Source: Betaproteobacteria bacterium (lineage in GTDB: Bacteria > Pseudomonadota > Gammaproteobacteria > Burkholderiales > SG8-39). From it: a stretch of 58,862 bases of DNA. Below, piece by piece: positions 1 to 58,862 of the stretch; the stretch's first letter is position 1; every line of letters starts with the position of its first letter. The notes under the pieces are model-generated. The model was given only the letters and a program-made list of their open reading frames with translations, had not been told where the DNA came from and did no database searches. Location of the stretch: assembly GCA_947478805.1 (NCBI GenBank), contig CANJXQ010000011.1, forward strand, positions 1 to 58,862, written 5' to 3'. Made by a program: the position numbers and the translations under genes.

Positions 1-717
1 ACCGGCGTGCTCGCCTCCGGCATGTCCAGTTCCTGGGCCATTGCGCGGCAGGCGCGCAAGACCTTCGGGCCGCTCCTCTCCGGCTTCGGCATGACCGAAT
101 TCTGCGTCGGCGCGGCGCTGTCGGCGCTCGACTCCACCGAGGAGCAGTGCGTGGAGGCGTCCGGGTACCCGGCCCCCGGCTACGGCGTTCGAATCATCGA
201 TCCGGCGACCGGCGCCGACCAGCCGACGGGAACGCCGGGCGAGATCCTCATCAGCGGCTACACCATGATGCAGGCCTACTTCAACAAGCCGGCAGAGACA
301 GCTGCCGCGCTCGATCGCGAAGGCTGGCTGCACACTGGCGACATGGGCGTGCTGCGGGAAGACGGGCACCTGCGATTCATGGGGCGCTACAAGGACATGC
401 TGAAGATCGGCGGCGAGAACGTCGACCCGATGGAAGTCGAGGCTTTCCTCATGGGACACCCGGCCGTCGACCTTGCGGTGGTCGTCAGCTACCCGGACGC
501 GCGCTTGAGCGAGGTCGGCGTTGCCTACGTGAGCCTGAAACCTGGCCATACGGTGACCGGCGAGGACATCATCGGGCACTGCCGGGGTCGCATCGCCAGC
601 TTCAAGATACCGCGCCGCGTGATCGTGACCGGCGAATTCCCCATGACGAGTTCCGGGAAAATCCAGAAGGCCAAGCTGCGCGAGGACGCGCTCAAGCGCT
701 TCCCGGTCGCCGGCTAG
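1..717 (+). CDS. Acyl-CoA synthetase (AMP-binding), 3' part only
   Basis: The reading frame is open from the first base, so the gene begins outside the window and only the last 238 residues are seen. They carry the second half of an ANL-superfamily adenylating enzyme: GFGMTEF (the A5-type motif), GWLHTGDMG (A7), GRYKDMLKIGGENV (A8 hinge) and near the C-terminus SSGKIQKAKLRE, whose Lys is the usual adenylation lysine. These enzymes activate a carboxylic acid through an acyl-AMP to its CoA thioester in the cytoplasm. The substrate cannot be read from this part. The aminotransferase gene follows on the same strand after a 156-bp gap, so the two are not obviously one operon. Confidence 0.9.
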   Translation, partial: TGVLASGMSSSWAIARQARKTFGPLLSGFGMTEFCVGAALSALDSTEEQCVEASGYPAPGYGVRIIDPATGADQPTGTPGEILISGYTMMQAYFNKPAETAAALDREGWLHTGDMGVLREDGHLRFMGRYKDMLKIGGENVDPMEVEAFLMGHPAVDLAVVVSYPDARLSEVGVAYVSLKPGHTVTGEDIIGHCRGRIASFKIPRRVIVTGEFPMTSSGKIQKAKLREDALKRFPVAG

Positions 718-873
718 ACGCCCGCAACCAGGCTGGCCAGACCCCACGCGCCGGCCGGCATCGCTTGCAAGGCCGGGAAACGGCAGGTCGTTCAATGCGA
801 GTCGTGCTTCAATTCCACTGCGGTGACGCTAAACTACGGCCTTTATCAAGACTCCCCACCACTTTGAGGCAAC

Positions 874-1896
874 ATGGAACAGGCAATCGACTGGAAGAAT
901 CTCGGCTTTGAGTACATGGATACGGGCTCGCATGTCCGCGCAGATTTCAAAAATGGGCAATGGACCCGGCCGCAACTGGTCAAGGGAAACCAACTCAACC
1001 TGCATATCGCCGCCACCTGCCTGCATTACGGCCAAGCCTGCTTCGAGGGCGTGAAGGTGTTTCAAAGGGTCGACGGCACAGTCGCGTGTTTTCGCGCGCC
1101 CACCCACGCAGACCGATTCGCATCCTCTGCAGCGCGCCTGTGCATGACGGCGCCGCCGTCGGAATTGTTCATCGAGGCAGTGGCAACCCTGGTGCGCGCC
1201 AATCGCTCTTATATCCCGCCATACGGCACCGGCGCGAGCTTCTACGTGCGTCCCTTGCTGATCGGGTCGAGCCCGATCATCGGCGTGCACGAAAGCCACG
1301 AGTACATCTTCATCGTGCTCGGATTGCCCGTTGGCCCCTATTACAAGAATGGGATGGTTCCGGTCCGGGGGCTGGTCCAGGAACAATACGACAGGGCTGC
1401 GCCGAATGGGGTGGGTCACGTCAAAGCGGCCGGCAATTACGCCGCCGGCATGCTGGGGGACAAGGAGGCCCGTGCAAGGAATTTCGACATTTCCCTGTAC
1501 CTCGACTCGGCCACCCACACCTTCGTTGACGAATTCACCACGTCTAATTTCATCGGCATCACGCGCGATCGACGATTTGTGACCCCGGACTCCAAGTCGG
1601 TGCTACCCAGCGTGACCAACAACTGCCTGCAACAGATTGCAGCCGATATGGGGTTCACCATCGAACGACGTCCGGTCCGCTGGGACGAAATCGGCAACTT
1701 CAGCGAGATCGGGGCCTGCGGCACCGCGGCGGTGATCACGCCGCTCTACTCGCTCACCCGCGGCAGTGAAACTGTGACCTTCGGCGACGCCAATACCCCG
1801 GGCCCGGTGCTCAGCAGCCTTTACGCGGAGATACAGGCGATTCAGTACGGCACCAAGCCCGATCGCTGGGGCTGGATCCACCCGTTGAGCACCTAG
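874..1896 (+). CDS. ilvE: Branched-chain amino acid aminotransferase (class IV, PLP)
   Basis: A 340-residue class IV aminotransferase that interconverts Leu/Ile/Val and their 2-oxo acids with 2-oxoglutarate/glutamate. The catalytic PLP lysine is K184 in GHVKAAGNYA. HYGQACFEGVKVF (about 51-63) and the late EIGACGTAAVITP segment (about 277-289) are typical of the long branched-chain aminotransferases of about 340-360 residues, as opposed to the shorter E. coli IlvE. The ATG at 874 follows TTGAGG at a suitable distance. It stands alone, convergent with the Bug receptor gene. Its neighbours are catabolic, so a role in amino acid degradation is as plausible as one in synthesis. Confidence 0.88.
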   Translation: MEQAIDWKNLGFEYMDTGSHVRADFKNGQWTRPQLVKGNQLNLHIAATCLHYGQACFEGVKVFQRVDGTVACFRAPTHADRFASSAARLCMTAPPSELFIEAVATLVRANRSYIPPYGTGASFYVRPLLIGSSPIIGVHESHEYIFIVLGLPVGPYYKNGMVPVRGLVQEQYDRAAPNGVGHVKAAGNYAAGMLGDKEARARNFDISLYLDSATHTFVDEFTTSNFIGITRDRRFVTPDSKSVLPSVTNNCLQQIAADMGFTIERRPVRWDEIGNFSEIGACGTAAVITPLYSLTRGSETVTFGDANTPGPVLSSLYAEIQAIQYGTKPDRWGWIHPLST

Positions 1897-1954
1897 GAAA
1901 GCCCTGAAAAACCGTCGAATTGAGCTGCGATCTTTCCAGCCTGTGTGCTGAAGC

Positions 1955-1969
1955 CGGGGCATGTCCCCG
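1955..1969. terminator. Small inverted repeat between convergent genes
   Basis: The 15 bases read CGGGG, a CATGT loop, then CCCCG, midway between the aminotransferase (+) and the Bug receptor gene (-). No T-tract follows directly on either strand, so a terminator role is only possible. Confidence 0.25.
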
Positions 1970-2058
1970 ACGTTGATGATCATATTTCAGATGGCAGCAA
2001 TCATGACGCTTACGTCCGTACCGTAGGACATCCTGTAATTTTTTGTCAGCATTAGAGA

Positions 2059-3024
2059 TCAGTCGACCTTCAGGCCGGCGGCTTTGATAATCGGCCCCCA
2101 GCGCAGGCGCTCGGCCACCACGTAGGCAGCAAGCTCCTGCGGCGAGCCGCCGCCCGGCTCGAAGCCCAGTTCCTGGAAACGCTTGAGCGTATCGGGCATG
2201 GCCAGCACCTTGTTGGATTCGGTGTTCAGGTAGCGAATGGCGTCCTGCGGCGTGCCGGCAGGGGCGAAAAAGCCCGCCCAACCGATGAACTCGTCGAAAC
2301 CCTGCACGCCCTGCTCGGCCACGGACTTCAGTTCCGGCATCAACGGGCTGGAGCGGCGCGTGGTGATGGCCAGTGGCCGCAACTGTCCCGATGAAACATA
2401 GGAGCGCAGCGCCGCGGCTGTTTCGATGATCACCTGCACGCGCCCGGCGATCACGTCCGGGATCGCCGGCCCCGGCCCGTTGTAGTTGATCAGGTAGAAC
2501 GGCGCCCCGGTGGTCTTCGAGAACAGCTCGTAGGGCATGCGTGTGGTGGTGCTGGTCACCGCGAAGTTGATGGTCCCGGGCTTCGCCTTGGCCTCGGCAA
2601 TCAGCGCCTGGATCGTGGTCGCGGGAAAGGACGGGGCCACTGCGATGAGGAACGGAAACTTCGCCGTCAGTCCGATAGGCTCGAAGTCCTTCTCCGGATC
2701 GAAGCCCAGCGACGAATACAGGAATTGATTCATCACGTTGGTTCCGAGCGACCCCAGGACCAGCGTATAGCCGTCGGCAGGTGCCTTGGCCGCCACCGCC
2801 ATGCCGATGTTGCCGCCCGCACCCAGGCGATTTTCGACCAGGTACTTCTGCCCGGTGGCACGCCCCAGTGCATCGGCGAAATAGCGCGTCGCCACGTCCG
2901 AGCCGCTGCCGGCCTGCGCGGTCACGATGATCCGCACTGGCTTGGCGGGATAGGACTGGCCAAGTACAGGCGCTGCCCCGCCTGCCAGCGCCATCAAAAA
3001 TGCGGATAGTTTCCATGCGTTCAT
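2059..3024 (-). CDS. Bug/TctC-family periplasmic solute receptor
   Basis: A 321-residue extracytoplasmic receptor of the tripartite tricarboxylate (TctC/Bug) family. It has an N-terminal signal peptide ending near VLGQ, followed by the standard SYPAKPVRIIV opening strand and the VENRLGAGGNIGM ligand-loop region. Such proteins bind organic acids and similar small molecules in the periplasm. The ATG at 3024 is preceded by AGGAGG at a good distance; longer in-frame extensions lack a signal peptide and are not used. No TctA/TctB membrane genes are in the window, so it is an orphan receptor. It is the last gene of a minus-strand group that starts at 5294 and contains another Bug receptor. Confidence 0.88.
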   Translation of the reverse strand: MNAWKLSAFLMALAGGAAPVLGQSYPAKPVRIIVTAQAGSGSDVATRYFADALGRATGQKYLVENRLGAGGNIGMAVAAKAPADGYTLVLGSLGTNVMNQFLYSSLGFDPEKDFEPIGLTAKFPFLIAVAPSFPATTIQALIAEAKAKPGTINFAVTSTTTRMPYELFSKTTGAPFYLINYNGPGPAIPDVIAGRVQVIIETAAALRSYVSSGQLRPLAITTRRSSPLMPELKSVAEQGVQGFDEFIGWAGFFAPAGTPQDAIRYLNTESNKVLAMPDTLKRFQELGFEPGGGSPQELAAYVVAERLRWGPIIKAAGLKVD

Positions 3025-3131
3025 CGATACCTCCTGTATTGGCCGGGGCCCCTCCGACTTGGAGTCTTCCCATGCGACCGAATCTGCGTCCCGCGCATCG
3101 TCGAGGGCAACTGCCGGCGCCCGGCAATCGC

Positions 3132-3701
3132 CTACCGACCTTTGCCTGGCGCCAATTCTCCGCGCTTTCGCGCCGCAGCGTCCGAAATGCCCGCGCCGGC
3201 CACATGCGCATGATCGCCCCACTTGGCACCGTCTTCGCTCAGGATGGAGGTGGGCTTCACTCGGTAGAAAACCCGGCCGACTTCGGTATAGCCCTTCCAG
3301 AACTCATCCAGGTCGAGGCCCTTGACTGTCATGGTGGGCGACTCCGGCCCCATGTAACGCAGCATCTTGCGACGCGTCGCCTCGTAGCCCGGGTCAGGTA
3401 CCACTTGCGCCACGCCCTGGATCACCACGTACTTCGGCGGGTACTCGTTGTTGAACACCGAGATGCTGATCCTCGGGTCGCGCGCAAGGCGCTTGACCAT
3501 CATGCGCGTGCTCCTGAGCGACAGGTTCATCGCCTCGCCATCCCACTCGAATCCGAGCACGGTGATGATCGGGGCGCCGCTCTTGCGCAAGGTGCTGACT
3601 GCAGCGAAACGCGGGACCGCGAGAAAGGCGTTGATTTCCTCGCGCGTCATCGCAAACGGGTTTTCCAAGTCGTCGGCTTGTTTCATGTCTCTGGCATCCA
3701 T
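3132..3701 (-). CDS. Pyridoxamine 5'-phosphate oxidase-fold (FMN/F420 binding) protein
   Basis: A 189-residue protein with the split-barrel flavin-binding fold. It opens with an N-terminal helix (MTREEINAFLAVPRFAAVSTL) and continues with the GAPIITVLGFEWDGEAM strand pair and RSTRMMVKRLARDPRISISV, as in PPOX-class F420- or FMN-dependent enzymes. Members reduce or oxidise small cyclic substrates or simply bind flavin or heme, so the reaction cannot be assigned. It sits between the Bug receptor gene and a SnoaL-like gene on the same strand. A second in-frame ATG lies at 3686, and neither start has a strong ribosome-binding site. Confidence 0.75.
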   Translation of the reverse strand: MDARDMKQADDLENPFAMTREEINAFLAVPRFAAVSTLRKSGAPIITVLGFEWDGEAMNLSLRSTRMMVKRLARDPRISISVFNNEYPPKYVVIQGVAQVVPDPGYEATRRKMLRYMGPESPTMTVKGLDLDEFWKGYTEVGRVFYRVKPTSILSEDGAKWGDHAHVAGAGISDAAARKRGELAPGKGR

Positions 3702-3724
3702 TCAGAATTCAAATTTTCGCGCTA

Positions 3725-4225
3725 CTACTTCCCCGTGAGCCAGTCGGTCGTCGACGAGGCCAGCCAGCCTTCGAGCGCGACCTGCGGCTCACCGACCACC
3801 GGATTGATGCGCAGCCGCGTAAGCCGCAGAAACGCGATCTTCCAGACGCCGTTCACCTTGCGATACTCCTCCTCGTAGTGACCGTAGCCCACGAATCCCC
3901 GGTAGCCCTTGCCGCGCCCGGCTTCGATCGGCGCGGAGAACTCGACCCAGTCGAACATCGACCAGATCCCCTTGGCCGTCGTCGGGCTGGTCAGCAGGAT
4001 TTCCGGCATGTGTCCCTGATGAACCGTGCGCGCCGGGCCAAGACGCGTTGCGTTCCTTGCCACGAATTCGTCGGGCCCGTTCGGTGCGCCGTTCACGCCG
4101 TCGAAACGCGCATCGTCGGTGAACTGCTGGCGCAGGTCGCTCCAGCGCTTGGTGTCGAGAAAGCGGAAGTAGCGCGCCTTCACCTGCTTGATGGCATCGA
4201 TGTCCCGCGGGTCCTGGTCTGTCAT
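3725..4225 (-). CDS. SnoaL-like / NTF2-fold protein
   Basis: A 166-residue protein with the SnoaL-type cone fold. The opening IKQVKARYFRFLDTKRW helix and FTDDARFDG segment are standard, followed by a strand carrying HQGHMPEI and a C-terminal KIAFLRLTRLR strand. Family members are cyclases, isomerases, dehydratases or small-molecule binding proteins, often in aromatic or polyketide metabolism; no specific role can be given. Its ATG at 4225 has a clear AAGGAG upstream. It lies 23 bp ahead of the FMN-type gene and 70 bp after the Bug receptor gene on the same strand, consistent with one transcript. Confidence 0.72.
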   Translation of the reverse strand: MTDQDPRDIDAIKQVKARYFRFLDTKRWSDLRQQFTDDARFDGVNGAPNGPDEFVARNATRLGPARTVHQGHMPEILLTSPTTAKGIWSMFDWVEFSAPIEAGRGKGYRGFVGYGHYEEEYRKVNGVWKIAFLRLTRLRINPVVGEPQVALEGWLASSTTDWLTGK

Positions 4226-4295
4226 TGCTGCTCCTTAAAAAAGATCGCCCTTCCCGTTGCGGCGACGCCGCAGCCTTTCCCGGCGGCCCGCCTGC

Positions 4296-5294
4296 TCACT
4301 GCAGCCTGAACCCCGTCTTTCGCACAACCGGCGTCGACGCATCGACTTCGCTGCGGATGAACGAAGCGAAATCGGCGGCACTCATGCCCACATTGGTGAT
4401 GTAGCCGTTGGCCTCCAAGCGCCTGGCGAGTTCCGGGTTCTTTTGCGCACCATTGAACGCGGCATTGAGCTTTGCGACGACGTCGGGCGCCGTGCCGCCC
4501 GGGGCGATCACGCCGAACCAGATCGACGGCGATACGTTGATGCCGGATTCGAGAAAAGTCGGGATGTCGAGGAAGGGCTTGATGCGCGTCTTCGCGGCAC
4601 TGGCAATGCCGATGGCCTTGCCGCTGTCGATGAAGGGGCGCGAACTCGCGGACAGGAACAGCAGGTCGACCTGCCCGCCGATCAGGTCGTTGAGCGCCGG
4701 CGTGGCGCCCTTGTAAGGAATCAGCGTGGCCGTGATGTCGGCGCTCTGCAGCAGCATCTCGCTTACGAAGTGCCCGCTGGATCCCGTGCCACCGTGCGCA
4801 AAATTGATCTTTCCCGGATTGGCCTTGGCATAGGCGATCATCCCCTTGGCATCGCGATACGGCAGGCCGGCGCGCCCGACCAGCGTGAGGTAAAGCTGTA
4901 TCCCGAGCGAAATGGGAACGTAATCTTTCCCGACCTCGAGCTTGAAATCGGGGTCGGCAATCGGCTGGATGACCATCAGGCCATCGCTGCCCCAGAAAAG
5001 CGTATGCGCATCGCCACGCGCCGCAATCAGGTCCTTGAGACCCAGCCGGCCATTGGCCCCGGGCCGGTTCTCGAAGACGACGGGCTGGCCGAGGATCTTC
5101 GCAGCTTCGGCGGAAATCGATCGCGCCCCGGCCTCGGTCGTGGATCCGCCGGCGTAGGGGTAGATGACGGTGATCGGTCGGGTCGGAAATGCCTGCGCAC
5201 GCGAGTCGTTTTGCGCGCCGAGGCTCAGGCACAGTAACGCTGGCGCAAAAATCCCCCACGCGCGACACAGGCCCCATGCGCTCCGGTTTTCCAA
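4296..5294 (-). CDS. Bug/TctC-family periplasmic solute receptor
   Basis: A 332-residue Bug-type receptor. It has a signal peptide rich in Ala and Leu ending near SRAQA, the opening strand AFPTRPITVIYPYAGGST, and VFENRPGANGRLG in place of the usual VENRPGAGG. The frame has no ATG before the signal peptide. The best start is TTG at 5294, with a G-rich stretch upstream, which makes the start less certain than the gene. It is the first gene of the four-gene minus-strand group ending at 2059 and is paralogous to the last gene of that group. The ligand is unknown. Confidence 0.83.
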   Translation of the reverse strand: MENRSAWGLCRAWGIFAPALLCLSLGAQNDSRAQAFPTRPITVIYPYAGGSTTEAGARSISAEAAKILGQPVVFENRPGANGRLGLKDLIAARGDAHTLFWGSDGLMVIQPIADPDFKLEVGKDYVPISLGIQLYLTLVGRAGLPYRDAKGMIAYAKANPGKINFAHGGTGSSGHFVSEMLLQSADITATLIPYKGATPALNDLIGGQVDLLFLSASSRPFIDSGKAIGIASAAKTRIKPFLDIPTFLESGINVSPSIWFGVIAPGGTAPDVVAKLNAAFNGAQKNPELARRLEANGYITNVGMSAADFASFIRSEVDASTPVVRKTGFRLQ

Positions 5295-5505
5295 TCACGC
5301 CCCCGTTGACTTGAATGCGCATGGTACTCAGCACGGCCAAGCATGGCAACGCAATCCTCAATGGCCATGTCGGTATTGCAGCAATTCCCCGGACACGCTG
5401 CGCAACGCACGCACTGCAGTCACGCGATCGCAGCATGGCGGAACGCTATAATCGCGCCCCACGATCCGTCACCAACGCATCACTGTCTTCGAATGGAAAC
5501 CGTCC

Positions 5506-6726
5506 ATGTATAGCGTCCTGCAGGGCCTCAATGTCGTCGAATGCTCGTCGTTTGTCGCCGGGCCCACCTGCGGTCTGTACCTGCTGCAAATGGGGGCCGA
5601 GGTGGTGCGCATCGACAATATCGGCGGTGGGCCGGACTTCAACCGCTGGCCGCGTTACAAGGGCGGACTCAGCCTTTACTGGGAAGGATTGAACAAGGGA
5701 AAGAAGTCGGTGGCCCTGGACCTGGGCAGCCCCGAGGGCAAGGAACTCGCAGTGCGATTGGCCACCGCCCCCGGCCCCGATCGCGGCCTCTTTCTCACCA
5801 ATTTTCCCCTCAACGGATTCCTCTCCCACGCCAATCTCGTCAAGCACCGCGCCGACCTCGTCACAGTTCGCATCATGGGCTGGGCAAACGGCAGGTCGGC
5901 GCTGGACTACACCGTGAACTGCGCGACCGGCATCCCCTTGATGACCGGACCTGCGGAACTGGGCGACAGGCCCGTGAATCACGTACTGCCCGCCTGGGAC
6001 CTGCTGGCCGGCGCTTCCGCGGCCTATGCCATGCTCGCGGCAGAACGCTACCGCAGGCAGACCGGCAAGGGCCAGGAGGTCTATATCCCACTCGGGGAGA
6101 TCGGCATGGCGACCATGGGCAATCTGGGTCAGATTGCCGAGGTCGTGGCATCGGGCGAGAGCCGCGAGCGTCTTGGCAACGACATCTATGGGGCATTCGG
6201 ACGGAACTTCGCCACCGCGGATGGGCATCAAGTGATGGTGCTCGCCGTCACGCCGCTGCAATGGGGCGCGCTGCTCAAGGCGCTAGACATCGGCGACGCC
6301 GTGCAGGGCATCGAGCGTTCGCTGGGTGTGTCATTTGCCAAGGACGAAGGCGTGCGCTTCGAGCATCGCAACGTTCTCTTCCCGCTTGTCGAGGCGAAGG
6401 TGGTGCGAATGAAGTTGCCTGACCTCAAGAAGATATTCGACGAGCTCGGCGTGTGCTGGGAACCCTACCAGACGATCAAGGAAGCGCTCGATTCCGATGC
6501 GCGTTTTTCGGCGGCGAACCCGCTGTTTTCACAAGTCACACATCCGAGCGGCCTGACCTATCTCACGCCCGGGGCCAGCCTGAGCTTCAACGGCCTGGAG
6601 CGCCTGCCGGCAAAGCGCGCACCGCGCCTCGGGGAACACACGGATGAAGTGCTGATGAGCTGCCTGGGAATGTCATCGGCCGAAGTCGGCAAGCTGCACG
6701 ACCGTGGCCTGGTGGCCAGCGCTTAA
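5506..6726 (+). CDS. Family III CoA-transferase, 2-methylfumaryl-CoA isomerase (Mct)-like
   Basis: A 406-residue CaiB/BaiF-family protein. The family works through an acyl-aspartate; D165 in NHVLPAWDLLAG is the likely nucleophile. Several blocks (GGPDFNRWP, GLFLTNFP, DYTVNCATGIPLMTGP, NHVLPAWD, YGAFGRNF, GEHTDEVL) match, as I recall the family, the Mct branch. Mct moves CoA within mesaconyl-CoA (C1 to C4) in the 3-hydroxypropionate cycle and related glyoxylate assimilation. No mesaconyl-CoA hydratase or malyl-CoA lyase gene is visible here, so the exact substrate remains inferred. It is divergent from the Bug receptor gene at 5294 and convergent with the ABC permease gene. Confidence 0.72.
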   Translation: MYSVLQGLNVVECSSFVAGPTCGLYLLQMGAEVVRIDNIGGGPDFNRWPRYKGGLSLYWEGLNKGKKSVALDLGSPEGKELAVRLATAPGPDRGLFLTNFPLNGFLSHANLVKHRADLVTVRIMGWANGRSALDYTVNCATGIPLMTGPAELGDRPVNHVLPAWDLLAGASAAYAMLAAERYRRQTGKGQEVYIPLGEIGMATMGNLGQIAEVVASGESRERLGNDIYGAFGRNFATADGHQVMVLAVTPLQWGALLKALDIGDAVQGIERSLGVSFAKDEGVRFEHRNVLFPLVEAKVVRMKLPDLKKIFDELGVCWEPYQTIKEALDSDARFSAANPLFSQVTHPSGLTYLTPGASLSFNGLERLPAKRAPRLGEHTDEVLMSCLGMSSAEVGKLHDRGLVASA

Positions 6727-6730
6727 CAGG

Positions 6731-6816
6731 CGGGACCGCGCGGCCTGCTACGCAGGCTCGGCCGCGCTGCTCAAGGCAGGACCGCGCCGCCTGCTACGCA
6801 GGCTAGGCCACGCTGC
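6731..6816. repeat. Two tandem REP-like palindromic units between convergent genes
   Basis: Two imperfect direct copies of a roughly 39-bp unit (6732-6770 and 6778-6816) share the core CCTGCTACGCAGG, itself an inverted repeat. In the first copy the core is framed by GCGCGGCC and GGCCGCGC. The pair fills the gap between the Mct-like gene and the last gene of the ABC operon, so both transcripts run into it. A shared transcription stop or mRNA-stabilising REP element is plausible. Confidence 0.6.
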
Positions 6817-6894
6817 GGAAGTAGCACACTGATTTAGGGGGAGCGCGAAGCGATGCTTCCTCTTGCATCGCCACTGACGCCCAAGCACTAGACA

Positions 6895-7674
6895 TCAGAA
6901 TGCGTGGGGCATCCAGCGCGTCGCGCGGGTTTCGATCCTGGAAATAAGGTAGTCCAGAAGCGAGGCCAGAGCGACCACCACCACCAGCGCCGCCCAGATG
7001 GTATCGACGTCGAACAGGTTCTGGCCCTTGACTATCAGGTAGCCAAGGCCGGACGTCGTCCCCACGAACTCCGCCACCAGCGCTGCCTGGAAGGCGAAGC
7101 CGATGTTCGTGCGCGCAGAGGCGACGATGGCGAGCGTAAGCGATGGCAGGTACACGTTCCAGGCCATCTCCCAGCGATTGCCCCCGAGAATCCTCACGTT
7201 CGATACCAGGTCCTTGTCGATGTCCTTCAGCGCATTGGCAATTCCGACCGCCACCAGGATGACGATGACCGCCACCACGAGCGCAATCTTCGACGCCACG
7301 CCGAAACCGAGCCAGATGATGAAAAAGGGCTGGAGAATCAGTCGGGGCATGCCATTGAAGAAGATCAGGAACGGCTCGACAACGTCATGTGCGGTCCGCG
7401 ACAGGCCGATCCAGGCGCCTAGGGCGCCGCCCGCCACGGTGCCGATCAGGAAGCCGGCAAGCAGTATCCCCAGCGTCGACAGCATATGCCTTCCCAGGGA
7501 CCCGTCTACGATCCAACTCCATAGCCGGTCTACGACCCCGGCCGGAGAACCAATGAACGCCTGATCGACAACACCCAGCCGGGACACATAGTGCCATGCA
7601 GCAATCGCCGCCAGGATCACCGCGACTTGCGCCGCGACCATCGTCAGGCGCTGGGTGTTCAAAACGCGCGCCAT
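6895..7674 (-). CDS. ABC transporter permease (SsuC/TauC type)
   Basis: A 259-residue inner-membrane permease with about six hydrophobic segments. The EAA-type coupling loop (NVYLPSLTLAIVASARTNIG) is followed by the FVGTTSGLGYLI ending typical of nitrate/sulfonate/taurine importers. It pairs with the permease encoded just upstream, whose end it overlaps by 16 bp, and with the ATPase at 9739 and the binding protein at 8581. It is the last gene of the long minus-strand operon that begins at 17852, which ties the importer to the P450/thiolase catabolic genes. The transported compound is not identifiable from the sequence. Confidence 0.88.
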   Translation of the reverse strand: MARVLNTQRLTMVAAQVAVILAAIAAWHYVSRLGVVDQAFIGSPAGVVDRLWSWIVDGSLGRHMLSTLGILLAGFLIGTVAGGALGAWIGLSRTAHDVVEPFLIFFNGMPRLILQPFFIIWLGFGVASKIALVVAVIVILVAVGIANALKDIDKDLVSNVRILGGNRWEMAWNVYLPSLTLAIVASARTNIGFAFQAALVAEFVGTTSGLGYLIVKGQNLFDVDTIWAALVVVVALASLLDYLISRIETRATRWMPHAF

Positions 7675-8447
7675 TTGTTCATCGGGCGCTCAACATAGAC
7701 CAACAGCCTGTCGAACGCCACGGCGGCAATGGCAACCACAAGTATCCCCGCAATCACGATGTCCGCCTGCAATGATTGCTCTGCACTGGCAATCAGGAAT
7801 CCGAGGCCCTTGATGGAACCCAGGTACTCGCCCACCACGGCAGCGAGAAGCGCCCAGGCCCAGGACAGCCGCAGGCTCGAAAAGAGCCAGGTGATGATCG
7901 CCGGTATGTAGACGTGCAAAACCAGATCCCACTTGGACGCACCATGGAGTCGGGTGTTGGCCAGCATGATGGGATCGATCGTCCGAATGCCCGTCAGGAC
8001 GCCGTAGAGGACGATGAAGCTGATCAGGCTCGCCACGAAATAGACCTTGGACTGCAGGGTGGTACCAAACCAGAAAATAAACAACGGTGCCAAGGCGATT
8101 TTCGGCAAGGCGTTCATGGCCGCGAGAAAAGGCGACATGAAGCGGGAAATCCATGGACTGGGAGCAAGAATGGCCACCAGCACAAGCGCCACGACCACTC
8201 CCAGAAGATATCCGAGGATGGCCTCTTCAAGCGTTGTCCCAACGTGTCCCCACCAGACCGGATCCTGCACCCATTGGAAACACTTGAGAATCACCTGCTG
8301 TGGCGAACTGACAATCAGCTTCCAGAAATCACTCTTGCTGCCCATGTATTGCCAGGCGGCAAGAAACCCCACCGTCAGGCCGATGCGCCAGGCCAAGACG
8401 GTGATGTTTCGGCTACGTTCAGCATTGCTGGCCACGACTTCCGGCAT
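7659..8447 (-). CDS. ABC transporter permease (SsuC/TauC type)
   Basis: A 262-residue integral membrane protein, homologous to the neighbouring permease, so the channel is probably a heterodimer. Visible features are an N-terminal membrane segment (ITVLAWRIGLTVGFLAAW), four to five more hydrophobic stretches, the coupling loop HVYIPAIITWLFSSLRLSW and a GEYLGSIKGLGFLI ending. Two different permease genes in a TauABC-like set are unusual; most such importers use one. The gene lies 133 bp downstream of the binding-protein gene and overlaps the next permease by 16 bp. Confidence 0.88.
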   Translation of the reverse strand: MPEVVASNAERSRNITVLAWRIGLTVGFLAAWQYMGSKSDFWKLIVSSPQQVILKCFQWVQDPVWWGHVGTTLEEAILGYLLGVVVALVLVAILAPSPWISRFMSPFLAAMNALPKIALAPLFIFWFGTTLQSKVYFVASLISFIVLYGVLTGIRTIDPIMLANTRLHGASKWDLVLHVYIPAIITWLFSSLRLSWAWALLAAVVGEYLGSIKGLGFLIASAEQSLQADIVIAGILVVAIAAVAFDRLLVYVERPMNKWRAF

Positions 8448-8580
8448 CAGAAAAGCTCTGAAGAAACCTGAGTTGCGTCGCGAGGCAGCGCAGCCGGACG
8501 AGCGCGGGAAAGCCGACTCAAGGAGTTACACGTTTTCATCGTCGGAAAACCCTGGCGGTGTTTGCTGAATCAGAGCCTTC

Positions 8581-9645
8581 TCAGCGCTTCGGGCCAGGGA
8601 TGCTGGCGATTGCCTTTCTCGCGTATGAATTGTCGAAATACTTGTTGACGTCATACTTCGCCATGTCGACCTTGTCGAGGACACCTGTTGCCTTGGCCAT
8701 CGCAAGCGTATCAGCAAGCGCTTTATCGGAGAAAGTGCCATCGGTTTGCATGAAGGCCGGTTTGGCAAGCTCCCACTGCTCGGCAAAATCGGCGCGATTG
8801 GCCTCCTGGAAATCGGCGGGCATCATTTTCAGGATCGCGGCAGGATTGTTGATATTGGTCTGGATGGCCACGAGGGCTTCGCGCATGGCATCGGCCATGT
8901 CCTGCACCGTCTTCGGATACTTTGCCGCGAACGCGCGCGTCGTCCCAAGTGGCAGCCCCAGCTGGCGCCCCCAGATGTGCTCGACCTGCGTCGGCTCCAG
9001 CGTGTTCAGGACTGGGTACCCAATACCGAGCTTCATCGCCTGGGCGGCGGATTTCATGTCCATGGTCACCAGGTCGGCCCGCCCGGTCTGCAGCGAGGGC
9101 ACGAACGCGGCAACACCGCCTACCGCCAGCCGCCCCTGCTTTTCCCAGTTCAGTCCCACCGACTGTGCCGACCGCTCCATGAATATCTGGCTGACAGAGC
9201 CCTCCGCGGTATAGGCCCAGTTCGCGCCGTCATACTTCTTCAGGTCCTTGCCTCTTGCCGCCTCGTACTTCTTGTGGCCCATGAACACGACGGCACCACC
9301 ATGGAACAAGTTGAAGAACCCGAATACGTCCCTGCCGGTGCCGCCCGCCGTCATGATCTGCGTAGACCCAAGGATGCCCATGTCGGCGGAGCCTCCGGCG
9401 AATGCGGCAAATGCCGGCACGCCGCCACCGAAATTCTGTGCCTCGATCTGAATGCCCCGCTTCTCGAATCCCTTGGTGCCCATGGCGACCAGGATCGGAG
9501 CGAACATGGTCAGCTGCCCGCCCGAAAACGCCACCGACACCTTCTGGGGAGCGGCCGTCGACTGCGCAAGCACGCTGGAACTGGCCACCGCCAGCGCCAG
9601 TGCGGTGCAGGCAACTGAAAATCTCAACTGTCCGAATCGATTCAT
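8581..9645 (-). CDS. ABC transporter substrate-binding protein (NMT1/SsuA-like)
   Basis: A 354-residue periplasmic binding protein with a signal peptide ending in SSVLAQ. The mature part begins KVSVAFSGGQLTMFAPILVA, and GGGVPAFAAFAGGSADMGIL is the typical ligand-pocket region of the taurine/nitrate/thiamine-precursor binding family. The ATG at 9645 follows a GA-rich Shine-Dalgarno (GAGGGGGAACAC); an ATG 75 bp upstream would bury the signal peptide. It lies between the ATPase gene and the two permease genes of one importer. Family members bind sulfonates, aromatic acids or pyrimidines, so the ligand is open. The P450 and CoA genes upstream suggest an organic acid. Confidence 0.88.
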   Translation of the reverse strand: MNRFGQLRFSVACTALALAVASSSVLAQSTAAPQKVSVAFSGGQLTMFAPILVAMGTKGFEKRGIQIEAQNFGGGVPAFAAFAGGSADMGILGSTQIMTAGGTGRDVFGFFNLFHGGAVVFMGHKKYEAARGKDLKKYDGANWAYTAEGSVSQIFMERSAQSVGLNWEKQGRLAVGGVAAFVPSLQTGRADLVTMDMKSAAQAMKLGIGYPVLNTLEPTQVEHIWGRQLGLPLGTTRAFAAKYPKTVQDMADAMREALVAIQTNINNPAAILKMMPADFQEANRADFAEQWELAKPAFMQTDGTFSDKALADTLAMAKATGVLDKVDMAKYDVNKYFDNSYARKAIASIPGPKR

Positions 9646-9738
9646 TGTGTTCCCCCTCATTCTCGGTTGATGAACTGCATTGGATGATGGTGCTGGCGTT
9701 ACATGCCTGAAAGCAGGCAAGGATATTACTTGTATTCG

Positions 9739-10632
9739 TTACTGCTGTTCGTAGGCCCTGAGAACCTCCGCCCTCAGGTGCTCCCAGATGCTGTGCTGTA
9801 TGGCCACGAACTTCTCATCGAAGCGGAGTTCCGTCAATTCGCGCGGCCGCATCAGGTCGACCCGGTAATCCCCGAGGATCCGCCCCGGGCTTGCGGTCAT
9901 CACCAGCACGCGATCCGCCAGCCCGATGGCCTCCTGCAAGTCGTGCGTAATGAACACGACCGTGGGCTTGTTGACGTCCCACAGGTGTAGCAGGTCGTTT
10001 TCCATCAGCGTCCGGGTCTCCACGTCCAGGGCACTGAAAGGCTCGTCCATCAGCAGAACGCGCGGCTCATAACTCAGTGTCGCAGCGATCGATACGCGCT
10101 TTCTCATGCCGCCGGACAACTGGTGCGGGTAACTGGCCTCGAACCGCTTCAATCCCACGCGTGCGAGCCATGAACGCGCCAGTTCCTCGGCCTCATGCTT
10201 GGACTTTCCGCGAAACCGCAGTGGCAAAGCCACGTTCTGCAGCGCGGTACGCCACGGCAGCAGTGCGTCGCGCTGGAAGATGAAGCCGACATCCTTTTGG
10301 ATGCCATTGACCTGTTTCCCCAGTACTTCCACTGTCCCCTGGTCTGGCTGGGACAGGCCTGAGATGAGCGTCAGCAGCGTGGACTTTCCACAGCCCGACG
10401 GCCCGACAACCGTCAGGAATTCGCCTTGCCTTGCTTCGAACGACACATTTTCAATGGCCGTGAATTTCCCGCGCGCTCCCGAAAACATGCGCTTGACATT
10501 GGTGAGCCGGATCGCAATGGCGGCCGATGTTGCTGGTTTGCCGGAGTCCTGCCCCTGACCAGTCGTTGCGCGCTCGCCTTGTTCGGTTACAGAGGCTTGC
10601 GCAGGGCCTCCCAACGACAGGTTGACGCTCAT
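9739..10632 (-). CDS. ABC transporter ATP-binding protein (SsuB/TauB type)
   Basis: A 297-residue ATPase with all nucleotide-binding motifs: Walker A GPSGCGKST, Q-loop FIFQRDALLPW, signature LSGGMRKRVS, Walker B VLLMDEPFSALD and switch FITHDL. About 40 extra residues precede the ATPase domain. The ATG at 10632 comes one base after the stop of the upstream cupin gene (TGATATGAGC), pointing to translational coupling; an in-frame ATG at 10686 would overlap that gene by 53 bp. It powers the importer made with the two permeases and the binding protein encoded immediately downstream. Confidence 0.9.
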   Translation of the reverse strand: MSVNLSLGGPAQASVTEQGERATTGQGQDSGKPATSAAIAIRLTNVKRMFSGARGKFTAIENVSFEARQGEFLTVVGPSGCGKSTLLTLISGLSQPDQGTVEVLGKQVNGIQKDVGFIFQRDALLPWRTALQNVALPLRFRGKSKHEAEELARSWLARVGLKRFEASYPHQLSGGMRKRVSIAATLSYEPRVLLMDEPFSALDVETRTLMENDLLHLWDVNKPTVVFITHDLQEAIGLADRVLVMTASPGRILGDYRVDLMRPRELTELRFDEKFVAIQHSIWEHLRAEVLRAYEQQ

Positions 10633-10633
10633 A

Positions 10634-11503
10634 TCAGCCGGTACCTGTCCCGGCCTGGTCGGCAAAACTGGGCATGACGAATCCAAGGATCACCGTGTCC
10701 ACCCACGCCGCCACTTCGACACTTTCATTCACCAGCAGATCGACGCCGGATTTCGGCGAGTAGGCTTCGCCGGCAATGGTGCCCCTGCCGCTCAGGAAGA
10801 AAAACAGGTTCACATTCGGAACCGCGGCGTGCCGGTACGACGCTCCGGCCGGGATCATCACCTGGTAGGCCGAGGTGCCGCGTTCGTTGAAAACACCGAA
10901 GTTCCGGCTCATGATGCCGGCAGCGGCCCCCTTGACTGGCATCCAGGGAAAAGCCTCCGGCTTGATCACCACCGGTTCGCGATACCGTGCAGGCGGGTAC
11001 TCGAGCTTCCTGCCGTTGACATGCTCCCAGACGGCTTCATAGGCATCCTGGTTGAATTTCTTGCCCTCGGCATTCGTGTAGGTGTAGATGCCCTTGACGA
11101 ATTCGCCTTTTTGCTGGAGCTCCGATGCCCCTCGCGCCAGGGCCTCCCAACTCATGTAACCGTAACCGTTCGGGCCGGCAAACTGCACGATCAACATGTG
11201 CGAGCCGCTGAGAATTGTCTGCGGGCCGTAATAGGCGCCTTCGGGAAAATAGCCCAGGTGCCCTGGCGGAACGTCCAGTTTCGGCGAATAGTTGAGGGGC
11301 TCGTCGAATGCCCAGCGAAACTGCTCGAAATTATGGCGGTGGCGCGGAGAGAAGGAATCCCCTGGACCGAACGACTCGTAGGCCATCTCGTAATTGTCCT
11401 TCGCAATCGGATTGCCCTGCAGCAAGGGCTTGTACCGAATGGTCACCGAGCGCGTGCCGGGATACTGGGTCCAGCCGAGCTCTTCCTCAACGGCGATTCT
11501 CAT
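10634..11503 (-). CDS. Bicupin-fold protein
   Basis: A 289-residue protein with two cupin-like halves. The first contains a metal-site-like HRHNFEQFRWAF segment and a GYFPEGAYYGPQ turn. The second half begins near IPAGASYRHAAVPNVNLFFF but keeps only one His. Cupins include dioxygenases, isomerases and ligand-sensing proteins, and the reaction is unknown. The ATG at 11503 has GGAGGTG upstream. A perfect 14-bp palindrome (11522-11535) lies just before this start, suggesting that the cupin-ABC part of the operon has its own regulated promoter. The gene is coupled to the ATPase gene, so it may act on or sense the imported compound. Confidence 0.72.
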   Translation of the reverse strand: MRIAVEEELGWTQYPGTRSVTIRYKPLLQGNPIAKDNYEMAYESFGPGDSFSPRHRHNFEQFRWAFDEPLNYSPKLDVPPGHLGYFPEGAYYGPQTILSGSHMLIVQFAGPNGYGYMSWEALARGASELQQKGEFVKGIYTYTNAEGKKFNQDAYEAVWEHVNGRKLEYPPARYREPVVIKPEAFPWMPVKGAAAGIMSRNFGVFNERGTSAYQVMIPAGASYRHAAVPNVNLFFFLSGRGTIAGEAYSPKSGVDLLVNESVEVAAWVDTVILGFVMPSFADQAGTGTG

Positions 11504-11520
11504 GATTCACACCTCCGTAA

Positions 11521-11536
11521 TCAACACGCGTGTTGC
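11521..11536. promoter_or_regulatory. Candidate TetR operator, site C
   Basis: TCAAC-ACGCGT-GTTGC, containing the perfect palindrome CAACACGCGTGTTG, lies 18-33 bp upstream of the cupin start codon in a 129-bp gap inside the long operon. It matches the TCAAC-N6-GTTGA repeats at 17919 and 24860 at nine of ten half-site bases with identical spacing. Confidence 0.5.
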
Positions 11537-11632
11537 TCAAATCCTAGAAGAGCCCATCGTCAAAGTCAACGCGGCAAAACCACGCGCGGCCAGCAGTTTA
11601 GCAATGATCCGGGCACTCATGCGCCTGGGCTG

Positions 11633-12457
11633 TCAGGCCGCTCCCCCTGCCCGCACATAGGTGGTCTCGCCCTTCCCTAGATGGTCGCGCTCGCTGATCG
11701 GTGCATGCTTGGGTCCCTCGCGAGACATCATCACGAAATGCGGCTCGGTCGGTCGAAAATTCGTGAATGCCAGCCCGCCCTCGGCGACCCCGAATCCGTA
11801 CACGGTGTTCGCATCGACTGCCAGGGCCGTCCCGGGCTTGAGCACCTGACGGCCCACGATCATGCCCCCCTCGACCACGAAGATGATTTCGTCTTCCGGA
11901 TGGAAATGAGGGTGCCCCTGCGGACACGGCGTGTTGAATTTGGACTGGTGGAACCAGGCATCGCAGGTCGGGCAAGCCGCATCCGCCCATACCGTGGTCG
12001 CCGTGTCGTAGTACACGTTGTCCTTGACCTGTCTCAGGCCCCTGGCATCCACACGATGCACATGGCCCCCTGGCTTTCTGGAATATTCCGGCCGCACGTC
12101 ACGGCTATGGTAGTGCAGCAGCGTGGCTCCGCCCTCACCGGCACCGATGCTCGTCGAGCCCGCGTGCTCCAGGTACACCACGCCGGCCGGCCCCAGTTGC
12201 TCGCCCCCCGCCAATACGCTTCCCTTCCACACATAAACGAGGTGGCCGACGGGAGGTTGATCCCATCGGATCGATGCGCCAGCCGCCAGCTCGTGCATCC
12301 ACAGCCACAGCGGTCGGTCCTGCCCCACGATGACCGCACGGCTTTTCACGGCCCCGCTGTGACTCACACTGGCCAAAACGGGAAACGCTCCCGCCGGTAC
12401 CGCGTCGGTATTCACGACGACGGTTTGCCCCTTCCCTTCCGCCCTGACTCGTCCCAT
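11633..12457 (-). CDS. Cupin-domain protein with Cys-rich insert
   Basis: A 274-residue protein. The N-terminal half has a cupin-like barrel (GASIRWDQPPVGHLVYVWKG). The C-terminal half has a full cupin metal motif, GHPHFHPEDEIIFVVEGG, offering His-x-His and Glu. Between them is ACPTCDAWFHQSKFNTPC, a Cys cluster that could bind zinc. The paired cupin halves resemble oxygenase- or isomerase-type bicupins, but no substrate can be assigned. It is transcribed with the P450 genes upstream (75-bp gap) and followed by the second cupin gene after 129 bp containing a possible operator. The ATG at 12457 has AGGAG upstream at a slightly long distance. Confidence 0.72.
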   Translation of the reverse strand: MGRVRAEGKGQTVVVNTDAVPAGAFPVLASVSHSGAVKSRAVIVGQDRPLWLWMHELAAGASIRWDQPPVGHLVYVWKGSVLAGGEQLGPAGVVYLEHAGSTSIGAGEGGATLLHYHSRDVRPEYSRKPGGHVHRVDARGLRQVKDNVYYDTATTVWADAACPTCDAWFHQSKFNTPCPQGHPHFHPEDEIIFVVEGGMIVGRQVLKPGTALAVDANTVYGFGVAEGGLAFTNFRPTEPHFVMMSREGPKHAPISERDHLGKGETTYVRAGGAA

Positions 12458-12532
12458 GATTTGATGACTCCTGAGTGCTTGTTACCGGGCGTGCGCTGGC
12501 TCCCCCTGCACGCCGCTGAATGACGCCGCGCC

Positions 12533-13807
12533 TTACGCCGTTCTCCCCCGATCCCGACCCAGGTGTACCGGCAGGCGCTTCAGTCCGTGGAACATCGGAT
12601 GCGCATTCCATTCGATGCGACTCGGATCCTCCGCCAGCCGCATGTCCGGAAAACGCCGGCACACCGTGTCATACACCGCCTGCGCCTCGAGCCGCGCCAG
12701 TGACGAACCGATGCAGACATGCACCCCTTTGCCAAACGACAGGTGATCGATATCGGTGCGCCCGATGTCCATTCGGTCCGGATCCTTGAATACTGCCGGG
12801 TCGCGGTTGGCCGAGGCGTAAAGGATCATGGTGTTCGTTCCCGCAGCAATCTTGTGGCCGGCGATTTCGACGTCCACATTGGGCATGCGCACCATCATCT
12901 GTACCGGCGCATTGAAGCGCAGTGTTTCCTCCACCGCGGACTTGGCCAGCGAGGGATCCGCGCACAGGCGCTCCCACTGGTCGCGATGCACCAGCATGTC
13001 GTGAATACCACTGCCGATCAGGTCGGTCGTCGTCAGGTGCCCTGCGTAAAGAATGACCACCAGCGTCCCGGTCAGTTCATCTTCGCTGATACGGCCATTG
13101 TCCTGCGCTTCGATCAAGGCGCTGACCAGCGATACATTGCCGGGGTTCCTGCGTGAGTGCTCCACCATCTTCGCCGCATAGCCGCGCACGTTCGCGATGC
13201 CGGCATGGGCCTTGCGAATCTTGTCCGAAGGCACGCCCCCCGGGACGTACTGCTTTACGGCCGCCAGGTCGTCACCCCACGACTTGAGCATGTCCGCATC
13301 GTCCCGCGGCGCCCCAAGCAACTCCATCAATGCCAGCAAAGGCAGACGGTAGGACAGTTTCACCAGGTCGCTCTCCTCGGTCTTGGCAAGGTCATCGAGG
13401 AAATCGTTGGCGAGCTTCTTGGCGTAGTCGCCCAGATGCGCGATGCGGCTCGGGGTGAAGCCGCGGATTGCCGCACTTCTGACGCGCTGGTGGATCGCGC
13501 CGTTCATCCCGCTGAGCTGCAATGCCTCGAAGGCGACGATTTCCCGCACCCGCTGCCGGTCGTCTTCCGACAGCGAATCCATCTTGAATCGTTCCTGCCC
13601 GCGGCGCGTCAGCAGGCGCTGATCATCCAAAAGGGATGCCTTCGCCTCGGCATGGCGCGTGACGAAAGGCACTGTCGACTTGTGCCAGTACACGGGGCCG
13701 AGATCACGCATTCGCTGATAGACCGGATACGGGTTGCGTACCACGTCCTGATCACCTGCCAGCAGAGCTGCCACTGCCTGCTCCAGGTCGGCGTCGGGAA
13801 CTGTCAT
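12533..13807 (-). CDS. Cytochrome P450 (tandem copy 1)
   Basis: A 424-residue soluble bacterial P450. The heme-thiolate signature is FGKGVHVCIG with C365, the ExxR pair is E294/R297, and the I-helix motif is AGHLTT at 255-260. The common acidic residue of AGxE/DTT is Leu here, in both tandem copies. The ATG at 13807 follows AAGGAG; an ATG 39 bp upstream lacks such a site. It would hydroxylate a hydrophobic substrate using electrons from a ferredoxin not encoded nearby. It is collinear without gaps, by eye, with the P450 encoded 43 bp upstream, indicating a recent tandem duplication. Confidence 0.93.
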   Translation of the reverse strand: MTVPDADLEQAVAALLAGDQDVVRNPYPVYQRMRDLGPVYWHKSTVPFVTRHAEAKASLLDDQRLLTRRGQERFKMDSLSEDDRQRVREIVAFEALQLSGMNGAIHQRVRSAAIRGFTPSRIAHLGDYAKKLANDFLDDLAKTEESDLVKLSYRLPLLALMELLGAPRDDADMLKSWGDDLAAVKQYVPGGVPSDKIRKAHAGIANVRGYAAKMVEHSRRNPGNVSLVSALIEAQDNGRISEDELTGTLVVILYAGHLTTTDLIGSGIHDMLVHRDQWERLCADPSLAKSAVEETLRFNAPVQMMVRMPNVDVEIAGHKIAAGTNTMILYASANRDPAVFKDPDRMDIGRTDIDHLSFGKGVHVCIGSSLARLEAQAVYDTVCRRFPDMRLAEDPSRIEWNAHPMFHGLKRLPVHLGRDRGRTA

Positions 13808-13850
13808 CTGGGCTCCTTTTTCATCGTTATCCTGAGGGGCCTTCATGGTC

Positions 13851-15125
13851 CTATGCCGTGCGGCCGCAATCGCGCCCCAACCGAACCGGCAGCCGTTTCA
13901 CCCCGTGGAATTTCGGATGGGGATTCCATTCAAGGTCGGCTGGGTCGGCGGCAAGCCGCATTTCCGGGAAGCGCCTGCTGACCGTATCAAACACCGCCTG
14001 CGCCTCCAGGCGCGCCAGCGAGGAGCCGATGCATACGTGCACGCCCTTGCCGAATGCCAGATGGTCGATGTTCACCCTGGAGATGTCGAGCCGGTCAGGA
14101 TCCTGGAAAACGGCCGGATCGCGATTCGCGGACCCAAAAAGAAGCATGACACTGGTTCCGGCAGCAATCCGGTGACCGCCAATGTCCATGTCCGCCGCCG
14201 CGATCCTGGGCATCATCTGCACCGGCGCGTTGAACCGCAGCGCCTCTTCCACTGCTCCCTTGGCCAGGTTCGGATCTGCGCAAAGGCGCGACCACTGGTC
14301 GCGATGCAGCAAGAGGTCGTGTATTCCCGTGCCGAGAAGGTCGGTCGTCGTGAGATGCCCCGCATAGAGAATAATTACCAGCGTGCCCGTCAGCTCCTCG
14401 TCGTTGATGCGCCCGCCATCCCTTGCCTCGACCAGCACGCTGAGAAGACTGAGGTTGTTCGGCTGCTTGCGATGGCGCTCCACCAGGCTCGCGGCATAGG
14501 CCCGCAGGTTGGAGATCGCGTCGTGACCGGCCTTGATTTTTTCCGAAGGCACTCCGCCTGCGGCAAAACCCTTCACGCCCGCAAGGTCGTCGCCCCAGGA
14601 CTTGAGCATGTCCGCATCCTCGTGGGGGGCGCCCAACAATTCCATGAGCACCAGCAGAGGCAATCGATAGGACATCTGCACCAGATCGCAGTCCGCCTCC
14701 CCGGCCAACTGGTCGAGAAAATCGTTAGCAACCTTCTTGGCGAATTCCCCCAGATGGGCAATGCGGCTTGGCGTGAACGCGCGCACGGCCGCACTCCTCA
14801 CCCGCTGGTGCACCGGCCCATTCATTCCGCTCAGGTGGAGCGCTTCGAAGGCCACGATTTCGCGCGCTCGCTTGCGATCTTCTTCGGACAAGGAATCCAG
14901 CTTGAAGCGGTCTTCAGCGCGCCGCGTCAACAGCCTCTGGTCGTCCTGCAGACAGGCCTTGGCCAAGGCGTGCGTCGTCACGAACGGCATATCGGGCTTG
15001 TGCCAGTACACCGCACCCTTTTCGCGCATGCGCCGATACACCGGGTAGGGATTGCGCACGACTTGCGGATCGCCGGCGAGCAGCAATGACGCCGCCCGAT
15101 CCAGCTCCATGGTTTCAATACTCAT
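13851..15125 (-). CDS. Cytochrome P450 (tandem copy 2)
   Basis: A 424-residue P450 paralogous to its downstream neighbour: C365 in FGKGVHVCIG, an ExxR pair (EEALR) at 294-297 and AGHLTT in the I helix. By eye the two proteins align end to end without gaps and agree at roughly three quarters of positions. The start may be the ATG at 15125 or a TTG at 15140 that overlaps the DUF35 stop codon; I prefer the ATG because it gives the same length as the paralogue. Its position directly after the thiolase-fold and DUF35 genes ties the oxidation step to CoA-linked chemistry. No ferredoxin or ferredoxin reductase gene lies nearby. Confidence 0.93.
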   Translation of the reverse strand: MSIETMELDRAASLLLAGDPQVVRNPYPVYRRMREKGAVYWHKPDMPFVTTHALAKACLQDDQRLLTRRAEDRFKLDSLSEEDRKRAREIVAFEALHLSGMNGPVHQRVRSAAVRAFTPSRIAHLGEFAKKVANDFLDQLAGEADCDLVQMSYRLPLLVLMELLGAPHEDADMLKSWGDDLAGVKGFAAGGVPSEKIKAGHDAISNLRAYAASLVERHRKQPNNLSLLSVLVEARDGGRINDEELTGTLVIILYAGHLTTTDLLGTGIHDLLLHRDQWSRLCADPNLAKGAVEEALRFNAPVQMMPRIAAADMDIGGHRIAAGTSVMLLFGSANRDPAVFQDPDRLDISRVNIDHLAFGKGVHVCIGSSLARLEAQAVFDTVSRRFPEMRLAADPADLEWNPHPKFHGVKRLPVRLGRDCGRTA

Positions 15126-15136
15126 CGCGTCGACGT

Positions 15137-15616
15137 TCAAATCAATTCAAAATGAAAATCGGTAATCCGCCCCTGCACCTCGGCACTGAAGACGGTCCGC
15201 ACGCGCGGGCGGGAAAGAAGGCTCTTCCCGGCCGCATGGATGTCCGACAAGTCCACGCCCTTGATGAAATTGGCAATCGAGGTGTCAGCGCCATCCAGGG
15301 TCACGTAGCCGATCACGAAGGGCGGCGGCGGCATCCCGGGAAAAGCCGCGGCGACGATGGTGAAGACTTCGAGCGTCCCCTCCTCACCCACGGGCTCCCA
15401 GCTGACCGTCTCGACGTAACACGCCTCGCAGAACGTCCTGGCCGGCACCAACAGACGACGGCATTTTCCGCAACGGGTGCCCATGATCCGGCGCGAGTTC
15501 TTGAGCTCGGCAAAAAATCGGCTGGCCGTTTCGCCGGCAAAATAGCGATAGTCGAAATTCCAGTTCCCCGGAATCGTGATCAACTCCACGTCATTCGGCA
15601 TATGAACGTCTTTCAT
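15137..15616 (-). CDS. DUF35 (Zn-ribbon plus OB-fold) protein, zinc site intact
   Basis: A 159-residue DUF35 protein: an N-terminal helix with FDYRYFAG, a rubredoxin-like zinc ribbon with CGKC and CEAC, and a C-terminal OB fold (GTLEVFTIV, VIGYVTLDGAD). Such proteins are obligate partners of thiolase-fold enzymes, for example BbsA with BbsB, ChsH2 with Ltp2, PhlB with PhlC, and the archaeal thiolase/HMG-CoA synthase complex. They build part of the acyl-CoA site. The ATG at 15616 overlaps the stop of the upstream thiolase gene as ATGA, which fits a stoichiometric complex. The paralogue at 20479 has lost most of the cysteines. Confidence 0.88.
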   Translation of the reverse strand: MKDVHMPNDVELITIPGNWNFDYRYFAGETASRFFAELKNSRRIMGTRCGKCRRLLVPARTFCEACYVETVSWEPVGEEGTLEVFTIVAAAFPGMPPPPFVIGYVTLDGADTSIANFIKGVDLSDIHAAGKSLLSRPRVRTVFSAEVQGRITDFHFELI

Positions 15617-16776
15617 GATGGTTCTGCCCCAAGCACCACTGCGGTCGAAAACTGCGTCGCCCCGCCCTGCCCCGTGGCAACGGCAAGACGAATGCCGTCC
15701 ACCTGGCGACGGCCTGCCCGGCCACGGATCTGCAGCGCGCATTCCGCGATACGGATCATGGCAGTGGCACTGACCGGGTTCGCAGCTTGCGCTCCAGCCG
15801 AAGGGTTCACAGCAATTCGAGCCGTGCCATCGACGATGCTGTCGAGAAACCGCGGTCCGTCCGCAGGTGCGCAAATGCCTAGCGGGGCATAGCCCATCGA
15901 CTCGGAACTGGCACAGGCGGCGTGGATTTCCACCATGTCGACTTCCTTCGCCGGATCGACGACTCCCGCATCACGATAGGCCTGCGCCGCACAACGGCGC
16001 AGCGTCACGACATCGACGAGCGCACCTTCCGCGCGCGAGATGCGGCTGCCCATCTCGTAGGTATCGCTCAACCCGCTCGCCCCGCGAATCCAAGCGGCGG
16101 GTCGCGACCCGACCCGGTTTTCTGCCGCGATAACCATCGCACAGGCCCCTTCGGACACAGGCCCGATTTCCAGCTTGTGGATGGGCCAGGAAATCACGCC
16201 GGAAGAGAGCACATCCCCGGCACTGAAACGCCGAGGCGATTCGAGCGTGTCATTCAGCAACGACAGTTCGGAATTGCGTGCTGCCAGGTGTGCCCATTGC
16301 TCCAGCGTGTAGCCGTATTTCTGGATCATCATGGTGGCGCGAAGCGCGACCATGCTCAATGTGCTCAGGCTGATGTCGCGCTCGTAGATCGGATCGAAGA
16401 TGGAATTGAACACCTTGGGCGCAGTCACCGCATGCCCCATGCGTTCAACCGCGACGACCAGCACGGCATCGCAGCGACCCGCCGCAATCCACGTCAACCC
16501 CGCGAGAAAGGCAGAGGAGCCCGTCGCACCGCCCGTGTTCACCCGGAAGTACGGGATTCCCGGCCGCGCAATCGACCCCATGTCGACATGGTCGATCCCC
16601 GCCAGCGCGTCCGGGGCCACACCACCCACAACCAGCCCGATGGCATCCAGGTCCATCTGAGCATCCGTCAGTGCGGCCGTCACCGCTTCACGAACCAGTT
16701 CCGCCGTATTGCGGCCCGAATGCCTGCGGCGGTATTGGGTCTGCCCCACGCCGACAACGGCCGCCCGGCGACTCAT
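15613..16776 (-). CDS. Thiolase-superfamily protein lacking the nucleophilic Cys
   Basis: A 387-residue thiolase-fold protein, matching the usual length. It opens AAVVGVGQTQYRRR. The site of the acyl-accepting Cys reads VNTGGATG, putting Gly83 where thiolases have Cys. The GHPLGASG region reads AANPVSAT (Asn333 for His), and the C-terminal Cys loop reads ATGQGG. Loss of the whole Cys-His-Cys set is also seen in Ltp2-like aldolases that work with DUF35, so a retro-aldol or other C-C bond reaction is more likely than ordinary thiolysis (inference). The ATG at 16776 overlaps the preceding stop as ATGA, and the 3' end overlaps the DUF35 gene the same way. Confidence 0.85.
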   Translation of the reverse strand: MSRRAAVVGVGQTQYRRRHSGRNTAELVREAVTAALTDAQMDLDAIGLVVGGVAPDALAGIDHVDMGSIARPGIPYFRVNTGGATGSSAFLAGLTWIAAGRCDAVLVVAVERMGHAVTAPKVFNSIFDPIYERDISLSTLSMVALRATMMIQKYGYTLEQWAHLAARNSELSLLNDTLESPRRFSAGDVLSSGVISWPIHKLEIGPVSEGACAMVIAAENRVGSRPAAWIRGASGLSDTYEMGSRISRAEGALVDVVTLRRCAAQAYRDAGVVDPAKEVDMVEIHAACASSESMGYAPLGICAPADGPRFLDSIVDGTARIAVNPSAGAQAANPVSATAMIRIAECALQIRGRAGRRQVDGIRLAVATGQGGATQFSTAVVLGAEPS

Positions 16777-17852
16777 GCCCGCTCCAGCACGACGGCCGTG
16801 TGTGTCTGTGCGCCTAATGGGGAGGACCCAATGGCCATTGCGCGCCTCGGCGCTGTGTCCAGTTGCGTTGCGCCGGCCGTGCCGCTCAGCTGATGGAAGC
16901 ATTCCGCGAGTCGCATCAGCCCCATCGCCGGATAACACCACGCGGCAGCCGAACCGCCGGCGCGATTGACGTTCTCCGCAAGAGCATAGTGTTCAAACGC
17001 GTGCCCAGGCGCCGCCAGTCCGAGGGACTCCAGTGCAAGCGCCTCTTCCACCAGGGTCATCCCGTCGATTTCGAACAGGTCGATGCTGTCGATCCCCCGC
17101 GCGGAGCCACGCAATGCCATCTCCGCTGACTGCCGCAATGCGGGCATCCCCACCAGGTCGCGCTCGCCAGGTCGCGGAAGGTCGGTGGCATGCCCGACAC
17201 CGCCAACGCGCACCGGTGACGGAGCCGCGCCGATGATCATGGCAACGACGATGTCCGCCCATTTCGGCCCCTCCGCTTGTCGGAGGGGATAAGCCAGCAC
17301 TGAATCGCGACTCGGGACGCGCAATGCACGCGGGCTGCGCCCTGCCCGCATCGAGCGCGCGGCAGTTGCAGCTGCGCGCGAATCCCCGGGATCCCCGTAC
17401 CTGGCCAGCCAGGCGCTCAATCGAACAGCGGAAATATCGAGTTCCTGCAGACCCAGGGGCTTCTCGAACGCGGGATCGAATCCGACCCGCGACACCGAAT
17501 CGGGCGCCCCTTCGCTGGCACGCCCCCAGGCGGCAACCACGGACAACCGCGCTTCGCCCGCCTCGATTCTGGCAGCGGCAAAAGATGCCGCGACCAATCC
17601 ATCCTCGTCCACCCGCATCTCGTCCTTCAAGTAAGAGCCGGCTGCCGGCGCCGTCACCATGCTGGACAAGGACCGTCCGTCGATCAAGTCGTGAGCCGCA
17701 ATGACCACCGAGTCGACCGCATCCATGTGGGCGTCGGACTGGCGCAATGCATCGGTCACCGTGGCGAATATCATGTCCGTGAGGCTACGACGCGAATCGC
17801 CCCAGCCGACGGACGTCGCCGCGCCATGCAAGTAGACCGGTCGCGCATTCAC
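16773..17852 (-). CDS. Thiolase-like partner subunit
   Basis: A 359-residue divergent thiolase-fold protein, first gene of the 11-gene operon. The N-terminal half keeps the DSVVIAAHDLIDGRSLSSM topology, and the C-terminal half has WCYPAMGLMRLAECFHQL at the place of the GHPLG loop (Tyr-Pro for His-Pro) and ends in a THTAVVLE strand. The region aligning with the catalytic Cys loop has no Cys. I infer that it forms a hetero-oligomer with the next thiolase-fold protein and DUF35, because all three genes overlap by ATGA and the same trio recurs at 20479-23218. Substrate unknown. Confidence 0.8.
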   Translation of the reverse strand: MNARPVYLHGAATSVGWGDSRRSLTDMIFATVTDALRQSDAHMDAVDSVVIAAHDLIDGRSLSSMVTAPAAGSYLKDEMRVDEDGLVAASFAAARIEAGEARLSVVAAWGRASEGAPDSVSRVGFDPAFEKPLGLQELDISAVRLSAWLARYGDPGDSRAAATAARSMRAGRSPRALRVPSRDSVLAYPLRQAEGPKWADIVVAMIIGAAPSPVRVGGVGHATDLPRPGERDLVGMPALRQSAEMALRGSARGIDSIDLFEIDGMTLVEEALALESLGLAAPGHAFEHYALAENVNRAGGSAAAWCYPAMGLMRLAECFHQLSGTAGATQLDTAPRRAMAIGSSPLGAQTHTAVVLERA

Positions 17853-17918
17853 TCGGGTGTCCTCATCCAGATCGAGACGGTTCGGATTGACCTGGGCCCG
17901 CCGCTCGGCGCCCCCAGA

Positions 17919-17934
17919 TCAACAATAACGTTGA
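17919..17934. promoter_or_regulatory. Candidate TetR operator, site A
   Basis: TCAAC-AATAAC-GTTGA lies in the 197-bp divergent region between the 11-gene operon (start 17852) and the ligase-tetR pair (start 18050). It is 67-82 bp from the first start and 116-131 bp from the second. It shares half-sites and spacing exactly with site B at 24860. Confidence 0.6.
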
Positions 17935-18049
17935 TTGGATTCTACCTTTCACGGCAAAATGCTGCAGCCGCTGTGCTATTTTTACACCTTGTATTCAGTT
18001 GTGCGGATCACGTACAGACTCTCAATTCTCGCGGGAAAGGAATATCACC

Positions 18050-19585
18050 ATGCTGGATGTGCGCAATGCGATGCGAAGGGCCGCCGCGTTTCACCGGGAC
18101 CGCATTGCTGTCATCAGCAATGACCGCAAGCTCACCTACACGCAGGCCTGGGAGCGCGGCCTGCGCTTCGCCAACGCCATGCTGTCACTGGGCGTCGTGC
18201 CCGGGGATCGCGTCGCGGTGCTCGAGGACAACTGCCTCGAGGCCTCGGATTTCTTCCTGGGAGCAGCCGCCGCGAACGTGGTGCGCGTCCCCCTCTATCG
18301 CCGCAATTCACGGGAGGCGCACGGGCACATGCTTCGCAACACCGCCTGTTCGGCCATCGTCGTCTCCGAAGAGTATCTGCACGAGATCGAGGGACTCGAG
18401 AAGACCATTCCCACGTTGAAGCACGTGATCGTGCGTCGGGCAGACTATGAGAGCTGGCTGCTCAAGCACTCCAAGGAAGATCCCAATCCCCCAGTGGCGT
18501 TGGACGATTTCCACATCATCCGCCACAGCGGCGGGACGACCGGCCAGTCGAAAGGCATGGCCTTTTCGCACCGCACCTGGATGAACACGGAACGCGACTG
18601 GACCTATCTGCTGCCGCCCATCGACGCCGGAGACGGCTGCGTTCATGCCGGGCCGATTTCCCATGGTTCAGGCTACCTGTTCCTGCCCATCTGGCTGGCC
18701 GGTGGCTACAACGTTCTCGAGGCCAAATTCAACCCCACCCGCATGCTCGACCTGATCGACGAGCATTGCGGTTATTTCTTTGCCGTGCCGACGATGATCA
18801 GCGACATGCTGGCGGCGCCGCCGACCAAGCGCGCATTCTCGAAATTGAAGGCCATCGTGATCTCCGGTGCGCCGATTCGCGCGCAAACGGCGCTTGCCGC
18901 CAAGGACATGTTCGGCGAATGCCTGCACCAGCTCTACGGACAGACCGAATGCACGCCCGTCGTCTGGATGAGCCCGAAGGAATGGTTCACCGAGGTCAAG
19001 GGGTCCGACCCGCTGGCATCCTGCGGGCGGGTCATGCCTTATGCGGAAGTGGAAATCCGCGATGATGACAACAAGACGCGCCCCGTGGGGGAAGTGGGCG
19101 AAATTGCCGTGCGCAGCGACGGGCAGATGGAGAAAATCTGGAATGAGCCGGAGCAGACCGCCAGCCGAGTGCTCGACGGCTGGGTCCTGACGCGCGACAT
19201 CGGCAAGCTCGACCAAAACGGATTTCTGTACCTCGTCGACCGCAAGGACGACATGATCATCTCGGGAGGCCTGAACATCTGGCCCGCGGAACTGGAAATT
19301 GCGATCTCCAGCCTTCCCGGCGTGCGCGAAGTCGCCGTTGTGGGAGCGCCTGCGGAGCGCTGGGGCGAGACGCCGGTTGCCGTCGTCGTCGTCAATCCGG
19401 GGGCTACGCTGACCAAGGAAGAGGTCATCCAGGTCTGCGCGCAGCAGCTAGGCTCATACAAGAAACCCTCGCAAGTGGTGCTGCAGAGCGAACCGCTTCC
19501 CCGCACCCCGGTCGGCAAGATACAACGCAAGCTTGTTCGCGAGACGTTCTGGGTCGGGCACAAGAGTCGCATCGGCGGCACCTGA
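18050..19585 (+). CDS. Acyl-CoA synthetase (AMP-binding), module A
   Basis: A 511-residue ANL-superfamily ligase. The P-loop HSGGTTGQSKG has Ser in place of the usual Pro, followed by YGQTECTP, VLTRDIGKLDQNG, MIISGGLNIWPAELE and the terminal PRTPVGKIQRK with the adenylation Lys. It converts a free acid to its CoA ester. The ATG at 18050 follows GGAAAGGA; a GTG-like extension of 17 residues is disfavoured. It is divergent from the P450/thiolase operon and followed after 76 bp by the tetR gene. It is clearly paralogous to the ligase at 23255, both beginning MLDVR.AMRRAA.F.R.RIA. Confidence 0.92.
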   Translation: MLDVRNAMRRAAAFHRDRIAVISNDRKLTYTQAWERGLRFANAMLSLGVVPGDRVAVLEDNCLEASDFFLGAAAANVVRVPLYRRNSREAHGHMLRNTACSAIVVSEEYLHEIEGLEKTIPTLKHVIVRRADYESWLLKHSKEDPNPPVALDDFHIIRHSGGTTGQSKGMAFSHRTWMNTERDWTYLLPPIDAGDGCVHAGPISHGSGYLFLPIWLAGGYNVLEAKFNPTRMLDLIDEHCGYFFAVPTMISDMLAAPPTKRAFSKLKAIVISGAPIRAQTALAAKDMFGECLHQLYGQTECTPVVWMSPKEWFTEVKGSDPLASCGRVMPYAEVEIRDDDNKTRPVGEVGEIAVRSDGQMEKIWNEPEQTASRVLDGWVLTRDIGKLDQNGFLYLVDRKDDMIISGGLNIWPAELEIAISSLPGVREVAVVGAPAERWGETPVAVVVVNPGATLTKEEVIQVCAQQLGSYKKPSQVVLQSEPLPRTPVGKIQRKLVRETFWVGHKSRIGGT

Positions 19586-19661
19586 TCGTCAGGCGATTGC
19601 GTCTGCCCGTGCGTACCTGCCCACGTTTTCCCACCAAGTTAGCAGTCAACCGGATCACACC

Positions 19662-20417
19662 GTGAAGAGCATCGCCAAGCGGCGGGCACTGGCCCGCAAG
19701 AGCGGGGAAAAGGAATACGAGAGCCGGCGCGCAGAGCTGCTGAAGGCGGCCGCGAAAATATTCCTCGAAAAAGGCTTCCGGGCGACGAGCCTGGATGACA
19801 TTGCCAGAATCGTCGGAATCAACCGCGCCTCCCTTTACTACTATGTGTCTGGGAAGGAAGAGTTGTTCCGCGAAATCAATCGCGACGCAACGCTAGAGAA
19901 CGTCCTGATGGCCGAGCGCATTTTCAAGGGTGCAGGGAGCGCCCGCGAGAAACTGCGCGCATTCATGGTCGCGCTCATGGAGTCCTTCGAGCGCCACTAC
20001 CCTTACCTGTATGTGTATATCCAGGAGGACATGACCCGCGTCTCCAGTGACCGTACGCGCTGGGGAAAGGAAATGAACGCCCTGGCCAGACGGTTCGACG
20101 AAGCCGTCACCGGCATCGTGCTCAGCGGCTTTGCTCCCAAACCCTCACTCGCAGAACGACGCCGGGCCCGCGTGCTGGCCTTCGGGATGATCGGATTGTG
20201 CAACTGGAGCCACCGCTGGTTCCGCCCGGGACACGGCTTGTCCGCGCGAGCCGTCGGCAATCTGTTCGCCGACATGGTCCTGGATGGGGTTTACGCGCAG
20301 TCGCTCCCGGCAGCTTCTCCCGGGGGCCTCAGGCTTGCCATTCCCGCGGCCAAGAAATCGGTCAGGAAGTCCAATGGCGCTCGCGCCGCGAAGACTGGGG
20401 CCGCAATCCCTTCCTAG
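19662..20417 (+). CDS. TetR/AcrR-family transcriptional regulator
   Basis: A 251-residue regulator. The helix-turn-helix is SLDDIARIVGINRASLYYYV, in the KAAAKIFLEKGFRATS context typical of TetR proteins, and the C-terminal two thirds is the ligand-binding domain. A basic, Ala-rich tail after residue 225 is longer than usual. The chosen start is GTG at 19662; no ATG precedes the helix-turn-helix within the intergenic gap, and the ribosome-binding site is weak. It is cotranscribed with the module A ligase and convergent with module B. I infer that it represses both modules through TCAAC-N6-GTTGA sites, with an acyl-CoA as probable inducer, as for many regulators of degradative CoA pathways. Confidence 0.87.
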   Translation: MKSIAKRRALARKSGEKEYESRRAELLKAAAKIFLEKGFRATSLDDIARIVGINRASLYYYVSGKEELFREINRDATLENVLMAERIFKGAGSAREKLRAFMVALMESFERHYPYLYVYIQEDMTRVSSDRTRWGKEMNALARRFDEAVTGIVLSGFAPKPSLAERRRARVLAFGMIGLCNWSHRWFRPGHGLSARAVGNLFADMVLDGVYAQSLPAASPGGLRLAIPAAKKSVRKSNGARAAKTGAAIPS

Positions 20418-20478
20418 TCGTTCGCGGCGATCGCCCATTCAGCGTCACTGCCATTCCCAACGGCGGAACGGATCACCC

Positions 20479-20976
20479 CTAAATCGGCGCGATCAATTCG
20501 AAGTGAAAGTCGGTGATACGACCTTCGCGCACATCCGAGAATATGGCACGAACGCGCGGCTTGGCCATGAGCTTGTTGCCCGCGGCTTCAATGTCGGTGA
20601 GATCAACGCCACGAACATAGTTGAGCACTGCGGTATCCGCGCCGTCCAGCGTCACATACCCCATGACGAACGGCGGGTCCGGCAAGCCGGGAAACTTCGC
20701 CGCCACGATCGTGAAGATGTCCAGCGTCCCCTCCGGCCCGACTTCGACCCATTCCCCGGTGCGCTCATAGCTCGCATCGCAGAATGACCTGGCGGGTACG
20801 AGGACGCGCCCGGTCGATGGGACGCGCGTCCCCATGATCCTGCGGTTGATCTTGATCTCGTTGAAAAACCGACTGGCCACCGCCCCGGCAAAATAGCGGT
20901 ACTCGAAATTCCAGTGGCCGGCGATGGTGATGGGCTTGGAGATGGGATCGGGTGTTTGCACGACGAATTCCTTCAA
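20479..20976 (-). CDS. DUF35 OB-fold protein with degraded zinc ribbon
   Basis: A 165-residue paralogue of the DUF35 protein at 15137, sharing the FEYRYFAGAVASRFFNEIK opening, IMGTR, VLVPARSFC and VMGYVTLDGADTAV. The four zinc cysteines are nearly gone: the first pair reads VPST instead of CGKC, and the second reads CDAS instead of CEAC. The OB fold is intact. A zinc-free partner subunit is therefore likely. The start is probably the TTG at 20976, overlapping the upstream thiolase stop as TTGA, mirroring the ATGA overlap in module A. It is the last gene of the module B operon and convergent with tetR. Confidence 0.83.
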   Translation of the reverse strand: MKEFVVQTPDPISKPITIAGHWNFEYRYFAGAVASRFFNEIKINRRIMGTRVPSTGRVLVPARSFCDASYERTGEWVEVGPEGTLDIFTIVAAKFPGLPDPPFVMGYVTLDGADTAVLNYVRGVDLTDIEAAGNKLMAKPRVRAIFSDVREGRITDFHFELIAPI

Positions 20977-22136
20977 GGACGGTTGGAACCGAGAACCACG
21001 GCAGTCGAAAATTGCGTAGCGCCCCCCTGCCCTGTGGCCACCGCATGGCGAACCCCGTCAAGCTGGCGCTTGCCGGCAAGTCCACGCACCTGCAGTGCGC
21101 ACTCGACGATCCGAATCAGCGCGGTTGCGCTCACCGGATTGGCTGCCTGCGGCCCACCCGAAGGATTGACAAGCGCCCGCGTGCGCCCCTCAAGCAGCCT
21201 GTCGAGGAAGGCCGGGCCATTCTTCGCTTCGCAAAGACCCAAAGCGCTGTAAGCCATGGCCTCGGCGCTGGCAAAGGGAGCCTGTATCTCCACGCAATCG
21301 ATTACTTCTGACGGGTTGGCGATGCCGGCCTCGCGGTAGGCTTTTTCGGCCGACCTGCGCAATGTGAGCAATTCGACGAGCGAGCCCTCCGGCCGGCGAA
21401 TCCGATCGCCCATCGCGTAGGCATCGCTGAAGGCACCGGTGCCAAGCACCCAGGCGGCGCGACGCGCACCGACGAACTTTTCCGATGCGAGAACCGCCAC
21501 GCAAACGCCCTCGCTCATCGGGCATGCCTCCAGCGTGCGGATCGGCCACGACAGGATCGGTGACGCGAGCACCTGTGCCTTGTCGAACAGGCGCGGATTC
21601 TCCAGCGTGTCGTTGTTCTGGGAAGCCAGTGAATTCTTCGCTGCCAGCGACGCCCAGTGGTCGGTCGTGTAACCGTACTCCTGCATCAGCATGGTGGCAC
21701 GCATGGCGATCATGCTGATCGTGCTGATGCTGATGTCCTTCTCGTAGATCGGATCGAAAATGGAGTTGAAAACCGCCTGCGCCGTGGTCGCATAGCCCAT
21801 GCGCTCGACCGCGACCACCAGTGCAACGTCGCAGCGACCCGAAGCAATCCACGACATGGCGGCAAGAAATGCCGATGACCCGGTGGCCCCGCCCGTATTG
21901 ACGCGGAAGTACGGCACGCCGGGCCGCGATATCGACGCCATGTCGATGTGATTGATGCCGGCCAGGGCATCGGGCGCGACACCACCGACAATGACACCGA
22001 TGGCATCCGAATCGATCTGCGCATCGGTCAATGCCGCCTCGACGGCATCACGCACCAATTCGGCGGTATTGCGCTCGACATGGCGACGCCGGTAGGTGGT
22101 CTGTCCCACCCCGATGATGGCAACCGGATCTCTCAT
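20973..22136 (-). CDS. Thiolase-superfamily protein lacking the nucleophilic Cys, module B
   Basis: A 387-residue protein of the same length as the module A thiolase and closely similar throughout. The altered active site is shared: VNTGGATG for the Cys loop, AANPVSAT for the GHPLG loop and ATGQGG at the C-terminal Cys loop. Conservation of these changes in both copies argues for a distinct activity, not decay. The ATG at 22136 overlaps the stop of the upstream partner gene (ATGA). It is expected to assemble with the thiolase-like protein encoded upstream and the DUF35 protein encoded downstream. Confidence 0.85.
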   Translation of the reverse strand: MRDPVAIIGVGQTTYRRRHVERNTAELVRDAVEAALTDAQIDSDAIGVIVGGVAPDALAGINHIDMASISRPGVPYFRVNTGGATGSSAFLAAMSWIASGRCDVALVVAVERMGYATTAQAVFNSIFDPIYEKDISISTISMIAMRATMLMQEYGYTTDHWASLAAKNSLASQNNDTLENPRLFDKAQVLASPILSWPIRTLEACPMSEGVCVAVLASEKFVGARRAAWVLGTGAFSDAYAMGDRIRRPEGSLVELLTLRRSAEKAYREAGIANPSEVIDCVEIQAPFASAEAMAYSALGLCEAKNGPAFLDRLLEGRTRALVNPSGGPQAANPVSATALIRIVECALQVRGLAGKRQLDGVRHAVATGQGGATQFSTAVVLGSNRP

Positions 22137-23218
22137 GCCGTCACCAGCACCATGGCACCATGGGACTGCGCGCCAACCGGCGAAAACCCGGTGGCTAGCG
22201 CCGCTCGCAATCGCCCGGGGACTTGCACCCCCTGGGCCTGTCCGGTCAACTGCAGGTAACACTCGGCAAGCCTCACCAAACCCATGGCCGGGTAACACCA
22301 CCCCGATGCGCCGCCCCCGGACGGATTGATTCCAGTCCCATCGGCATAGGTTGCAAAGCCCTGGCCCGGTGCGGCCAGCCCCAGCACCTCCAGGGCATAC
22401 GCTTCATCGAACAGGGTTGCTCCTTCAAGCTCGAACAGGTCAATGTCCCTGGATTGCATCGATGCGCTGGACAACGCTCGCTCCGCGGCCTGCGCCAACG
22501 AAGGCATCCTGAGCAGGTCGCGATCGCCGACATTTGAAGAATCGGTGGAGTGGCCAGTCCCCGCGATGCGGACACGCGCCGGACGCGGCCCGAGGATGGC
22601 GGCAACGACGATATCGGCCATGCACGGCGCCTCCTCTTGCCGCAACGGATGCCACAGGTTCGGGGCATGGCCGCCGGACTTCAACGCTCGCCCATTGCTG
22701 CCCGCCCGCCGGGCACGTGCCTGACCGGCGCGACGACGTGAATCTTCAAGGCCGGGGTGTCGTTGAAGCCATGCCGACAGGCGCAGTGCAGACAGTGAAA
22801 ACTCATCCAGTCCCAGCGGCTGGATCATGAATGGATCGAAGGCGGTCTGCGACGTGCGCTGGAAATCGCCTTCGCTGGCGCGGCCGCATGCCGCCACAAC
22901 CGAGAATTCCGACTCTCCCGCCTCGATGCGCGCTGCTGCGAGCGACGCGGCCACCAGCCCATCGTCGGCGAGGCGGATTTCATCACGCATGTAGGCACCG
23001 GCCGCCGGTGCCGTCACCATGCTGGACAGCGAACGCCCATCGACGAGGTCATGCGCGGCCAGCACCACCGAATCCATCTCGGCCATTTTTGCGCCCGCGT
23101 TCGACAGCGCGCCGGTCACCGTCTCGAAGATGAGATCGGGGAGGCTGCGCTCGGCATCGGCCCATGTGACCGAAATCGCTACGCCTTGGATATACGCCGA
23201 ATTAGGAGAAATTCCCAT
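22133..23218 (-). CDS. Thiolase-like partner subunit, module B
   Basis: A 361-residue paralogue of the protein at 16773. Shared blocks are AHDLVDGRSLSSMVTAPAAG, VVAACGRASEG, DIDLFELEGATL and SGWCYPAMGLVRLAECYLQL. No Cys is present in the loop that carries the thiolase nucleophile. A stretch around residues 160-190 (ArgAla-rich, GQARARRAGSNGR) differs most between the two copies. It lies 36 bp downstream of the module B ligase gene and overlaps the thiolase gene by 4 bp, so it is the second gene of a four-gene operon. Confidence 0.8.
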   Translation of the reverse strand: MGISPNSAYIQGVAISVTWADAERSLPDLIFETVTGALSNAGAKMAEMDSVVLAAHDLVDGRSLSSMVTAPAAGAYMRDEIRLADDGLVAASLAAARIEAGESEFSVVAACGRASEGDFQRTSQTAFDPFMIQPLGLDEFSLSALRLSAWLQRHPGLEDSRRRAGQARARRAGSNGRALKSGGHAPNLWHPLRQEEAPCMADIVVAAILGPRPARVRIAGTGHSTDSSNVGDRDLLRMPSLAQAAERALSSASMQSRDIDLFELEGATLFDEAYALEVLGLAAPGQGFATYADGTGINPSGGGASGWCYPAMGLVRLAECYLQLTGQAQGVQVPGRLRAALATGFSPVGAQSHGAMVLVTA

Positions 23219-23254
23219 ATAAGATGGCTTGACTGCGTGCGTTTGCGTGGAAAC

Positions 23255-24799
23255 TCAAACGCCGCTGATCGAACTCTTGTGCCCCTTCCAGAACGGCTCG
23301 CGCAGCGCCTTGCGCAGGATCTTGCCGACCGGGGTGCGCGGCAGCGGCTCGCTCAGGAACTCCACGCGCGAGGGCTTCTTGTACGATCCGAGTCGTTCAG
23401 CGCATTCGCGGATGACCGCATCCGCGCTCATATCGACACCGGGCTCCAGGACGACAAACGCGGCTGGTGTCTCACCCCAGCGTGCATCCGGAATTCCCAC
23501 GACAGCGACTTCGCGCACGCCGCGCATGGCGGCGATCACGATTTCCAATTCCGCGGGCCAGATGTTGAAGCCGCCCGAAATGATCATGTCGTCCTTGCGA
23601 TCGACAAGGTACAGATAGCCGTTCTCGTCGAGGCGGCCGACATCTCGCGTCAAGACCCAGCCGTCGATCAGGCGCTGTGCAGTGAGCTCCGGATCGTCCC
23701 AGATGCTGCTCATCTGCCCGTCGCAACGCACCGCGATTTCGCCGACTTCACCCGTCGGCAGCGGCTTGTTGTCATCGCCACGTATCTCAATCTCGGCAAA
23801 CGGCATCACGCGACCGACCGACGAGATGGGATCGGAGCCGGGAACCTCGGCAAACCATTCGGCAGGCCCCATGAACGCCACGGGCACCGCCTCCGTCTGC
23901 CCATACATCTGGTAAAGCTTGTCGCCAAAGAGATCGCGCGCGGAAAGTGCCGTCTGTGCGCGAATGGGAGCCCCCGAGACCACCAGCGCCTTGAGCTTCG
24001 GGAAAGTGGGCCGCGTGGGCATCTGTTTCGCCGTCGAGACCAGATCGCTCACCACCGTGGGCACGGCAAACATGTACCCGCCCTTGGTCGCGAGGAGATC
24101 GAGCACCCGTTTTGCGTCGAACTTCGGTTCCAGCATGTTGCAGCCGCCCGCCAACCACACCGGCACGAACAACATGCCCGAACCGTGCGATATCGGCGCC
24201 GCATGGATGCAGAAGTCGGACGGGCTGAACGGCGGCAGGTGGTGCGTCCAGTCGCGCTCCATCGACATCCATTCGCGATGCGTGAACCCGATACCCTTTG
24301 ACACCCCGGTCGTCCCTCCGGAATGCCGGATGACGTAATAGTCGTTCATCGAGACTGTCGGATTGGGATCCGTTGCAGGCTGTTTGGCCAGCCACGACTC
24401 GTAGTCCGAACCACGGACGAGCACATGCTTGAGGTCGGGCAAGCTCTCCTTCAAACCCTCCACTTCGCGCATATGCTCCTCTGACACGACAAGCACGCGG
24501 CACTTGGTGTGCCGCATCATGTGGCCATGCGCCTCCTTGGAGTTGCGCTTGTAGAGGGGGACGCGGACAAGGTTTGCGGCCGCGGTCCCCAGGAAGAAAT
24601 CAGCTGCCTCAAGGCAGTTGTCCTCCAGCACCGCGATTCGATCCCCCGGCTTGGTGCCAAGGGCCAACAATGCGTTAGCCATACGAAGGCCGCGCTCCCA
24701 TGCCTGCGCATAGGTGAATTGGCGGTCACCACAAACGATTGCGATGCGCTCGCGATTGAAGCCGGCCGCCCTGCGCATTGCGCTGCGAACATCAAGCAT
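23255..24799 (-). CDS. Acyl-CoA synthetase (AMP-binding), module B
   Basis: A 514-residue acyl-CoA ligase, paralogue of the one at 18050. Its motifs are HSGGTTGVSKG (P-loop, again without the usual Pro), YGQTEAVP, VLTRDVGRLDENG, MIISGGFNIWPAELE and PRTPVGKILRKALRE with the adenylation Lys. The ATG at 24799 has a GGGGG ribosome-binding stretch; a 15-residue extension is less likely. It is the first gene of module B, with the candidate operator 61-76 bp upstream, and divergent from a Bug receptor gene 281 bp away. The small differences near the acyl pocket may mean a related but not identical acid is activated. Confidence 0.92.
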   Translation of the reverse strand: MLDVRSAMRRAAGFNRERIAIVCGDRQFTYAQAWERGLRMANALLALGTKPGDRIAVLEDNCLEAADFFLGTAAANLVRVPLYKRNSKEAHGHMMRHTKCRVLVVSEEHMREVEGLKESLPDLKHVLVRGSDYESWLAKQPATDPNPTVSMNDYYVIRHSGGTTGVSKGIGFTHREWMSMERDWTHHLPPFSPSDFCIHAAPISHGSGMLFVPVWLAGGCNMLEPKFDAKRVLDLLATKGGYMFAVPTVVSDLVSTAKQMPTRPTFPKLKALVVSGAPIRAQTALSARDLFGDKLYQMYGQTEAVPVAFMGPAEWFAEVPGSDPISSVGRVMPFAEIEIRGDDNKPLPTGEVGEIAVRCDGQMSSIWDDPELTAQRLIDGWVLTRDVGRLDENGYLYLVDRKDDMIISGGFNIWPAELEIVIAAMRGVREVAVVGIPDARWGETPAAFVVLEPGVDMSADAVIRECAERLGSYKKPSRVEFLSEPLPRTPVGKILRKALREPFWKGHKSSISGV

Positions 24800-24859
24800 T
24801 GGACCCCCTATATTGCATATCCACAAGACCGGGCAGACTAACAAGGGGCTTTACCGGTG

Positions 24860-24875
24860 TCAACGCGCTCGTTGA
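24860..24875. promoter_or_regulatory. Candidate TetR operator, site B
   Basis: TCAAC-GCGCTC-GTTGA, with the same half-sites and 6-bp spacing as site A, lies 61-76 bp upstream of the module B ligase start. It is also 206-221 bp upstream of the divergent Bug receptor gene, so it could serve both. Confidence 0.6.
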
Positions 24876-25080
24876 TCCCATCGGGGATTCGCGTTTCTGG
24901 AATACACCTCACTTACACAGGCACGCAATTACAGGCACGCAATTCGCATCCTTTTGCCGCAGCGGCGACACAATGCGCGGATAACTATCGATTGCGCATG
25001 TCGGTCGTCACAACCCATAATCCGTGGCGTGGCCGGATACTTGGTTCATGTTGATAGGTAAACTCTGGGGAGGAAGCACG

Positions 25081-26094
25081 ATGACGAAACCGTTCAGCGC
25101 AGTGATGAAATCATTCCAGATCAAGGTGATGTCGATCCAGCTATCGATCGCGTTGCTTGGCATCGGATTGCTGTCCCCTGCCGTGCAGGCGCAGGATTAC
25201 CCGAACAAGCCGATCACCGTCGTGGTTCACCTTGCAGCAGGCACGGTGTCCGACCTCGTCTACCGGGCCGTCGTACCCCACATGTCCAGAAATCTCGGGC
25301 GGCAAATCGTCGTCGAGAACAGGCCCGGCGCCAATGGCGTAATTGCCTGGGAGTACGTGGTCAAACGCGTGCCTGCCGATGGCTATACGATTGCCACCGC
25401 GAACAATTCCAACCTGACGCTGCCGATCTTCGTCAAGGACCTGTCCATCGACCCGGTCAAGGACATGGTTCCGGTGGCCATCATTGGCGACAGCGCCCTG
25501 GTCCTCCATTCACCGGTAAATACGCCGTGGAACACCATGACCGAACTGGTGAACTATGCCAAGGCCAATCCGGGAAAGCTCAACTGGGGAACCGCCGGAT
25601 CGGCCTCGGTGGCCAACCTCAATCAGGATGCCGTACTGCAGAAAGATGGCCTGAACATCGTCACCATCCCCTATCAGGGCGGCAACAACGTCGCGATCAT
25701 CGCGCTGCTGGCTGGCGACATCCAGTTGCTTCTCTCGACCGAAAGCGAAGGCATGCTTCACACCCGCGCGGGCAAGACCAAGGCACTGGCCATCACGGGC
25801 GACCGTCGCCTGCCAGCCTTCCCGAACGTTCCCACCTTCGCGGAACTCGGCTATCCCCCGCTGGTGGGCGTGTGGTGGGCCTTCATCGTCCGCCCGGGCA
25901 CCGCCAAGCCCATCATCGACCGCCTGAACAAGGCCGCAAGCTACGCGGTACAGCAGCCGGAAGTGAAGGAGTTCTTCGCCAAGAACGGTGTCTACCCGAT
26001 CGACATTTCACCGGAAGCCGCAGCAAAGAAGTATGAGGAGATTTCGCGGTCCTACATTGAAATTGCCGCAAAGGCAGGCGTCAAAGCGCAGTAA
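25081..26094 (+). CDS. Bug/TctC-family periplasmic solute receptor
   Basis: A 337-residue Bug receptor. The signal peptide ends in SPAVQAQ, followed by DYPNKPITVVVHLAAGTVSD and VENRPGANGVIA. The ATG at 25081 follows GGGGAGG; an upstream in-frame ATG gives a 19-residue extension that disrupts the signal peptide. It is divergent from module B, with the site B repeat between, and convergent with the amidohydrolase gene, only 9 bp apart. It may deliver the substrate of module B, but this rests on position alone; no TctAB permease genes are nearby. Confidence 0.87.
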   Translation: MTKPFSAVMKSFQIKVMSIQLSIALLGIGLLSPAVQAQDYPNKPITVVVHLAAGTVSDLVYRAVVPHMSRNLGRQIVVENRPGANGVIAWEYVVKRVPADGYTIATANNSNLTLPIFVKDLSIDPVKDMVPVAIIGDSALVLHSPVNTPWNTMTELVNYAKANPGKLNWGTAGSASVANLNQDAVLQKDGLNIVTIPYQGGNNVAIIALLAGDIQLLLSTESEGMLHTRAGKTKALAITGDRRLPAFPNVPTFAELGYPPLVGVWWAFIVRPGTAKPIIDRLNKAASYAVQQPEVKEFFAKNGVYPIDISPEAAAKKYEEISRSYIEIAAKAGVKAQ

Positions 26095-26103
26095 TGCGAT
26101 TGG

Positions 26104-27783
26104 TTACGCTCCACGCCGAATCAGTTTTCCCGGCAGCTCGCCCATCGCATCCATTGCGTCCGCACCTCCTTGCCGAATCACCGTTCCATTGACGATCACC
26201 GCCTCGATCCCCAAGGCATCGACGACGAGGCGGTTGCCCTTGGCTGGCAGGTCCCATACCCGGCGAATGGGACCATGCGTCACGGTATCCGGGTTGAAGA
26301 TCACGATGTCGGCAGCGGCCCCCACGGCAAGCCGTCCGCGGCCCTTCAGGTGATGCAGATCGGCAGGGCGTGAGGTCAGCATCTGCACTGCACGCTCCAG
26401 CTCGATGACCTGCTTGTCCCGCACCCAGTGGGCGAGGATGTAAGTCGGAAAGCACGCGTCGCAGAGCTGGCTCGCATGCGCCCCCGCGTCCGACAGGCCG
26501 ATCACCGTATTCGGGTGCGTGAGCAGGTGCCGCATTTCCTCTTCGCGGTAATTACCCAGCGGCATGCGAAAGCGCGCATCGAGCTTCGTGCGAATGGCGA
26601 TGTCGAGTGCCATTTCAACCGGCTTGATGCCCCTGCTCGCAGCCAGCTCGCCCAGCGTCTTGCCGTCCATTGCAGCATCGCCGGTCTCGTGGACGGTCGT
26701 GTGCCCGACCGATCGCTGAAAGAGCTCGGGCTTCGCATCCACGTCCTCGCGGAGCATCGCCCTGAACCCCGGGTCCGCAAACGCGCGCAGGCGATCCTCC
26801 TCCTTCGCCACCGCCGTCGACCTGAACGCACGCAGGCCTTCGAACTGCAGCGGAGCCCGCCACTGGTACTCGAATACCATCGGGCGCGCCGATATCTGCG
26901 GAACCACGGTCTGTCCATTCGCCATTGCGGCGGCGCTTTGCGCCAGCTCATCGCGGTGGTTGCCCACATGCGTCACAAGGTCGGAGACGAGCGGGTTCCA
27001 AATGACATTTGCGCCGGTGGCGCGCGCGATCTCGGTCAGGCGCCCGACGTCCAGTTTGTCTCCCGCGTTGGGCGAGAAGACCGCATCGGGAAATTCAGCG
27101 AGTACCCCCGTCAGCGCCTCCACTTCGGCATAGTCCGCAAAGCGGCTGGCGACAGGCCGCCCGCCGTAGCCGACATGCACTTCGCCAAACGAAGTGGCAA
27201 AACCGACCGCCCCCGCTTTCAGCGCATCCCTCAGCACCGCGCACATGCGTTCGATTTCCTCGGCACTTGCCGCGCGCTCGATCGCCGCCTCACCCATTAC
27301 ATAGAAGCGGGTCGGCGTATGCCCGGCAAGCACCGCCACGTTGACCGCGACGCCGCGCCGCTCGATGGCCGACATGTAGTCGGCGAAGGTTTCGAACTGC
27401 CATGGATCGCCCAGGCCCGCGCGCAGGCTCGCCGCATCCATCCCCTCGACGCGCTCCAGGGACTGGATGACAAGCTCTCGGTGCTGCGGACGTGTCGGCG
27501 CGATCCCGAAGCCGCAGTTGCCCATGATGGCCGTGGTCACGCCATGCCACGGGGAAATGCTGAGCATCCGATCCCAGAACACCTGGGCGTCGTAGTGCGT
27601 ATGGATGTCGATGAAACCGGGCGCAATGACGCAGCCCTCCGCCCGGATTGTCTGTCGCGCAGATCCGCCCACTTTGCCCAAGGCGGTAACCACGCCGTTT
27701 CGGACGGCAACATCGCCGCGATAGCGCGGGTTGCCTAGGCCGTCCACGATCACGCCATCGACTATCTTGAGGTCATAGTCCAT
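26104..27783 (-). CDS. Amidohydrolase, N-acyl-D-amino-acid deacylase family
   Basis: A 559-residue metal-dependent hydrolase of the urease-like superfamily. It has an N-terminal beta sandwich (DLKIVDGVIVDGLG), the metal motif IDIHTHYDAQ, MGNCGFGIAP, and the late Asp motif GLSDAGAHASQLCD. The C-terminal part has ADIVIFNPDTV and VIVNGTVIRQGG. The length and GNCGFG motif match the D-aminoacylase group, which removes acyl groups from N-acyl-D-amino acids or related amides. Specificity is unknown. It lies 42 bp downstream of a fumarylacetoacetase-family gene on the same strand, so both probably form an operon. Confidence 0.85.
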   Translation of the reverse strand: MDYDLKIVDGVIVDGLGNPRYRGDVAVRNGVVTALGKVGGSARQTIRAEGCVIAPGFIDIHTHYDAQVFWDRMLSISPWHGVTTAIMGNCGFGIAPTRPQHRELVIQSLERVEGMDAASLRAGLGDPWQFETFADYMSAIERRGVAVNVAVLAGHTPTRFYVMGEAAIERAASAEEIERMCAVLRDALKAGAVGFATSFGEVHVGYGGRPVASRFADYAEVEALTGVLAEFPDAVFSPNAGDKLDVGRLTEIARATGANVIWNPLVSDLVTHVGNHRDELAQSAAAMANGQTVVPQISARPMVFEYQWRAPLQFEGLRAFRSTAVAKEEDRLRAFADPGFRAMLREDVDAKPELFQRSVGHTTVHETGDAAMDGKTLGELAASRGIKPVEMALDIAIRTKLDARFRMPLGNYREEEMRHLLTHPNTVIGLSDAGAHASQLCDACFPTYILAHWVRDKQVIELERAVQMLTSRPADLHHLKGRGRLAVGAAADIVIFNPDTVTHGPIRRVWDLPAKGNRLVVDALGIEAVIVNGTVIRQGGADAMDAMGELPGKLIRRGA

Positions 27784-27825
27784 CTGTTTCCCTTGTTCGC
27801 ATCGCCTGGGGCATGGCCCCGCAGT

Positions 27826-28791
27826 TCAGGACACCGTGTTTCGAAGGACGCCAATGCCCTGGATGCTCGCCTCTACGACATCCCCGGGCTTCAGGTAGAA
27901 CGCCCCGGGATTCGGTCGTGCCACGGCGACACCGGACGGTGTTCCGGTGGAAATGATGTCTCCTGGGTTGAGCCCGATTTTCGACCAGTAGGCAACCTGC
28001 TCCGCCACCGAGAAAATCATGTCGGCCGTGTTGGCATGCTGCCTCACTTCGCCGTTCACCTTGAGCTCGATGTCGAGGCGCTGCGGGTCGCCAATTTCAT
28101 CCGCAGAAACCATGCACGGCCCCATGGGGGCGAATGTCGCGTAGTTCTTTCCCAACAGGATCGCAACCTTCTGCTGCATTTCCGCCAACTGGATGCGCCG
28201 TGCGCTGACGTCATTGTGGATCGTGTAGCCGGCCACGTAGGCCAGCGCATCTTCCTTCTTCACCCGGTCGGCCCGACGGCCAATGACGACGGCCAGCTCG
28301 ATCTCATAGTCCATCCATTCATCCTGTTCCGGGATGAGGATCGCCGAATCATGACCGGTCAGGGCCGATTGAAGCTTGATGAAACCCGTGGGAAATGGGG
28401 GCAGGTCAGGCGCGCTCCCGCCCTTTTCACCCAGCACTTTCTGGGCTTCCTTCACATGATCGTTGTAGTTCAATCCGGTGGCGATGATCTTTCCCGGATT
28501 GGGTACCGGCGGCGCCAGGCGAACTGAGTCCGCGGAGATAAACAGTTCGTCAGGCAAGCGTGGCATCCACTTCGAAAGACTTTGCAAGCTTGCCTGTCCC
28601 GAGCTCGTCAACCAGTCATTCGATTGCGGTGCGTTGGTCAGGGAACCCAACACATCCCCGTCGGCACCTGATAGCGGATGGCGGACTAGATGACCAACCG
28701 CAGCCTCGACATCGAGCAGCCGGCCATCCGAATTGATGATGCACAGGCGTGCTTGTGAAAACTTCCCCGCGTAGTAACAGGCCAGCTTCAT
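27826..28791 (-). CDS. Fumarylacetoacetate hydrolase-family protein
   Basis: A 321-residue member of the FAH superfamily. An N-terminal domain of about 90 residues precedes the catalytic core with IATGLNYNDHVKEAQK, MDYEIELAVVIGRRADRV (metal-binding acidic residues), YTIHNDVSARRIQ, GPCMVSADEIGDPQ and the ending GDIISTGTPSGVAVAR. Family members hydrolyse C-C bonds of acylpyruvates, hydrate or decarboxylate oxo acids in aromatic catabolism, or isomerise ring-cleavage products. It is first in a likely operon with the amidohydrolase gene. A 15-bp palindrome lies just upstream, between it and the tRNA gene. Confidence 0.85.
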   Translation of the reverse strand: MKLACYYAGKFSQARLCIINSDGRLLDVEAAVGHLVRHPLSGADGDVLGSLTNAPQSNDWLTSSGQASLQSLSKWMPRLPDELFISADSVRLAPPVPNPGKIIATGLNYNDHVKEAQKVLGEKGGSAPDLPPFPTGFIKLQSALTGHDSAILIPEQDEWMDYEIELAVVIGRRADRVKKEDALAYVAGYTIHNDVSARRIQLAEMQQKVAILLGKNYATFAPMGPCMVSADEIGDPQRLDIELKVNGEVRQHANTADMIFSVAEQVAYWSKIGLNPGDIISTGTPSGVAVARPNPGAFYLKPGDVVEASIQGIGVLRNTVS

Positions 28792-28814
28792 GTCCGTCTC
28801 CCGATTGACTTCAA

Positions 28815-28829
28815 GGCTTCATTGAAGCC
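28815..28829. other. Perfect palindrome upstream of the FAH-family gene
   Basis: GGCTTCA-T-TGAAGCC lies 24 bp upstream of the FAH-family start and about 50 bp downstream of the tRNA-Ser 3' end. It could be a regulator-binding site or the tRNA's termination hairpin. No T-tract follows it on the minus strand. Confidence 0.35.
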
Positions 28830-28879
28830 GAAACATCGCGAAATCATGCCAAATGCTTGGAAAACTGGACTAAAGTCAC

Positions 28880-28969
28880 TGGCGGAGAGGGCGGGATTCG
28901 AACCCGCGACAGAGTTGCCCCTGTGCCACCTTTCCAGGGTGGTGACTTAAACCACTCATCCACCTCTCC
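28880..28969 (-). tRNA. tRNA-Ser (anticodon GGA)
   Basis: A 90-nt minus-strand tRNA. The acceptor stem GGAGAGG pairs with CCTCTCC, the discriminator is G and CCA is encoded. The anticodon arm CCACC-CTGGAAA-GGTGG gives anticodon GGA (28933-28935 on the plus strand), reading UCC and UCU serine codons. The variable arm ACAGGGGCAACTCTGT is long as expected for serine, and the T arm contains GGTTCGAATCC. No integrase or att duplication is seen beside it. Confidence 0.97.
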
Positions 28970-29135
28970 GGGTTTCCCTCTTCATGCCGCCCCGGTTCCT
29001 GGCGCCTGGGATTGCGCCGGAAGGAACCGAACTATTGGGAAAAGGAAGGCGCGAAGTCTAAACCAGACCGACTCATAGGGCAAATGAGCTCTGGCCGGGA
29101 ATTACCCCGGATCTACCCTCACTTTCATGATTGCA

Positions 29136-30227
29136 TCAAGCGTACTCGATCACCACCCGCACACTCTCGCCGCGATTCATCATTGCCACCCCTTCGTTGA
29201 TGTCATCGAGCCGGATGCGGTGCGACACCAGGTTGTCGAGCTTGAGCTTGCCGTCGAGGAACCAGTCCACGTATTCCGCCACCTGTTTGCGGCGCGCGCC
29301 TCCCATGAGCGTGCGCGTCAGCGTGCGGCCGGCGAGGTCGAAAAACGTGAGTGGCACGGCCACATCCGTCCCCGACGAGCCAACGCTCACCGCCTTGCCC
29401 CAGCCCTTGTTCAGGCACAGCACGGCCGCCTTCAGCGTCTCGGGATAGCCTGCGCAGTCGAAACTGTAATCGGCGCCAATGCCCGTCATGCCGACGATGG
29501 TCTCGACCACGGCCTGCTTTTTGGGATTGATGAAGTCGGTCGCGCCAAAACTGCGCGCCACGGCCTCCTTCAGCGGATTGGTGTCAACCACGATGATGCG
29601 CTTGGCACCGCCGATCTTGCAGCCCTGAACGGCGCTCAATCCGACGCCACCGGCGCCGAACACGACGGCCGTTCCGCCAGGCTTCATCTCCGCCGTCCGC
29701 AACACCGACCCCACGCCCGTAGTCACTGCACAGGCGATGCAGCAGCATTCGGAGGGCTTGGCGTCCTGGCGAACTTTGAGGAGTTGGTTGTCGCGTACCA
29801 GGCTGTATTCGGAGAATGTGCTGGTACCAGTGAAATTCATGACCTTCTGGCCGCGACGCGACAGCGGCGAGGCGCGCTCCGGATTGAAGGCGGCCGGCAT
29901 CTCCACGCAGAAATTGCCGCGCCCGGAAATGCAATAGGCGCACACGCCGCACTCCGGAACGCAATAGGGCATCACTGCATCGCCGACCTTCAAACCTTTG
30001 ACACCGGAACCCAGGGCGGCGACATAGCCGAACCCTTCGTGCCCGAAGACCGCCGGCATGGCGTGCGGCATCTTGCCCTCGACGCAATTCAGGTCGGAGT
30101 GGCAGATGCCGGATGCCGCCATCTTCACCAGCACGTCGTTCGGCCCGGGATCCGCAACCTCGATTTCCTCGACCCGGAAGGGCTCATTGACGGCGTACGT
30201 AATCGCGGCGCGGCATTTCGTCGGCAT
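29136..30227 (-). CDS. Zinc-dependent alcohol dehydrogenase (MDR family)
   Basis: A 363-residue medium-chain dehydrogenase. The catalytic zinc residues are C42, H63 and E64 (GICHSDLNC and FGHEGFG). The structural zinc loop has four cysteines in CVPECGVCAYCISGRGNFC. The nucleotide fold has GAGGVG, followed by an acidic residue (VVDTN) that indicates NAD preference. The family oxidises alcohols or glutathione adducts to aldehydes and includes NDMA-dependent and formaldehyde-type enzymes. The ATG at 30227 follows CAGGAG. It is a single gene between the tRNA and acs; substrate unknown. Confidence 0.9.
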   Translation of the reverse strand: MPTKCRAAITYAVNEPFRVEEIEVADPGPNDVLVKMAASGICHSDLNCVEGKMPHAMPAVFGHEGFGYVAALGSGVKGLKVGDAVMPYCVPECGVCAYCISGRGNFCVEMPAAFNPERASPLSRRGQKVMNFTGTSTFSEYSLVRDNQLLKVRQDAKPSECCCIACAVTTGVGSVLRTAEMKPGGTAVVFGAGGVGLSAVQGCKIGGAKRIIVVDTNPLKEAVARSFGATDFINPKKQAVVETIVGMTGIGADYSFDCAGYPETLKAAVLCLNKGWGKAVSVGSSGTDVAVPLTFFDLAGRTLTRTLMGGARRKQVAEYVDWFLDGKLKLDNLVSHRIRLDDINEGVAMMNRGESVRVVIEYA

Positions 30228-30385
30228 GGAAAACTCCTGTCATTGCGGATTGGTGTGGCCGCGATGATAGCCCGGCTGCGCACAAGCCACAGCAGAATGA
30301 ACCGAGAGGCACCCGGCAGGAACCGGGTTGCCACTTTAATCAACGCCTTGCGCGCATGGCCTCAAGCAAACGCCGTTGCCGCAGT

Positions 30386-32356
30386 CTAGGTCGCCTGTTT
30401 CAACTGCTCGAGAATGGCAGGATTCTCCAGCGTGGAGACATCCTGCGTGATGGCTTCGCCCTTGGCGATCGAGCGCAGCAAGCGGCGCATGATCTTGCCG
30501 GAACGCGTCTTGGGCAGGTTGTCGCCAAAGCGGATGTCGCGGGGCTTGGCGATCGGACCGATTTCCTTGGCTACCCACTGGCGCAACTCTTCGGCGATCT
30601 TCTTCGCCTCGTCGCCGCTGGGCCGGTGTCCCTTGAGCACCACGAATGCGCAGATCGCCTCGCCTGTCAGGTCATCCGGTCGTCCGACCACCGCGGCTTC
30701 GGCCACCAGCTTGGTGTGCGATACCAGCGCCGACTCGATCTCCATGGTTCCGAGGCGATGTCCGGACACGTTCAGCACGTCATCGATGCGCCCCATGATC
30801 CGATAGTAGCCGTCCATGTCGCGGCTGGCACCGTCTCCGGCAAGGTAATACTTGCCCTTGAAGTCTTCCGGGTAATAGCTCTTCTTGAACCGCTCCGGGT
30901 CGCCCCAGATGGTGCGGATCATCGACGGCCATGGTCGCTTGATGACCAGGATGCCGCCCTTGCCCTTCTCGACATCGAGTCCCGTTTCATCGACGATGGC
31001 GGCCATGATGCCCGGCAACGGCAAGGTGCAGGATCCGGGTTTGGTTGCGGTCACGCCCGGCAACGGCGTGATGAGATGACCGCCTGTTTCCGTCTGCCAC
31101 CAGGTATCCACGATCGGGCAACGCTCGTTGCCCACCGTGCGGTGATACCACATCCAGGCTTCCGGATTGATGGGCTCGCCCACCGTGCCGAGGATGCGCA
31201 ATGAACTGAGGTCGTACTGCTTGGGCAGGTCGCCCCCAGCCTTGATCAACGACCGGATCGCAGTAGGCGCGGTGTAGAACACGTTCACCTTGTGGTTCTG
31301 GATCACCTTCCAGAAGCGCCCTGCATCGGGATAGGTCGGCACGCCTTCGAACACGACTTCGGTCGCGCCGCAGGCGAGCGGACCGTAGGCGATGTAGGTG
31401 TGGCCTGTCACCCAGCCCACGTCAGCCGTGCACCAGAACGTGTCGGTGGATTTGTAGTCGAAAGTCCACTTCATGGTGAGGATGGCGTGAAGGATGTAGC
31501 CCGCCGTCGAGTGCTGAACGCCCTTGGGCTTGCCGGTAGAACCCGAGGTATAGAGGATGAAGAGCGGATGCTCGGCATTCACCCAGGTCGGCTCGCAATC
31601 TTCAGCCTGGCCCTTCTCCGCCTCATGCCACCACTTGTCGCGCGGTGCCTGCATAGCCACCGCGGAGCCCGTGCGTCGATAGACGATCACGTTCTTCACG
31701 TTGTCGCAGCCGCCCATGGCCAATGCCTCATCCACAGCAGGCTTGAGCGGGATTTCCTTGCCGCCGCGCATTTGTCCATCGGCGGTGATGACCGCGACCG
31801 CGCCCGCGTCGAGCACGCGCTCGTGAATGCTTTTCGCGGAGAACCCGCCGAACACGACCGAGTGCGTTGCCGCAATGCGCGCGCAAGCCTGCATGGCCAC
31901 CACTGCTTCCACCGACATCGGCATGTAGATGATGACGCGGTCGCCCTTCTGGATGCCATTTGCCTTGAGCGCGTTGGCAAGCCGGCACACGCGGTGATAG
32001 AGCTCCTTGTAGCTTACCTTCGCGATCTTGCCGTCGTCCGCCTCGAAAATCAGGGCAATCTTGTCCGGCTGCGTTTTCAGGTGACGATCGAGGCAGTTGT
32101 ATGAGGCGTTGGTTTCGCCGTCGTAGAACCACCTGAAGAACGGCGCATTCGATTCGTCCAGCACCTTGGTGAAAGGCTTCTTCCAGTACATGTGCTCGCG
32201 CGCGAGGCGCGCCCAGAAGCCCTCGAAGTCGCGCTCGGCCTCATCGCACAAGGCCTGGTAGGCGGCCATGCCCGAAATGTTGGCCTGCTTGACGAACTCG
32301 GGCGAAGGCGGAAACAGGCGGTCTTCCTGCAGGACCGATTCAATGGTGGCAGACAT
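30386..32356 (-). CDS. acs: Acetyl-CoA synthetase
   Basis: A 656-residue AMP-forming acetyl-CoA synthetase of standard length. It has the N-terminal ACAS domain ([19 protein letters not shown]), [15 protein letters not shown], the P-loop [37 protein letters not shown] and the acetylatable K621 in [11 protein letters not shown]. It turns acetate, ATP and CoA into acetyl-CoA. The ATG at 32356 has a GGGAG site upstream; an in-frame extension of 58 residues has no conserved content. It shares its strand with aceA, but a terminator lies between them, so they are separately transcribed. Together they provide acetate assimilation. Confidence 0.96.
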
Positions 32357-32540
32357 CTCCCAATTCTCCCCAGATGAAATCAAACCGAATGGTTTCGATG
32401 GCGCAGTATTCAGTGCCAATCTTTCACTGAACTTACAGCCTTCGCGATTCCGGCACAACTTGCCACACGCGCATGCTGCGGCGCAGCAGTTCAAGCATTT
32501 CGTACCCGAGGACCACTGCACCAACGTCAAATCGCAGGCG

Positions 32541-32570
32541 AAAAAAAACCGCGCCCGAAAGCGCGGTTTT
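32541..32570 (-). terminator. Rho-independent terminator of aceA
   Basis: Downstream of aceA, the minus strand reads AAAACCGCGC, a TTTCGG loop, GCGCGGTTTT and further T residues, eight T in all. This is a strong GC stem with a U-tract, and it separates aceA from acs. Confidence 0.88.
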
Positions 32571-32587
32571 CAGGGACAGTGCGGTCT

Positions 32588-33883
<1,296 letters not shown>

Positions 33884-34381
33884 GACAACTCCAGTCCAAA
33901 AAAAGGATTAACAACGCGCAAATATTTGCGTCCTGTTCTTGCGCCTGAACAATCTGCATGCAGCCGGTTATGCACGCGGATCGCTACAGGGCCTTGCCGT
34001 CGAAATCGATGCCGCGGATCGGGGACATCGCTCCGTTTCCCAGCTCTCGGGACATTTTTGCTTGTCCCGAAGCATGAATTCGCGTGTTTCTTGCGATGGC
34101 GGATTTTTTCATGTTTCTATCGGCGCTGCAACAAAGCCCATTCCGCCGACAAATTACATAAATATAATATTTATCAATTACTTATAATTGACATTTCGGC
34201 AGGCGCAACAAAAAATACACAAATATTTTTGCATCGCACCATCCATCATCTCTTGGCTCGGCCAAGGCACGATGGGCACCGCAGGACCGAGATTCTCGGA
34301 TGGTAAGATTCGCCGCTCTGTCACCCTCTGAGCGCCGCTCATTGGCCAAGCCCCTTCCCCACTTTCGAGACCAATACCCCC
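33884..34381. other. 498-bp intergenic region with AT-rich core
   Basis: No convincing gene is seen between aceA (-) and the UPF0114 gene (+). The region holds the aceA leader with a palindrome at 33917-33930 and a strongly AT-rich core (about 34150-34230) unlike its surroundings. Within the core is the inverted repeat CAATTA-CTTA-TAATTG (34175-34190). TTGACA at 34188-34193 could be a plus-strand -35 box, but no good -10 follows at the right distance. On the minus strand, TTGTTG and TTATAA with an 18-bp spacer could drive aceA. This looks like divergent promoter DNA. Confidence 0.6.
33917..33930. promoter_or_regulatory. Palindrome in the aceA leader, candidate operator
   Basis: CGCAAATATTTGCG is a perfect 14-bp palindrome 34-47 bp upstream of the aceA start codon, where a repressor could block transcription. 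The regulator is unknown; GCAAA/TTTGC half-sites recall short-chain fatty-acid regulators of the RamB/ScfR kind, from memory only. Confidence 0.45.
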
Positions 34382-34921
34382 ATGTCCCCCGATTCCACGC
34401 CCAAGCCGCCCCTGCGCCCGATACCCCGCTGGATTTTCGCCAGTCGCTGGCTGCAAGCGCCGCTGTACCTGGGCCTCATCGTCGCGCAAGGCGTCTACGT
34501 GTGGCAGTTCTGGGTGGAGATCGTCCACCTGTTGGCGATCGTCTCCACCAAAGGCACCACCGAAGCGGAAATCATGCTGGTGGTGCTCGGCCTCATCGAC
34601 GTCGTCATGATTTCCAACCTGCTGGTGATGGTGATCGTGGGTGGTTGGGAGACCTTCGTGTCGCGCCTCGACCTCGAGCAGCATTCGGACCAGCCCGAAT
34701 GGCTGTCGCATGTGAATGCCGGCGTGCTCAAGGTCAAGCTCGCCACCGCCATCATCGGCATCTCCTCCATCCATCTGCTCAAGACGTTCATCAACGCGCC
34801 AAACTACGACGAGAAGACCCTGCTCTGGCAGACCGTCATTCACATTTCGTTTCTGTTTTCGGCCCTCGCCATTGCCTGGACGGAAACCATTACCACGCGC
34901 ACCCGCGCCTCAACTCACTGA
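34382..34921 (+). CDS. UPF0114 (YqhA-like) membrane protein
   Basis: A 179-residue inner-membrane protein of the UPF0114 family. Three to four hydrophobic segments lie at about 26-50, 64-88, 120-134 and 146-165, with the family blocks [39 protein letters not shown] and [20 protein letters not shown]. The function of the family is not established. It starts after the AT-rich intergenic region and lies 15 bp ahead of the class I fumarase gene, so the two are probably cotranscribed. Confidence 0.87.
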
Positions 34922-34936
34922 CCAGGGCGAGACGAC

Positions 34937-36463
34937 ATGACCGTCATCAAGCAGGAAGACCTGATCCAGAGCGTTGCCGATGCGCTCCAGTACATCAGCT
35001 ACTACCACCCGAAGGATTTCATCCAGCACCTTGCGCGCGCCTGGGAGCGCGAGCAGTCCCCGGCAGCCAAGGACGCCATCGCGCAGATCCTCACCAACTC
35101 GCGCATGTGCGCCGAGGGCCACCGCCCGATCTGCCAAGACACCGGCATCGTCAACGTGTTCCTGAAGATCGGAATGGACGTCCGCTGGGAGGGTTTCAAG
35201 GGCTCCATCAGTGACGCGGTGAACGAGGGCGTGCGACGCGCCTACACCCACCCGGACAATCCGCTGCGGGCCTCCGTCCTCTCGGACCCGCTATTCACGC
35301 GCAAGGACACCAAGGACAATACGCCCGCAGTGATCCACACCGAACTCGTCACGGGCAACACCGTCGAAGTGACGGTCGCCGCCAAGGGTGGCGGCTCCGA
35401 AAACAAGTCCAAGTTCGTGATGCTCAATCCGTCGGATTCGGTGATCGACTGGGTCATGAAGACCGTGCCCACCATGGGCGCCGGCTGGTGCCCGCCGGGC
35501 ATGCTCGGCATTGGCGTCGGCGGCACCGCCGAGAAGGCGATGCTGCTGGCCAAGGAGTCGCTCATGGGCCCGCTCGACATGCACGAGTTGCTCGCGCGCG
35601 GCCCGAGCAACAAGATCGAAGAACTGCGCATCGAGATCTTCACCAAGGTCAACGCCCTGGGCATCGGTGCGCAGGGCCTAGGCGGCCTGTCAACCGTGCT
35701 GGACGTCAAGATTCTCGACTACCCGACGCACGCGGCATCCAAACCTGTCGCCATGATCCCCAACTGCGCCGCCACGCGCCACGCGCATTTCGTGCTCGAT
35801 GGCTCCGGCATCGCGGAGCTCGAGCCGCCCTCCCTCGACGATTGGCCCAAAGTGGGCTGGACCGCCGCGCCCACTTCCAAGCGCGTAAATCTCGACACCC
35901 TCACACGCGCCGAAGTGCAGAGCTGGAAGCCGGGCGACATCCTCCTCTTGAATGGCAAGATGCTGACCGGCCGCGATGCCGCGCACAAGCGCATCATCGA
36001 CATGCTTGCCAAGGGTGAGAAGCTGCCCGTGGATTTCACCAATCGCACGATCTACTACGTCGGCCCGGTCGATCCGGTGCGAGAGGAAGTGGTCGGCCCC
36101 GCCGGCCCCACCACCGCCACGCGCATGGATAAGTTCACCGACGCCATGCTCGAAAAAACGGGACTCATTGCCATGATCGGCAAGGCCGAGCGCGGCCCCA
36201 CGGGGATCGAGGCCATCAAGAAGCACAAGGCCGCGTACCTGATGGCAGTCGGCGGCGCGGCCTACCTGGTTGCCAAGGCGATCCGCAAGCAAAAGACGCT
36301 GGCTTTCGCCGACCTGGGCATGGAGGCGATTTACGAATTCGAGGTCAAGGACATGCCGGTCACCGTCGCTGTGGACTCAAACGGCACCTCGGTGCACACC
36401 AGCGGCCCCGCCGAATGGGAAAAACGCATCCGCGAATTCAAGATCCCGGTGAAGGTTGCCTGA
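34937..36463 (+). CDS. Class I (iron-sulfur) fumarate hydratase
   Basis: A 508-residue class I fumarase with alpha and beta parts fused. The three cysteines expected to bind the 4Fe-4S cluster are C66 (RPICQDTG), C185 (GWCPPGMLG) and C277 (IPNCAATRH). GVGGTAEKAM and the C-terminal beta domain with GKMLTGRDAAHKR are also present. It interconverts fumarate and malate in the TCA cycle and is oxygen-labile, unlike the class II enzyme at 49115. The ATG at 34937 has GGGCGAG upstream. It is likely cotranscribed with the UPF0114 gene. Confidence 0.95.
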   Translation: MTVIKQEDLIQSVADALQYISYYHPKDFIQHLARAWEREQSPAAKDAIAQILTNSRMCAEGHRPICQDTGIVNVFLKIGMDVRWEGFKGSISDAVNEGVRRAYTHPDNPLRASVLSDPLFTRKDTKDNTPAVIHTELVTGNTVEVTVAAKGGGSENKSKFVMLNPSDSVIDWVMKTVPTMGAGWCPPGMLGIGVGGTAEKAMLLAKESLMGPLDMHELLARGPSNKIEELRIEIFTKVNALGIGAQGLGGLSTVLDVKILDYPTHAASKPVAMIPNCAATRHAHFVLDGSGIAELEPPSLDDWPKVGWTAAPTSKRVNLDTLTRAEVQSWKPGDILLLNGKMLTGRDAAHKRIIDMLAKGEKLPVDFTNRTIYYVGPVDPVREEVVGPAGPTTATRMDKFTDAMLEKTGLIAMIGKAERGPTGIEAIKKHKAAYLMAVGGAAYLVAKAIRKQKTLAFADLGMEAIYEFEVKDMPVTVAVDSNGTSVHTSGPAEWEKRIREFKIPVKVA

Positions 36464-36513
36464 ACCGCGTCGATGCATCGATACCGCAACCGCCCGACTA
36501 ACTGCTCCACAAC

Positions 36514-37461
36514 ATGATCAAACGACCGCTGGGAAACTCCGGAATCGAGGTCGCCCCGCTCGCCTTCGGAGGCAATGTGTTCGGCTGGTCGGTCAGCGAG
36601 GCCGACTCGTTTCGATTGCTGGACGCCTTCGTCGATGCGGGCTTCAACCTCATCGACACGGCGGATGTCTACAGCAACTGGGTGACCGGCAACGCGGGGG
36701 GCGAGTCCGAGACGATTATCGGCCGCTGGCTGGCGAGCCGCAGGAACCGCGACAAGGTGGTGATCGCGACCAAGGTCGGCTTCAAGATGAACGACACCGA
36801 CAAAGGCCTGTCGCGCGCCTACATGCTGCGCGCGGTCGAGGATTCACTGCGCCGGCTCAAAACGGACACCATCGACCTGTACCAATCGCACATCGACGAC
36901 CCCGACACACCGCAGCAGGAAACCCTGGAGACCTACGACCTGTTGATCCGGGCTGGCAAGGTGCGCGCCATCGGGGCATCGCAGTTCAGCGCGGCGCGCC
37001 TGCGCGAAGCCTTGCAGATCAGCCAGGATTGCGGGCTGCCCCGCTATGAAACGCTGCAACCCGGCTACAACCTGCATGATCGCGCGGGCTACGAGGGCGA
37101 ACTGGAATCGGTCTGCCGCGAGCATGGGCTCGGGGTGATCAGTTTCGCATCGCTCGCACGCGGCTTCCTGACCGGCAAATACCGATCGGAAGCGGACCTT
37201 GCGAATCGCACACGCAGCCCCTGGGTGAAGGGGCTGCTGACCGAGCGCGGCTTTCGCATTCTCGCGGCGCTCGACGAGGTCGCCGCCCGCCTCCAGGCCA
37301 CGCAGGCGCAAGTGTCGCTCGCCTGGCTCATGGCCCGCCCCGGACTCACCGCCCCCATTGCGGGTGCAACGAGCCTGGCGCAATTGACGGAACTCATGGG
37401 GGCCGCCCGGCTGGCGTTGCCTGCGGATTGCCTGGACCTGCTCAACCGGGCCAGCGCCTGA
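36514..37461 (+). CDS. Aldo/keto reductase
   Basis: A 315-residue TIM-barrel oxidoreductase. The catalytic-tetrad regions are NLIDTADVYSNW (Asp and Tyr), VIATKVGF (Lys) and DLYQSHIDD (His). The C-terminal NADPH site is near GATSLAQLTELMGA. It reduces aldehydes or ketones with NADPH; the DTADVYSNW motif and length fit the YajO/IolS-like bacterial group. It follows the fumarase gene by 50 bp and precedes a TfpX-like gene and the RuBisCO-like gene, so a sugar-acid or carbonyl substrate is possible but unproven. Confidence 0.9.
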   Translation: MIKRPLGNSGIEVAPLAFGGNVFGWSVSEADSFRLLDAFVDAGFNLIDTADVYSNWVTGNAGGESETIIGRWLASRRNRDKVVIATKVGFKMNDTDKGLSRAYMLRAVEDSLRRLKTDTIDLYQSHIDDPDTPQQETLETYDLLIRAGKVRAIGASQFSAARLREALQISQDCGLPRYETLQPGYNLHDRAGYEGELESVCREHGLGVISFASLARGFLTGKYRSEADLANRTRSPWVKGLLTERGFRILAALDEVAARLQATQAQVSLAWLMARPGLTAPIAGATSLAQLTELMGAARLALPADCLDLLNRASA

Positions 37462-37480
37462 CCATGCGTCAGGACGCGCC

Positions 37481-38260
37481 GTGGCCTCAATCACGCCCGC
37501 GATGACACCGGCAACACGACTCATCGCCACAGGCAAGCTTCGCGCGTTCCTCATCCATGTCATTGCGAGTGCGCTCGTGGTGGGGAGCATCGGTGCGCTG
37601 ATGTGGTATTTGTGGTTCCCGCAACCCTGGTTCATGCACGATGGCGGCTGGCAGGTCTACCAGTTGATCCTCCTGGTCGATGTCATTCTCGGGCCCCTGC
37701 TCACACTGATCGTGTATCGCCAGGGAAAGCCTGGCATGCAGCGCGACATCACCATCATTGTCGCGGTGCAATTGGGGGCCCTCGCCTTCGGCACCGGCAC
37801 CATGTACCAGTACCGCCCCGCGTTCATCGTGTACGGCGACAGCAATTTCTTCTCGGTCACGTTGAACGAAGTGCGGCGCAACACCCGGGATCTGGGCAGG
37901 CTGGAGCGATTCGTGCCCGACCGCGGCCCCGGCATCGTGATACTGCGCCCACCGAGCGCCCCGAAGGATCAGTCTTTGTTTCGCGCGCTGCGCAGCACCG
38001 ATGGCACGGCCATTGTCAGTCGCGGCGACTACTACGACACTCTCACCGATGCCGACTGGAATGCGCTATTCGCCCGCGGGCCTCGCATTGAGGACCTGGC
38101 AAGGCTCGACCCGGCCATTGCCGCCGACCTCGAGCGCTTTCGCAAGCGCAATACCGCGCCCATGGAAACGCTCGGTTTCGTGCCCGTCGTGTGCCGGCGC
38201 GAAATCATCATGCTGGTGTTCGATCGCAAGACCCACACCATCGTCGACTGGCTGGACTGA
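37481..38260 (+). CDS. TfpX/TfpZ-family type IV pilin accessory-like protein
   Basis: A 259-residue membrane protein. Three hydrophobic segments (FLIHVIASALVVGSIGALMW, YQLILLVDVILGPLLTLIVY and ITIIVAVQLGALAFGTGTMY) precede a soluble domain of about 160 residues. In Moraxella and Xanthomonas relatives TfpX/TfpZ assist type IV pilin maturation, but no pilin gene is near here. The start is uncertain: GTG at 37481 has AGGA upstream and is preferred over ATG at 37502. It ends only 6 bp before the RuBisCO-like gene, suggesting cotranscription. Confidence 0.75.
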   Translation: MASITPAMTPATRLIATGKLRAFLIHVIASALVVGSIGALMWYLWFPQPWFMHDGGWQVYQLILLVDVILGPLLTLIVYRQGKPGMQRDITIIVAVQLGALAFGTGTMYQYRPAFIVYGDSNFFSVTLNEVRRNTRDLGRLERFVPDRGPGIVILRPPSAPKDQSLFRALRSTDGTAIVSRGDYYDTLTDADWNALFARGPRIEDLARLDPAIAADLERFRKRNTAPMETLGFVPVVCRREIIMLVFDRKTHTIVDWLD

Positions 38261-38266
38261 CCCTTC

Positions 38267-39418
38267 ATGAACGCCGGCTCCCGCCTCAGGGTGCGCTACC
38301 GCATTCGCGCGACCCCGGACTCCATCGACGCTTTTGCCCTGGCTGTCGCCGTCGAGCAAAGCGTGGAAGTTCCGCTCGACGTCGTGCGCGATCCCTGGGT
38401 CCGCGAGCACATCGTCGGGCGCGTGGAGGCCGTGACTCCCGTCGATGCACAACATTACCTGGTGGATGTCAGCCTCGCCGCCGACACCATGACCCGCCAG
38501 GGCAGCCGGGACAATGAAGCGCCCGACATTGCCCAAGCGCTGAACATGATCTTCGGCAACAGCTCCATGCACGATATGGTGGAACTGGTCGATGTCAGCT
38601 TTCCGGAGGGCTTTGCGCAAGCCATCGGCGGCCCGCGCTTTGGCATCGATGGCATCCGCGAACAGGTCGGCGCGGCGAAGTCGCGCCCCCTCACCTGCGC
38701 TGCCCTCAAACCCCAGGGCTTGCCGACGGCGGAATTGGCGCGACTGTGCGGCGTGTTCGCCCGCAGCGGAATCGACGTCATCAAGGACGACCACGGACTT
38801 GCCGACCAGCGCTACGCGCCCTTTGCCGAGCGCGTGCGTGCCTGCCAGAAGGCCATCGTCGAAGCCGAGCGCGACACCGGGCGCAAGGCGCTCTACGCGC
38901 CCAACCTAGTCGGCACACCCGAAACCCTCGCGGCCAATGCGCGCATCCTGCACGATGAAGGCGTCGGAGCGGCACTGGTCGCACCGATGTTGGTGGGCCT
39001 GCCGGTCTTCCATGAACTCGTCCGGCGACACTTGCAGGTTCCTGTACTTGCGCACCCTGCGTTTTGCGGTTCGGGCCGCATCGATCGCGCGCTTTTGCTG
39101 GGCAAGCTGTATCGCCTGCTCGGTGCGGACGCAGTCATCTACCCGCATTACATGGGCCGCTTTGCCTGGCCCGAGGCCCTGTGCGGGGATATCGCACGCG
39201 CGGCGCTCGCGCCATGGCCGGGGATCCCCGCGGCAGCCCCGGTGCCGGCGGGCGGCATGACCGTCGAGCGCGTGCCCGAGCTGGTTCGCTTTTATGGCGC
39301 CGATGTCATGTTGCTCATCGGCGGCTCGCTCCTCCAGGCGGGCGACGCCCGCGATCCCGCGCTCGCCGAGCGCACGCGTGCATTCGTGTCCGGGGCCGCC
39401 ACTGCACACCGGCAATGA
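38267..39418 (+). CDS. RuBisCO-like protein (form IV)
   Basis: A 383-residue protein homologous to the RuBisCO large subunit, shorter than a true one. By eye, K148 (ALKPQGL) matches K175 and K173 (VIKDDHG) matches the carbamylated K201, with D175 for D203. K177 is Gln150, E204 is His176, loop-6 K334 is missing (IYPHYMGRF) and S379 is Ala328 (PAGGMT). H263 may match H294. It therefore cannot fix CO2 in the normal way; related form IV proteins are isomerases, enolases or decarboxylases in sulfur or sugar-acid metabolism. Neighbours are an aldo/keto reductase and a TfpX-like gene. No Calvin-cycle gene is nearby. Confidence 0.88.
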   Translation: MNAGSRLRVRYRIRATPDSIDAFALAVAVEQSVEVPLDVVRDPWVREHIVGRVEAVTPVDAQHYLVDVSLAADTMTRQGSRDNEAPDIAQALNMIFGNSSMHDMVELVDVSFPEGFAQAIGGPRFGIDGIREQVGAAKSRPLTCAALKPQGLPTAELARLCGVFARSGIDVIKDDHGLADQRYAPFAERVRACQKAIVEAERDTGRKALYAPNLVGTPETLAANARILHDEGVGAALVAPMLVGLPVFHELVRRHLQVPVLAHPAFCGSGRIDRALLLGKLYRLLGADAVIYPHYMGRFAWPEALCGDIARAALAPWPGIPAAAPVPAGGMTVERVPELVRFYGADVMLLIGGSLLQAGDARDPALAERTRAFVSGAATAHRQ

Positions 39419-39569
39419 CTGCATCGCGTGCCGAGTGCCAGTGCGCCGACGCTGTCAGGTTACAGTCAGCCAATCGTCAGTAATCAGACAACCCGCGACA
39501 CCCCTCATCCTGTAGCGTCGCCTCCAGCGGCGCAGATTTCCCGAAGCGCTGAAAAACTGGAGGAATTCA

Positions 39570-39728
39570 ATGCAAAACCTGGCCCTGATCAGCGGCGTCG
39601 TCGCGGTACTTTCGCTCGGACTGATTGATACGCATATCGACAAGAACATTTTCCGTATCGGCAAGATCGCCCTTGGCATCTCGGCCCTGATCTTCGTGGT
39701 CTCCGAAGGCATGATCCTGATGGGTTGA
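39570..39728 (+). CDS. Small membrane protein (52 aa)
   Basis: A 52-residue frame starting at an ATG with a textbook Shine-Dalgarno (GGAGGAA, 6-7 bp upstream). It encodes two hydrophobic segments (NLALISGVVAVLSLGLI and IGKIALGISALIFVVSEG) joined by a short charged turn (DTHIDKNIFR). It may be a small inner-membrane protein. It lies between the RuBisCO-like gene and the convergent peroxidase operon, 151 bp after the former. I do not recognise a family. Confidence 0.6.
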   Translation: MQNLALISGVVAVLSLGLIDTHIDKNIFRIGKIALGISALIFVVSEGMILMG

Positions 39729-39765
39729 CTGCCGTGCCTGCGTTATTGCAGGTCATGCGCTCGCG

Positions 39766-40986
39766 CTACCGCACCGTCGCCCCGCAGGCGGCCGGGCGCT
39801 CGGCAGGAGCCGCCCCCCTGCCAACACCGGTCAACGACTCCAGAAACGCCACCAAGTCGTTTTTTTCATCGGCAATCAGGCGCAAGGGCTTGAGGATGCG
39901 CTCGCCATCGGCGTGCAGGCGCTCCTCGTTCAGCTCCGAATAGTGGTTCACCACGTCGCATAACGTCGCCAGACTCCCGTTGTGCATGTAGGGCGCGGTG
40001 AGCACCACGTTGCGCAGGCCGGGCGTGCGAAATTCCCCGAAATTGCGCTGCTGCTCGCGCAGATGCCGAGTTCCGATCGCCGCCTTGCGCGAACGATCAT
40101 CGTTGTAGGGACCCAGCAGATTCAGTCGGGTGCTCCTCAGTCGGGCAATACCGCCGTGCCGCCCCGAATCCACGCCGCTGCCGGTAATGAAATAGCCGAT
40201 ACCGATTTCGTGGAACTCCCCATTGCTGAACGCCGGCCCGGCGTGGCATGCGATGCAGTTGCCGCGCCCGATAAAGAGCGTCAGTCCGCGCTGGGCCGCC
40301 TCCGGGTAGCGCGCTGCGCTAACGAGGTCGCCCGCCACAAGCGCATCGCGAAACGCGTCAAAAGGTGATCGCGCGCTGACGATGGTCTCCTGGAATGCGG
40401 CAAGCGCCTTGCCGACGTTGACCAGCACCCGTTCGTCGCCCGCTCCCGGCAGTCTGCCGAAAGTCTTCGCGTACATGCTGGCCAACTGTGCGTCCTGCCG
40501 AACCGTGCGCGCCACCGCCGCGACGCTCGAATGCATCTCGCGCTGATCGAGGAGCGGACGGATGCTTTGCGCCCAAAGAGTGTCATTCGCGCCGTCCCAG
40601 CCATACCAGCGCTGCAGCCGAAGGTTCTCCAGCGTCGGCGTATTGCGGTCCAGTTCTGAGAGGCCCGACCCGCGCGCGCGCCCGTCGGTCCAAGTTCGCG
40701 CGGGGACATGGCAGCTTGCGCAATGCATGCTCCCGTTGCCGGACAGCGCAGCGCTGAAAAAGAGCCGCTCGCCCAGTTCAATGGCGGCTGGCTTGCCCGA
40801 AACGCGATTGCTCGGATCGGGGGGCAGGTTCGGCGGCCATGGCCCCAAGGACCGTATGCGCCGGATGTCGCTTTGGCTGAACGATAATAATTGTCCAGTC
40901 TGAGCAAGCGCATCGGCACATACCCATGCCAATACGATAACAATTGACGCACCTGAAACAATGCCGCGGGCGACGCCTTGCCACAC
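39766..40986 (-). CDS. Di-heme cytochrome c peroxidase/MauG-family protein
   Basis: A 406-residue periplasmic protein with a signal peptide ending in ADALAQ and two heme c sites: C89-x-x-C92-H93 and C244-x-x-C247-H248. The APYMHNGSLATL motif near the end, typical of the family, supplies the Met region. It reduces peroxide or oxidises protein-bound substrates as MauG does. The start is the GTG at 40986, with GAGG upstream, 10 bp after the stop of the YtkA-like gene. It is the last gene of a three-gene operon with the YtkA-like and amidohydrolase genes. Confidence 0.87.
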   Translation of the reverse strand: MWQGVARGIVSGASIVIVLAWVCADALAQTGQLLSFSQSDIRRIRSLGPWPPNLPPDPSNRVSGKPAAIELGERLFFSAALSGNGSMHCASCHVPARTWTDGRARGSGLSELDRNTPTLENLRLQRWYGWDGANDTLWAQSIRPLLDQREMHSSVAAVARTVRQDAQLASMYAKTFGRLPGAGDERVLVNVGKALAAFQETIVSARSPFDAFRDALVAGDLVSAARYPEAAQRGLTLFIGRGNCIACHAGPAFSNGEFHEIGIGYFITGSGVDSGRHGGIARLRSTRLNLLGPYNDDRSRKAAIGTRHLREQQRNFGEFRTPGLRNVVLTAPYMHNGSLATLCDVVNHYSELNEERLHADGERILKPLRLIADEKNDLVAFLESLTGVGRGAAPAERPAACGATVR

Positions 40987-40996
40987 GTCAGCCTCG

Positions 40997-41458
40997 TCAT
41001 TCCACCACGATGCGCCGGGTCAGGCGGTCGATTTTCCCGCCAGCCCGCACCTCGATTTTCAGCTCCCAGCTCCCCGCCATGTGGAACATCATTCCTTCGG
41101 CGCGATAACGAAAGCCCTGCCCGCCGCCGTATTCGAACTTCACACTGGGCTTGTAATTCATGCCGTGACGGTGCTCTGGCATGGTGGCGTCGACCGTCAC
41201 GCTGGCAGGTGAAGTCACGCCAGCATGCGGGCAGACCAGCATGGCAACCGCGAAATGCTTTCCGATCGTGATCGGGCCGGGCACCACGCGGTACATCACG
41301 TCCACCTGCGTGCCGCTCAGGCGCTCGCCTCCGACCATCTCGCAGCTGTACGGCGATGAGGGGCGCGCGGGGCGATCAGCCGTCTGCGCCACGGCCGCCA
41401 GCGCCAAAGCAGCTAGCAGCAAACCGTTGCGAATCGATGGGATGGAGCACAACATCAT
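40997..41458 (-). CDS. YtkA-like exported protein
   Basis: A 153-residue exported protein. The signal peptide (NGLLLAALALAAVAQ) is followed by a beta-sandwich with VDATMPEHRHGMNYKPSV and AEGMMFHMAGSWELKIEV, which matches YtkA-like/FixH-type domains often seen near copper or heme proteins. The His/Met-rich segments could bind copper. It lies between the amidohydrolase gene, overlapped by ATGA at its start, and the di-heme peroxidase gene, suggesting a joint periplasmic redox role. No enzymatic function is assigned. Confidence 0.7.
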   Translation of the reverse strand: MMLCSIPSIRNGLLLAALALAAVAQTADRPARPSSPYSCEMVGGERLSGTQVDVMYRVVPGPITIGKHFAVAMLVCPHAGVTSPASVTVDATMPEHRHGMNYKPSVKFEYGGGQGFRYRAEGMMFHMAGSWELKIEVRAGGKIDRLTRRIVVE

Positions 41459-42354
41459 TGTTTTTTCACCAGTTTTCCAGAAAAAAGCGTCTCGCCATTG
41501 CGCCAGCCGATGCGCTCAGCTATGTCCTTGGGCAGGTCGCCAAGCCACGCGCGCGAAAAATCCGCATTGCCACCCACATAGTGCCAGCGCTCGGGCACGT
41601 AGGAATCGGTACCCACGAGAAACCGATCCGGGAACTCCATGAATGCTGCGCGCCATTCCGACTCGACCTTCCCCACCCCGTTGCTGACAGTCCCCTGCTC
41701 GCTGCGAAAGGCCAGGTCCGCCCACAGGTTGCTGTGACGGCGCAACACCGCTCGTACCGCATCCGGCCGCTCGAAGCCGGAATGTGCCCACAGGATGCGC
41801 GCCTGCGGCCATTGCCGGAACAAGCGTTCGATGGCATCGACATCGGAATGCGCGTGAAGGAACAGATTGTGTTCGCGCGCGAGCTGCACCATCCGCCGTG
41901 GCACCGGCAGGTCGGCATCCGCGCCAAACAAGTGGAACTCGCCGATGGCAACGTAACGATACTTCTTCAACCGTTCTTGCAGGTAAGGAATGACCGTCTC
42001 GTCCCGCGCCCAGGTGCTGACTTCGGCCCGCGTGCGGTAGGTGCGCAGGGAGGGCAGGATCAGATCCGGCGCCTCGGCATGGAGCATCTGGTTGCCCTCG
42101 TCGTTGGAACTGGACACCAATGCCCGCATCACCCCGGCCTGGCGCAGGATCTCGATCGCCGTCTTCGGCGGGACGCTTTCCCAGGCATCATGGCTGTAGT
42201 GCAGGTGGGCATCGAAGATCGGCATGCGCGCGCCGCCGGCCTGGGCCAGCGCCGCAGACGGCAGCAATCCCAGCGGCAGCAAACCCACGGGCAGCAGTCC
42301 CAGCGCCGTCGCAACGACGGCCCACCTTCCCCGGCGAGCAGCTACCCCTCCCAT
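41455..42354 (-). CDS. Exported amidohydrolase-family protein
   Basis: A 299-residue protein. A long hydrophobic N-terminus contains three near-repeats of GLLP, ending in SAALAQ, and is followed by a TIM-barrel hydrolase core: IFDAHLHYSHD (H50, H52), FLHAHSD, LWAHSGFE and VGTDSYV. The His and late Asp motifs fit the amidohydrolase 2 family, whose members include decarboxylases and lactonases. The ATG at 42354 follows GGAG; the open frame upstream lacks support. It overlaps the YtkA-like gene and is divergent from heme A synthase. Confidence 0.78.
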   Translation of the reverse strand: MGGVAARRGRWAVVATALGLLPVGLLPLGLLPSAALAQAGGARMPIFDAHLHYSHDAWESVPPKTAIEILRQAGVMRALVSSSNDEGNQMLHAEAPDLILPSLRTYRTRAEVSTWARDETVIPYLQERLKKYRYVAIGEFHLFGADADLPVPRRMVQLAREHNLFLHAHSDVDAIERLFRQWPQARILWAHSGFERPDAVRAVLRRHSNLWADLAFRSEQGTVSNGVGKVESEWRAAFMEFPDRFLVGTDSYVPERWHYVGGNADFSRAWLGDLPKDIAERIGWRNGETLFSGKLVKKQ

Positions 42355-42539
42355 GCCAATCTCCAGTGCTTTTTTGATGAATCGCAAGGTAACAGAAACA
42401 CGGCCCCGCCGGGAGCGGCTCGCTGACAAGGGCAGCGACGTAAGTTCACGCAAGTCTACGCAATACCTCGCAAATCCGGCCAGCCCACCATCCGGCGCAA
42501 GATACAATCGTGCCTCGCCTACCGCGTCCGCCACCCCGT

Positions 42540-43667
42540 ATGACAGCCCCCTCCCCCTCAGGCTCCGCCATGCCATCGCCCATCCCCGAAACGCCGCCCG
42601 CGGCAAAGCCGGCAGCCTCGACAAAGGCGCAGCCCGTCGCCATCTGGCTCCTCGCCTGCTGCCTGCTCGTGCTGGCAATGATCGTGGTCGGCGGCGTGAC
42701 CCGCCTCACCCACTCCGGGCTATCCATCACCGAATGGCAACCCCTGGTCGGTACCCTGCCGCCTCTGAACGACGCTGACTGGCAGACGGTGTTCGAGAAA
42801 TACAAGCTCACCCCCGAGTTCAAGCTCGTCAACCACGACATGACGATCGATGGCTTCAAGCAGATATTCTGGTGGGAATATGCCCACCGTCTGCTCGGCC
42901 GGATCATCGGCGTGGCGTTTCTCCTGCCGCTCGTGTGGTTCTGGGCCAGGAAACGCATCGACCGGCCGCTCGCCTGGCGGCTGCTGGGAATATTCATACT
43001 GGGCGGCCTGCAAGGCGCCATGGGCTGGTACATGGTGATGAGCGGCCTCGTGGACAATCCGCGCGTATCGCACTATCGCCTCACGGCTCACCTCGCGCTG
43101 GCGTTTGCCATCCTGGCCGCGATGCTCTGGACAGCGCTCGGGCTCATCTACCCCCAGCGCCGGCTCGGCGACACCCTGCCCGACCGCTCGCTCGCGCGCA
43201 TGAGTAAATGGCTCACCGGCATCATCTGCTACATGGTGGTCACCGGCGGCCTGGTCGCGGGCGTGCGCGCCGGCCTCGCCTACAACACTTTCCCGCTCAT
43301 GAACGGAAAATTCTTCCCGCTCGAATCCTTCCTCATGGAACCGCTGTGGATGAACTTCTTTTGGAACATGGCCACAGTGCAGTTCGACCATCGTTTCGGC
43401 GCATGGGTCCTCGCCGCGCTGGTGCCAATCTTCTGGCTGCGCGCGGTACTCGGCTCCATCGACACGCGCACGCGCATCGCGGCGACCCTGCTCCTGCTGA
43501 TGTTTGCCGCGCAGGCCACGCTGGGCATTTACACGGTGCTGCTGCGCGTGCCCATCTGGCTGGCCGCGCTTCACCAGTGTGGCGCCGTGCTGCTCTTCGC
43601 CGCCGCCATCAATGCCAATCACGCCCTGAGAAGAGGGGTTCCCGATCGCGCCATCACTGCCGCGTGA
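42540..43667 (+). CDS. ctaA: Heme A synthase (CtaA/COX15)
   Basis: A 375-residue integral membrane protein with about eight transmembrane segments. It has COX15/CtaA hallmarks: GGVTRLTHSGLSITEW, WWEYAHRLLGR, DHRFGAWVLAALVP and LHQCGAVLLFAA, with the conserved heme-linked histidines. It converts heme O to heme A for the aa3 oxidase. ATG 42540 is preferred over a GTG at 42510 and an ATG at 42570; none has a strong ribosome-binding site. No CtaB or cytochrome oxidase subunit genes adjoin. It is divergent from the amidohydrolase operon. Confidence 0.92.
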   Translation: MTAPSPSGSAMPSPIPETPPAAKPAASTKAQPVAIWLLACCLLVLAMIVVGGVTRLTHSGLSITEWQPLVGTLPPLNDADWQTVFEKYKLTPEFKLVNHDMTIDGFKQIFWWEYAHRLLGRIIGVAFLLPLVWFWARKRIDRPLAWRLLGIFILGGLQGAMGWYMVMSGLVDNPRVSHYRLTAHLALAFAILAAMLWTALGLIYPQRRLGDTLPDRSLARMSKWLTGIICYMVVTGGLVAGVRAGLAYNTFPLMNGKFFPLESFLMEPLWMNFFWNMATVQFDHRFGAWVLAALVPIFWLRAVLGSIDTRTRIAATLLLLMFAAQATLGIYTVLLRVPIWLAALHQCGAVLLFAAAINANHALRRGVPDRAITAA

Positions 43668-43731
43668 CGGCCCCATCTCTCGGCATTTCAACACGCTATC
43701 CACGCTTAGACTACGCGACAGGAGGAACTGC

Positions 43732-44781
43732 ATGACCCCACATTGCCAACCCCTTGCCTCCACCTTCAGGCGCATTGCGGGCGGACTGCTCGGCGTTGCC
43801 GCGACCATCGCCACCCCGTGCTTCGCCCAATCCCTGGCCGGCAATTACAACGCCGCCGAATGGGCAAGGACCGTCGCCGCAGCGCGCAAAGAAGGCGCGG
43901 TCAACCTGTATTCCGCGCAGCCGGCGCCGCTCATTGCGCGCCTGGTTGCAGGCTTCAAGTCCGCCCACCCGGACATGCCGATCGAATTCGTTCGCCTGAC
44001 CAGCGGCGCGCTGATGTCCAAAGTGGACCAGGAACGCTCAACAGGCGCCGATGGCGCAGACGTTGTCATCACCTCCGAAGTGGCATGGACGGAAGCCTTT
44101 GCGAAAGATGGCAACCTGCTCAGGCCCTCCGGCCCCGCCGCGACCGAGTGGCCGTCGCGGTACGTGCGCTCGGGCGCCGTGATGATCGCGGGACTCGAGC
44201 CCTTTGTCATTCCCTATAACACCAAGCTCGTGTCGCCAGCGCCCAAAGGCTATGCGGACCTGCTGCGACCTGAATTCAAGGGCAAGCTGAGCACAAGCGA
44301 ATTGAATGCCACCGGCAACATCGCTTGGTATGACTGGCTGGAAAAGACCCAGGGAGCGGACTTCCTCCTGAAGCTGAAAGCCCAGGCACCCAGGATCGTG
44401 ACAGGCAGCGTGCCCGCCGCGCAATCGGTGGCCTCCGGCGAACACGTGATTGCGGCGCTCGGCCTGCCCTCCTCCGCCAAGCCCATGATCCAGCAGGGAG
44501 CCCCCATCGACTACGTCGTGCCCAACCCGGCCTTTGGCGTCGAGTATCCCATCGCCGCCGTGAAATGGAGCAAGCGCCCCAACGCGTCGCTCGTCCTGCT
44601 CGACTACCTGATGTCACGCGCCGGTCAATCCGCGTGGCATGGCCAGGGCGAGACCGCCAGCCCGCTTGCCAACATTCCCGGTTCCCTGTCCGCAGCCACA
44701 ATCACGCCTTACGACCCGGCCACCTACACACCAGAAAAGGTAAAGAGCTACCGCGACTACTGGACGAAGATCTTCAAGTAG
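43732..44781 (+). CDS. Family 1 extracellular solute-binding protein (orphan)
   Basis: A 349-residue periplasmic binding protein. The signal peptide ends in TPCFAQ, followed by WARTVAAARKEGAVNLYSA, then VDQERSTGADGADVVITSE and PYNTKLVSPAPKGYADLL, as in iron(III)/AfuA-like and other family 1 proteins. The ligand is unknown. No permease or ATPase genes follow. It is convergent with a CoA-transferase gene and related to the tandem pair at 52457 and 53601, which share the WP(A/A)VVAAA-K(E)GTV opening pattern. Confidence 0.86.
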   Translation: MTPHCQPLASTFRRIAGGLLGVAATIATPCFAQSLAGNYNAAEWARTVAAARKEGAVNLYSAQPAPLIARLVAGFKSAHPDMPIEFVRLTSGALMSKVDQERSTGADGADVVITSEVAWTEAFAKDGNLLRPSGPAATEWPSRYVRSGAVMIAGLEPFVIPYNTKLVSPAPKGYADLLRPEFKGKLSTSELNATGNIAWYDWLEKTQGADFLLKLKAQAPRIVTGSVPAAQSVASGEHVIAALGLPSSAKPMIQQGAPIDYVVPNPAFGVEYPIAAVKWSKRPNASLVLLDYLMSRAGQSAWHGQGETASPLANIPGSLSAATITPYDPATYTPEKVKSYRDYWTKIFK

Positions 44782-44815
44782 GCACGATGCATAACCTTTC
44801 GGGCACGCCGGGCAT

Positions 44816-46003
44816 CTAGATCACGGCCTTTTCTCGCAGCGAAGCCAGTTCCGCGTCGCCCAGGCCCAGCAGTTCCTTGTAGATCCGTTCGTTCGACTCG
44901 CCCAGCGTCTGGCCGGTGTGATTCACCTTGCCGGGTGAAGCCGACAGCTTGGGCACGACGCCTTGCATGCGCACCGGACCCAGTTCCTTGTCCTGCATCG
45001 TCAGCACCATGTCGCGCGCCAGCACATGCGGATGCTTGATCAGGTCCGCGCCGCTCATCACCGGCGCCCCCGGCGCATCCACCGCCTGGAACGCCGCGTC
45101 CACCTCGTCCACCGTCCGCGCCAGCATCCACTCGCTCACGGCCTGCTTGAAAGCCACGCGGTTCTCGATGCAGCGGTCCCAGGAATTGAAGCGCTGGTCC
45201 TCGGCCATGCCCATGGCCTCCAGCAGCGCCAGCGCGCTCTTGAGCGTGATCGCCGAATACGAGTAGTAATGCCCGTCCCTGGTCGGCAGGCAGTCCTGGT
45301 AGGGCGCGTAGCCGGTGCGGTCGCCGCGCCCCTGGACTTTGGCGAGCTGGTCGACCAGCACGATCTGCGGCTCGAACTGGCGATACAGCGCCTCGTACAG
45401 GGCCAGATCGATCACCTGCCCGGTGCCGCCACGCGCATCGCGCCAGTAAAGCGCCATCATGATGCCCATGGCCGCCCAATTGCCAGCCGTGGTATCTCCC
45501 AGCGCCATGTTCGGATGCGTGGGCGGCCCCGAGGGATCGCCGTTGATGTTCACGAATCCGCTGAATGCCTCGGCGATTCGCCCGTAGGCGCGCCGGTTCC
45601 TGAACGGTCCCGTCTGCCCGTAACCGGACAAGCGGCAAAGGATGAGGCGCGGATTGATGGCAGACAGAACCTCCCAGCTGTTGCCCAGCCGCTCCATCAC
45701 GCCGGGACGGAAATTCTCGATCACTACATCGGACTGGGCCACCAGTTTGTGGAACAGTTCCCGCCCCTCGGGACTCTTCAGGTCCAGGGTAATGGATTGC
45801 TTGTTGCGCGCGCCCACCTTGTACCAGAGTCCCAGGCCCTTCTTCGGATAGATCCAGCGCAGCGGGTCGCCAGTAACGGGCTTTTCGATCTTGATCACTT
45901 CGGCGCCGAAATCGGCGAGGATCGACGCGGAAAATGGCCCAGCCACGATGTGGCCGATGTCGAGAATGCGAATGCCTTCAAATATGGAGGTGGATGCTTG
46001 CAT
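44816..46003 (-). CDS. Family III CoA-transferase (CaiB/BaiF)
   Basis: A 395-residue family III CoA-transferase. It has GIRILDIGHIVAGPF at the start, DFGAEVIKIEKP, VVIENFRPGVMERLG, and D170 in NMALGDTTAG as the likely nucleophilic Asp. It moves CoA between carboxylic acids. It differs from the Mct-like protein at 5506, which is of another subgroup. The ATG at 46003 is preferred over a GTG 54 bp upstream because family members start close to GIRILD. It is convergent with the binding-protein gene at 43732. Confidence 0.9.
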   Translation of the reverse strand: MQASTSIFEGIRILDIGHIVAGPFSASILADFGAEVIKIEKPVTGDPLRWIYPKKGLGLWYKVGARNKQSITLDLKSPEGRELFHKLVAQSDVVIENFRPGVMERLGNSWEVLSAINPRLILCRLSGYGQTGPFRNRRAYGRIAEAFSGFVNINGDPSGPPTHPNMALGDTTAGNWAAMGIMMALYWRDARGGTGQVIDLALYEALYRQFEPQIVLVDQLAKVQGRGDRTGYAPYQDCLPTRDGHYYSYSAITLKSALALLEAMGMAEDQRFNSWDRCIENRVAFKQAVSEWMLARTVDEVDAAFQAVDAPGAPVMSGADLIKHPHVLARDMVLTMQDKELGPVRMQGVVPKLSASPGKVNHTGQTLGESNERIYKELLGLGDAELASLREKAVI

Positions 46004-46140
46004 GGGGACCCATCGATCAGGGGTTGCGGGAGATATCATTGCGAATGATAGCGGCACTTGTCGCCCCTGAGGACCTGGAGCCGTATCGCGCCGGCGTTCA
46101 TTCGCACACCGCGTAAAATGACGGTTTTGGGGAATGCAGA

Positions 46141-46419
46141 ATGAAAAGAACCGACCTGGAGAAACTCAAGGGCAGTGGGATCCAAAGCCGCATGCAGCAG
46201 GCTGTCGTGCCCGGGCGCTATGGCCAGCAATCGGGCCAGGTGCAGAGCAAACGCGAGCGCCGCGAGGCCGACCAGGCGCTGGGCCTTGTCCCTTTTGCCG
46301 TAAAGCTCAACAGCGAACTCATCGCCAGGATCCACGCACTCCAGCAACAGCGCGGCGCGCCGATCAATGAGGTGGTGGCCGAACTTCTGGAATCCGGGCT
46401 CTCTCAGGTCAAGAAGTAG
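46141..46419 (+). CDS. Small basic protein, possible ribbon-helix-helix
   Basis: A 92-residue protein rich in Lys, Arg and Gln. The C-terminal part (LGLVPFAVKLNSELIARIHALQQQ) looks like the beta strand and first helix of a ribbon-helix-helix fold, followed by a second helix (INEVVAELLESGLSQ). A DNA-binding or antitoxin-like role is possible but there is no toxin gene beside it. It is divergent from the CoA-transferase gene and convergent with the DUF1653 gene. Confidence 0.6.
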   Translation: MKRTDLEKLKGSGIQSRMQQAVVPGRYGQQSGQVQSKRERREADQALGLVPFAVKLNSELIARIHALQQQRGAPINEVVAELLESGLSQVKK

Positions 46420-46433
46420 CCCGGCGTCGCGAC

Positions 46434-46685
46434 CTACGGGGGCGTCCCGCCAGACCCGGCCATGGGCGCAAACCTGGGCTGCCTGAGTCCATCCACCGCG
46501 ATCTCCCCGAAGAACATCGCGTACGGGCGTACCCACAGGCCCGTCGCGTTGTACAGCGGCCGGTACACCACCATGGGCTCCAGCGTCTCGCTGTGACGCG
46601 CCACGCCAACGACTTCGTACTCGCCGCCTTTGTAATGCCGGTAACGACCGGGCCTTGCATCTGGCAGTGGAGGTAAATCGCTCAT
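46434..46685 (-). CDS. DUF1653 protein
   Basis: An 83-residue DUF1653 protein with the family core YRHYKGGEYEVVGVARHSET followed by MVVYRPLY and GLWVRPYAMFF. It is a small single-domain protein of unknown function, common in proteobacteria. The ATG at 46685 overlaps the stop of the small membrane protein gene upstream by ATGA, so they are cotranscribed. Confidence 0.85.
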   Translation of the reverse strand: MSDLPPLPDARPGRYRHYKGGEYEVVGVARHSETLEPMVVYRPLYNATGLWVRPYAMFFGEIAVDGLRQPRFAPMAGSGGTPP

Positions 46686-47011
46686 TTGACGCTCCATTTC
46701 GTTCGCGCTGCGCGGAGTCGCTTCACCAACGCAGACAGTATCCACAGTTCAACGATGCCCGCAATGAAGCAGCCGGTCCAATTGACCAGGGCGCTGACCA
46801 GCAGGCCCTGCACCGCCAGCTTCTCGAGACCGGACAAGGATGCGAACATCGACAGCAATGAGAGCGGGAACGACGCAAGCACCATGGCCGCGCCACTCAC
46901 GAGCCGCAGGTCGAGTTCCATCCCCACGCCATGTGTGGCGAGGATGAATGCGAGCAGCAAGCCCTGAATGGCCAGCCAGACCCACAGGACGATGCGCAGG
47001 AACTTCGGCAT
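46682..47011 (-). CDS. Small membrane protein, unknown
   Basis: A 109-residue protein with three hydrophobic segments (FLRIVLWVWLAIQGLLLAFI, LVSGAAMVLASFPLSLLSMF and QGLLVSALVNWTGCFIAGIV) and a short basic tail (KRLRAARTKWSVK). It resembles small integral membrane proteins without assigned function. It overlaps the DUF1653 gene by four bases and lies 38 bp downstream of a lipoprotein gene. Confidence 0.6.
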   Translation of the reverse strand: MPKFLRIVLWVWLAIQGLLLAFILATHGVGMELDLRLVSGAAMVLASFPLSLLSMFASLSGLEKLAVQGLLVSALVNWTGCFIAGIVELWILSALVKRLRAARTKWSVK

Positions 47012-47049
47012 GGCCTATCCGCGATCGGGCAATGTGACATTGAAGGGCA

Positions 47050-47523
47050 TCAATTTGCCTCCGGCAAGCAATCCGTGCGTCCGACGGCGCGCTCCGGCAA
47101 CAGCCGGCGAAAGGTACTGAGGCTACCGGAGCCCCTCGCGGTGAATGACGCTCCAGCCACGAGTTCCATGTCCACTCGATGGCCGCTCCCCAGCGTGACG
47201 CCTTTGGGCACGAGCACGATGAATACCTTGCCGGAGTTGCTGCCATACCTGCAGCTGGCGAATACGAGCCGGCCTTCTCGCACATCTTCGATGGTGACGC
47301 CGTTGGCGATGGCGCCCTGGATATCCTGATAACTGTACGGATTGCGCGTGGCCTCGTCCTGGTCCTTCGATTGCACCTTCCTGAATTGCTGCTCCCCGAC
47401 CACGCCGGCGACGCGCGCATGGACAATGTCGCCCACCCTGGGGGCCGCTGCGCACCCACCGAGGGCCAAGCAGATGAACGTCACGGCCAAAGTGGCTCGC
47501 CTATCGGTCACTGGTGCCACCAT
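47050..47523 (-). CDS. Putative lipoprotein, unknown
   Basis: A 157-residue protein starting at ATG 47523. A 24-residue signal (TLAVTFICLALGGC) ends in a lipobox, with the Cys at residue 24 as the lipidation site. The mature part (RVGDIVHARVAGVVGEQQF, then VFASCRYGSNSGKVFIVLV) looks mainly beta. Longer upstream ATGs in the same frame give no signal. It forms a minus-strand run with the small membrane and DUF1653 genes. Function unknown. Confidence 0.6.
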   Translation of the reverse strand: MVAPVTDRRATLAVTFICLALGGCAAAPRVGDIVHARVAGVVGEQQFRKVQSKDQDEATRNPYSYQDIQGAIANGVTIEDVREGRLVFASCRYGSNSGKVFIVLVPKGVTLGSGHRVDMELVAGASFTARGSGSLSTFRRLLPERAVGRTDCLPEAN

Positions 47524-47641
47524 CTGCCCAACCAAACGAGCACTCGACCAAGTCATGTGACACCGATTCAAGACGTGGAACCCCGCTGCAATGGCTCGCA
47601 GGCCAGTGGAGTATCCACTCGCAAGAAGCATCAAATCCTCC

Positions 47642-48178
47642 CTAGAACCTGGAGCCCGGTTGCTGCAGGAAGGCCACTTCCTCGGCGGTGGACGCTCGCC
47701 CCAGCACGGCATTACGGTGAGGATACCTGCCGAAACGATCGATGATCGCCTTGTGGCGCAGCTCATAGTCGTAGTTGTCCTTCCTGCCGGTGGCCAGGAA
47801 CAGCTTCTCGGCCTCGACATGAATGGCCCTCGACTCGCTGTGCATGAACGGCATGTAAAGGAATACGCGCTCGATCGGGTTCAATGCCTGGTCCGCCCCC
47901 GCTGCAACGGCTTCCTGCGCCAGGGCCAGCGCCATCGGGTCGTAGGCATACGCCAGCGGGCTGCTCCGGTGCAGGTTGCGGGAAAACTGGTCCAGCACGA
48001 TGACTTCGGCCAATCGGCCCCTGGGCTCGCTGCGCCAGGCATACAGCTCCGACCTGATAGCCGACTCATGCAACGCCCCGAAGCGGCGGGCAATCAACTG
48101 ATCGAATTCCAGTTTCGCGATCCACCATTGGGCAGGCGATGCCTCGACGAACCAGAAGGAAAGCACTTCATCCTGCAT
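47642..48178 (-). CDS. DUF924 family protein
   Basis: A 178-residue DUF924 protein. It opens VLSFWFVEASPAQWW, followed by LAEVIVLDQFSRNLHR, FLYMPFMHSESRAIH and DNYDYELRHKAIIDRFGRYPHRN, the family's diagnostic stretches. The family is helical and probably all-alpha with TPR-like repeats; its function is not established. The ATG at 48178 lies two bases after the stop of the YbiB gene, so they are cotranscribed. Confidence 0.87.
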   Translation of the reverse strand: MQDEVLSFWFVEASPAQWWIAKLEFDQLIARRFGALHESAIRSELYAWRSEPRGRLAEVIVLDQFSRNLHRSSPLAYAYDPMALALAQEAVAAGADQALNPIERVFLYMPFMHSESRAIHVEAEKLFLATGRKDNYDYELRHKAIIDRFGRYPHRNAVLGRASTAEEVAFLQQPGSRF

Positions 48179-48180
48179 GC

Positions 48181-49095
48181 TCAGGCTGTACTGCCGCGCG
48201 CTACCGCTTCGCACCAGTCGGCAAGCTTGACCAGCGGCGCGGGAATCTCGGCCTCGCCTGCCAGCGCTGCGCGCGTCCATTGCGCAGTGGTCTTCGCATC
48301 GATCGCCGCGGACAGCGGCACTTCCGGCGGGCGATCGGCGTTCAGGGTGGAGTGAACGCCGGCAACAAACACATCCACCTCCAGCGGTCGCCTGGGACCC
48401 GCGCTCGGCTCGCCTTCGTGGCCGCGGAAAAGGAGCGCCGTCGCATGGGTCGATTGCAGGTAATCGCGCATCAACGCGATGTAGTCGGGGTGCGTGACGG
48501 GGACCATCAGCACCGATTGCCCGGCGAACGGATCGAGCAGTTTCACCACCGTGTGGCCGGAGCCGCGCAGGCCGATGCGCTCGCGCGCGGCAAGCAACCG
48601 ATCGAGCCCCGGCGCAAGCACGTGCAGCGGCACATAGGCCAGGCGCGCCGACAGGAGATGCGCATCCGCGTCGTCGAGGCTGGCGGCAATGCCGTCGCCC
48701 ATCTCTGCGAGGATCGCCTCCGTGGTGGTGCGCCCGTAGGATGCGCTGATGCCATGGATCAATACCGGCACGCCGCGCCGGGCCAGCAGATGCGCCAGCA
48801 GCGGCGTGAGATTGGGCAGCTTGCGGGCGCCGTTATAGCTGGGCAGGAGCAGAGTCCTCGGGCCCTCCGGCGGATCAAGCTTGGCGGTTCTTGCGGCCAG
48901 TGCGCGCGCAAAGCCGCGCAGTTCCGCCACTGTCTCGCCCTTGATGCGATAGGCGAGCAGGATGGCGCCCAGCTCGAGTTCCGCCACATCACCGTCGAGC
49001 ATGGCGCCAAATAACTGCTCGGCGACATCCTCCGGCAACTCGCGCGCGCCATGCGCCCCGCGACCGACTTCCTTGATGATGGGCCGCAGGTCCAT
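48181..49095 (-). CDS. ybiB: YbiB family (glycosyl transferase family 3-like) protein
   Basis: A 304-residue protein with the anthranilate phosphoribosyltransferase-like fold: an N-terminal helical domain (LPEDVAEQLFGAMLDGDVAELELGAI) and an alpha/beta domain (LLPSYNGARKLPNLTPLLA, VLIHGISASYGRTTTEA). Homologues of E. coli YbiB bind nucleic acid and lack phosphoribosyltransferase activity. By length and pattern this is such a member; identity as YbiB is a fair inference. It is cotranscribed with the DUF924 gene and 19 bp downstream of fumC. Confidence 0.78.
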   Translation of the reverse strand: MDLRPIIKEVGRGAHGARELPEDVAEQLFGAMLDGDVAELELGAILLAYRIKGETVAELRGFARALAARTAKLDPPEGPRTLLLPSYNGARKLPNLTPLLAHLLARRGVPVLIHGISASYGRTTTEAILAEMGDGIAASLDDADAHLLSARLAYVPLHVLAPGLDRLLAARERIGLRGSGHTVVKLLDPFAGQSVLMVPVTHPDYIALMRDYLQSTHATALLFRGHEGEPSAGPRRPLEVDVFVAGVHSTLNADRPPEVPLSAAIDAKTTAQWTRAALAGEAEIPAPLVKLADWCEAVARGSTA

Positions 49096-49114
49096 GCCTA
49101 TCGACCTTGCCCGC

Positions 49115-50521
49115 TCATGGCTTGGAGGCGGCGCCGCCCTGCCCTGTCATCGACTCGGGCCGGACCCACGCATCGAATTGCGCCGCAGTCACATATCCAA
49201 GCGCCACGGCAGCATCGCGCAGGCTGCTGCCTTCCCGGTGCGCCTTCTTGGCGATTTCGGCGGCCTTGTCGTATCCGATGTGAGGATTGAGCGCGGTCAC
49301 CAGCATGAGCGAGTCGGCCACCAGCTGCGCGATGCGCGCGCGATTGGGCTCGATGCCCACGGCGCAGTTGTCGTTGAAGCTTTTTGCGCCGTCGGCGAGC
49401 AGGCGAATGCTCTGCAGCACGTTATGGATGATCAGCGGCTTGAACACGTTCAGCTCGAACTGCCCCGATGCGCCGCCGATGTTGACCGCCACATCGTTGC
49501 CCATCACCTGCGCGCAAGCCATGGTAAGGGCCTCGGACTGCGTGGGGTTGACCTTGCCCGGCATGATGGAGCTGCCGGGCTCGTTCTCGGGGATGGTCAG
49601 TTCACCCAGGCCTGACCGAGGGCCGGAGGCAAGCCAGCGCACGTCGTTGGCAATCTTGTTGAGCGAAGCCGCCACCGTCTTGATGGCACCATGCGCGTGA
49701 ACCAGCGCATCGTTGGCGGCGAGCGCCTCGAACTTGTTGCGCGCGGACACGAACGGCAGCTTGGTGGCCCGCGCCAGGGCCTTGGCCACGCGCGCACCGA
49801 ATTCCGGATGCGCGTTGAGTCCCGTGCCCACCGCCGTCCCGCCCAGCGCGAGCTCGAACAAATGCGATTGCGCCATGGTGAGGTGCCCAATCCCGTGCTC
49901 CAGCTGCGACACCCAGCCGGAAATCTCCTGTCCCAGCGTCAGCGGCGTGGCGTCCTGCAGGTGCGTGCGGCCGATCTTCACGATGTCGGCAAAGGCGCGC
50001 GATTTGGCGGTCAGCGTGTTGCGCAACACCGACAGCGCCGGCACCAGCCGCTCGCTGATGGCTACCGCCGCCGCAACGTTCATGGCCGTGGGAAAGACAT
50101 CGTTCGAAGACTGACCCAGATTCACCTCGTCGTTCGGATGGACGAGTCGCCCCTCGCCGCGTGCGCCGCCAAGCAGTTCCGAGGCGCGGTTGGCCAGCAC
50201 TTCGTTCATGTTCATGTTGGTCTGGGTCCCGGAGCCGGTCTGCCACACCACCAACGGGAATTCTGCGTCGTGCTTCCCGGCCAGCACTTCTTTGGCCGCC
50301 TCGATGATGGCGCCCGCCTTGCCGTCGTCCAGCAGATTAAGGTCGCGATTGACTTCGGCCGCGATGCGCTTGACCAGTGCCAGCGCGAGAATCAATTCGC
50401 CGGGCATGCGCTCGCCCGAGATCCGGAAGTTCTCCAGCGAGCGTTGCGTCTGGGCCCCCCACAAACGGTCGGCAGGCACCTTGATGGGACCGAAGCTGTC
50501 GTGTTCGCTACGCGTTTTCAT
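49115..50521 (-). CDS. fumC: Class II fumarate hydratase
   Basis: A 468-residue class II fumarase of the aspartase/fumarase superfamily. The signature [13 protein letters not shown] is near residue 320, with [16 protein letters not shown] and [13 protein letters not shown] nearby. It needs no iron-sulfur cluster and resists oxygen, so the organism has both fumarase types, this one and the class I enzyme at 34937. The ATG at 50521 follows GGGAG. It lies upstream of the ybiB and DUF924 genes. Confidence 0.95.
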
Positions 50522-50556
50522 GCCGGGCTCCCTGAGCTGTCATACGCGGCAAAATT

Positions 50557-51357
50557 TCACGGCATCTTCAGCGCATTGGAATGACTTCCCGCGCTGAAAG
50601 CCATCACGGACTGGCCAAAGGCGCCGTCCACCACCAGGTTGTGGCCGCTGATGTACGAGGCGTCCTTGCTGAGCAGGAACGCAATGGCCGCTGCCTGTTC
50701 CGAGGGGTCGGACACGCGCCCCATCGGGATCACCGCCGCTCGCATCGCCGCCAGCTTCGGATCCACCTTGATCTGCGATTTCTCGCGCGTGAGCGTCGAG
50801 CCGGGCGCCACGCCGTTGACGCGGATGCCGTCGCCGGCCCATTCATTGGCCATCTGCTCGACCAGCATGATGAGCGCCGCCTTGGTGGTTGAGTACGGGC
50901 CGTAATTGGCCAGCGGGAATGTGCCGGCGATCGAGGTCACCACGACGATGGCCCCGCGCGAGGCCTTGAGTGCCGGGTGCGCGGCTTTGCCCAGCAACCA
51001 GGTGGCGCGCGTGTTGACTGCGTACACCCGGTCCCATTCCTCGACGGGCATCTCGAGCAGCGAGCCTTTGTAGCGCGCTCCCGCATTGGAAACCAGGGCG
51101 TCCAGCCCGCCGCAGAACCCCACCGCCTCATCGACCAGTCGCTTCGGGAAATCCCGATCGACAAGGTCACCTGTCACGGCTTTGGCATCTGCACCCATGG
51201 CTGCCAGTTCGGCGATCAACTCCGCGAGGTCGGGCCTCGCGCCGGTCGCCGAGACGACGATCTTCGCCGGCTCACCCTTTGCCAGCGCATCGCGCGCGAG
51301 CCGCAGGCAGGTCGCCCCGCCAATGCCATAACTTCCGCCTGTTACCAACGCCCGCAT
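50557..51357 (-). CDS. Short-chain dehydrogenase/reductase (tandem copy 1)
   Basis: A 266-residue SDR. It has the nucleotide motif TGGSYGIGGA (TGxxxGIG), LVSNAGARY, the catalytic Ser in VVTSIAG and YxxxK in YGPYSTTKAAL, and the C-terminal SYISGHNLVVDGAFGQSV pattern. NAD(P)-dependent oxidation or reduction of an alcohol/ketone is expected. The start at 51357 follows GGGGGA. It is paralogous to the next gene upstream (51412) and cotranscribed with it, with a 54-bp gap. Substrate unknown. Confidence 0.92.
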   Translation of the reverse strand: MRALVTGGSYGIGGATCLRLARDALAKGEPAKIVVSATGARPDLAELIAELAAMGADAKAVTGDLVDRDFPKRLVDEAVGFCGGLDALVSNAGARYKGSLLEMPVEEWDRVYAVNTRATWLLGKAAHPALKASRGAIVVVTSIAGTFPLANYGPYSTTKAALIMLVEQMANEWAGDGIRVNGVAPGSTLTREKSQIKVDPKLAAMRAAVIPMGRVSDPSEQAAAIAFLLSKDASYISGHNLVVDGAFGQSVMAFSAGSHSNALKMP

Positions 51358-51411
51358 TGCACTTCCCCCGCTCTTCGTGATGATTCAATCGCCTGCACGC
51401 TACTTGGCACG

Positions 51412-52212
51412 CTACTTGTTGGTCAGCGCCTTCGAATGGCGCCCCGGAATGAAGGCCATGACGCTCTGGTCATACCCGCCGTCCACCGTCAGGTTCTGCC
51501 CGGTGATGTAGGAGGCCTCCTTGCTGAGCAGGAAGGCGATGGCCGAAGCCTGCTCCGAAGCGTCGCAGGCGCGTCCCATGGGAATTACCGCTGCGCGCGC
51601 CGCTGCCAACTGCTGGTCGGCATAAATCGGCGAATTGAAGCGCGTCTTGGTCGCCCCTGGCGCGACGCCGTTCACGCGGATGCCGTCCTTCGCCCATTCG
51701 GCGGCCATTTGCGCGACCAGCATGATGAGGGCCGCCTTGGTGACTGAATACGGGCCGTAGTTGGCGTGCGGATTGGATCCGGCAATGGAAGTGACGGCGA
51801 CGATGGCGCCGCCGGAAGCCTTGAGCGCCGGGTGGGCCGCCTTGCCGAGCAGCCAGGTGGCGCTGGTATTGACCGCGTATACCCGGTTCCAGTCCTTCAC
51901 TTCCATCTCCAGCAGCGGCGCCTGGTAGCGTGCCGCCGCATTCGACACCAGCGCATCGAGGCCGCCACAGAACGCCACGGCGTCCGCCACCAGGCGCGCA
52001 CAGGCATCCGGATCGGACAGATCGCAGGGGATCGCCTTCGCTTCGGCGCCGAGCGCCTTCAATTCCGCGATCAGTTCCAAGAGGTCCGGCCGCAGGCCCG
52101 TGGCCGATGCGACGATCTTGGCCGGCTCACCCTTGGCGATCGCGTCCTTTGCCAGCTTGAGGCAGGTCGCCCCGCCAATCCCGTAACTCGCTCCCGTGAC
52201 CAATGCCCTCAT
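51412..52212 (-). CDS. Short-chain dehydrogenase/reductase (tandem copy 2)
   Basis: A 266-residue SDR, collinear with its downstream neighbour. It has TGASYGIGGA, LVSNAAARY (Ala for the usual Gly), Ser in AVTSIAG, YxxxK in YGPYSVTKAAL and SYITGQNLTVDGGYDQSV. I place the start at the second of two adjacent ATGs (52212), which aligns with the paralogue and gives good spacing from GGGGG. The pair may handle successive or alternative hydroxy intermediates. It is divergent from the binding-protein gene at 52457. Confidence 0.92.
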   Translation of the reverse strand: MRALVTGASYGIGGATCLKLAKDAIAKGEPAKIVASATGLRPDLLELIAELKALGAEAKAIPCDLSDPDACARLVADAVAFCGGLDALVSNAAARYQAPLLEMEVKDWNRVYAVNTSATWLLGKAAHPALKASGGAIVAVTSIAGSNPHANYGPYSVTKAALIMLVAQMAAEWAKDGIRVNGVAPGATKTRFNSPIYADQQLAAARAAVIPMGRACDASEQASAIAFLLSKEASYITGQNLTVDGGYDQSVMAFIPGRHSKALTNK

Positions 52213-52456
52213 CATTCCCCCTGTCAGATGGTTGCCTCACAAAAGCAGCGCCCACCGATGTTCCTCCCGGGCGCTGCCGCATGGGCGACATTGTGGCACG
52301 GTCGGCGCCTGCACGAGCAACAGCGCGCCATGCACGCCCGCATTTGCATTGACCCTGCGGGGAGCGCCCTCCTATACTGCCCGCCATGCATTGCGCGGCT
52401 TATGTGCGATGACAGCAACGTGCAACGCACTGGAATGCCAATCACTGGGAACCCAC

Positions 52457-53530
52457 ATGAACCGATCGCTACCTCGCCGTAACTTCGATACCACACGCAG
52501 TGCAATTGCCCGCCGACTGCGAAGCGCCTTCATCAGCCTTGGGGTGGTCGCCTCCACGCTGGCCGCCCCCGCCTGGTCGCAGGCACCATCGGCCTCGACG
52601 CCATGGCCCGCCATCGTGGCCGCGGCCAAAAAGGAAGGCACCGTGTTCTTCTATGCGCCGATGGCGGTGCCAGTGCTGCAGCGACTGGCCGACGGCTTCA
52701 AGAAGGCCTACCCGGACATCAAGGTGGAGTTCACGCGCATGAACGGCGGGCCCATCGTCGTGCGCGTGGACCAGGAGCGCAGCAACGGCGCCGATGGGGC
52801 GGATCTCATCATCGGATCCGAAGTGGGCTGGATGATCGAGCGCTCCAAGCAAGGCGCGCTGCACAAGCTGGTCGGTCCGGCCCTCAATGGCTGGCCCGCC
52901 AACTACCTGTTCGATGGCACCTACTTTACCGGCGCCTACGAAGTCTTCGTGCTTGCCTACAACACCAAGCTGGCCGCCAATCCCCCGAAGACCTATGCCG
53001 ACATGGTGAAGCCGGAATTCAAGGACAAGCTCGGCATCCCGACCATTCCCTCCACACTGATCCTGTCCTGGTTCGACTGGCTGGAAAAAACGCAGGGCGC
53101 CGACTACCCGGCCAAGGTGATGGCACAAAACCCGAAGTCGTTCATATCCAGTCCGCCATTGGCGCAGGCGCTCGCAGCCGGCGAAATTTCAGTGGCGCTG
53201 CTGAACAACCCGTCAAGCCTGAAATCGCTGATGAATTCGGGCGCACCGATCAACTACAACGTGCCGAACCCCTCCTACGGCTTCCAGGTCTGGGTCGCCG
53301 CGCTGGGCTGGAGCAAGCGGCCAAATGCCGGCCTGGTACTCGCCGACTGGCTGATGTCGCGCGAGGGCCAGACGGTGTGGAGCGGCACGGGCGAAAGCGC
53401 CAGCCCGCTCAAGGGCATTTCCGGCGCCGCGGAAGTTCCAGGCAGCGTGAAGTTCTACGACATCAACGAATGGTCGCCTGACGTGGTGAAGCGTTACACC
53501 GAGCGCTGGAACCAGCAATACAAGAAGTAG
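52457..53530 (+). CDS. Family 1 extracellular solute-binding protein (tandem copy 1)
   Basis: A 357-residue binding protein. A long, Arg-rich N-terminus and signal peptide end in PAWSQ, followed by TPWPAIVAAAKKEGTVFFYA, MNGGPIVVRVDQERS, SEVGWMIER, AYNTKLAANPPKTYADMV and GESASPLKG. It is an iron/AfuA-like family 1 receptor of unknown ligand. The ATG at 52457 has GGGA upstream. No ABC permease or ATPase genes are beside it. It is paralogous to the gene 70 bp downstream. Confidence 0.86.
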   Translation: MNRSLPRRNFDTTRSAIARRLRSAFISLGVVASTLAAPAWSQAPSASTPWPAIVAAAKKEGTVFFYAPMAVPVLQRLADGFKKAYPDIKVEFTRMNGGPIVVRVDQERSNGADGADLIIGSEVGWMIERSKQGALHKLVGPALNGWPANYLFDGTYFTGAYEVFVLAYNTKLAANPPKTYADMVKPEFKDKLGIPTIPSTLILSWFDWLEKTQGADYPAKVMAQNPKSFISSPPLAQALAAGEISVALLNNPSSLKSLMNSGAPINYNVPNPSYGFQVWVAALGWSKRPNAGLVLADWLMSREGQTVWSGTGESASPLKGISGAAEVPGSVKFYDINEWSPDVVKRYTERWNQQYKK

Positions 53531-53600
53531 CCGTCGGCACGGCATTGCACTGCCATAGCGCGCATGCGACAACCCGGATACCAGTCAACGAGGAGCCAAC

Positions 53601-54680
53601 ATGGAAATACGGTACCAGCAGCCCCACGGCACCAATAGCAGTCACTGCACCGCACCCGGCCTGCTCCAATGCATCGGCCTGATGGTCGGCCTCGCCTGCA
53701 CCGTATTCAGTGCGCCGGCACTGTCCCAGGCACCCGCGGCCTCAACGCCATGGCCCGCGGTCGTTGCGGCCGCCAGGAAGGAAGGCACGGTTTTCTTCTA
53801 CGGGTCCATGGCGGTGCCCGTGCTGCAGCGCCTCGCCGACGGGTTCAAGAAGGCCTACCCGGACATGAAGGTCGAATTCACGCGCATGAATGGCGGGCCC
53901 ATCATCCAGCGCGTGGACCAGGAACGCAGCACCGGGGCGGACGGTGCCGATGCCATCATCGGTTCCGAGATCGGCTGGATGACCGAGCGAGCTCGCCAGG
54001 GTCTGCTGTTGAAACCGATGGGCCCTTCGCTGGCCGGCTGGCCGGCGAACTTCCTGTTCGAAAACGGTTCCTACATTGCCGGTGCCTTCGAGCCCTGGGT
54101 ACTCGCCTACAACACCAAGATGGTGAGCGCACCGCCGCGCGGCTACCAGGATCTGCTCAAGCCCGAATACAAGGACAAGCTCGGCATTCCGCAGATCCCC
54201 TCCACGCTCATCCTGGCCTGGTACGCCTGGCTGGAACAGACGCAGGGCGCGGATTTCCCGGCCAGAGTCATGGCGCAGAATCCGAAGGTCTTCATCAGCA
54301 GCCCGCCGCTGGCCCAGGCCATTGCCGCGGGCGAGATCGCCGCCTCGCTGCTGAACAATCCCTCGACGCTCAGGTCGCTCATCGTGGCGGGCGCCCCCAT
54401 CAACTTCACCGTCCCCAATCCCGCCTACGGTTTTCAGCTGGTGGTGGGCGCGCTCGGCTGGTCGAAGCGCCCGAATGCCGCGCTGCTGTTCGTGGACTGG
54501 CTGATGTCGCGCGAAGGACAGACGGTGTGGAGTGGCACCGGCGAAAGCGCAAGCCCGTTGAAGGGCATTCCCGGCGCGACCGAAGTTCCTGCCGATGTCC
54601 GGTTCTACAACTTCGCCGAATGGACACCCGAAGTGGTGAAGCAAGCCACCGACAAGTGGAACCGGCAGTACAAGCGCTAG
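53601..54680 (+). CDS. Family 1 extracellular solute-binding protein (tandem copy 2)
   Basis: A 359-residue paralogue of the preceding protein. It shares the TPWPAVVAAARKEGTVFFYG opening, VPVLQRLADGFKKAYPDMKV, MNGGPII.RVDQERSTGADG, SEIGWMTER and GESASPLKGIPGA. The signal peptide ends in APALSQ. The ATG at 53601 follows AGGAG. It is convergent with the third P450 gene, with a hairpin between them. The duplicated receptors may bind different members of one compound class. Confidence 0.87.
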   Translation: MEIRYQQPHGTNSSHCTAPGLLQCIGLMVGLACTVFSAPALSQAPAASTPWPAVVAAARKEGTVFFYGSMAVPVLQRLADGFKKAYPDMKVEFTRMNGGPIIQRVDQERSTGADGADAIIGSEIGWMTERARQGLLLKPMGPSLAGWPANFLFENGSYIAGAFEPWVLAYNTKMVSAPPRGYQDLLKPEYKDKLGIPQIPSTLILAWYAWLEQTQGADFPARVMAQNPKVFISSPPLAQAIAAGEIAASLLNNPSTLRSLIVAGAPINFTVPNPAYGFQLVVGALGWSKRPNAALLFVDWLMSREGQTVWSGTGESASPLKGIPGATEVPADVRFYNFAEWTPEVVKQATDKWNRQYKR

Positions 54681-54729
54681 CCGCAAGCCGGGCGAGGCGG
54701 TTACGGGAGGGCTCGACTGGCGTGTGACG

Positions 54730-54754
54730 CTGCGGCGCCTGCGGAAGGCCGCAG
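54730..54754. terminator. Hairpin between convergent genes
   Basis: CTGCGG and CCGCAG arms with a 13-base GC-rich loop lie between the receptor gene (+) and the P450 gene (-). There is no T-tract, so it could be a weak or factor-dependent stop signal. Confidence 0.3.
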
Positions 54755-54816
54755 CTTCACAGGCCATTGCGTCGCGAAATCGGGGGCATTTCAACAGGAG
54801 GGGATGCCCCTCAGGC

Positions 54817-56142
54817 TTACTTCCCGACCGGTGTTCCCGGCGTAAATGTCACGTTCAGCGGCCGGAACGCGCGGAACAGCCAGCCGCGCATGCGCGGCGC
54901 TTCCGCCGCCGGGTCGAGCGCTATGTCCGGCATGCGCTCGAGCAGCAACTGCACCGCCTCGAGGATCTCCGCCCGCGCCAAAGCCGCACCGACGCACATG
55001 CGGATGCCGTAGTGAAAGCCCAGGTGATCGCGCGGCGTCTTGCGCTCGAGATCGATGGCGTCGGGGTTGGCAAAGTAGGACGGGTCGCGGTTGGCCGTTG
55101 CGATGAGCGGCATCACCGCCTCGCCCTTCATGACCGGACAGCCCGCAATGGTCGTGTCTTCGATCGCCTGGCGCGAGCGAAAGTGCACCGTGCCGTGCAA
55201 CCGGATCGACTCCTCCACATAGCGCGAAGCAATCTCGTCACCGCCCTCGCGCACCTTCTTCAGCATCTCCGGGTTCTGCAACAACAGGTGGATGGCATTG
55301 GTCATGGCATAGGTGGCCGTGTCCGAGCCCGTCTGCACCATCACGCGCACTGCAGCGCGCGCTTCAATGGCGCCGAAGTCGGCCAGCGCCTCCCTGCCCT
55401 CGCGCCACATCACGCTGATGAGGTCATCACCCGTGCTGTCGCGACGCGCCTCGACGAACGGCATGATCATTTCGTTGAGTCTGTTCGACGCGGCAATGGC
55501 CGCATCGTTGACACGCTGCTGCTCCGCCGGATCGCCGGTCTGGGACAGCCCCAGCCGAGCCGCAAAGAAGGCGTTCACCGCGTCGTTCAGCCGCTTGCAT
55601 TCGGCCAGCCAGGCGTCGTCATCCGAGGGCAGCCCCGCGATGGCGGCGATGACGCGGATGGGCAACAGGCTGGTGAAGTCGGCCGCCAGTTCGCAACGCC
55701 CCTTGGCAATGAAGCGGTCGATCAGCGCATTGGCGATGGGCCGGATGATTCGCTTGCGCCACTCTTCGGCGCGGCGCGGCGAGAACATGCGCAGCCACAG
55801 CTGGTGCATGCGCAGGTGCTCGTCACCCGACATGAGCAGGATTTGGCGCGGGCCGCCCTGCGCCTGCTCGAGCACCTTGCGGCTCTCGCCCAGGCGCTCG
55901 GGCATGAAGAAGCTGGTGTCGTCGCGCTTGAGAACATCCTTGCACGCTTCATAGGAGGTCACCAGCCATGCCTTGAGGCCTTCGTCCCAGAACACCTCGC
56001 CCGGGTCGCCCCCTCCACCCTGCTGGCGAGCGATGGTCTGCCGGTAAAACGCGTAGGGATCCTGGTCGTAAGTGCTCAGGAATGACTGCTCCAGTACCTG
56101 CTTCATGTCCGCTCCGCTGTAGTAAGGATGCCTGACGGTCAT
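54817..56142 (-). CDS. Cytochrome P450 (third, unrelated to the pair)
   Basis: A 441-residue P450. The heme motif is FHYGIRMCVG with the Cys, the ExxR pair is in VEESIRLHG, and the I-helix reads TGSDTA, with Ala after Thr where a second Thr is usual. It is of a different subfamily from the tandem pair at 12533 and 13851. It has a clear helix-rich N-terminal half (SFLSTYDQDPYAFYRQTIA). It is divergent from the LLM-type oxidoreductase gene and convergent with the receptor gene. No electron-transfer partner gene is adjacent. Confidence 0.9.
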   Translation of the reverse strand: MTVRHPYYSGADMKQVLEQSFLSTYDQDPYAFYRQTIARQQGGGGDPGEVFWDEGLKAWLVTSYEACKDVLKRDDTSFFMPERLGESRKVLEQAQGGPRQILLMSGDEHLRMHQLWLRMFSPRRAEEWRKRIIRPIANALIDRFIAKGRCELAADFTSLLPIRVIAAIAGLPSDDDAWLAECKRLNDAVNAFFAARLGLSQTGDPAEQQRVNDAAIAASNRLNEMIMPFVEARRDSTGDDLISVMWREGREALADFGAIEARAAVRVMVQTGSDTATYAMTNAIHLLLQNPEMLKKVREGGDEIASRYVEESIRLHGTVHFRSRQAIEDTTIAGCPVMKGEAVMPLIATANRDPSYFANPDAIDLERKTPRDHLGFHYGIRMCVGAALARAEILEAVQLLLERMPDIALDPAAEAPRMRGWLFRAFRPLNVTFTPGTPVGK

Positions 56143-56255
56143 TCGGTCAGGCGCTCCGGGAATTCAATCTTTTCAATCGACCATGACACCCGACCACAGT
56201 TGAATGCCGCGGCGGGTTGCATGATACATTGCGCCCGATTCATTCCTTCCTTTTC

Positions 56256-57239
56256 ATGGCTACACCAATGACTTCACCAGACCACAAGATCCAGATCGGG
56301 CTGCAGTTTCCCACCCGGGAAATCGAGCCCACCCGCGCCGCCATCGCGCAGTGGGTGGATGCCGCAGCCGAATCCGGTGCGGACTACCTGATGGTCAACG
56401 ACCATGTGCTCGGCGTGGAGCCCGCCAAACAGGAAGCCGGCTGGGACAAGGCGTGGATGCACCCATCCCAGCATCGCACGCGCTACACCTGGCAGGACCC
56501 CTGGCACGAGCCCTTCGCGCTGATGAGCTTCATGGCGGCGCGTTGCGAACTGGGCCTGATGACCGGCGTGCTGGTGCTGCCGCAGCGAAATACCGCGCTG
56601 GTGGCCAAGCAGGCGGCGCAGGTGGACATTCTCAGCGATGGCCGTCTGCGCCTGGGCGTCGGCGTCGGCTGGAACGCCGCGGAGTTCGCCTCCATGGACA
56701 TGAGCTTTCGCGACCGCGGCAGGCGATTTTCCGAACAGCTGGTGTTGCTGCGCCGCTTCTGGAACGAGGACGTGGTCACGTTCGACGGAGAATTCCACCA
56801 TGTGAACGCCGCCGGCATCGCACCGCGTCCGGTGCAGCAGCCGATTCCGCTGTGGCTCGGTGGGGCAAGCTTGACCAAGGGCGTTGCCGCTGCCGCAAAA
56901 CTGCTGGATCGCATCGGCCGGCTGGGAGACGGCTGGTGCCTCGACTCCGCGACGCCGCCCGATGCCGTGACGGCAGAGGCCATCCGCTTCATCCGCGACA
57001 CAGCCGACCGCAATGGCCGTGATGGCCGCGCCCTCGGCGTGGACGCGCGGCTGTGCGTGCTGCCATTGAAAAAAGACGGGCTCATCGCGCGTGCCGAGGC
57101 CTGGGGCAAGGTCGGCGCCACCCACCTCACCCTGGACGCCTACGGCATTGGCATCACCGGACAAGCCGATGCGGCGGTAAAGCTGCGCGAACTGGTGACG
57201 CTGACACGGGACAGCTACCGGCGCGGAGAGACGGGCTGA
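56256..57239 (+). CDS. LLM-class (luciferase-like) flavin oxidoreductase
   Basis: A 327-residue TIM-barrel protein of the luciferase-like monooxygenase superfamily. The motifs are IQIGLQFPTREIEPTRAAI, LRLGVGVGWNAAEF and GWCLDSATPPD; the GVGVGWNAAEF stretch is typical of the F420-type group (TIGR03619-like). Whether F420 or FMN is used here is not shown; many proteobacterial members use FMN. The ATG at 56256 is the likely start, with a second ATG 12 bp on. It is divergent from the third P450 gene, so a shared oxidation pathway is possible. Confidence 0.82.
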   Translation: MATPMTSPDHKIQIGLQFPTREIEPTRAAIAQWVDAAAESGADYLMVNDHVLGVEPAKQEAGWDKAWMHPSQHRTRYTWQDPWHEPFALMSFMAARCELGLMTGVLVLPQRNTALVAKQAAQVDILSDGRLRLGVGVGWNAAEFASMDMSFRDRGRRFSEQLVLLRRFWNEDVVTFDGEFHHVNAAGIAPRPVQQPIPLWLGGASLTKGVAAAAKLLDRIGRLGDGWCLDSATPPDAVTAEAIRFIRDTADRNGRDGRALGVDARLCVLPLKKDGLIARAEAWGKVGATHLTLDAYGIGITGQADAAVKLRELVTLTRDSYRRGETG

Positions 57240-57283
57240 TTCTTCAAACGCCCCTTCACGCCTGCCGCATTACGCCTGCCGCA

Positions 57284-57703
57284 TTACGCCTGCCACACGC
57301 CGTACCCCTCTTCGCGCAGGCCGATCGCCAGTTCCACCTCCATCTCGCGCGCCGCTGCATAGGGCATGGGGTTGTAGGCTTCATACAGGGCCGGCAGGAG
57401 GCGCAGGCCATACGCCTTGACGTAGGGCCCATCCTGGATGCCCGCCTTGTGCTTGTCGAAGCGCACATCGGGTATGAGGCCGGTCATCCCGACATAGACC
57501 GCGGTCCGGGTGATGTCACCATCCGGATTGGCCTTGCGAAACCCGGGCTCCATCCACACCGAGCGCGCCAGCTCGATGACGTACACATGGTGATGGTGGC
57601 GAAGTGAACGCCTTGGCGCCTTGCGCTTTGCCGCCTTGCCCGATTTGCGTGCACGGGTAGCGCGCTTTTTCGCGGGCTTGCTGGCCGACCTTTTCGTTGC
57701 CAT
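57284..57703 (-). CDS. GIY-YIG-like protein with basic, Lys/Ala-rich N-terminus
   Basis: A 139-residue protein. Residues 1-36 are an H1-like tail of Lys, Arg and Ala (SKPAKKRATRARKSGKAAKR). The rest has VYVIEL and, about 25 residues later, VYVGMTG, then RFDKHKAG, the pattern of a divergent GIY-YIG nuclease-like domain. The Tyr, Gly and following basic positions are retained, but the catalytic Arg/Glu set cannot be confirmed by eye. A DNA-binding role is likely. The start at 57703 is the first ATG after which the tail begins. Confidence 0.62.
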   Translation of the reverse strand: MATKRSASKPAKKRATRARKSGKAAKRKAPRRSLRHHHHVYVIELARSVWMEPGFRKANPDGDITRTAVYVGMTGLIPDVRFDKHKAGIQDGPYVKAYGLRLLPALYEAYNPMPYAAAREMEVELAIGLREEGYGVWQA

Positions 57704-57737
57704 GGTCAGTGGCCGAACAGCCCACAGGTTTGGAGCG

Positions 57738-58160
57738 TCATGCGTCAGGTGTTGCGGAGCGACGCGGCAGCTGCTCTTCGTAATTCGACACCTCGACAAG
57801 ATTGTTGTCCGGATCGCGAAAATACACCGAGGTCATGCGCCCCAACGCGCCATAGCGCGGCACCGGGCCCACCTCCACCTCCACACCGGCCGACTGCAAG
57901 GCCGCCACCACGTCGGCGATCGGCGACTTGGTGATGAGGCAGATATCCGCGGTTCCCGGCAGCGGCTTGTCGGCATGCGGCTTGTAGGGCGCGTCGGCGG
58001 GATGCAGGTTGAACTTCTGCTGCCCGAAGGCAAGCGCCCGCATGCCCTTGCCGAAGGTCACCGGCTGCATGCCGAGCACGTTCGAGTAGAACGCGATGGT
58101 CACTTCGATGTCGCGCACGGTGAGCACCATGTGGTCGAGGCGTTCGATCTTGACGCTCAT
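57738..58160 (-). CDS. VOC-family (glyoxalase-like) metalloprotein
   Basis: A 140-residue single vicinal-oxygen-chelate unit: LDHMVLTV with H10, NLHPAD with H53 and NNLVEVSNY with E123. These are the usual two His and one Glu metal ligands. Members include glyoxalases, ring-cleavage dioxygenases and fosfomycin-type enzymes; the short length and pattern fit a general VOC protein. The ATG at 58160 precedes a compact domain, and upstream codons lack a conserved block. It lies 34 bp upstream of the GIY-YIG-like gene on the same strand. Confidence 0.83.
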   Translation of the reverse strand: MSVKIERLDHMVLTVRDIEVTIAFYSNVLGMQPVTFGKGMRALAFGQQKFNLHPADAPYKPHADKPLPGTADICLITKSPIADVVAALQSAGVEVEVGPVPRYGALGRMTSVYFRDPDNNLVEVSNYEEQLPRRSATPDA

Positions 58161-58298
58161 GCCCTGTCCTTTCGATTCAGTGGGCAATGCCCGATTTTGT
58201 CGGTTAGAAGATGTGATCAATATGAATTGATTATATCCATTACACCTAAATCACCATCGCTATTATTATCAACACGCGCTGAGAACTAATGCTTCGCA

Positions 58299-58706
58299 TC
58301 AGGACTTCTTCGCCTTGCGGCGGTCCAGCAGCTTCTTTTCCTGCGCCGCAATGCGATCGACCATCTTCGCGTCCGGGTCCTTCCAGGTGGCGCCCGCCGC
58401 TCGCGCCATGAAGGCCACGGCGTTGGCGAATTCCGCAGTGGTCAACTCGGGTTTCCCGCCGCGCGGCGGCATCTTGCCTTGGCCGACCAGCCCCTCGGCG
58501 GTCAGCACCACCTGCCCTTCGCGGATGCGCCCGCCCCAGTCCTTGCGGTCGCCGAATTTGGGCGCCTTGTCCACGCCGCTCGCATGACAGGCCACACACA
58601 CCGCCTTGTAGACCTGCTCGCCCGACTGTTCTGCCACGACGCCACCGCTGGCAGCCAGCAGCACTGCCGCGCCGATCGCCCGGACTGCCTTGTTCATGTC
58701 ATGCAT
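58299..58706 (-). CDS. Class I cytochrome c (c5-like)
   Basis: A 135-residue periplasmic cytochrome with a signal peptide ending in GGVVAEQ and a single heme site C37-V-A-C40-H41. M79 in GKMPPRGG is the likely distal ligand. The C-terminal tail is strongly basic (KKLLDRRKAKKS). It carries electrons in the periplasm, but no partner is identified. The ATG at 58706 follows AGGAGG; a second ATG nine bases later is further from it. It is the last intact gene before the transposase remnant. Confidence 0.87.
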   Translation of the reverse strand: MHDMNKAVRAIGAAVLLAASGGVVAEQSGEQVYKAVCVACHASGVDKAPKFGDRKDWGGRIREGQVVLTAEGLVGQGKMPPRGGKPELTTAEFANAVAFMARAAGATWKDPDAKMVDRIAAQEKKLLDRRKAKKS

Positions 58707-58727
58707 GCCGCCTCCTAGTGTAGTGCG

Positions 58728-58862
58728 TCAAACAGATTGCAACTTATTGAGTCGTGCACGTGCTTTGACGACCTTCGCGAGGATGTCCGAGGCACGCGCC
58801 GTCCAGATGAACGGCTTGGGATTACGGTTATGGTTCTCGACATAGGATTCGATGGTACTGAT
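58728..58862 (-). mobile_element. IS630-type transposase, C-terminal 44 residues
   Basis: The minus strand encodes a reading frame that enters from the right edge and ends at TGA (58728-58730). It contains ESYVENHNRNPKPFIWTA followed by a Lys/Arg-rich helix (SDILAKVVKARARLN). This FIWTA block resembles the C-terminus of IS630-family DDE transposases. Most of the element lies outside the window; its end probably lies just beyond 58728 near the TAGTG bases at 58716-58725. Confidence 0.72.

Follow-up and report, generated by a model that had tools for sequence, protein, structure and literature searches.

We identified two adjacent and diverged copies (A and B, 12.5-24.8 kb) of a four-gene module in the window, the whole stretch of 58,862 nucleotides analysed here. 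Each copy encodes an acyl-CoA ligase, a thiolase-fold protein (thl), its thiolase-fold partner (thlL) and a DUF35 protein, and the thl of both copies has lost the catalytic residues of thiolases as well as those of the related retro-aldolases. On the minus strand, the common gene order is thlL, thl, DUF35. Copy A comprises thlL (16773..17852, 359 aa), thl (15613..16776, 387 aa) and DUF35 (15137..15616, 159 aa), with the ligase on the plus strand and divergent from thlL (18050..19585, 511 aa). The corresponding genes of copy B are thlL (22133..23218, 361 aa), thl (20973..22136, 387 aa) and DUF35 (20479..20976, 165 aa), with the ligase on the minus strand upstream of thlL as the first gene of its operon (23255..24799, 514 aa). 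The thlL and thl genes overlap by the four bases ATGA in both copies, and thl and DUF35 overlap by ATGA in A and by TTGA in B, where DUF35 starts with TTG. Global alignments of A with B gave 66.7% identity for the ligases (340 of 510 aligned residues), 65.4% for thl (253/387), 62.9% for DUF35 (100/159) and 55.4% for thlL (199/359), and these values rule out chance similarity. Differences were most frequent at codon position 3 in every pair compared (0.25/0.16/0.57 across the three positions for thl A/B), as expected for conserved coding genes. The alignments and junction sequences thereby confirmed what the first-pass annotation had described, namely a trio present twice with the same order and four-base overlaps and accompanied each time by a paralogous ligase.

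Both thl proteins contain Thiolase_N and Thiolase_C_1 (PF22691, 69.9 bits in A and 70.9 in B). Thiolase_C_1 is the only Pfam domain of thlL (41.7 and 56.3 bits), which aligned to thl over 335 columns with an hhalign probability of 99.4. We then compared 51 thl rows, which are not independent, as 19 of them fall into two tight groups. The thiolase nucleophile position was Gly, not Cys, in all 51, and the His of the GHP motif was replaced by Asn in every row, window copies included. In the Ltp2/Sal retro-aldolases, a Tyr serves as the base, and CtSal likewise has Gly for Cys (PMC12329534). A Tyr at this position was found in 45 of the 51 rows; the exceptions were thl A with His, thl B and the loci L012, L027 and L104 with Gln, and L059 with Phe. 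These Tyr-less members, 6 of 51 with both window copies among them, count against a retro-aldol assignment. The motif in place of HDCF/YDHF reads HAAC in thl A and QAPF in thl B, so that the Ltp2/Sal-type catalytic Tyr (YDHF/YDCY motif) is absent from both, and the spacing from this motif to the LG pair is equal in 6ok1 and the window thl. At the motif position, thlL has Asp in A, Glu in B and Asp in Rhodoferax. The best PDB sequence matches of thl were SCP2-thiolases; thl A matched Ltp2 and Sal weakly (34.7 and 34.5 bits), and thl B matched neither at E 0.001. Structure predictions made from alignments of only 3 and 4 rows had a mean pLDDT of 32.9 for thlL and 36.6 for thl.

In the thl tree, thl A, thl B and a Rhodoferax relative (L012) formed a clade of their own (support 100/100), apart from the mycobacterial and nocardial Ltp3 clade (also 100/100). 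Pairwise identities among A, B and L012 were about equal for thl (65.4, 68.2 and 69.3%), thlL (55.4, 53.0 and 54.4%) and DUF35 (62.3, 59.1 and 61.6%). In the thl tree the grouping of A with B was weak (81/47), a three-protein tree of 18 chosen loci joined B to L012 (84.7/84), and no grouping was rejected by the AU test (A+B, 0.113; B+L012, 0.861; A+L012, 0.216). A and B diverged at roughly the same time as their lineage separated from Rhodoferax. A recent tandem duplication was ruled out by the near-equal distances and the weak A+B support.

Starting from the observed gene content and order, clade, lost residues and codon-position pattern, we read each copy as a divergent heteromeric complex of the Ltp3/Ltp4/DUF35 type that would act on a CoA thioester, be supplied by its own ligase and probably be catabolic, and on sequence evidence we give this reading about an even chance. 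The window agrees with that trio family in that two unequal thiolase-fold genes adjoin a DUF35 gene, and the earlier placement of the module among DUF35-linked thiolase-fold enzymes held. Each ligase, with AMP-binding (PF00501; 226.1 bits from 18053 in A, 224.2 bits in B) and AMP-binding_C domains as in acyl-CoA ligases (ANL), would convert an organic acid to its CoA thioester. The DUF35 protein would hold thl and thlL together, and the resulting complex would act on the C-C bond adjoining the thioester without a thiolase Cys. The parent family probably cleaves a beta-hydroxyacyl-CoA by a retro-aldol reaction with Tyr as the base; in the window clade, the change of Tyr to His (A) or Gln (B) suggests either that catalysis has shifted to another residue or that a different reaction takes place. 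With all 51 thl rows altered, the comparison indicates that the branch cannot consist of thiolases of the known type and that a sub-branch also lacks the aldolase Tyr. It is possible, if doubtful, that the window clade represents a novel type of CoA-dependent C-C lyase, a thiolase-fold heteromer that uses neither the thiolase Cys nor the aldolase Tyr, with catalysis moved to other residues, perhaps the acidic one of thlL, and with substrates oxygenated by P450s in which the I-helix acid is likewise missing.

Two P450 genes adjoin copy A on the minus strand (P450_1, 12533..13846, 437 aa, PF00067 76.4 bits; P450_2, 13851..15140, 429 aa, 88 bits), the start of the second overlapping the end of DUF35 A. 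These tandem genes are paralogous (303 of 429 residues identical, 70.6%), and both products have the heme Cys motif. The I-helix of both reads AGHLTT and lacks the usual acid, which was present in six of six comparison P450s, making ordinary hydroxylation uncertain. The proteins scanned between 5.5 and 28.8 kb included neither an acyl-CoA dehydrogenase nor a hydratase, so these two P450s may supply the beta oxygen in copy A. Besides the P450s, which stood, the first-pass annotation had credited copy A with two cupins, an ABC importer and a regulator. One supposed cupin is at best cupin-like (11633..12457, minus strand; sub-threshold Cupin_2 match of 21.1 bits, cut-off 27.2), and the other, a 289-aa protein (10634..11503, minus strand), had neither a cupin match nor any other family match in Pfam. 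The importer (6895..10686, minus strand) was verified as an NMT1/SsuA-like system consisting of an ATPase (9739-10686), an NMT1-like binding protein (8581-9720) and permeases (7659-8447 and 6895-7674). A TetR-family regulator is indeed present (19620..20417, plus strand, start approximate; PF17932 and PF00440), but it lies between the copies. It is 36-37% identical to the TetR of the Rhodoferax locus, beside which lies a 90-residue fragment of a related binding protein. The importer may thus be tied to the module, and a catabolic setting is plausible. A Pfam scan of 40 window proteins revealed neither a carrier protein nor a polyketide or fatty-acid synthase. With the importer alongside, this makes it unlikely that the module is biosynthetic and forms C-C bonds or transfers acyl groups like the Friedel-Crafts acylase PhlACB. 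P450s are common in biosynthesis, and thl A also matched PhlC in the PDB (45.8-52.4 bits), but PhlC catalyses by a Cys where the window thl has Gly.

Both DUF35 proteins matched OB_ChsH2_C (PF01796) above the Pfam cut-off (33.3 bits in A and 35.9 in B vs 27.1). For zf-ChsH2 (PF12172), DUF35 A scored 32.0 bits, above the cut-off, and DUF35 B 20.2, below 23.2. The zinc ribbon C-x2-C-x10-C-x2-C is intact in A (4/4 Cys), and one of the four Cys remains in B; all four were kept in 33 of 51 DUF35 rows, which include four places fetched twice. The loss of three zinc ligands in DUF35 B counts against the heteromeric-complex reading. The same loss, with the Gln motif, would fit a regulatory or scaffolding pseudo-enzyme in one copy, most likely B, with only A active. 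We consider this rather unlikely, because a ligase of its own accompanies B, A and B differ from L012 with the same codon-position pattern, and the Rhodoferax genome, with B-type features, has a single strong copy (689 bits, next 189). The two diverged copies, A with His and a zinc ribbon and B with Gln and no ribbon, offer a natural test of which residues and which subunit are catalytic.

In a search of other genomes for the same gene order, thlL, thl and DUF35 lay on one fetched stretch in 45 of 49 distinct places picked by thl match (50 of 55 before six second fetches were dropped), with profiles built from ten trios later counted, the window's included. Among the 22 larger loci, 15 had a ligase on the fetched stretch, 4 a P450 and 3 both (L029, L030 and L081); 18 lacked a P450 and 7 a ligase, L012 among them, by BLAST against a small labelled set partly drawn from the same loci, in which omissions and self-hits are possible. 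The trio is thus frequent, but the complete set is not consistently conserved. L012 has TetR, P450 and the trio in common with the window. No close homologue in a characterised pathway was found, the best named relatives among the matches listed being from a Rhodoferax MAG (69%) and Rhodococcus (38.6%). Contig scans of genomes confirmed at least two loci; copy numbers are lower bounds, with at most 4-5 candidates scored per genome. Fifteen other genomes matched at E <= 1e-50 (175-199 bits) and may represent other thiolase families. We viewed neighbourhoods for 6 of 40 relatives listed in one search, and those of ligase relatives (3 of 10 listed) were varied catabolic clusters naming no substrate. 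Annotated records give such proteins names like 'thiolase domain-containing protein'.

The first-pass annotation knew of no named pathway with the full set. This did not hold, as a Mycolicibacter locus (L081; ligase, ECH, P450, ligase, F420-type oxidoreductase, DUF35, ltp4, ltp3 by BLAST labels) matches the Rv3515c-Rv3523 gene table in PMC6429209, including ligase, P450 and trio. The duplicated module is real, but the trio is not restricted to an undescribed route, as it also occurs in the mycobacterial sterol cluster. A P450-hydroxylated acid, as first proposed, may be the substrate. In mycobacteria, the trio takes the form ltp4-ltp3-Rv3521, next to fadD19 and cyp142. The ltp3 and ltp4 genes have been studied in Rhodococcus rhodochrous and are reported to be indispensable for branched sterol side chains (PMC6273163). 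With the same trio and the ligase and P450 neighbours of L081, L030 and L029, the module could be a direct Ltp3/Ltp4 orthologue for branched, sterol-like side chains that moved into this lineage. We regard this as quite unlikely, given the separate clades, a thl only 28-29% identical to that of L081 and the absent catalytic Tyr. KshA_C had no match in the genome (one marker; completeness 89.8, a weak absence), which leaves a steroid substrate unsupported and disfavours steroid catabolism here. A search of this genome for 16S rRNA likewise gave no match. That the enzyme is a true thiolase of the BbsAB kind, with thiolysis of a 3-ketoacyl-CoA, is highly improbable despite weak matches to the BbsB and BbsA models and matches to the BbsB structure, because neither copy retains the nucleophilic Cys, the Cys of HDCF or the His of GHP.

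Compared with known systems, the Ltp3/Ltp4-Rv3521-FadD19-CYP142 set resembles the window in bringing together a ligase, a P450, DUF35 and two thiolase-fold subunits, and in having Gly where thiolases have the nucleophilic Cys and Asn in place of the His of GHP. It differs in gene order (DUF35-ltp4-ltp3 vs thlL-thl-DUF35) and in keeping the Tyr in Ltp3, whereas the window carries the module twice and the P450s as a tandem pair. The ipf cluster of Rhizorhabdus wittichii, which degrades ibuprofen, includes the ligase IpfF, the DUF35 protein IpfE and IpfAB, a ring dioxygenase instead of a P450; its ipfDE-encoded thiolase is credited with propionyl-CoA release, and we know of no thlL there. BbsAB and PhlACB pair a thiolase-fold subunit with a DUF35 partner as in the window, where thl is without their catalytic Cys. 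Ltp2-ChsH2 and Sal-Shy share the Cys-less thiolase fold and DUF35 partner, but they have one type of thiolase-fold subunit, a hydratase carrying the DUF35 domain and the catalytic Tyr (PMC12329534). The locus on Rhodococcus qingshengii plasmid pLP1 (L011) has the motif YAPF and no P450 found in the fetched stretch, and it is flanked by acyl-CoA dehydrogenases, MaoC hydratases and SDRs; like the window, it has the order thlL-thl-DUF35, a four-base thlL/thl overlap, a ligase and TetR nearby, and a thl 38.6% identical.

The duplication claimed in the first-pass annotation is real. Copies A and B share 66.7% identity in the ligase, 55.4% in the thiolase-like partner (thlL), 65.4% in the thiolase (thl) and 62.9% in the DUF35 protein, and the trio of thlL, thl and DUF35 genes carries four-base start/stop overlaps in both. 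In copy A, thlL (16773-17852), thl (15613-16776), DUF35 (15137-15616), P450_2 (13851-15140) and P450_1 (12533-13846) lie on the reverse strand, and the ligase (18050-19585) runs divergently from them on the forward strand. Copy B consists of the ligase (23255-24799), thlL (22133-23218), thl (20973-22136) and DUF35 (20479-20976), all on the reverse strand, with a forward-strand TetR gene (about 19620-20417) between the copies. The two P450s are 70.6% identical. Third codon positions were the most changed in every pair compared, including A and B against the Rhodoferax relative (L012), an excess that we read as purifying selection. The two cupins previously assigned to copy A were not recovered by Pfam, one being sub-threshold and the other having no cupin match. 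The source genome, in which the window is contig C11, spans 4.42 Mb over 263 contigs with a completeness of 89.8 and a contamination of 3.6, and is probably metagenome-assembled. Elsewhere in the window, a reverse-strand open frame of 404 residues (4222-5436) had no Pfam match at E 1e-5, and a third P450 (54817-56142, reverse), about 25% identical to the module P450s, adjoins a luciferase-like monooxygenase gene (56217-57239, forward).

The thlL product is a true relative of thl (hhalign, 335 columns aligned, probability 99.4). The trio was also found in a Rhodoferax MAG (L012, thl 69% identical), on a Rhodococcus qingshengii plasmid (L011, 38.6%) and on a Simplicispira suum plasmid (L033), and the order DUF35-ltp4-ltp3 in Nocardia farcinica (L029), Tsukamurella (L030), Streptomyces clavuligerus (L031), Nonomuraea (L032) and Mycolicibacter (L081). 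Matches occurred in 10 of 399 genomes of the Rhodoferax genome's family, that genome counted (E <= 1e-80), and in 53 of 396 genomes of the Mycolicibacter phylum (E <= 1e-85), where some matches are the adjacent thlL. None of 60 relatives matched (E <= 1e-60), nor did any of the 363 other genomes in the window's phylum (E <= 1e-80); in the window's class, one of 368 other genomes did (E <= 1e-50). A broader profile matched 15 of 398 other genomes of the order at E <= 1e-50, and these matches may belong to other thiolase families.

Among 55 profiled loci, every one picked by its thl match and six being second fetches of the same place, all three genes were on the fetched stretch in 50 (45/49 after dropping second fetches); the four misses (L052, L069, L071 and L076) lie on short stretches or contigs. 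It is not always contiguous, since an ECH-like frame separates thl from DUF35 in L109. Of the larger loci, 22 in number and 8.8-31 kb long, 15 had a ligase match, four had a P450 match (L012, L029, L030 and L081) and three had both, and the P450-ligase-trio set is therefore a minority arrangement. At L033 (6535-10770) and L103 (3874-8430), another lone thiolase-like gene, accompanied by a DUF35 gene of its own, comes after the trio, giving five such genes in a row. Genomes of the Mycolicibacter phylum (L051-L080), of which many measure only 1.7-4 Mb, have up to four matching places, some of them thlL, and in several cases a single thl/thlL pair is accompanied by two DUF35 genes.

PMC12329534 describes SCP-2 thiolases as using HDCF and a nucleophilic Cys, Ltp2 as using two tyrosines, that of YDHF and Tyr344, and Sal as using YDCY with Gly at the nucleophile site. 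We read by eye an alignment of 51 thl proteins, comprising window copies A and B and those from 49 places; its rows are sequences rather than lineages, 19 sitting in two tight groups. The nucleophile position was Gly in 51/51 rows, and in every row the His of GHP was Asn, at what the alignments give as the position of Ltp2's second Tyr. The Tyr of the HDCF/YDHF motif was present in 45/51, the exceptions being His in window A, Gln in window B, L012, L027 and L104, and Phe in L059. This assignment needs no gap, because the motif-to-LG spacing is equal in the window and in 6ok1, the Ltp2 structure used for comparison. The missing Tyr speaks against a plain retro-aldolase reading of the window trio. 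In thlL, the motif position is Asp in A and L012 and Glu in B, and all three share the C-terminal motif WCYPAMG. The DUF35 zinc ribbon has all four of its Cys in A, is down to a single Cys in B and has none in L012; all four were kept in 33 of 51 DUF35 rows, in which four places are counted twice. L027 and L104 form a second branch lacking the motif Tyr; the motif there reads QEPY, the DUF35 protein is about 310 residues long, and the loss was apparently independent.

In the thl tree, A, B and L012 formed one clade (100/100) apart from the Ltp3 clade (100/100), with support of only 81/47 for A+B. A three-protein tree of 18 chosen loci preferred B+L012 (84.7/84), and an AU test rejected none of the three arrangements. 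We therefore conclude that the window copies are old, and their motifs and zinc sites have drifted apart. L012 also encodes a TetR whose C-terminal domain falls in the same Pfam family as that of the window TetR (36-37% identical), and a P450 30-32% identical to the window P450s. Beside its TetR gene, positions 2915-3181 match only the C-terminal 90 residues of the NMT1-like binding protein in the window (52% identical), which suggests that the L012 cluster is related to the one in the window but rearranged. No ligase matched among the larger-locus neighbours at L012, AMP-binding being sub-threshold (26.1 vs 29.9 bits).

Both module P450s (12533-15140, reverse) have heme-binding motifs and an I-helix AGHLTT without an acid, a position that is Asp or Glu in 6/6 comparison P450s. 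PDB matches of P450_2 span the superfamily at large (best CYP125MRCA) and point to no substrate. On contig C54 of the same genome (L005, L022), a DUF35 gene and a P450 lie next to the gene for an Ltp2-like protein that has both YDHF and the second Tyr and whose best PDB match is 6ok1 (E 2.6e-71). DUF35 (PF01796) matched in 17 places genome-wide, including two in the window, which suggests that the genome has many systems of this thiolase-fold/DUF35 type. A steroid substrate was not supported, KshA_C having no match in the source genome (one marker, incomplete genome).

By BLAST labels, the Mycolicibacter locus reads ligase, ECH, P450, ligase, F420-type oxidoreductase, DUF35, ltp4, ltp3; interspersed are frames that received no label and one that resembles an epimerase. 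The excerpted table of PMC6429209 gives fadD19 (Rv3515c), echA19 (Rv3516), cyp142 (Rv3518c), an F420-dependent oxidoreductase (Rv3520c), Rv3521, ltp4 (Rv3522) and ltp3 (Rv3523). These genes and this table contradict the statement that no named pathway has the full set, in which a ligase and a P450 are combined with DUF35 and a pair of thiolase-fold subunits; the first-pass observation of a duplicated module stands, and its interpretation as a possibly undescribed route for a P450-hydroxylated organic acid was partly right. Judging by titles and the opening lines of abstracts, the open-licence papers listed for DUF35/thiolase/P450/ligase pathways or thiolase-like DUF35 heteromers included several steroid papers and no description that we recognised of the window clade. 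The window trio is best read as a divergent variant of the known Ltp3/Ltp4/DUF35 kind, and its chemistry may differ.

The comparisons show which genes the module contains, how they are conserved, which clade they form and which residues have changed. In the function we propose, the ABC importer would take up an acid, the ligase would convert it to a CoA thioester, the P450s would supply oxygen to the substrate, and a thl-thlL-DUF35 complex would act, by a route other than thiolysis, on the bond adjacent to the thioester. The nearest functional parallel is the ibuprofen ipf cluster, in which IpfF serves as the ligase, IpfAB as the oxygenase and IpfE as a DUF35 protein. Its ipfDE-encoded thiolase is credited, in an excerpt of PMC9195938, with yielding propionyl-CoA. 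The resin-acid dit cluster, for which PMC13063091 describes the P450 DitQ and the sterol-carrier-like DitF, is a looser parallel than ipf.
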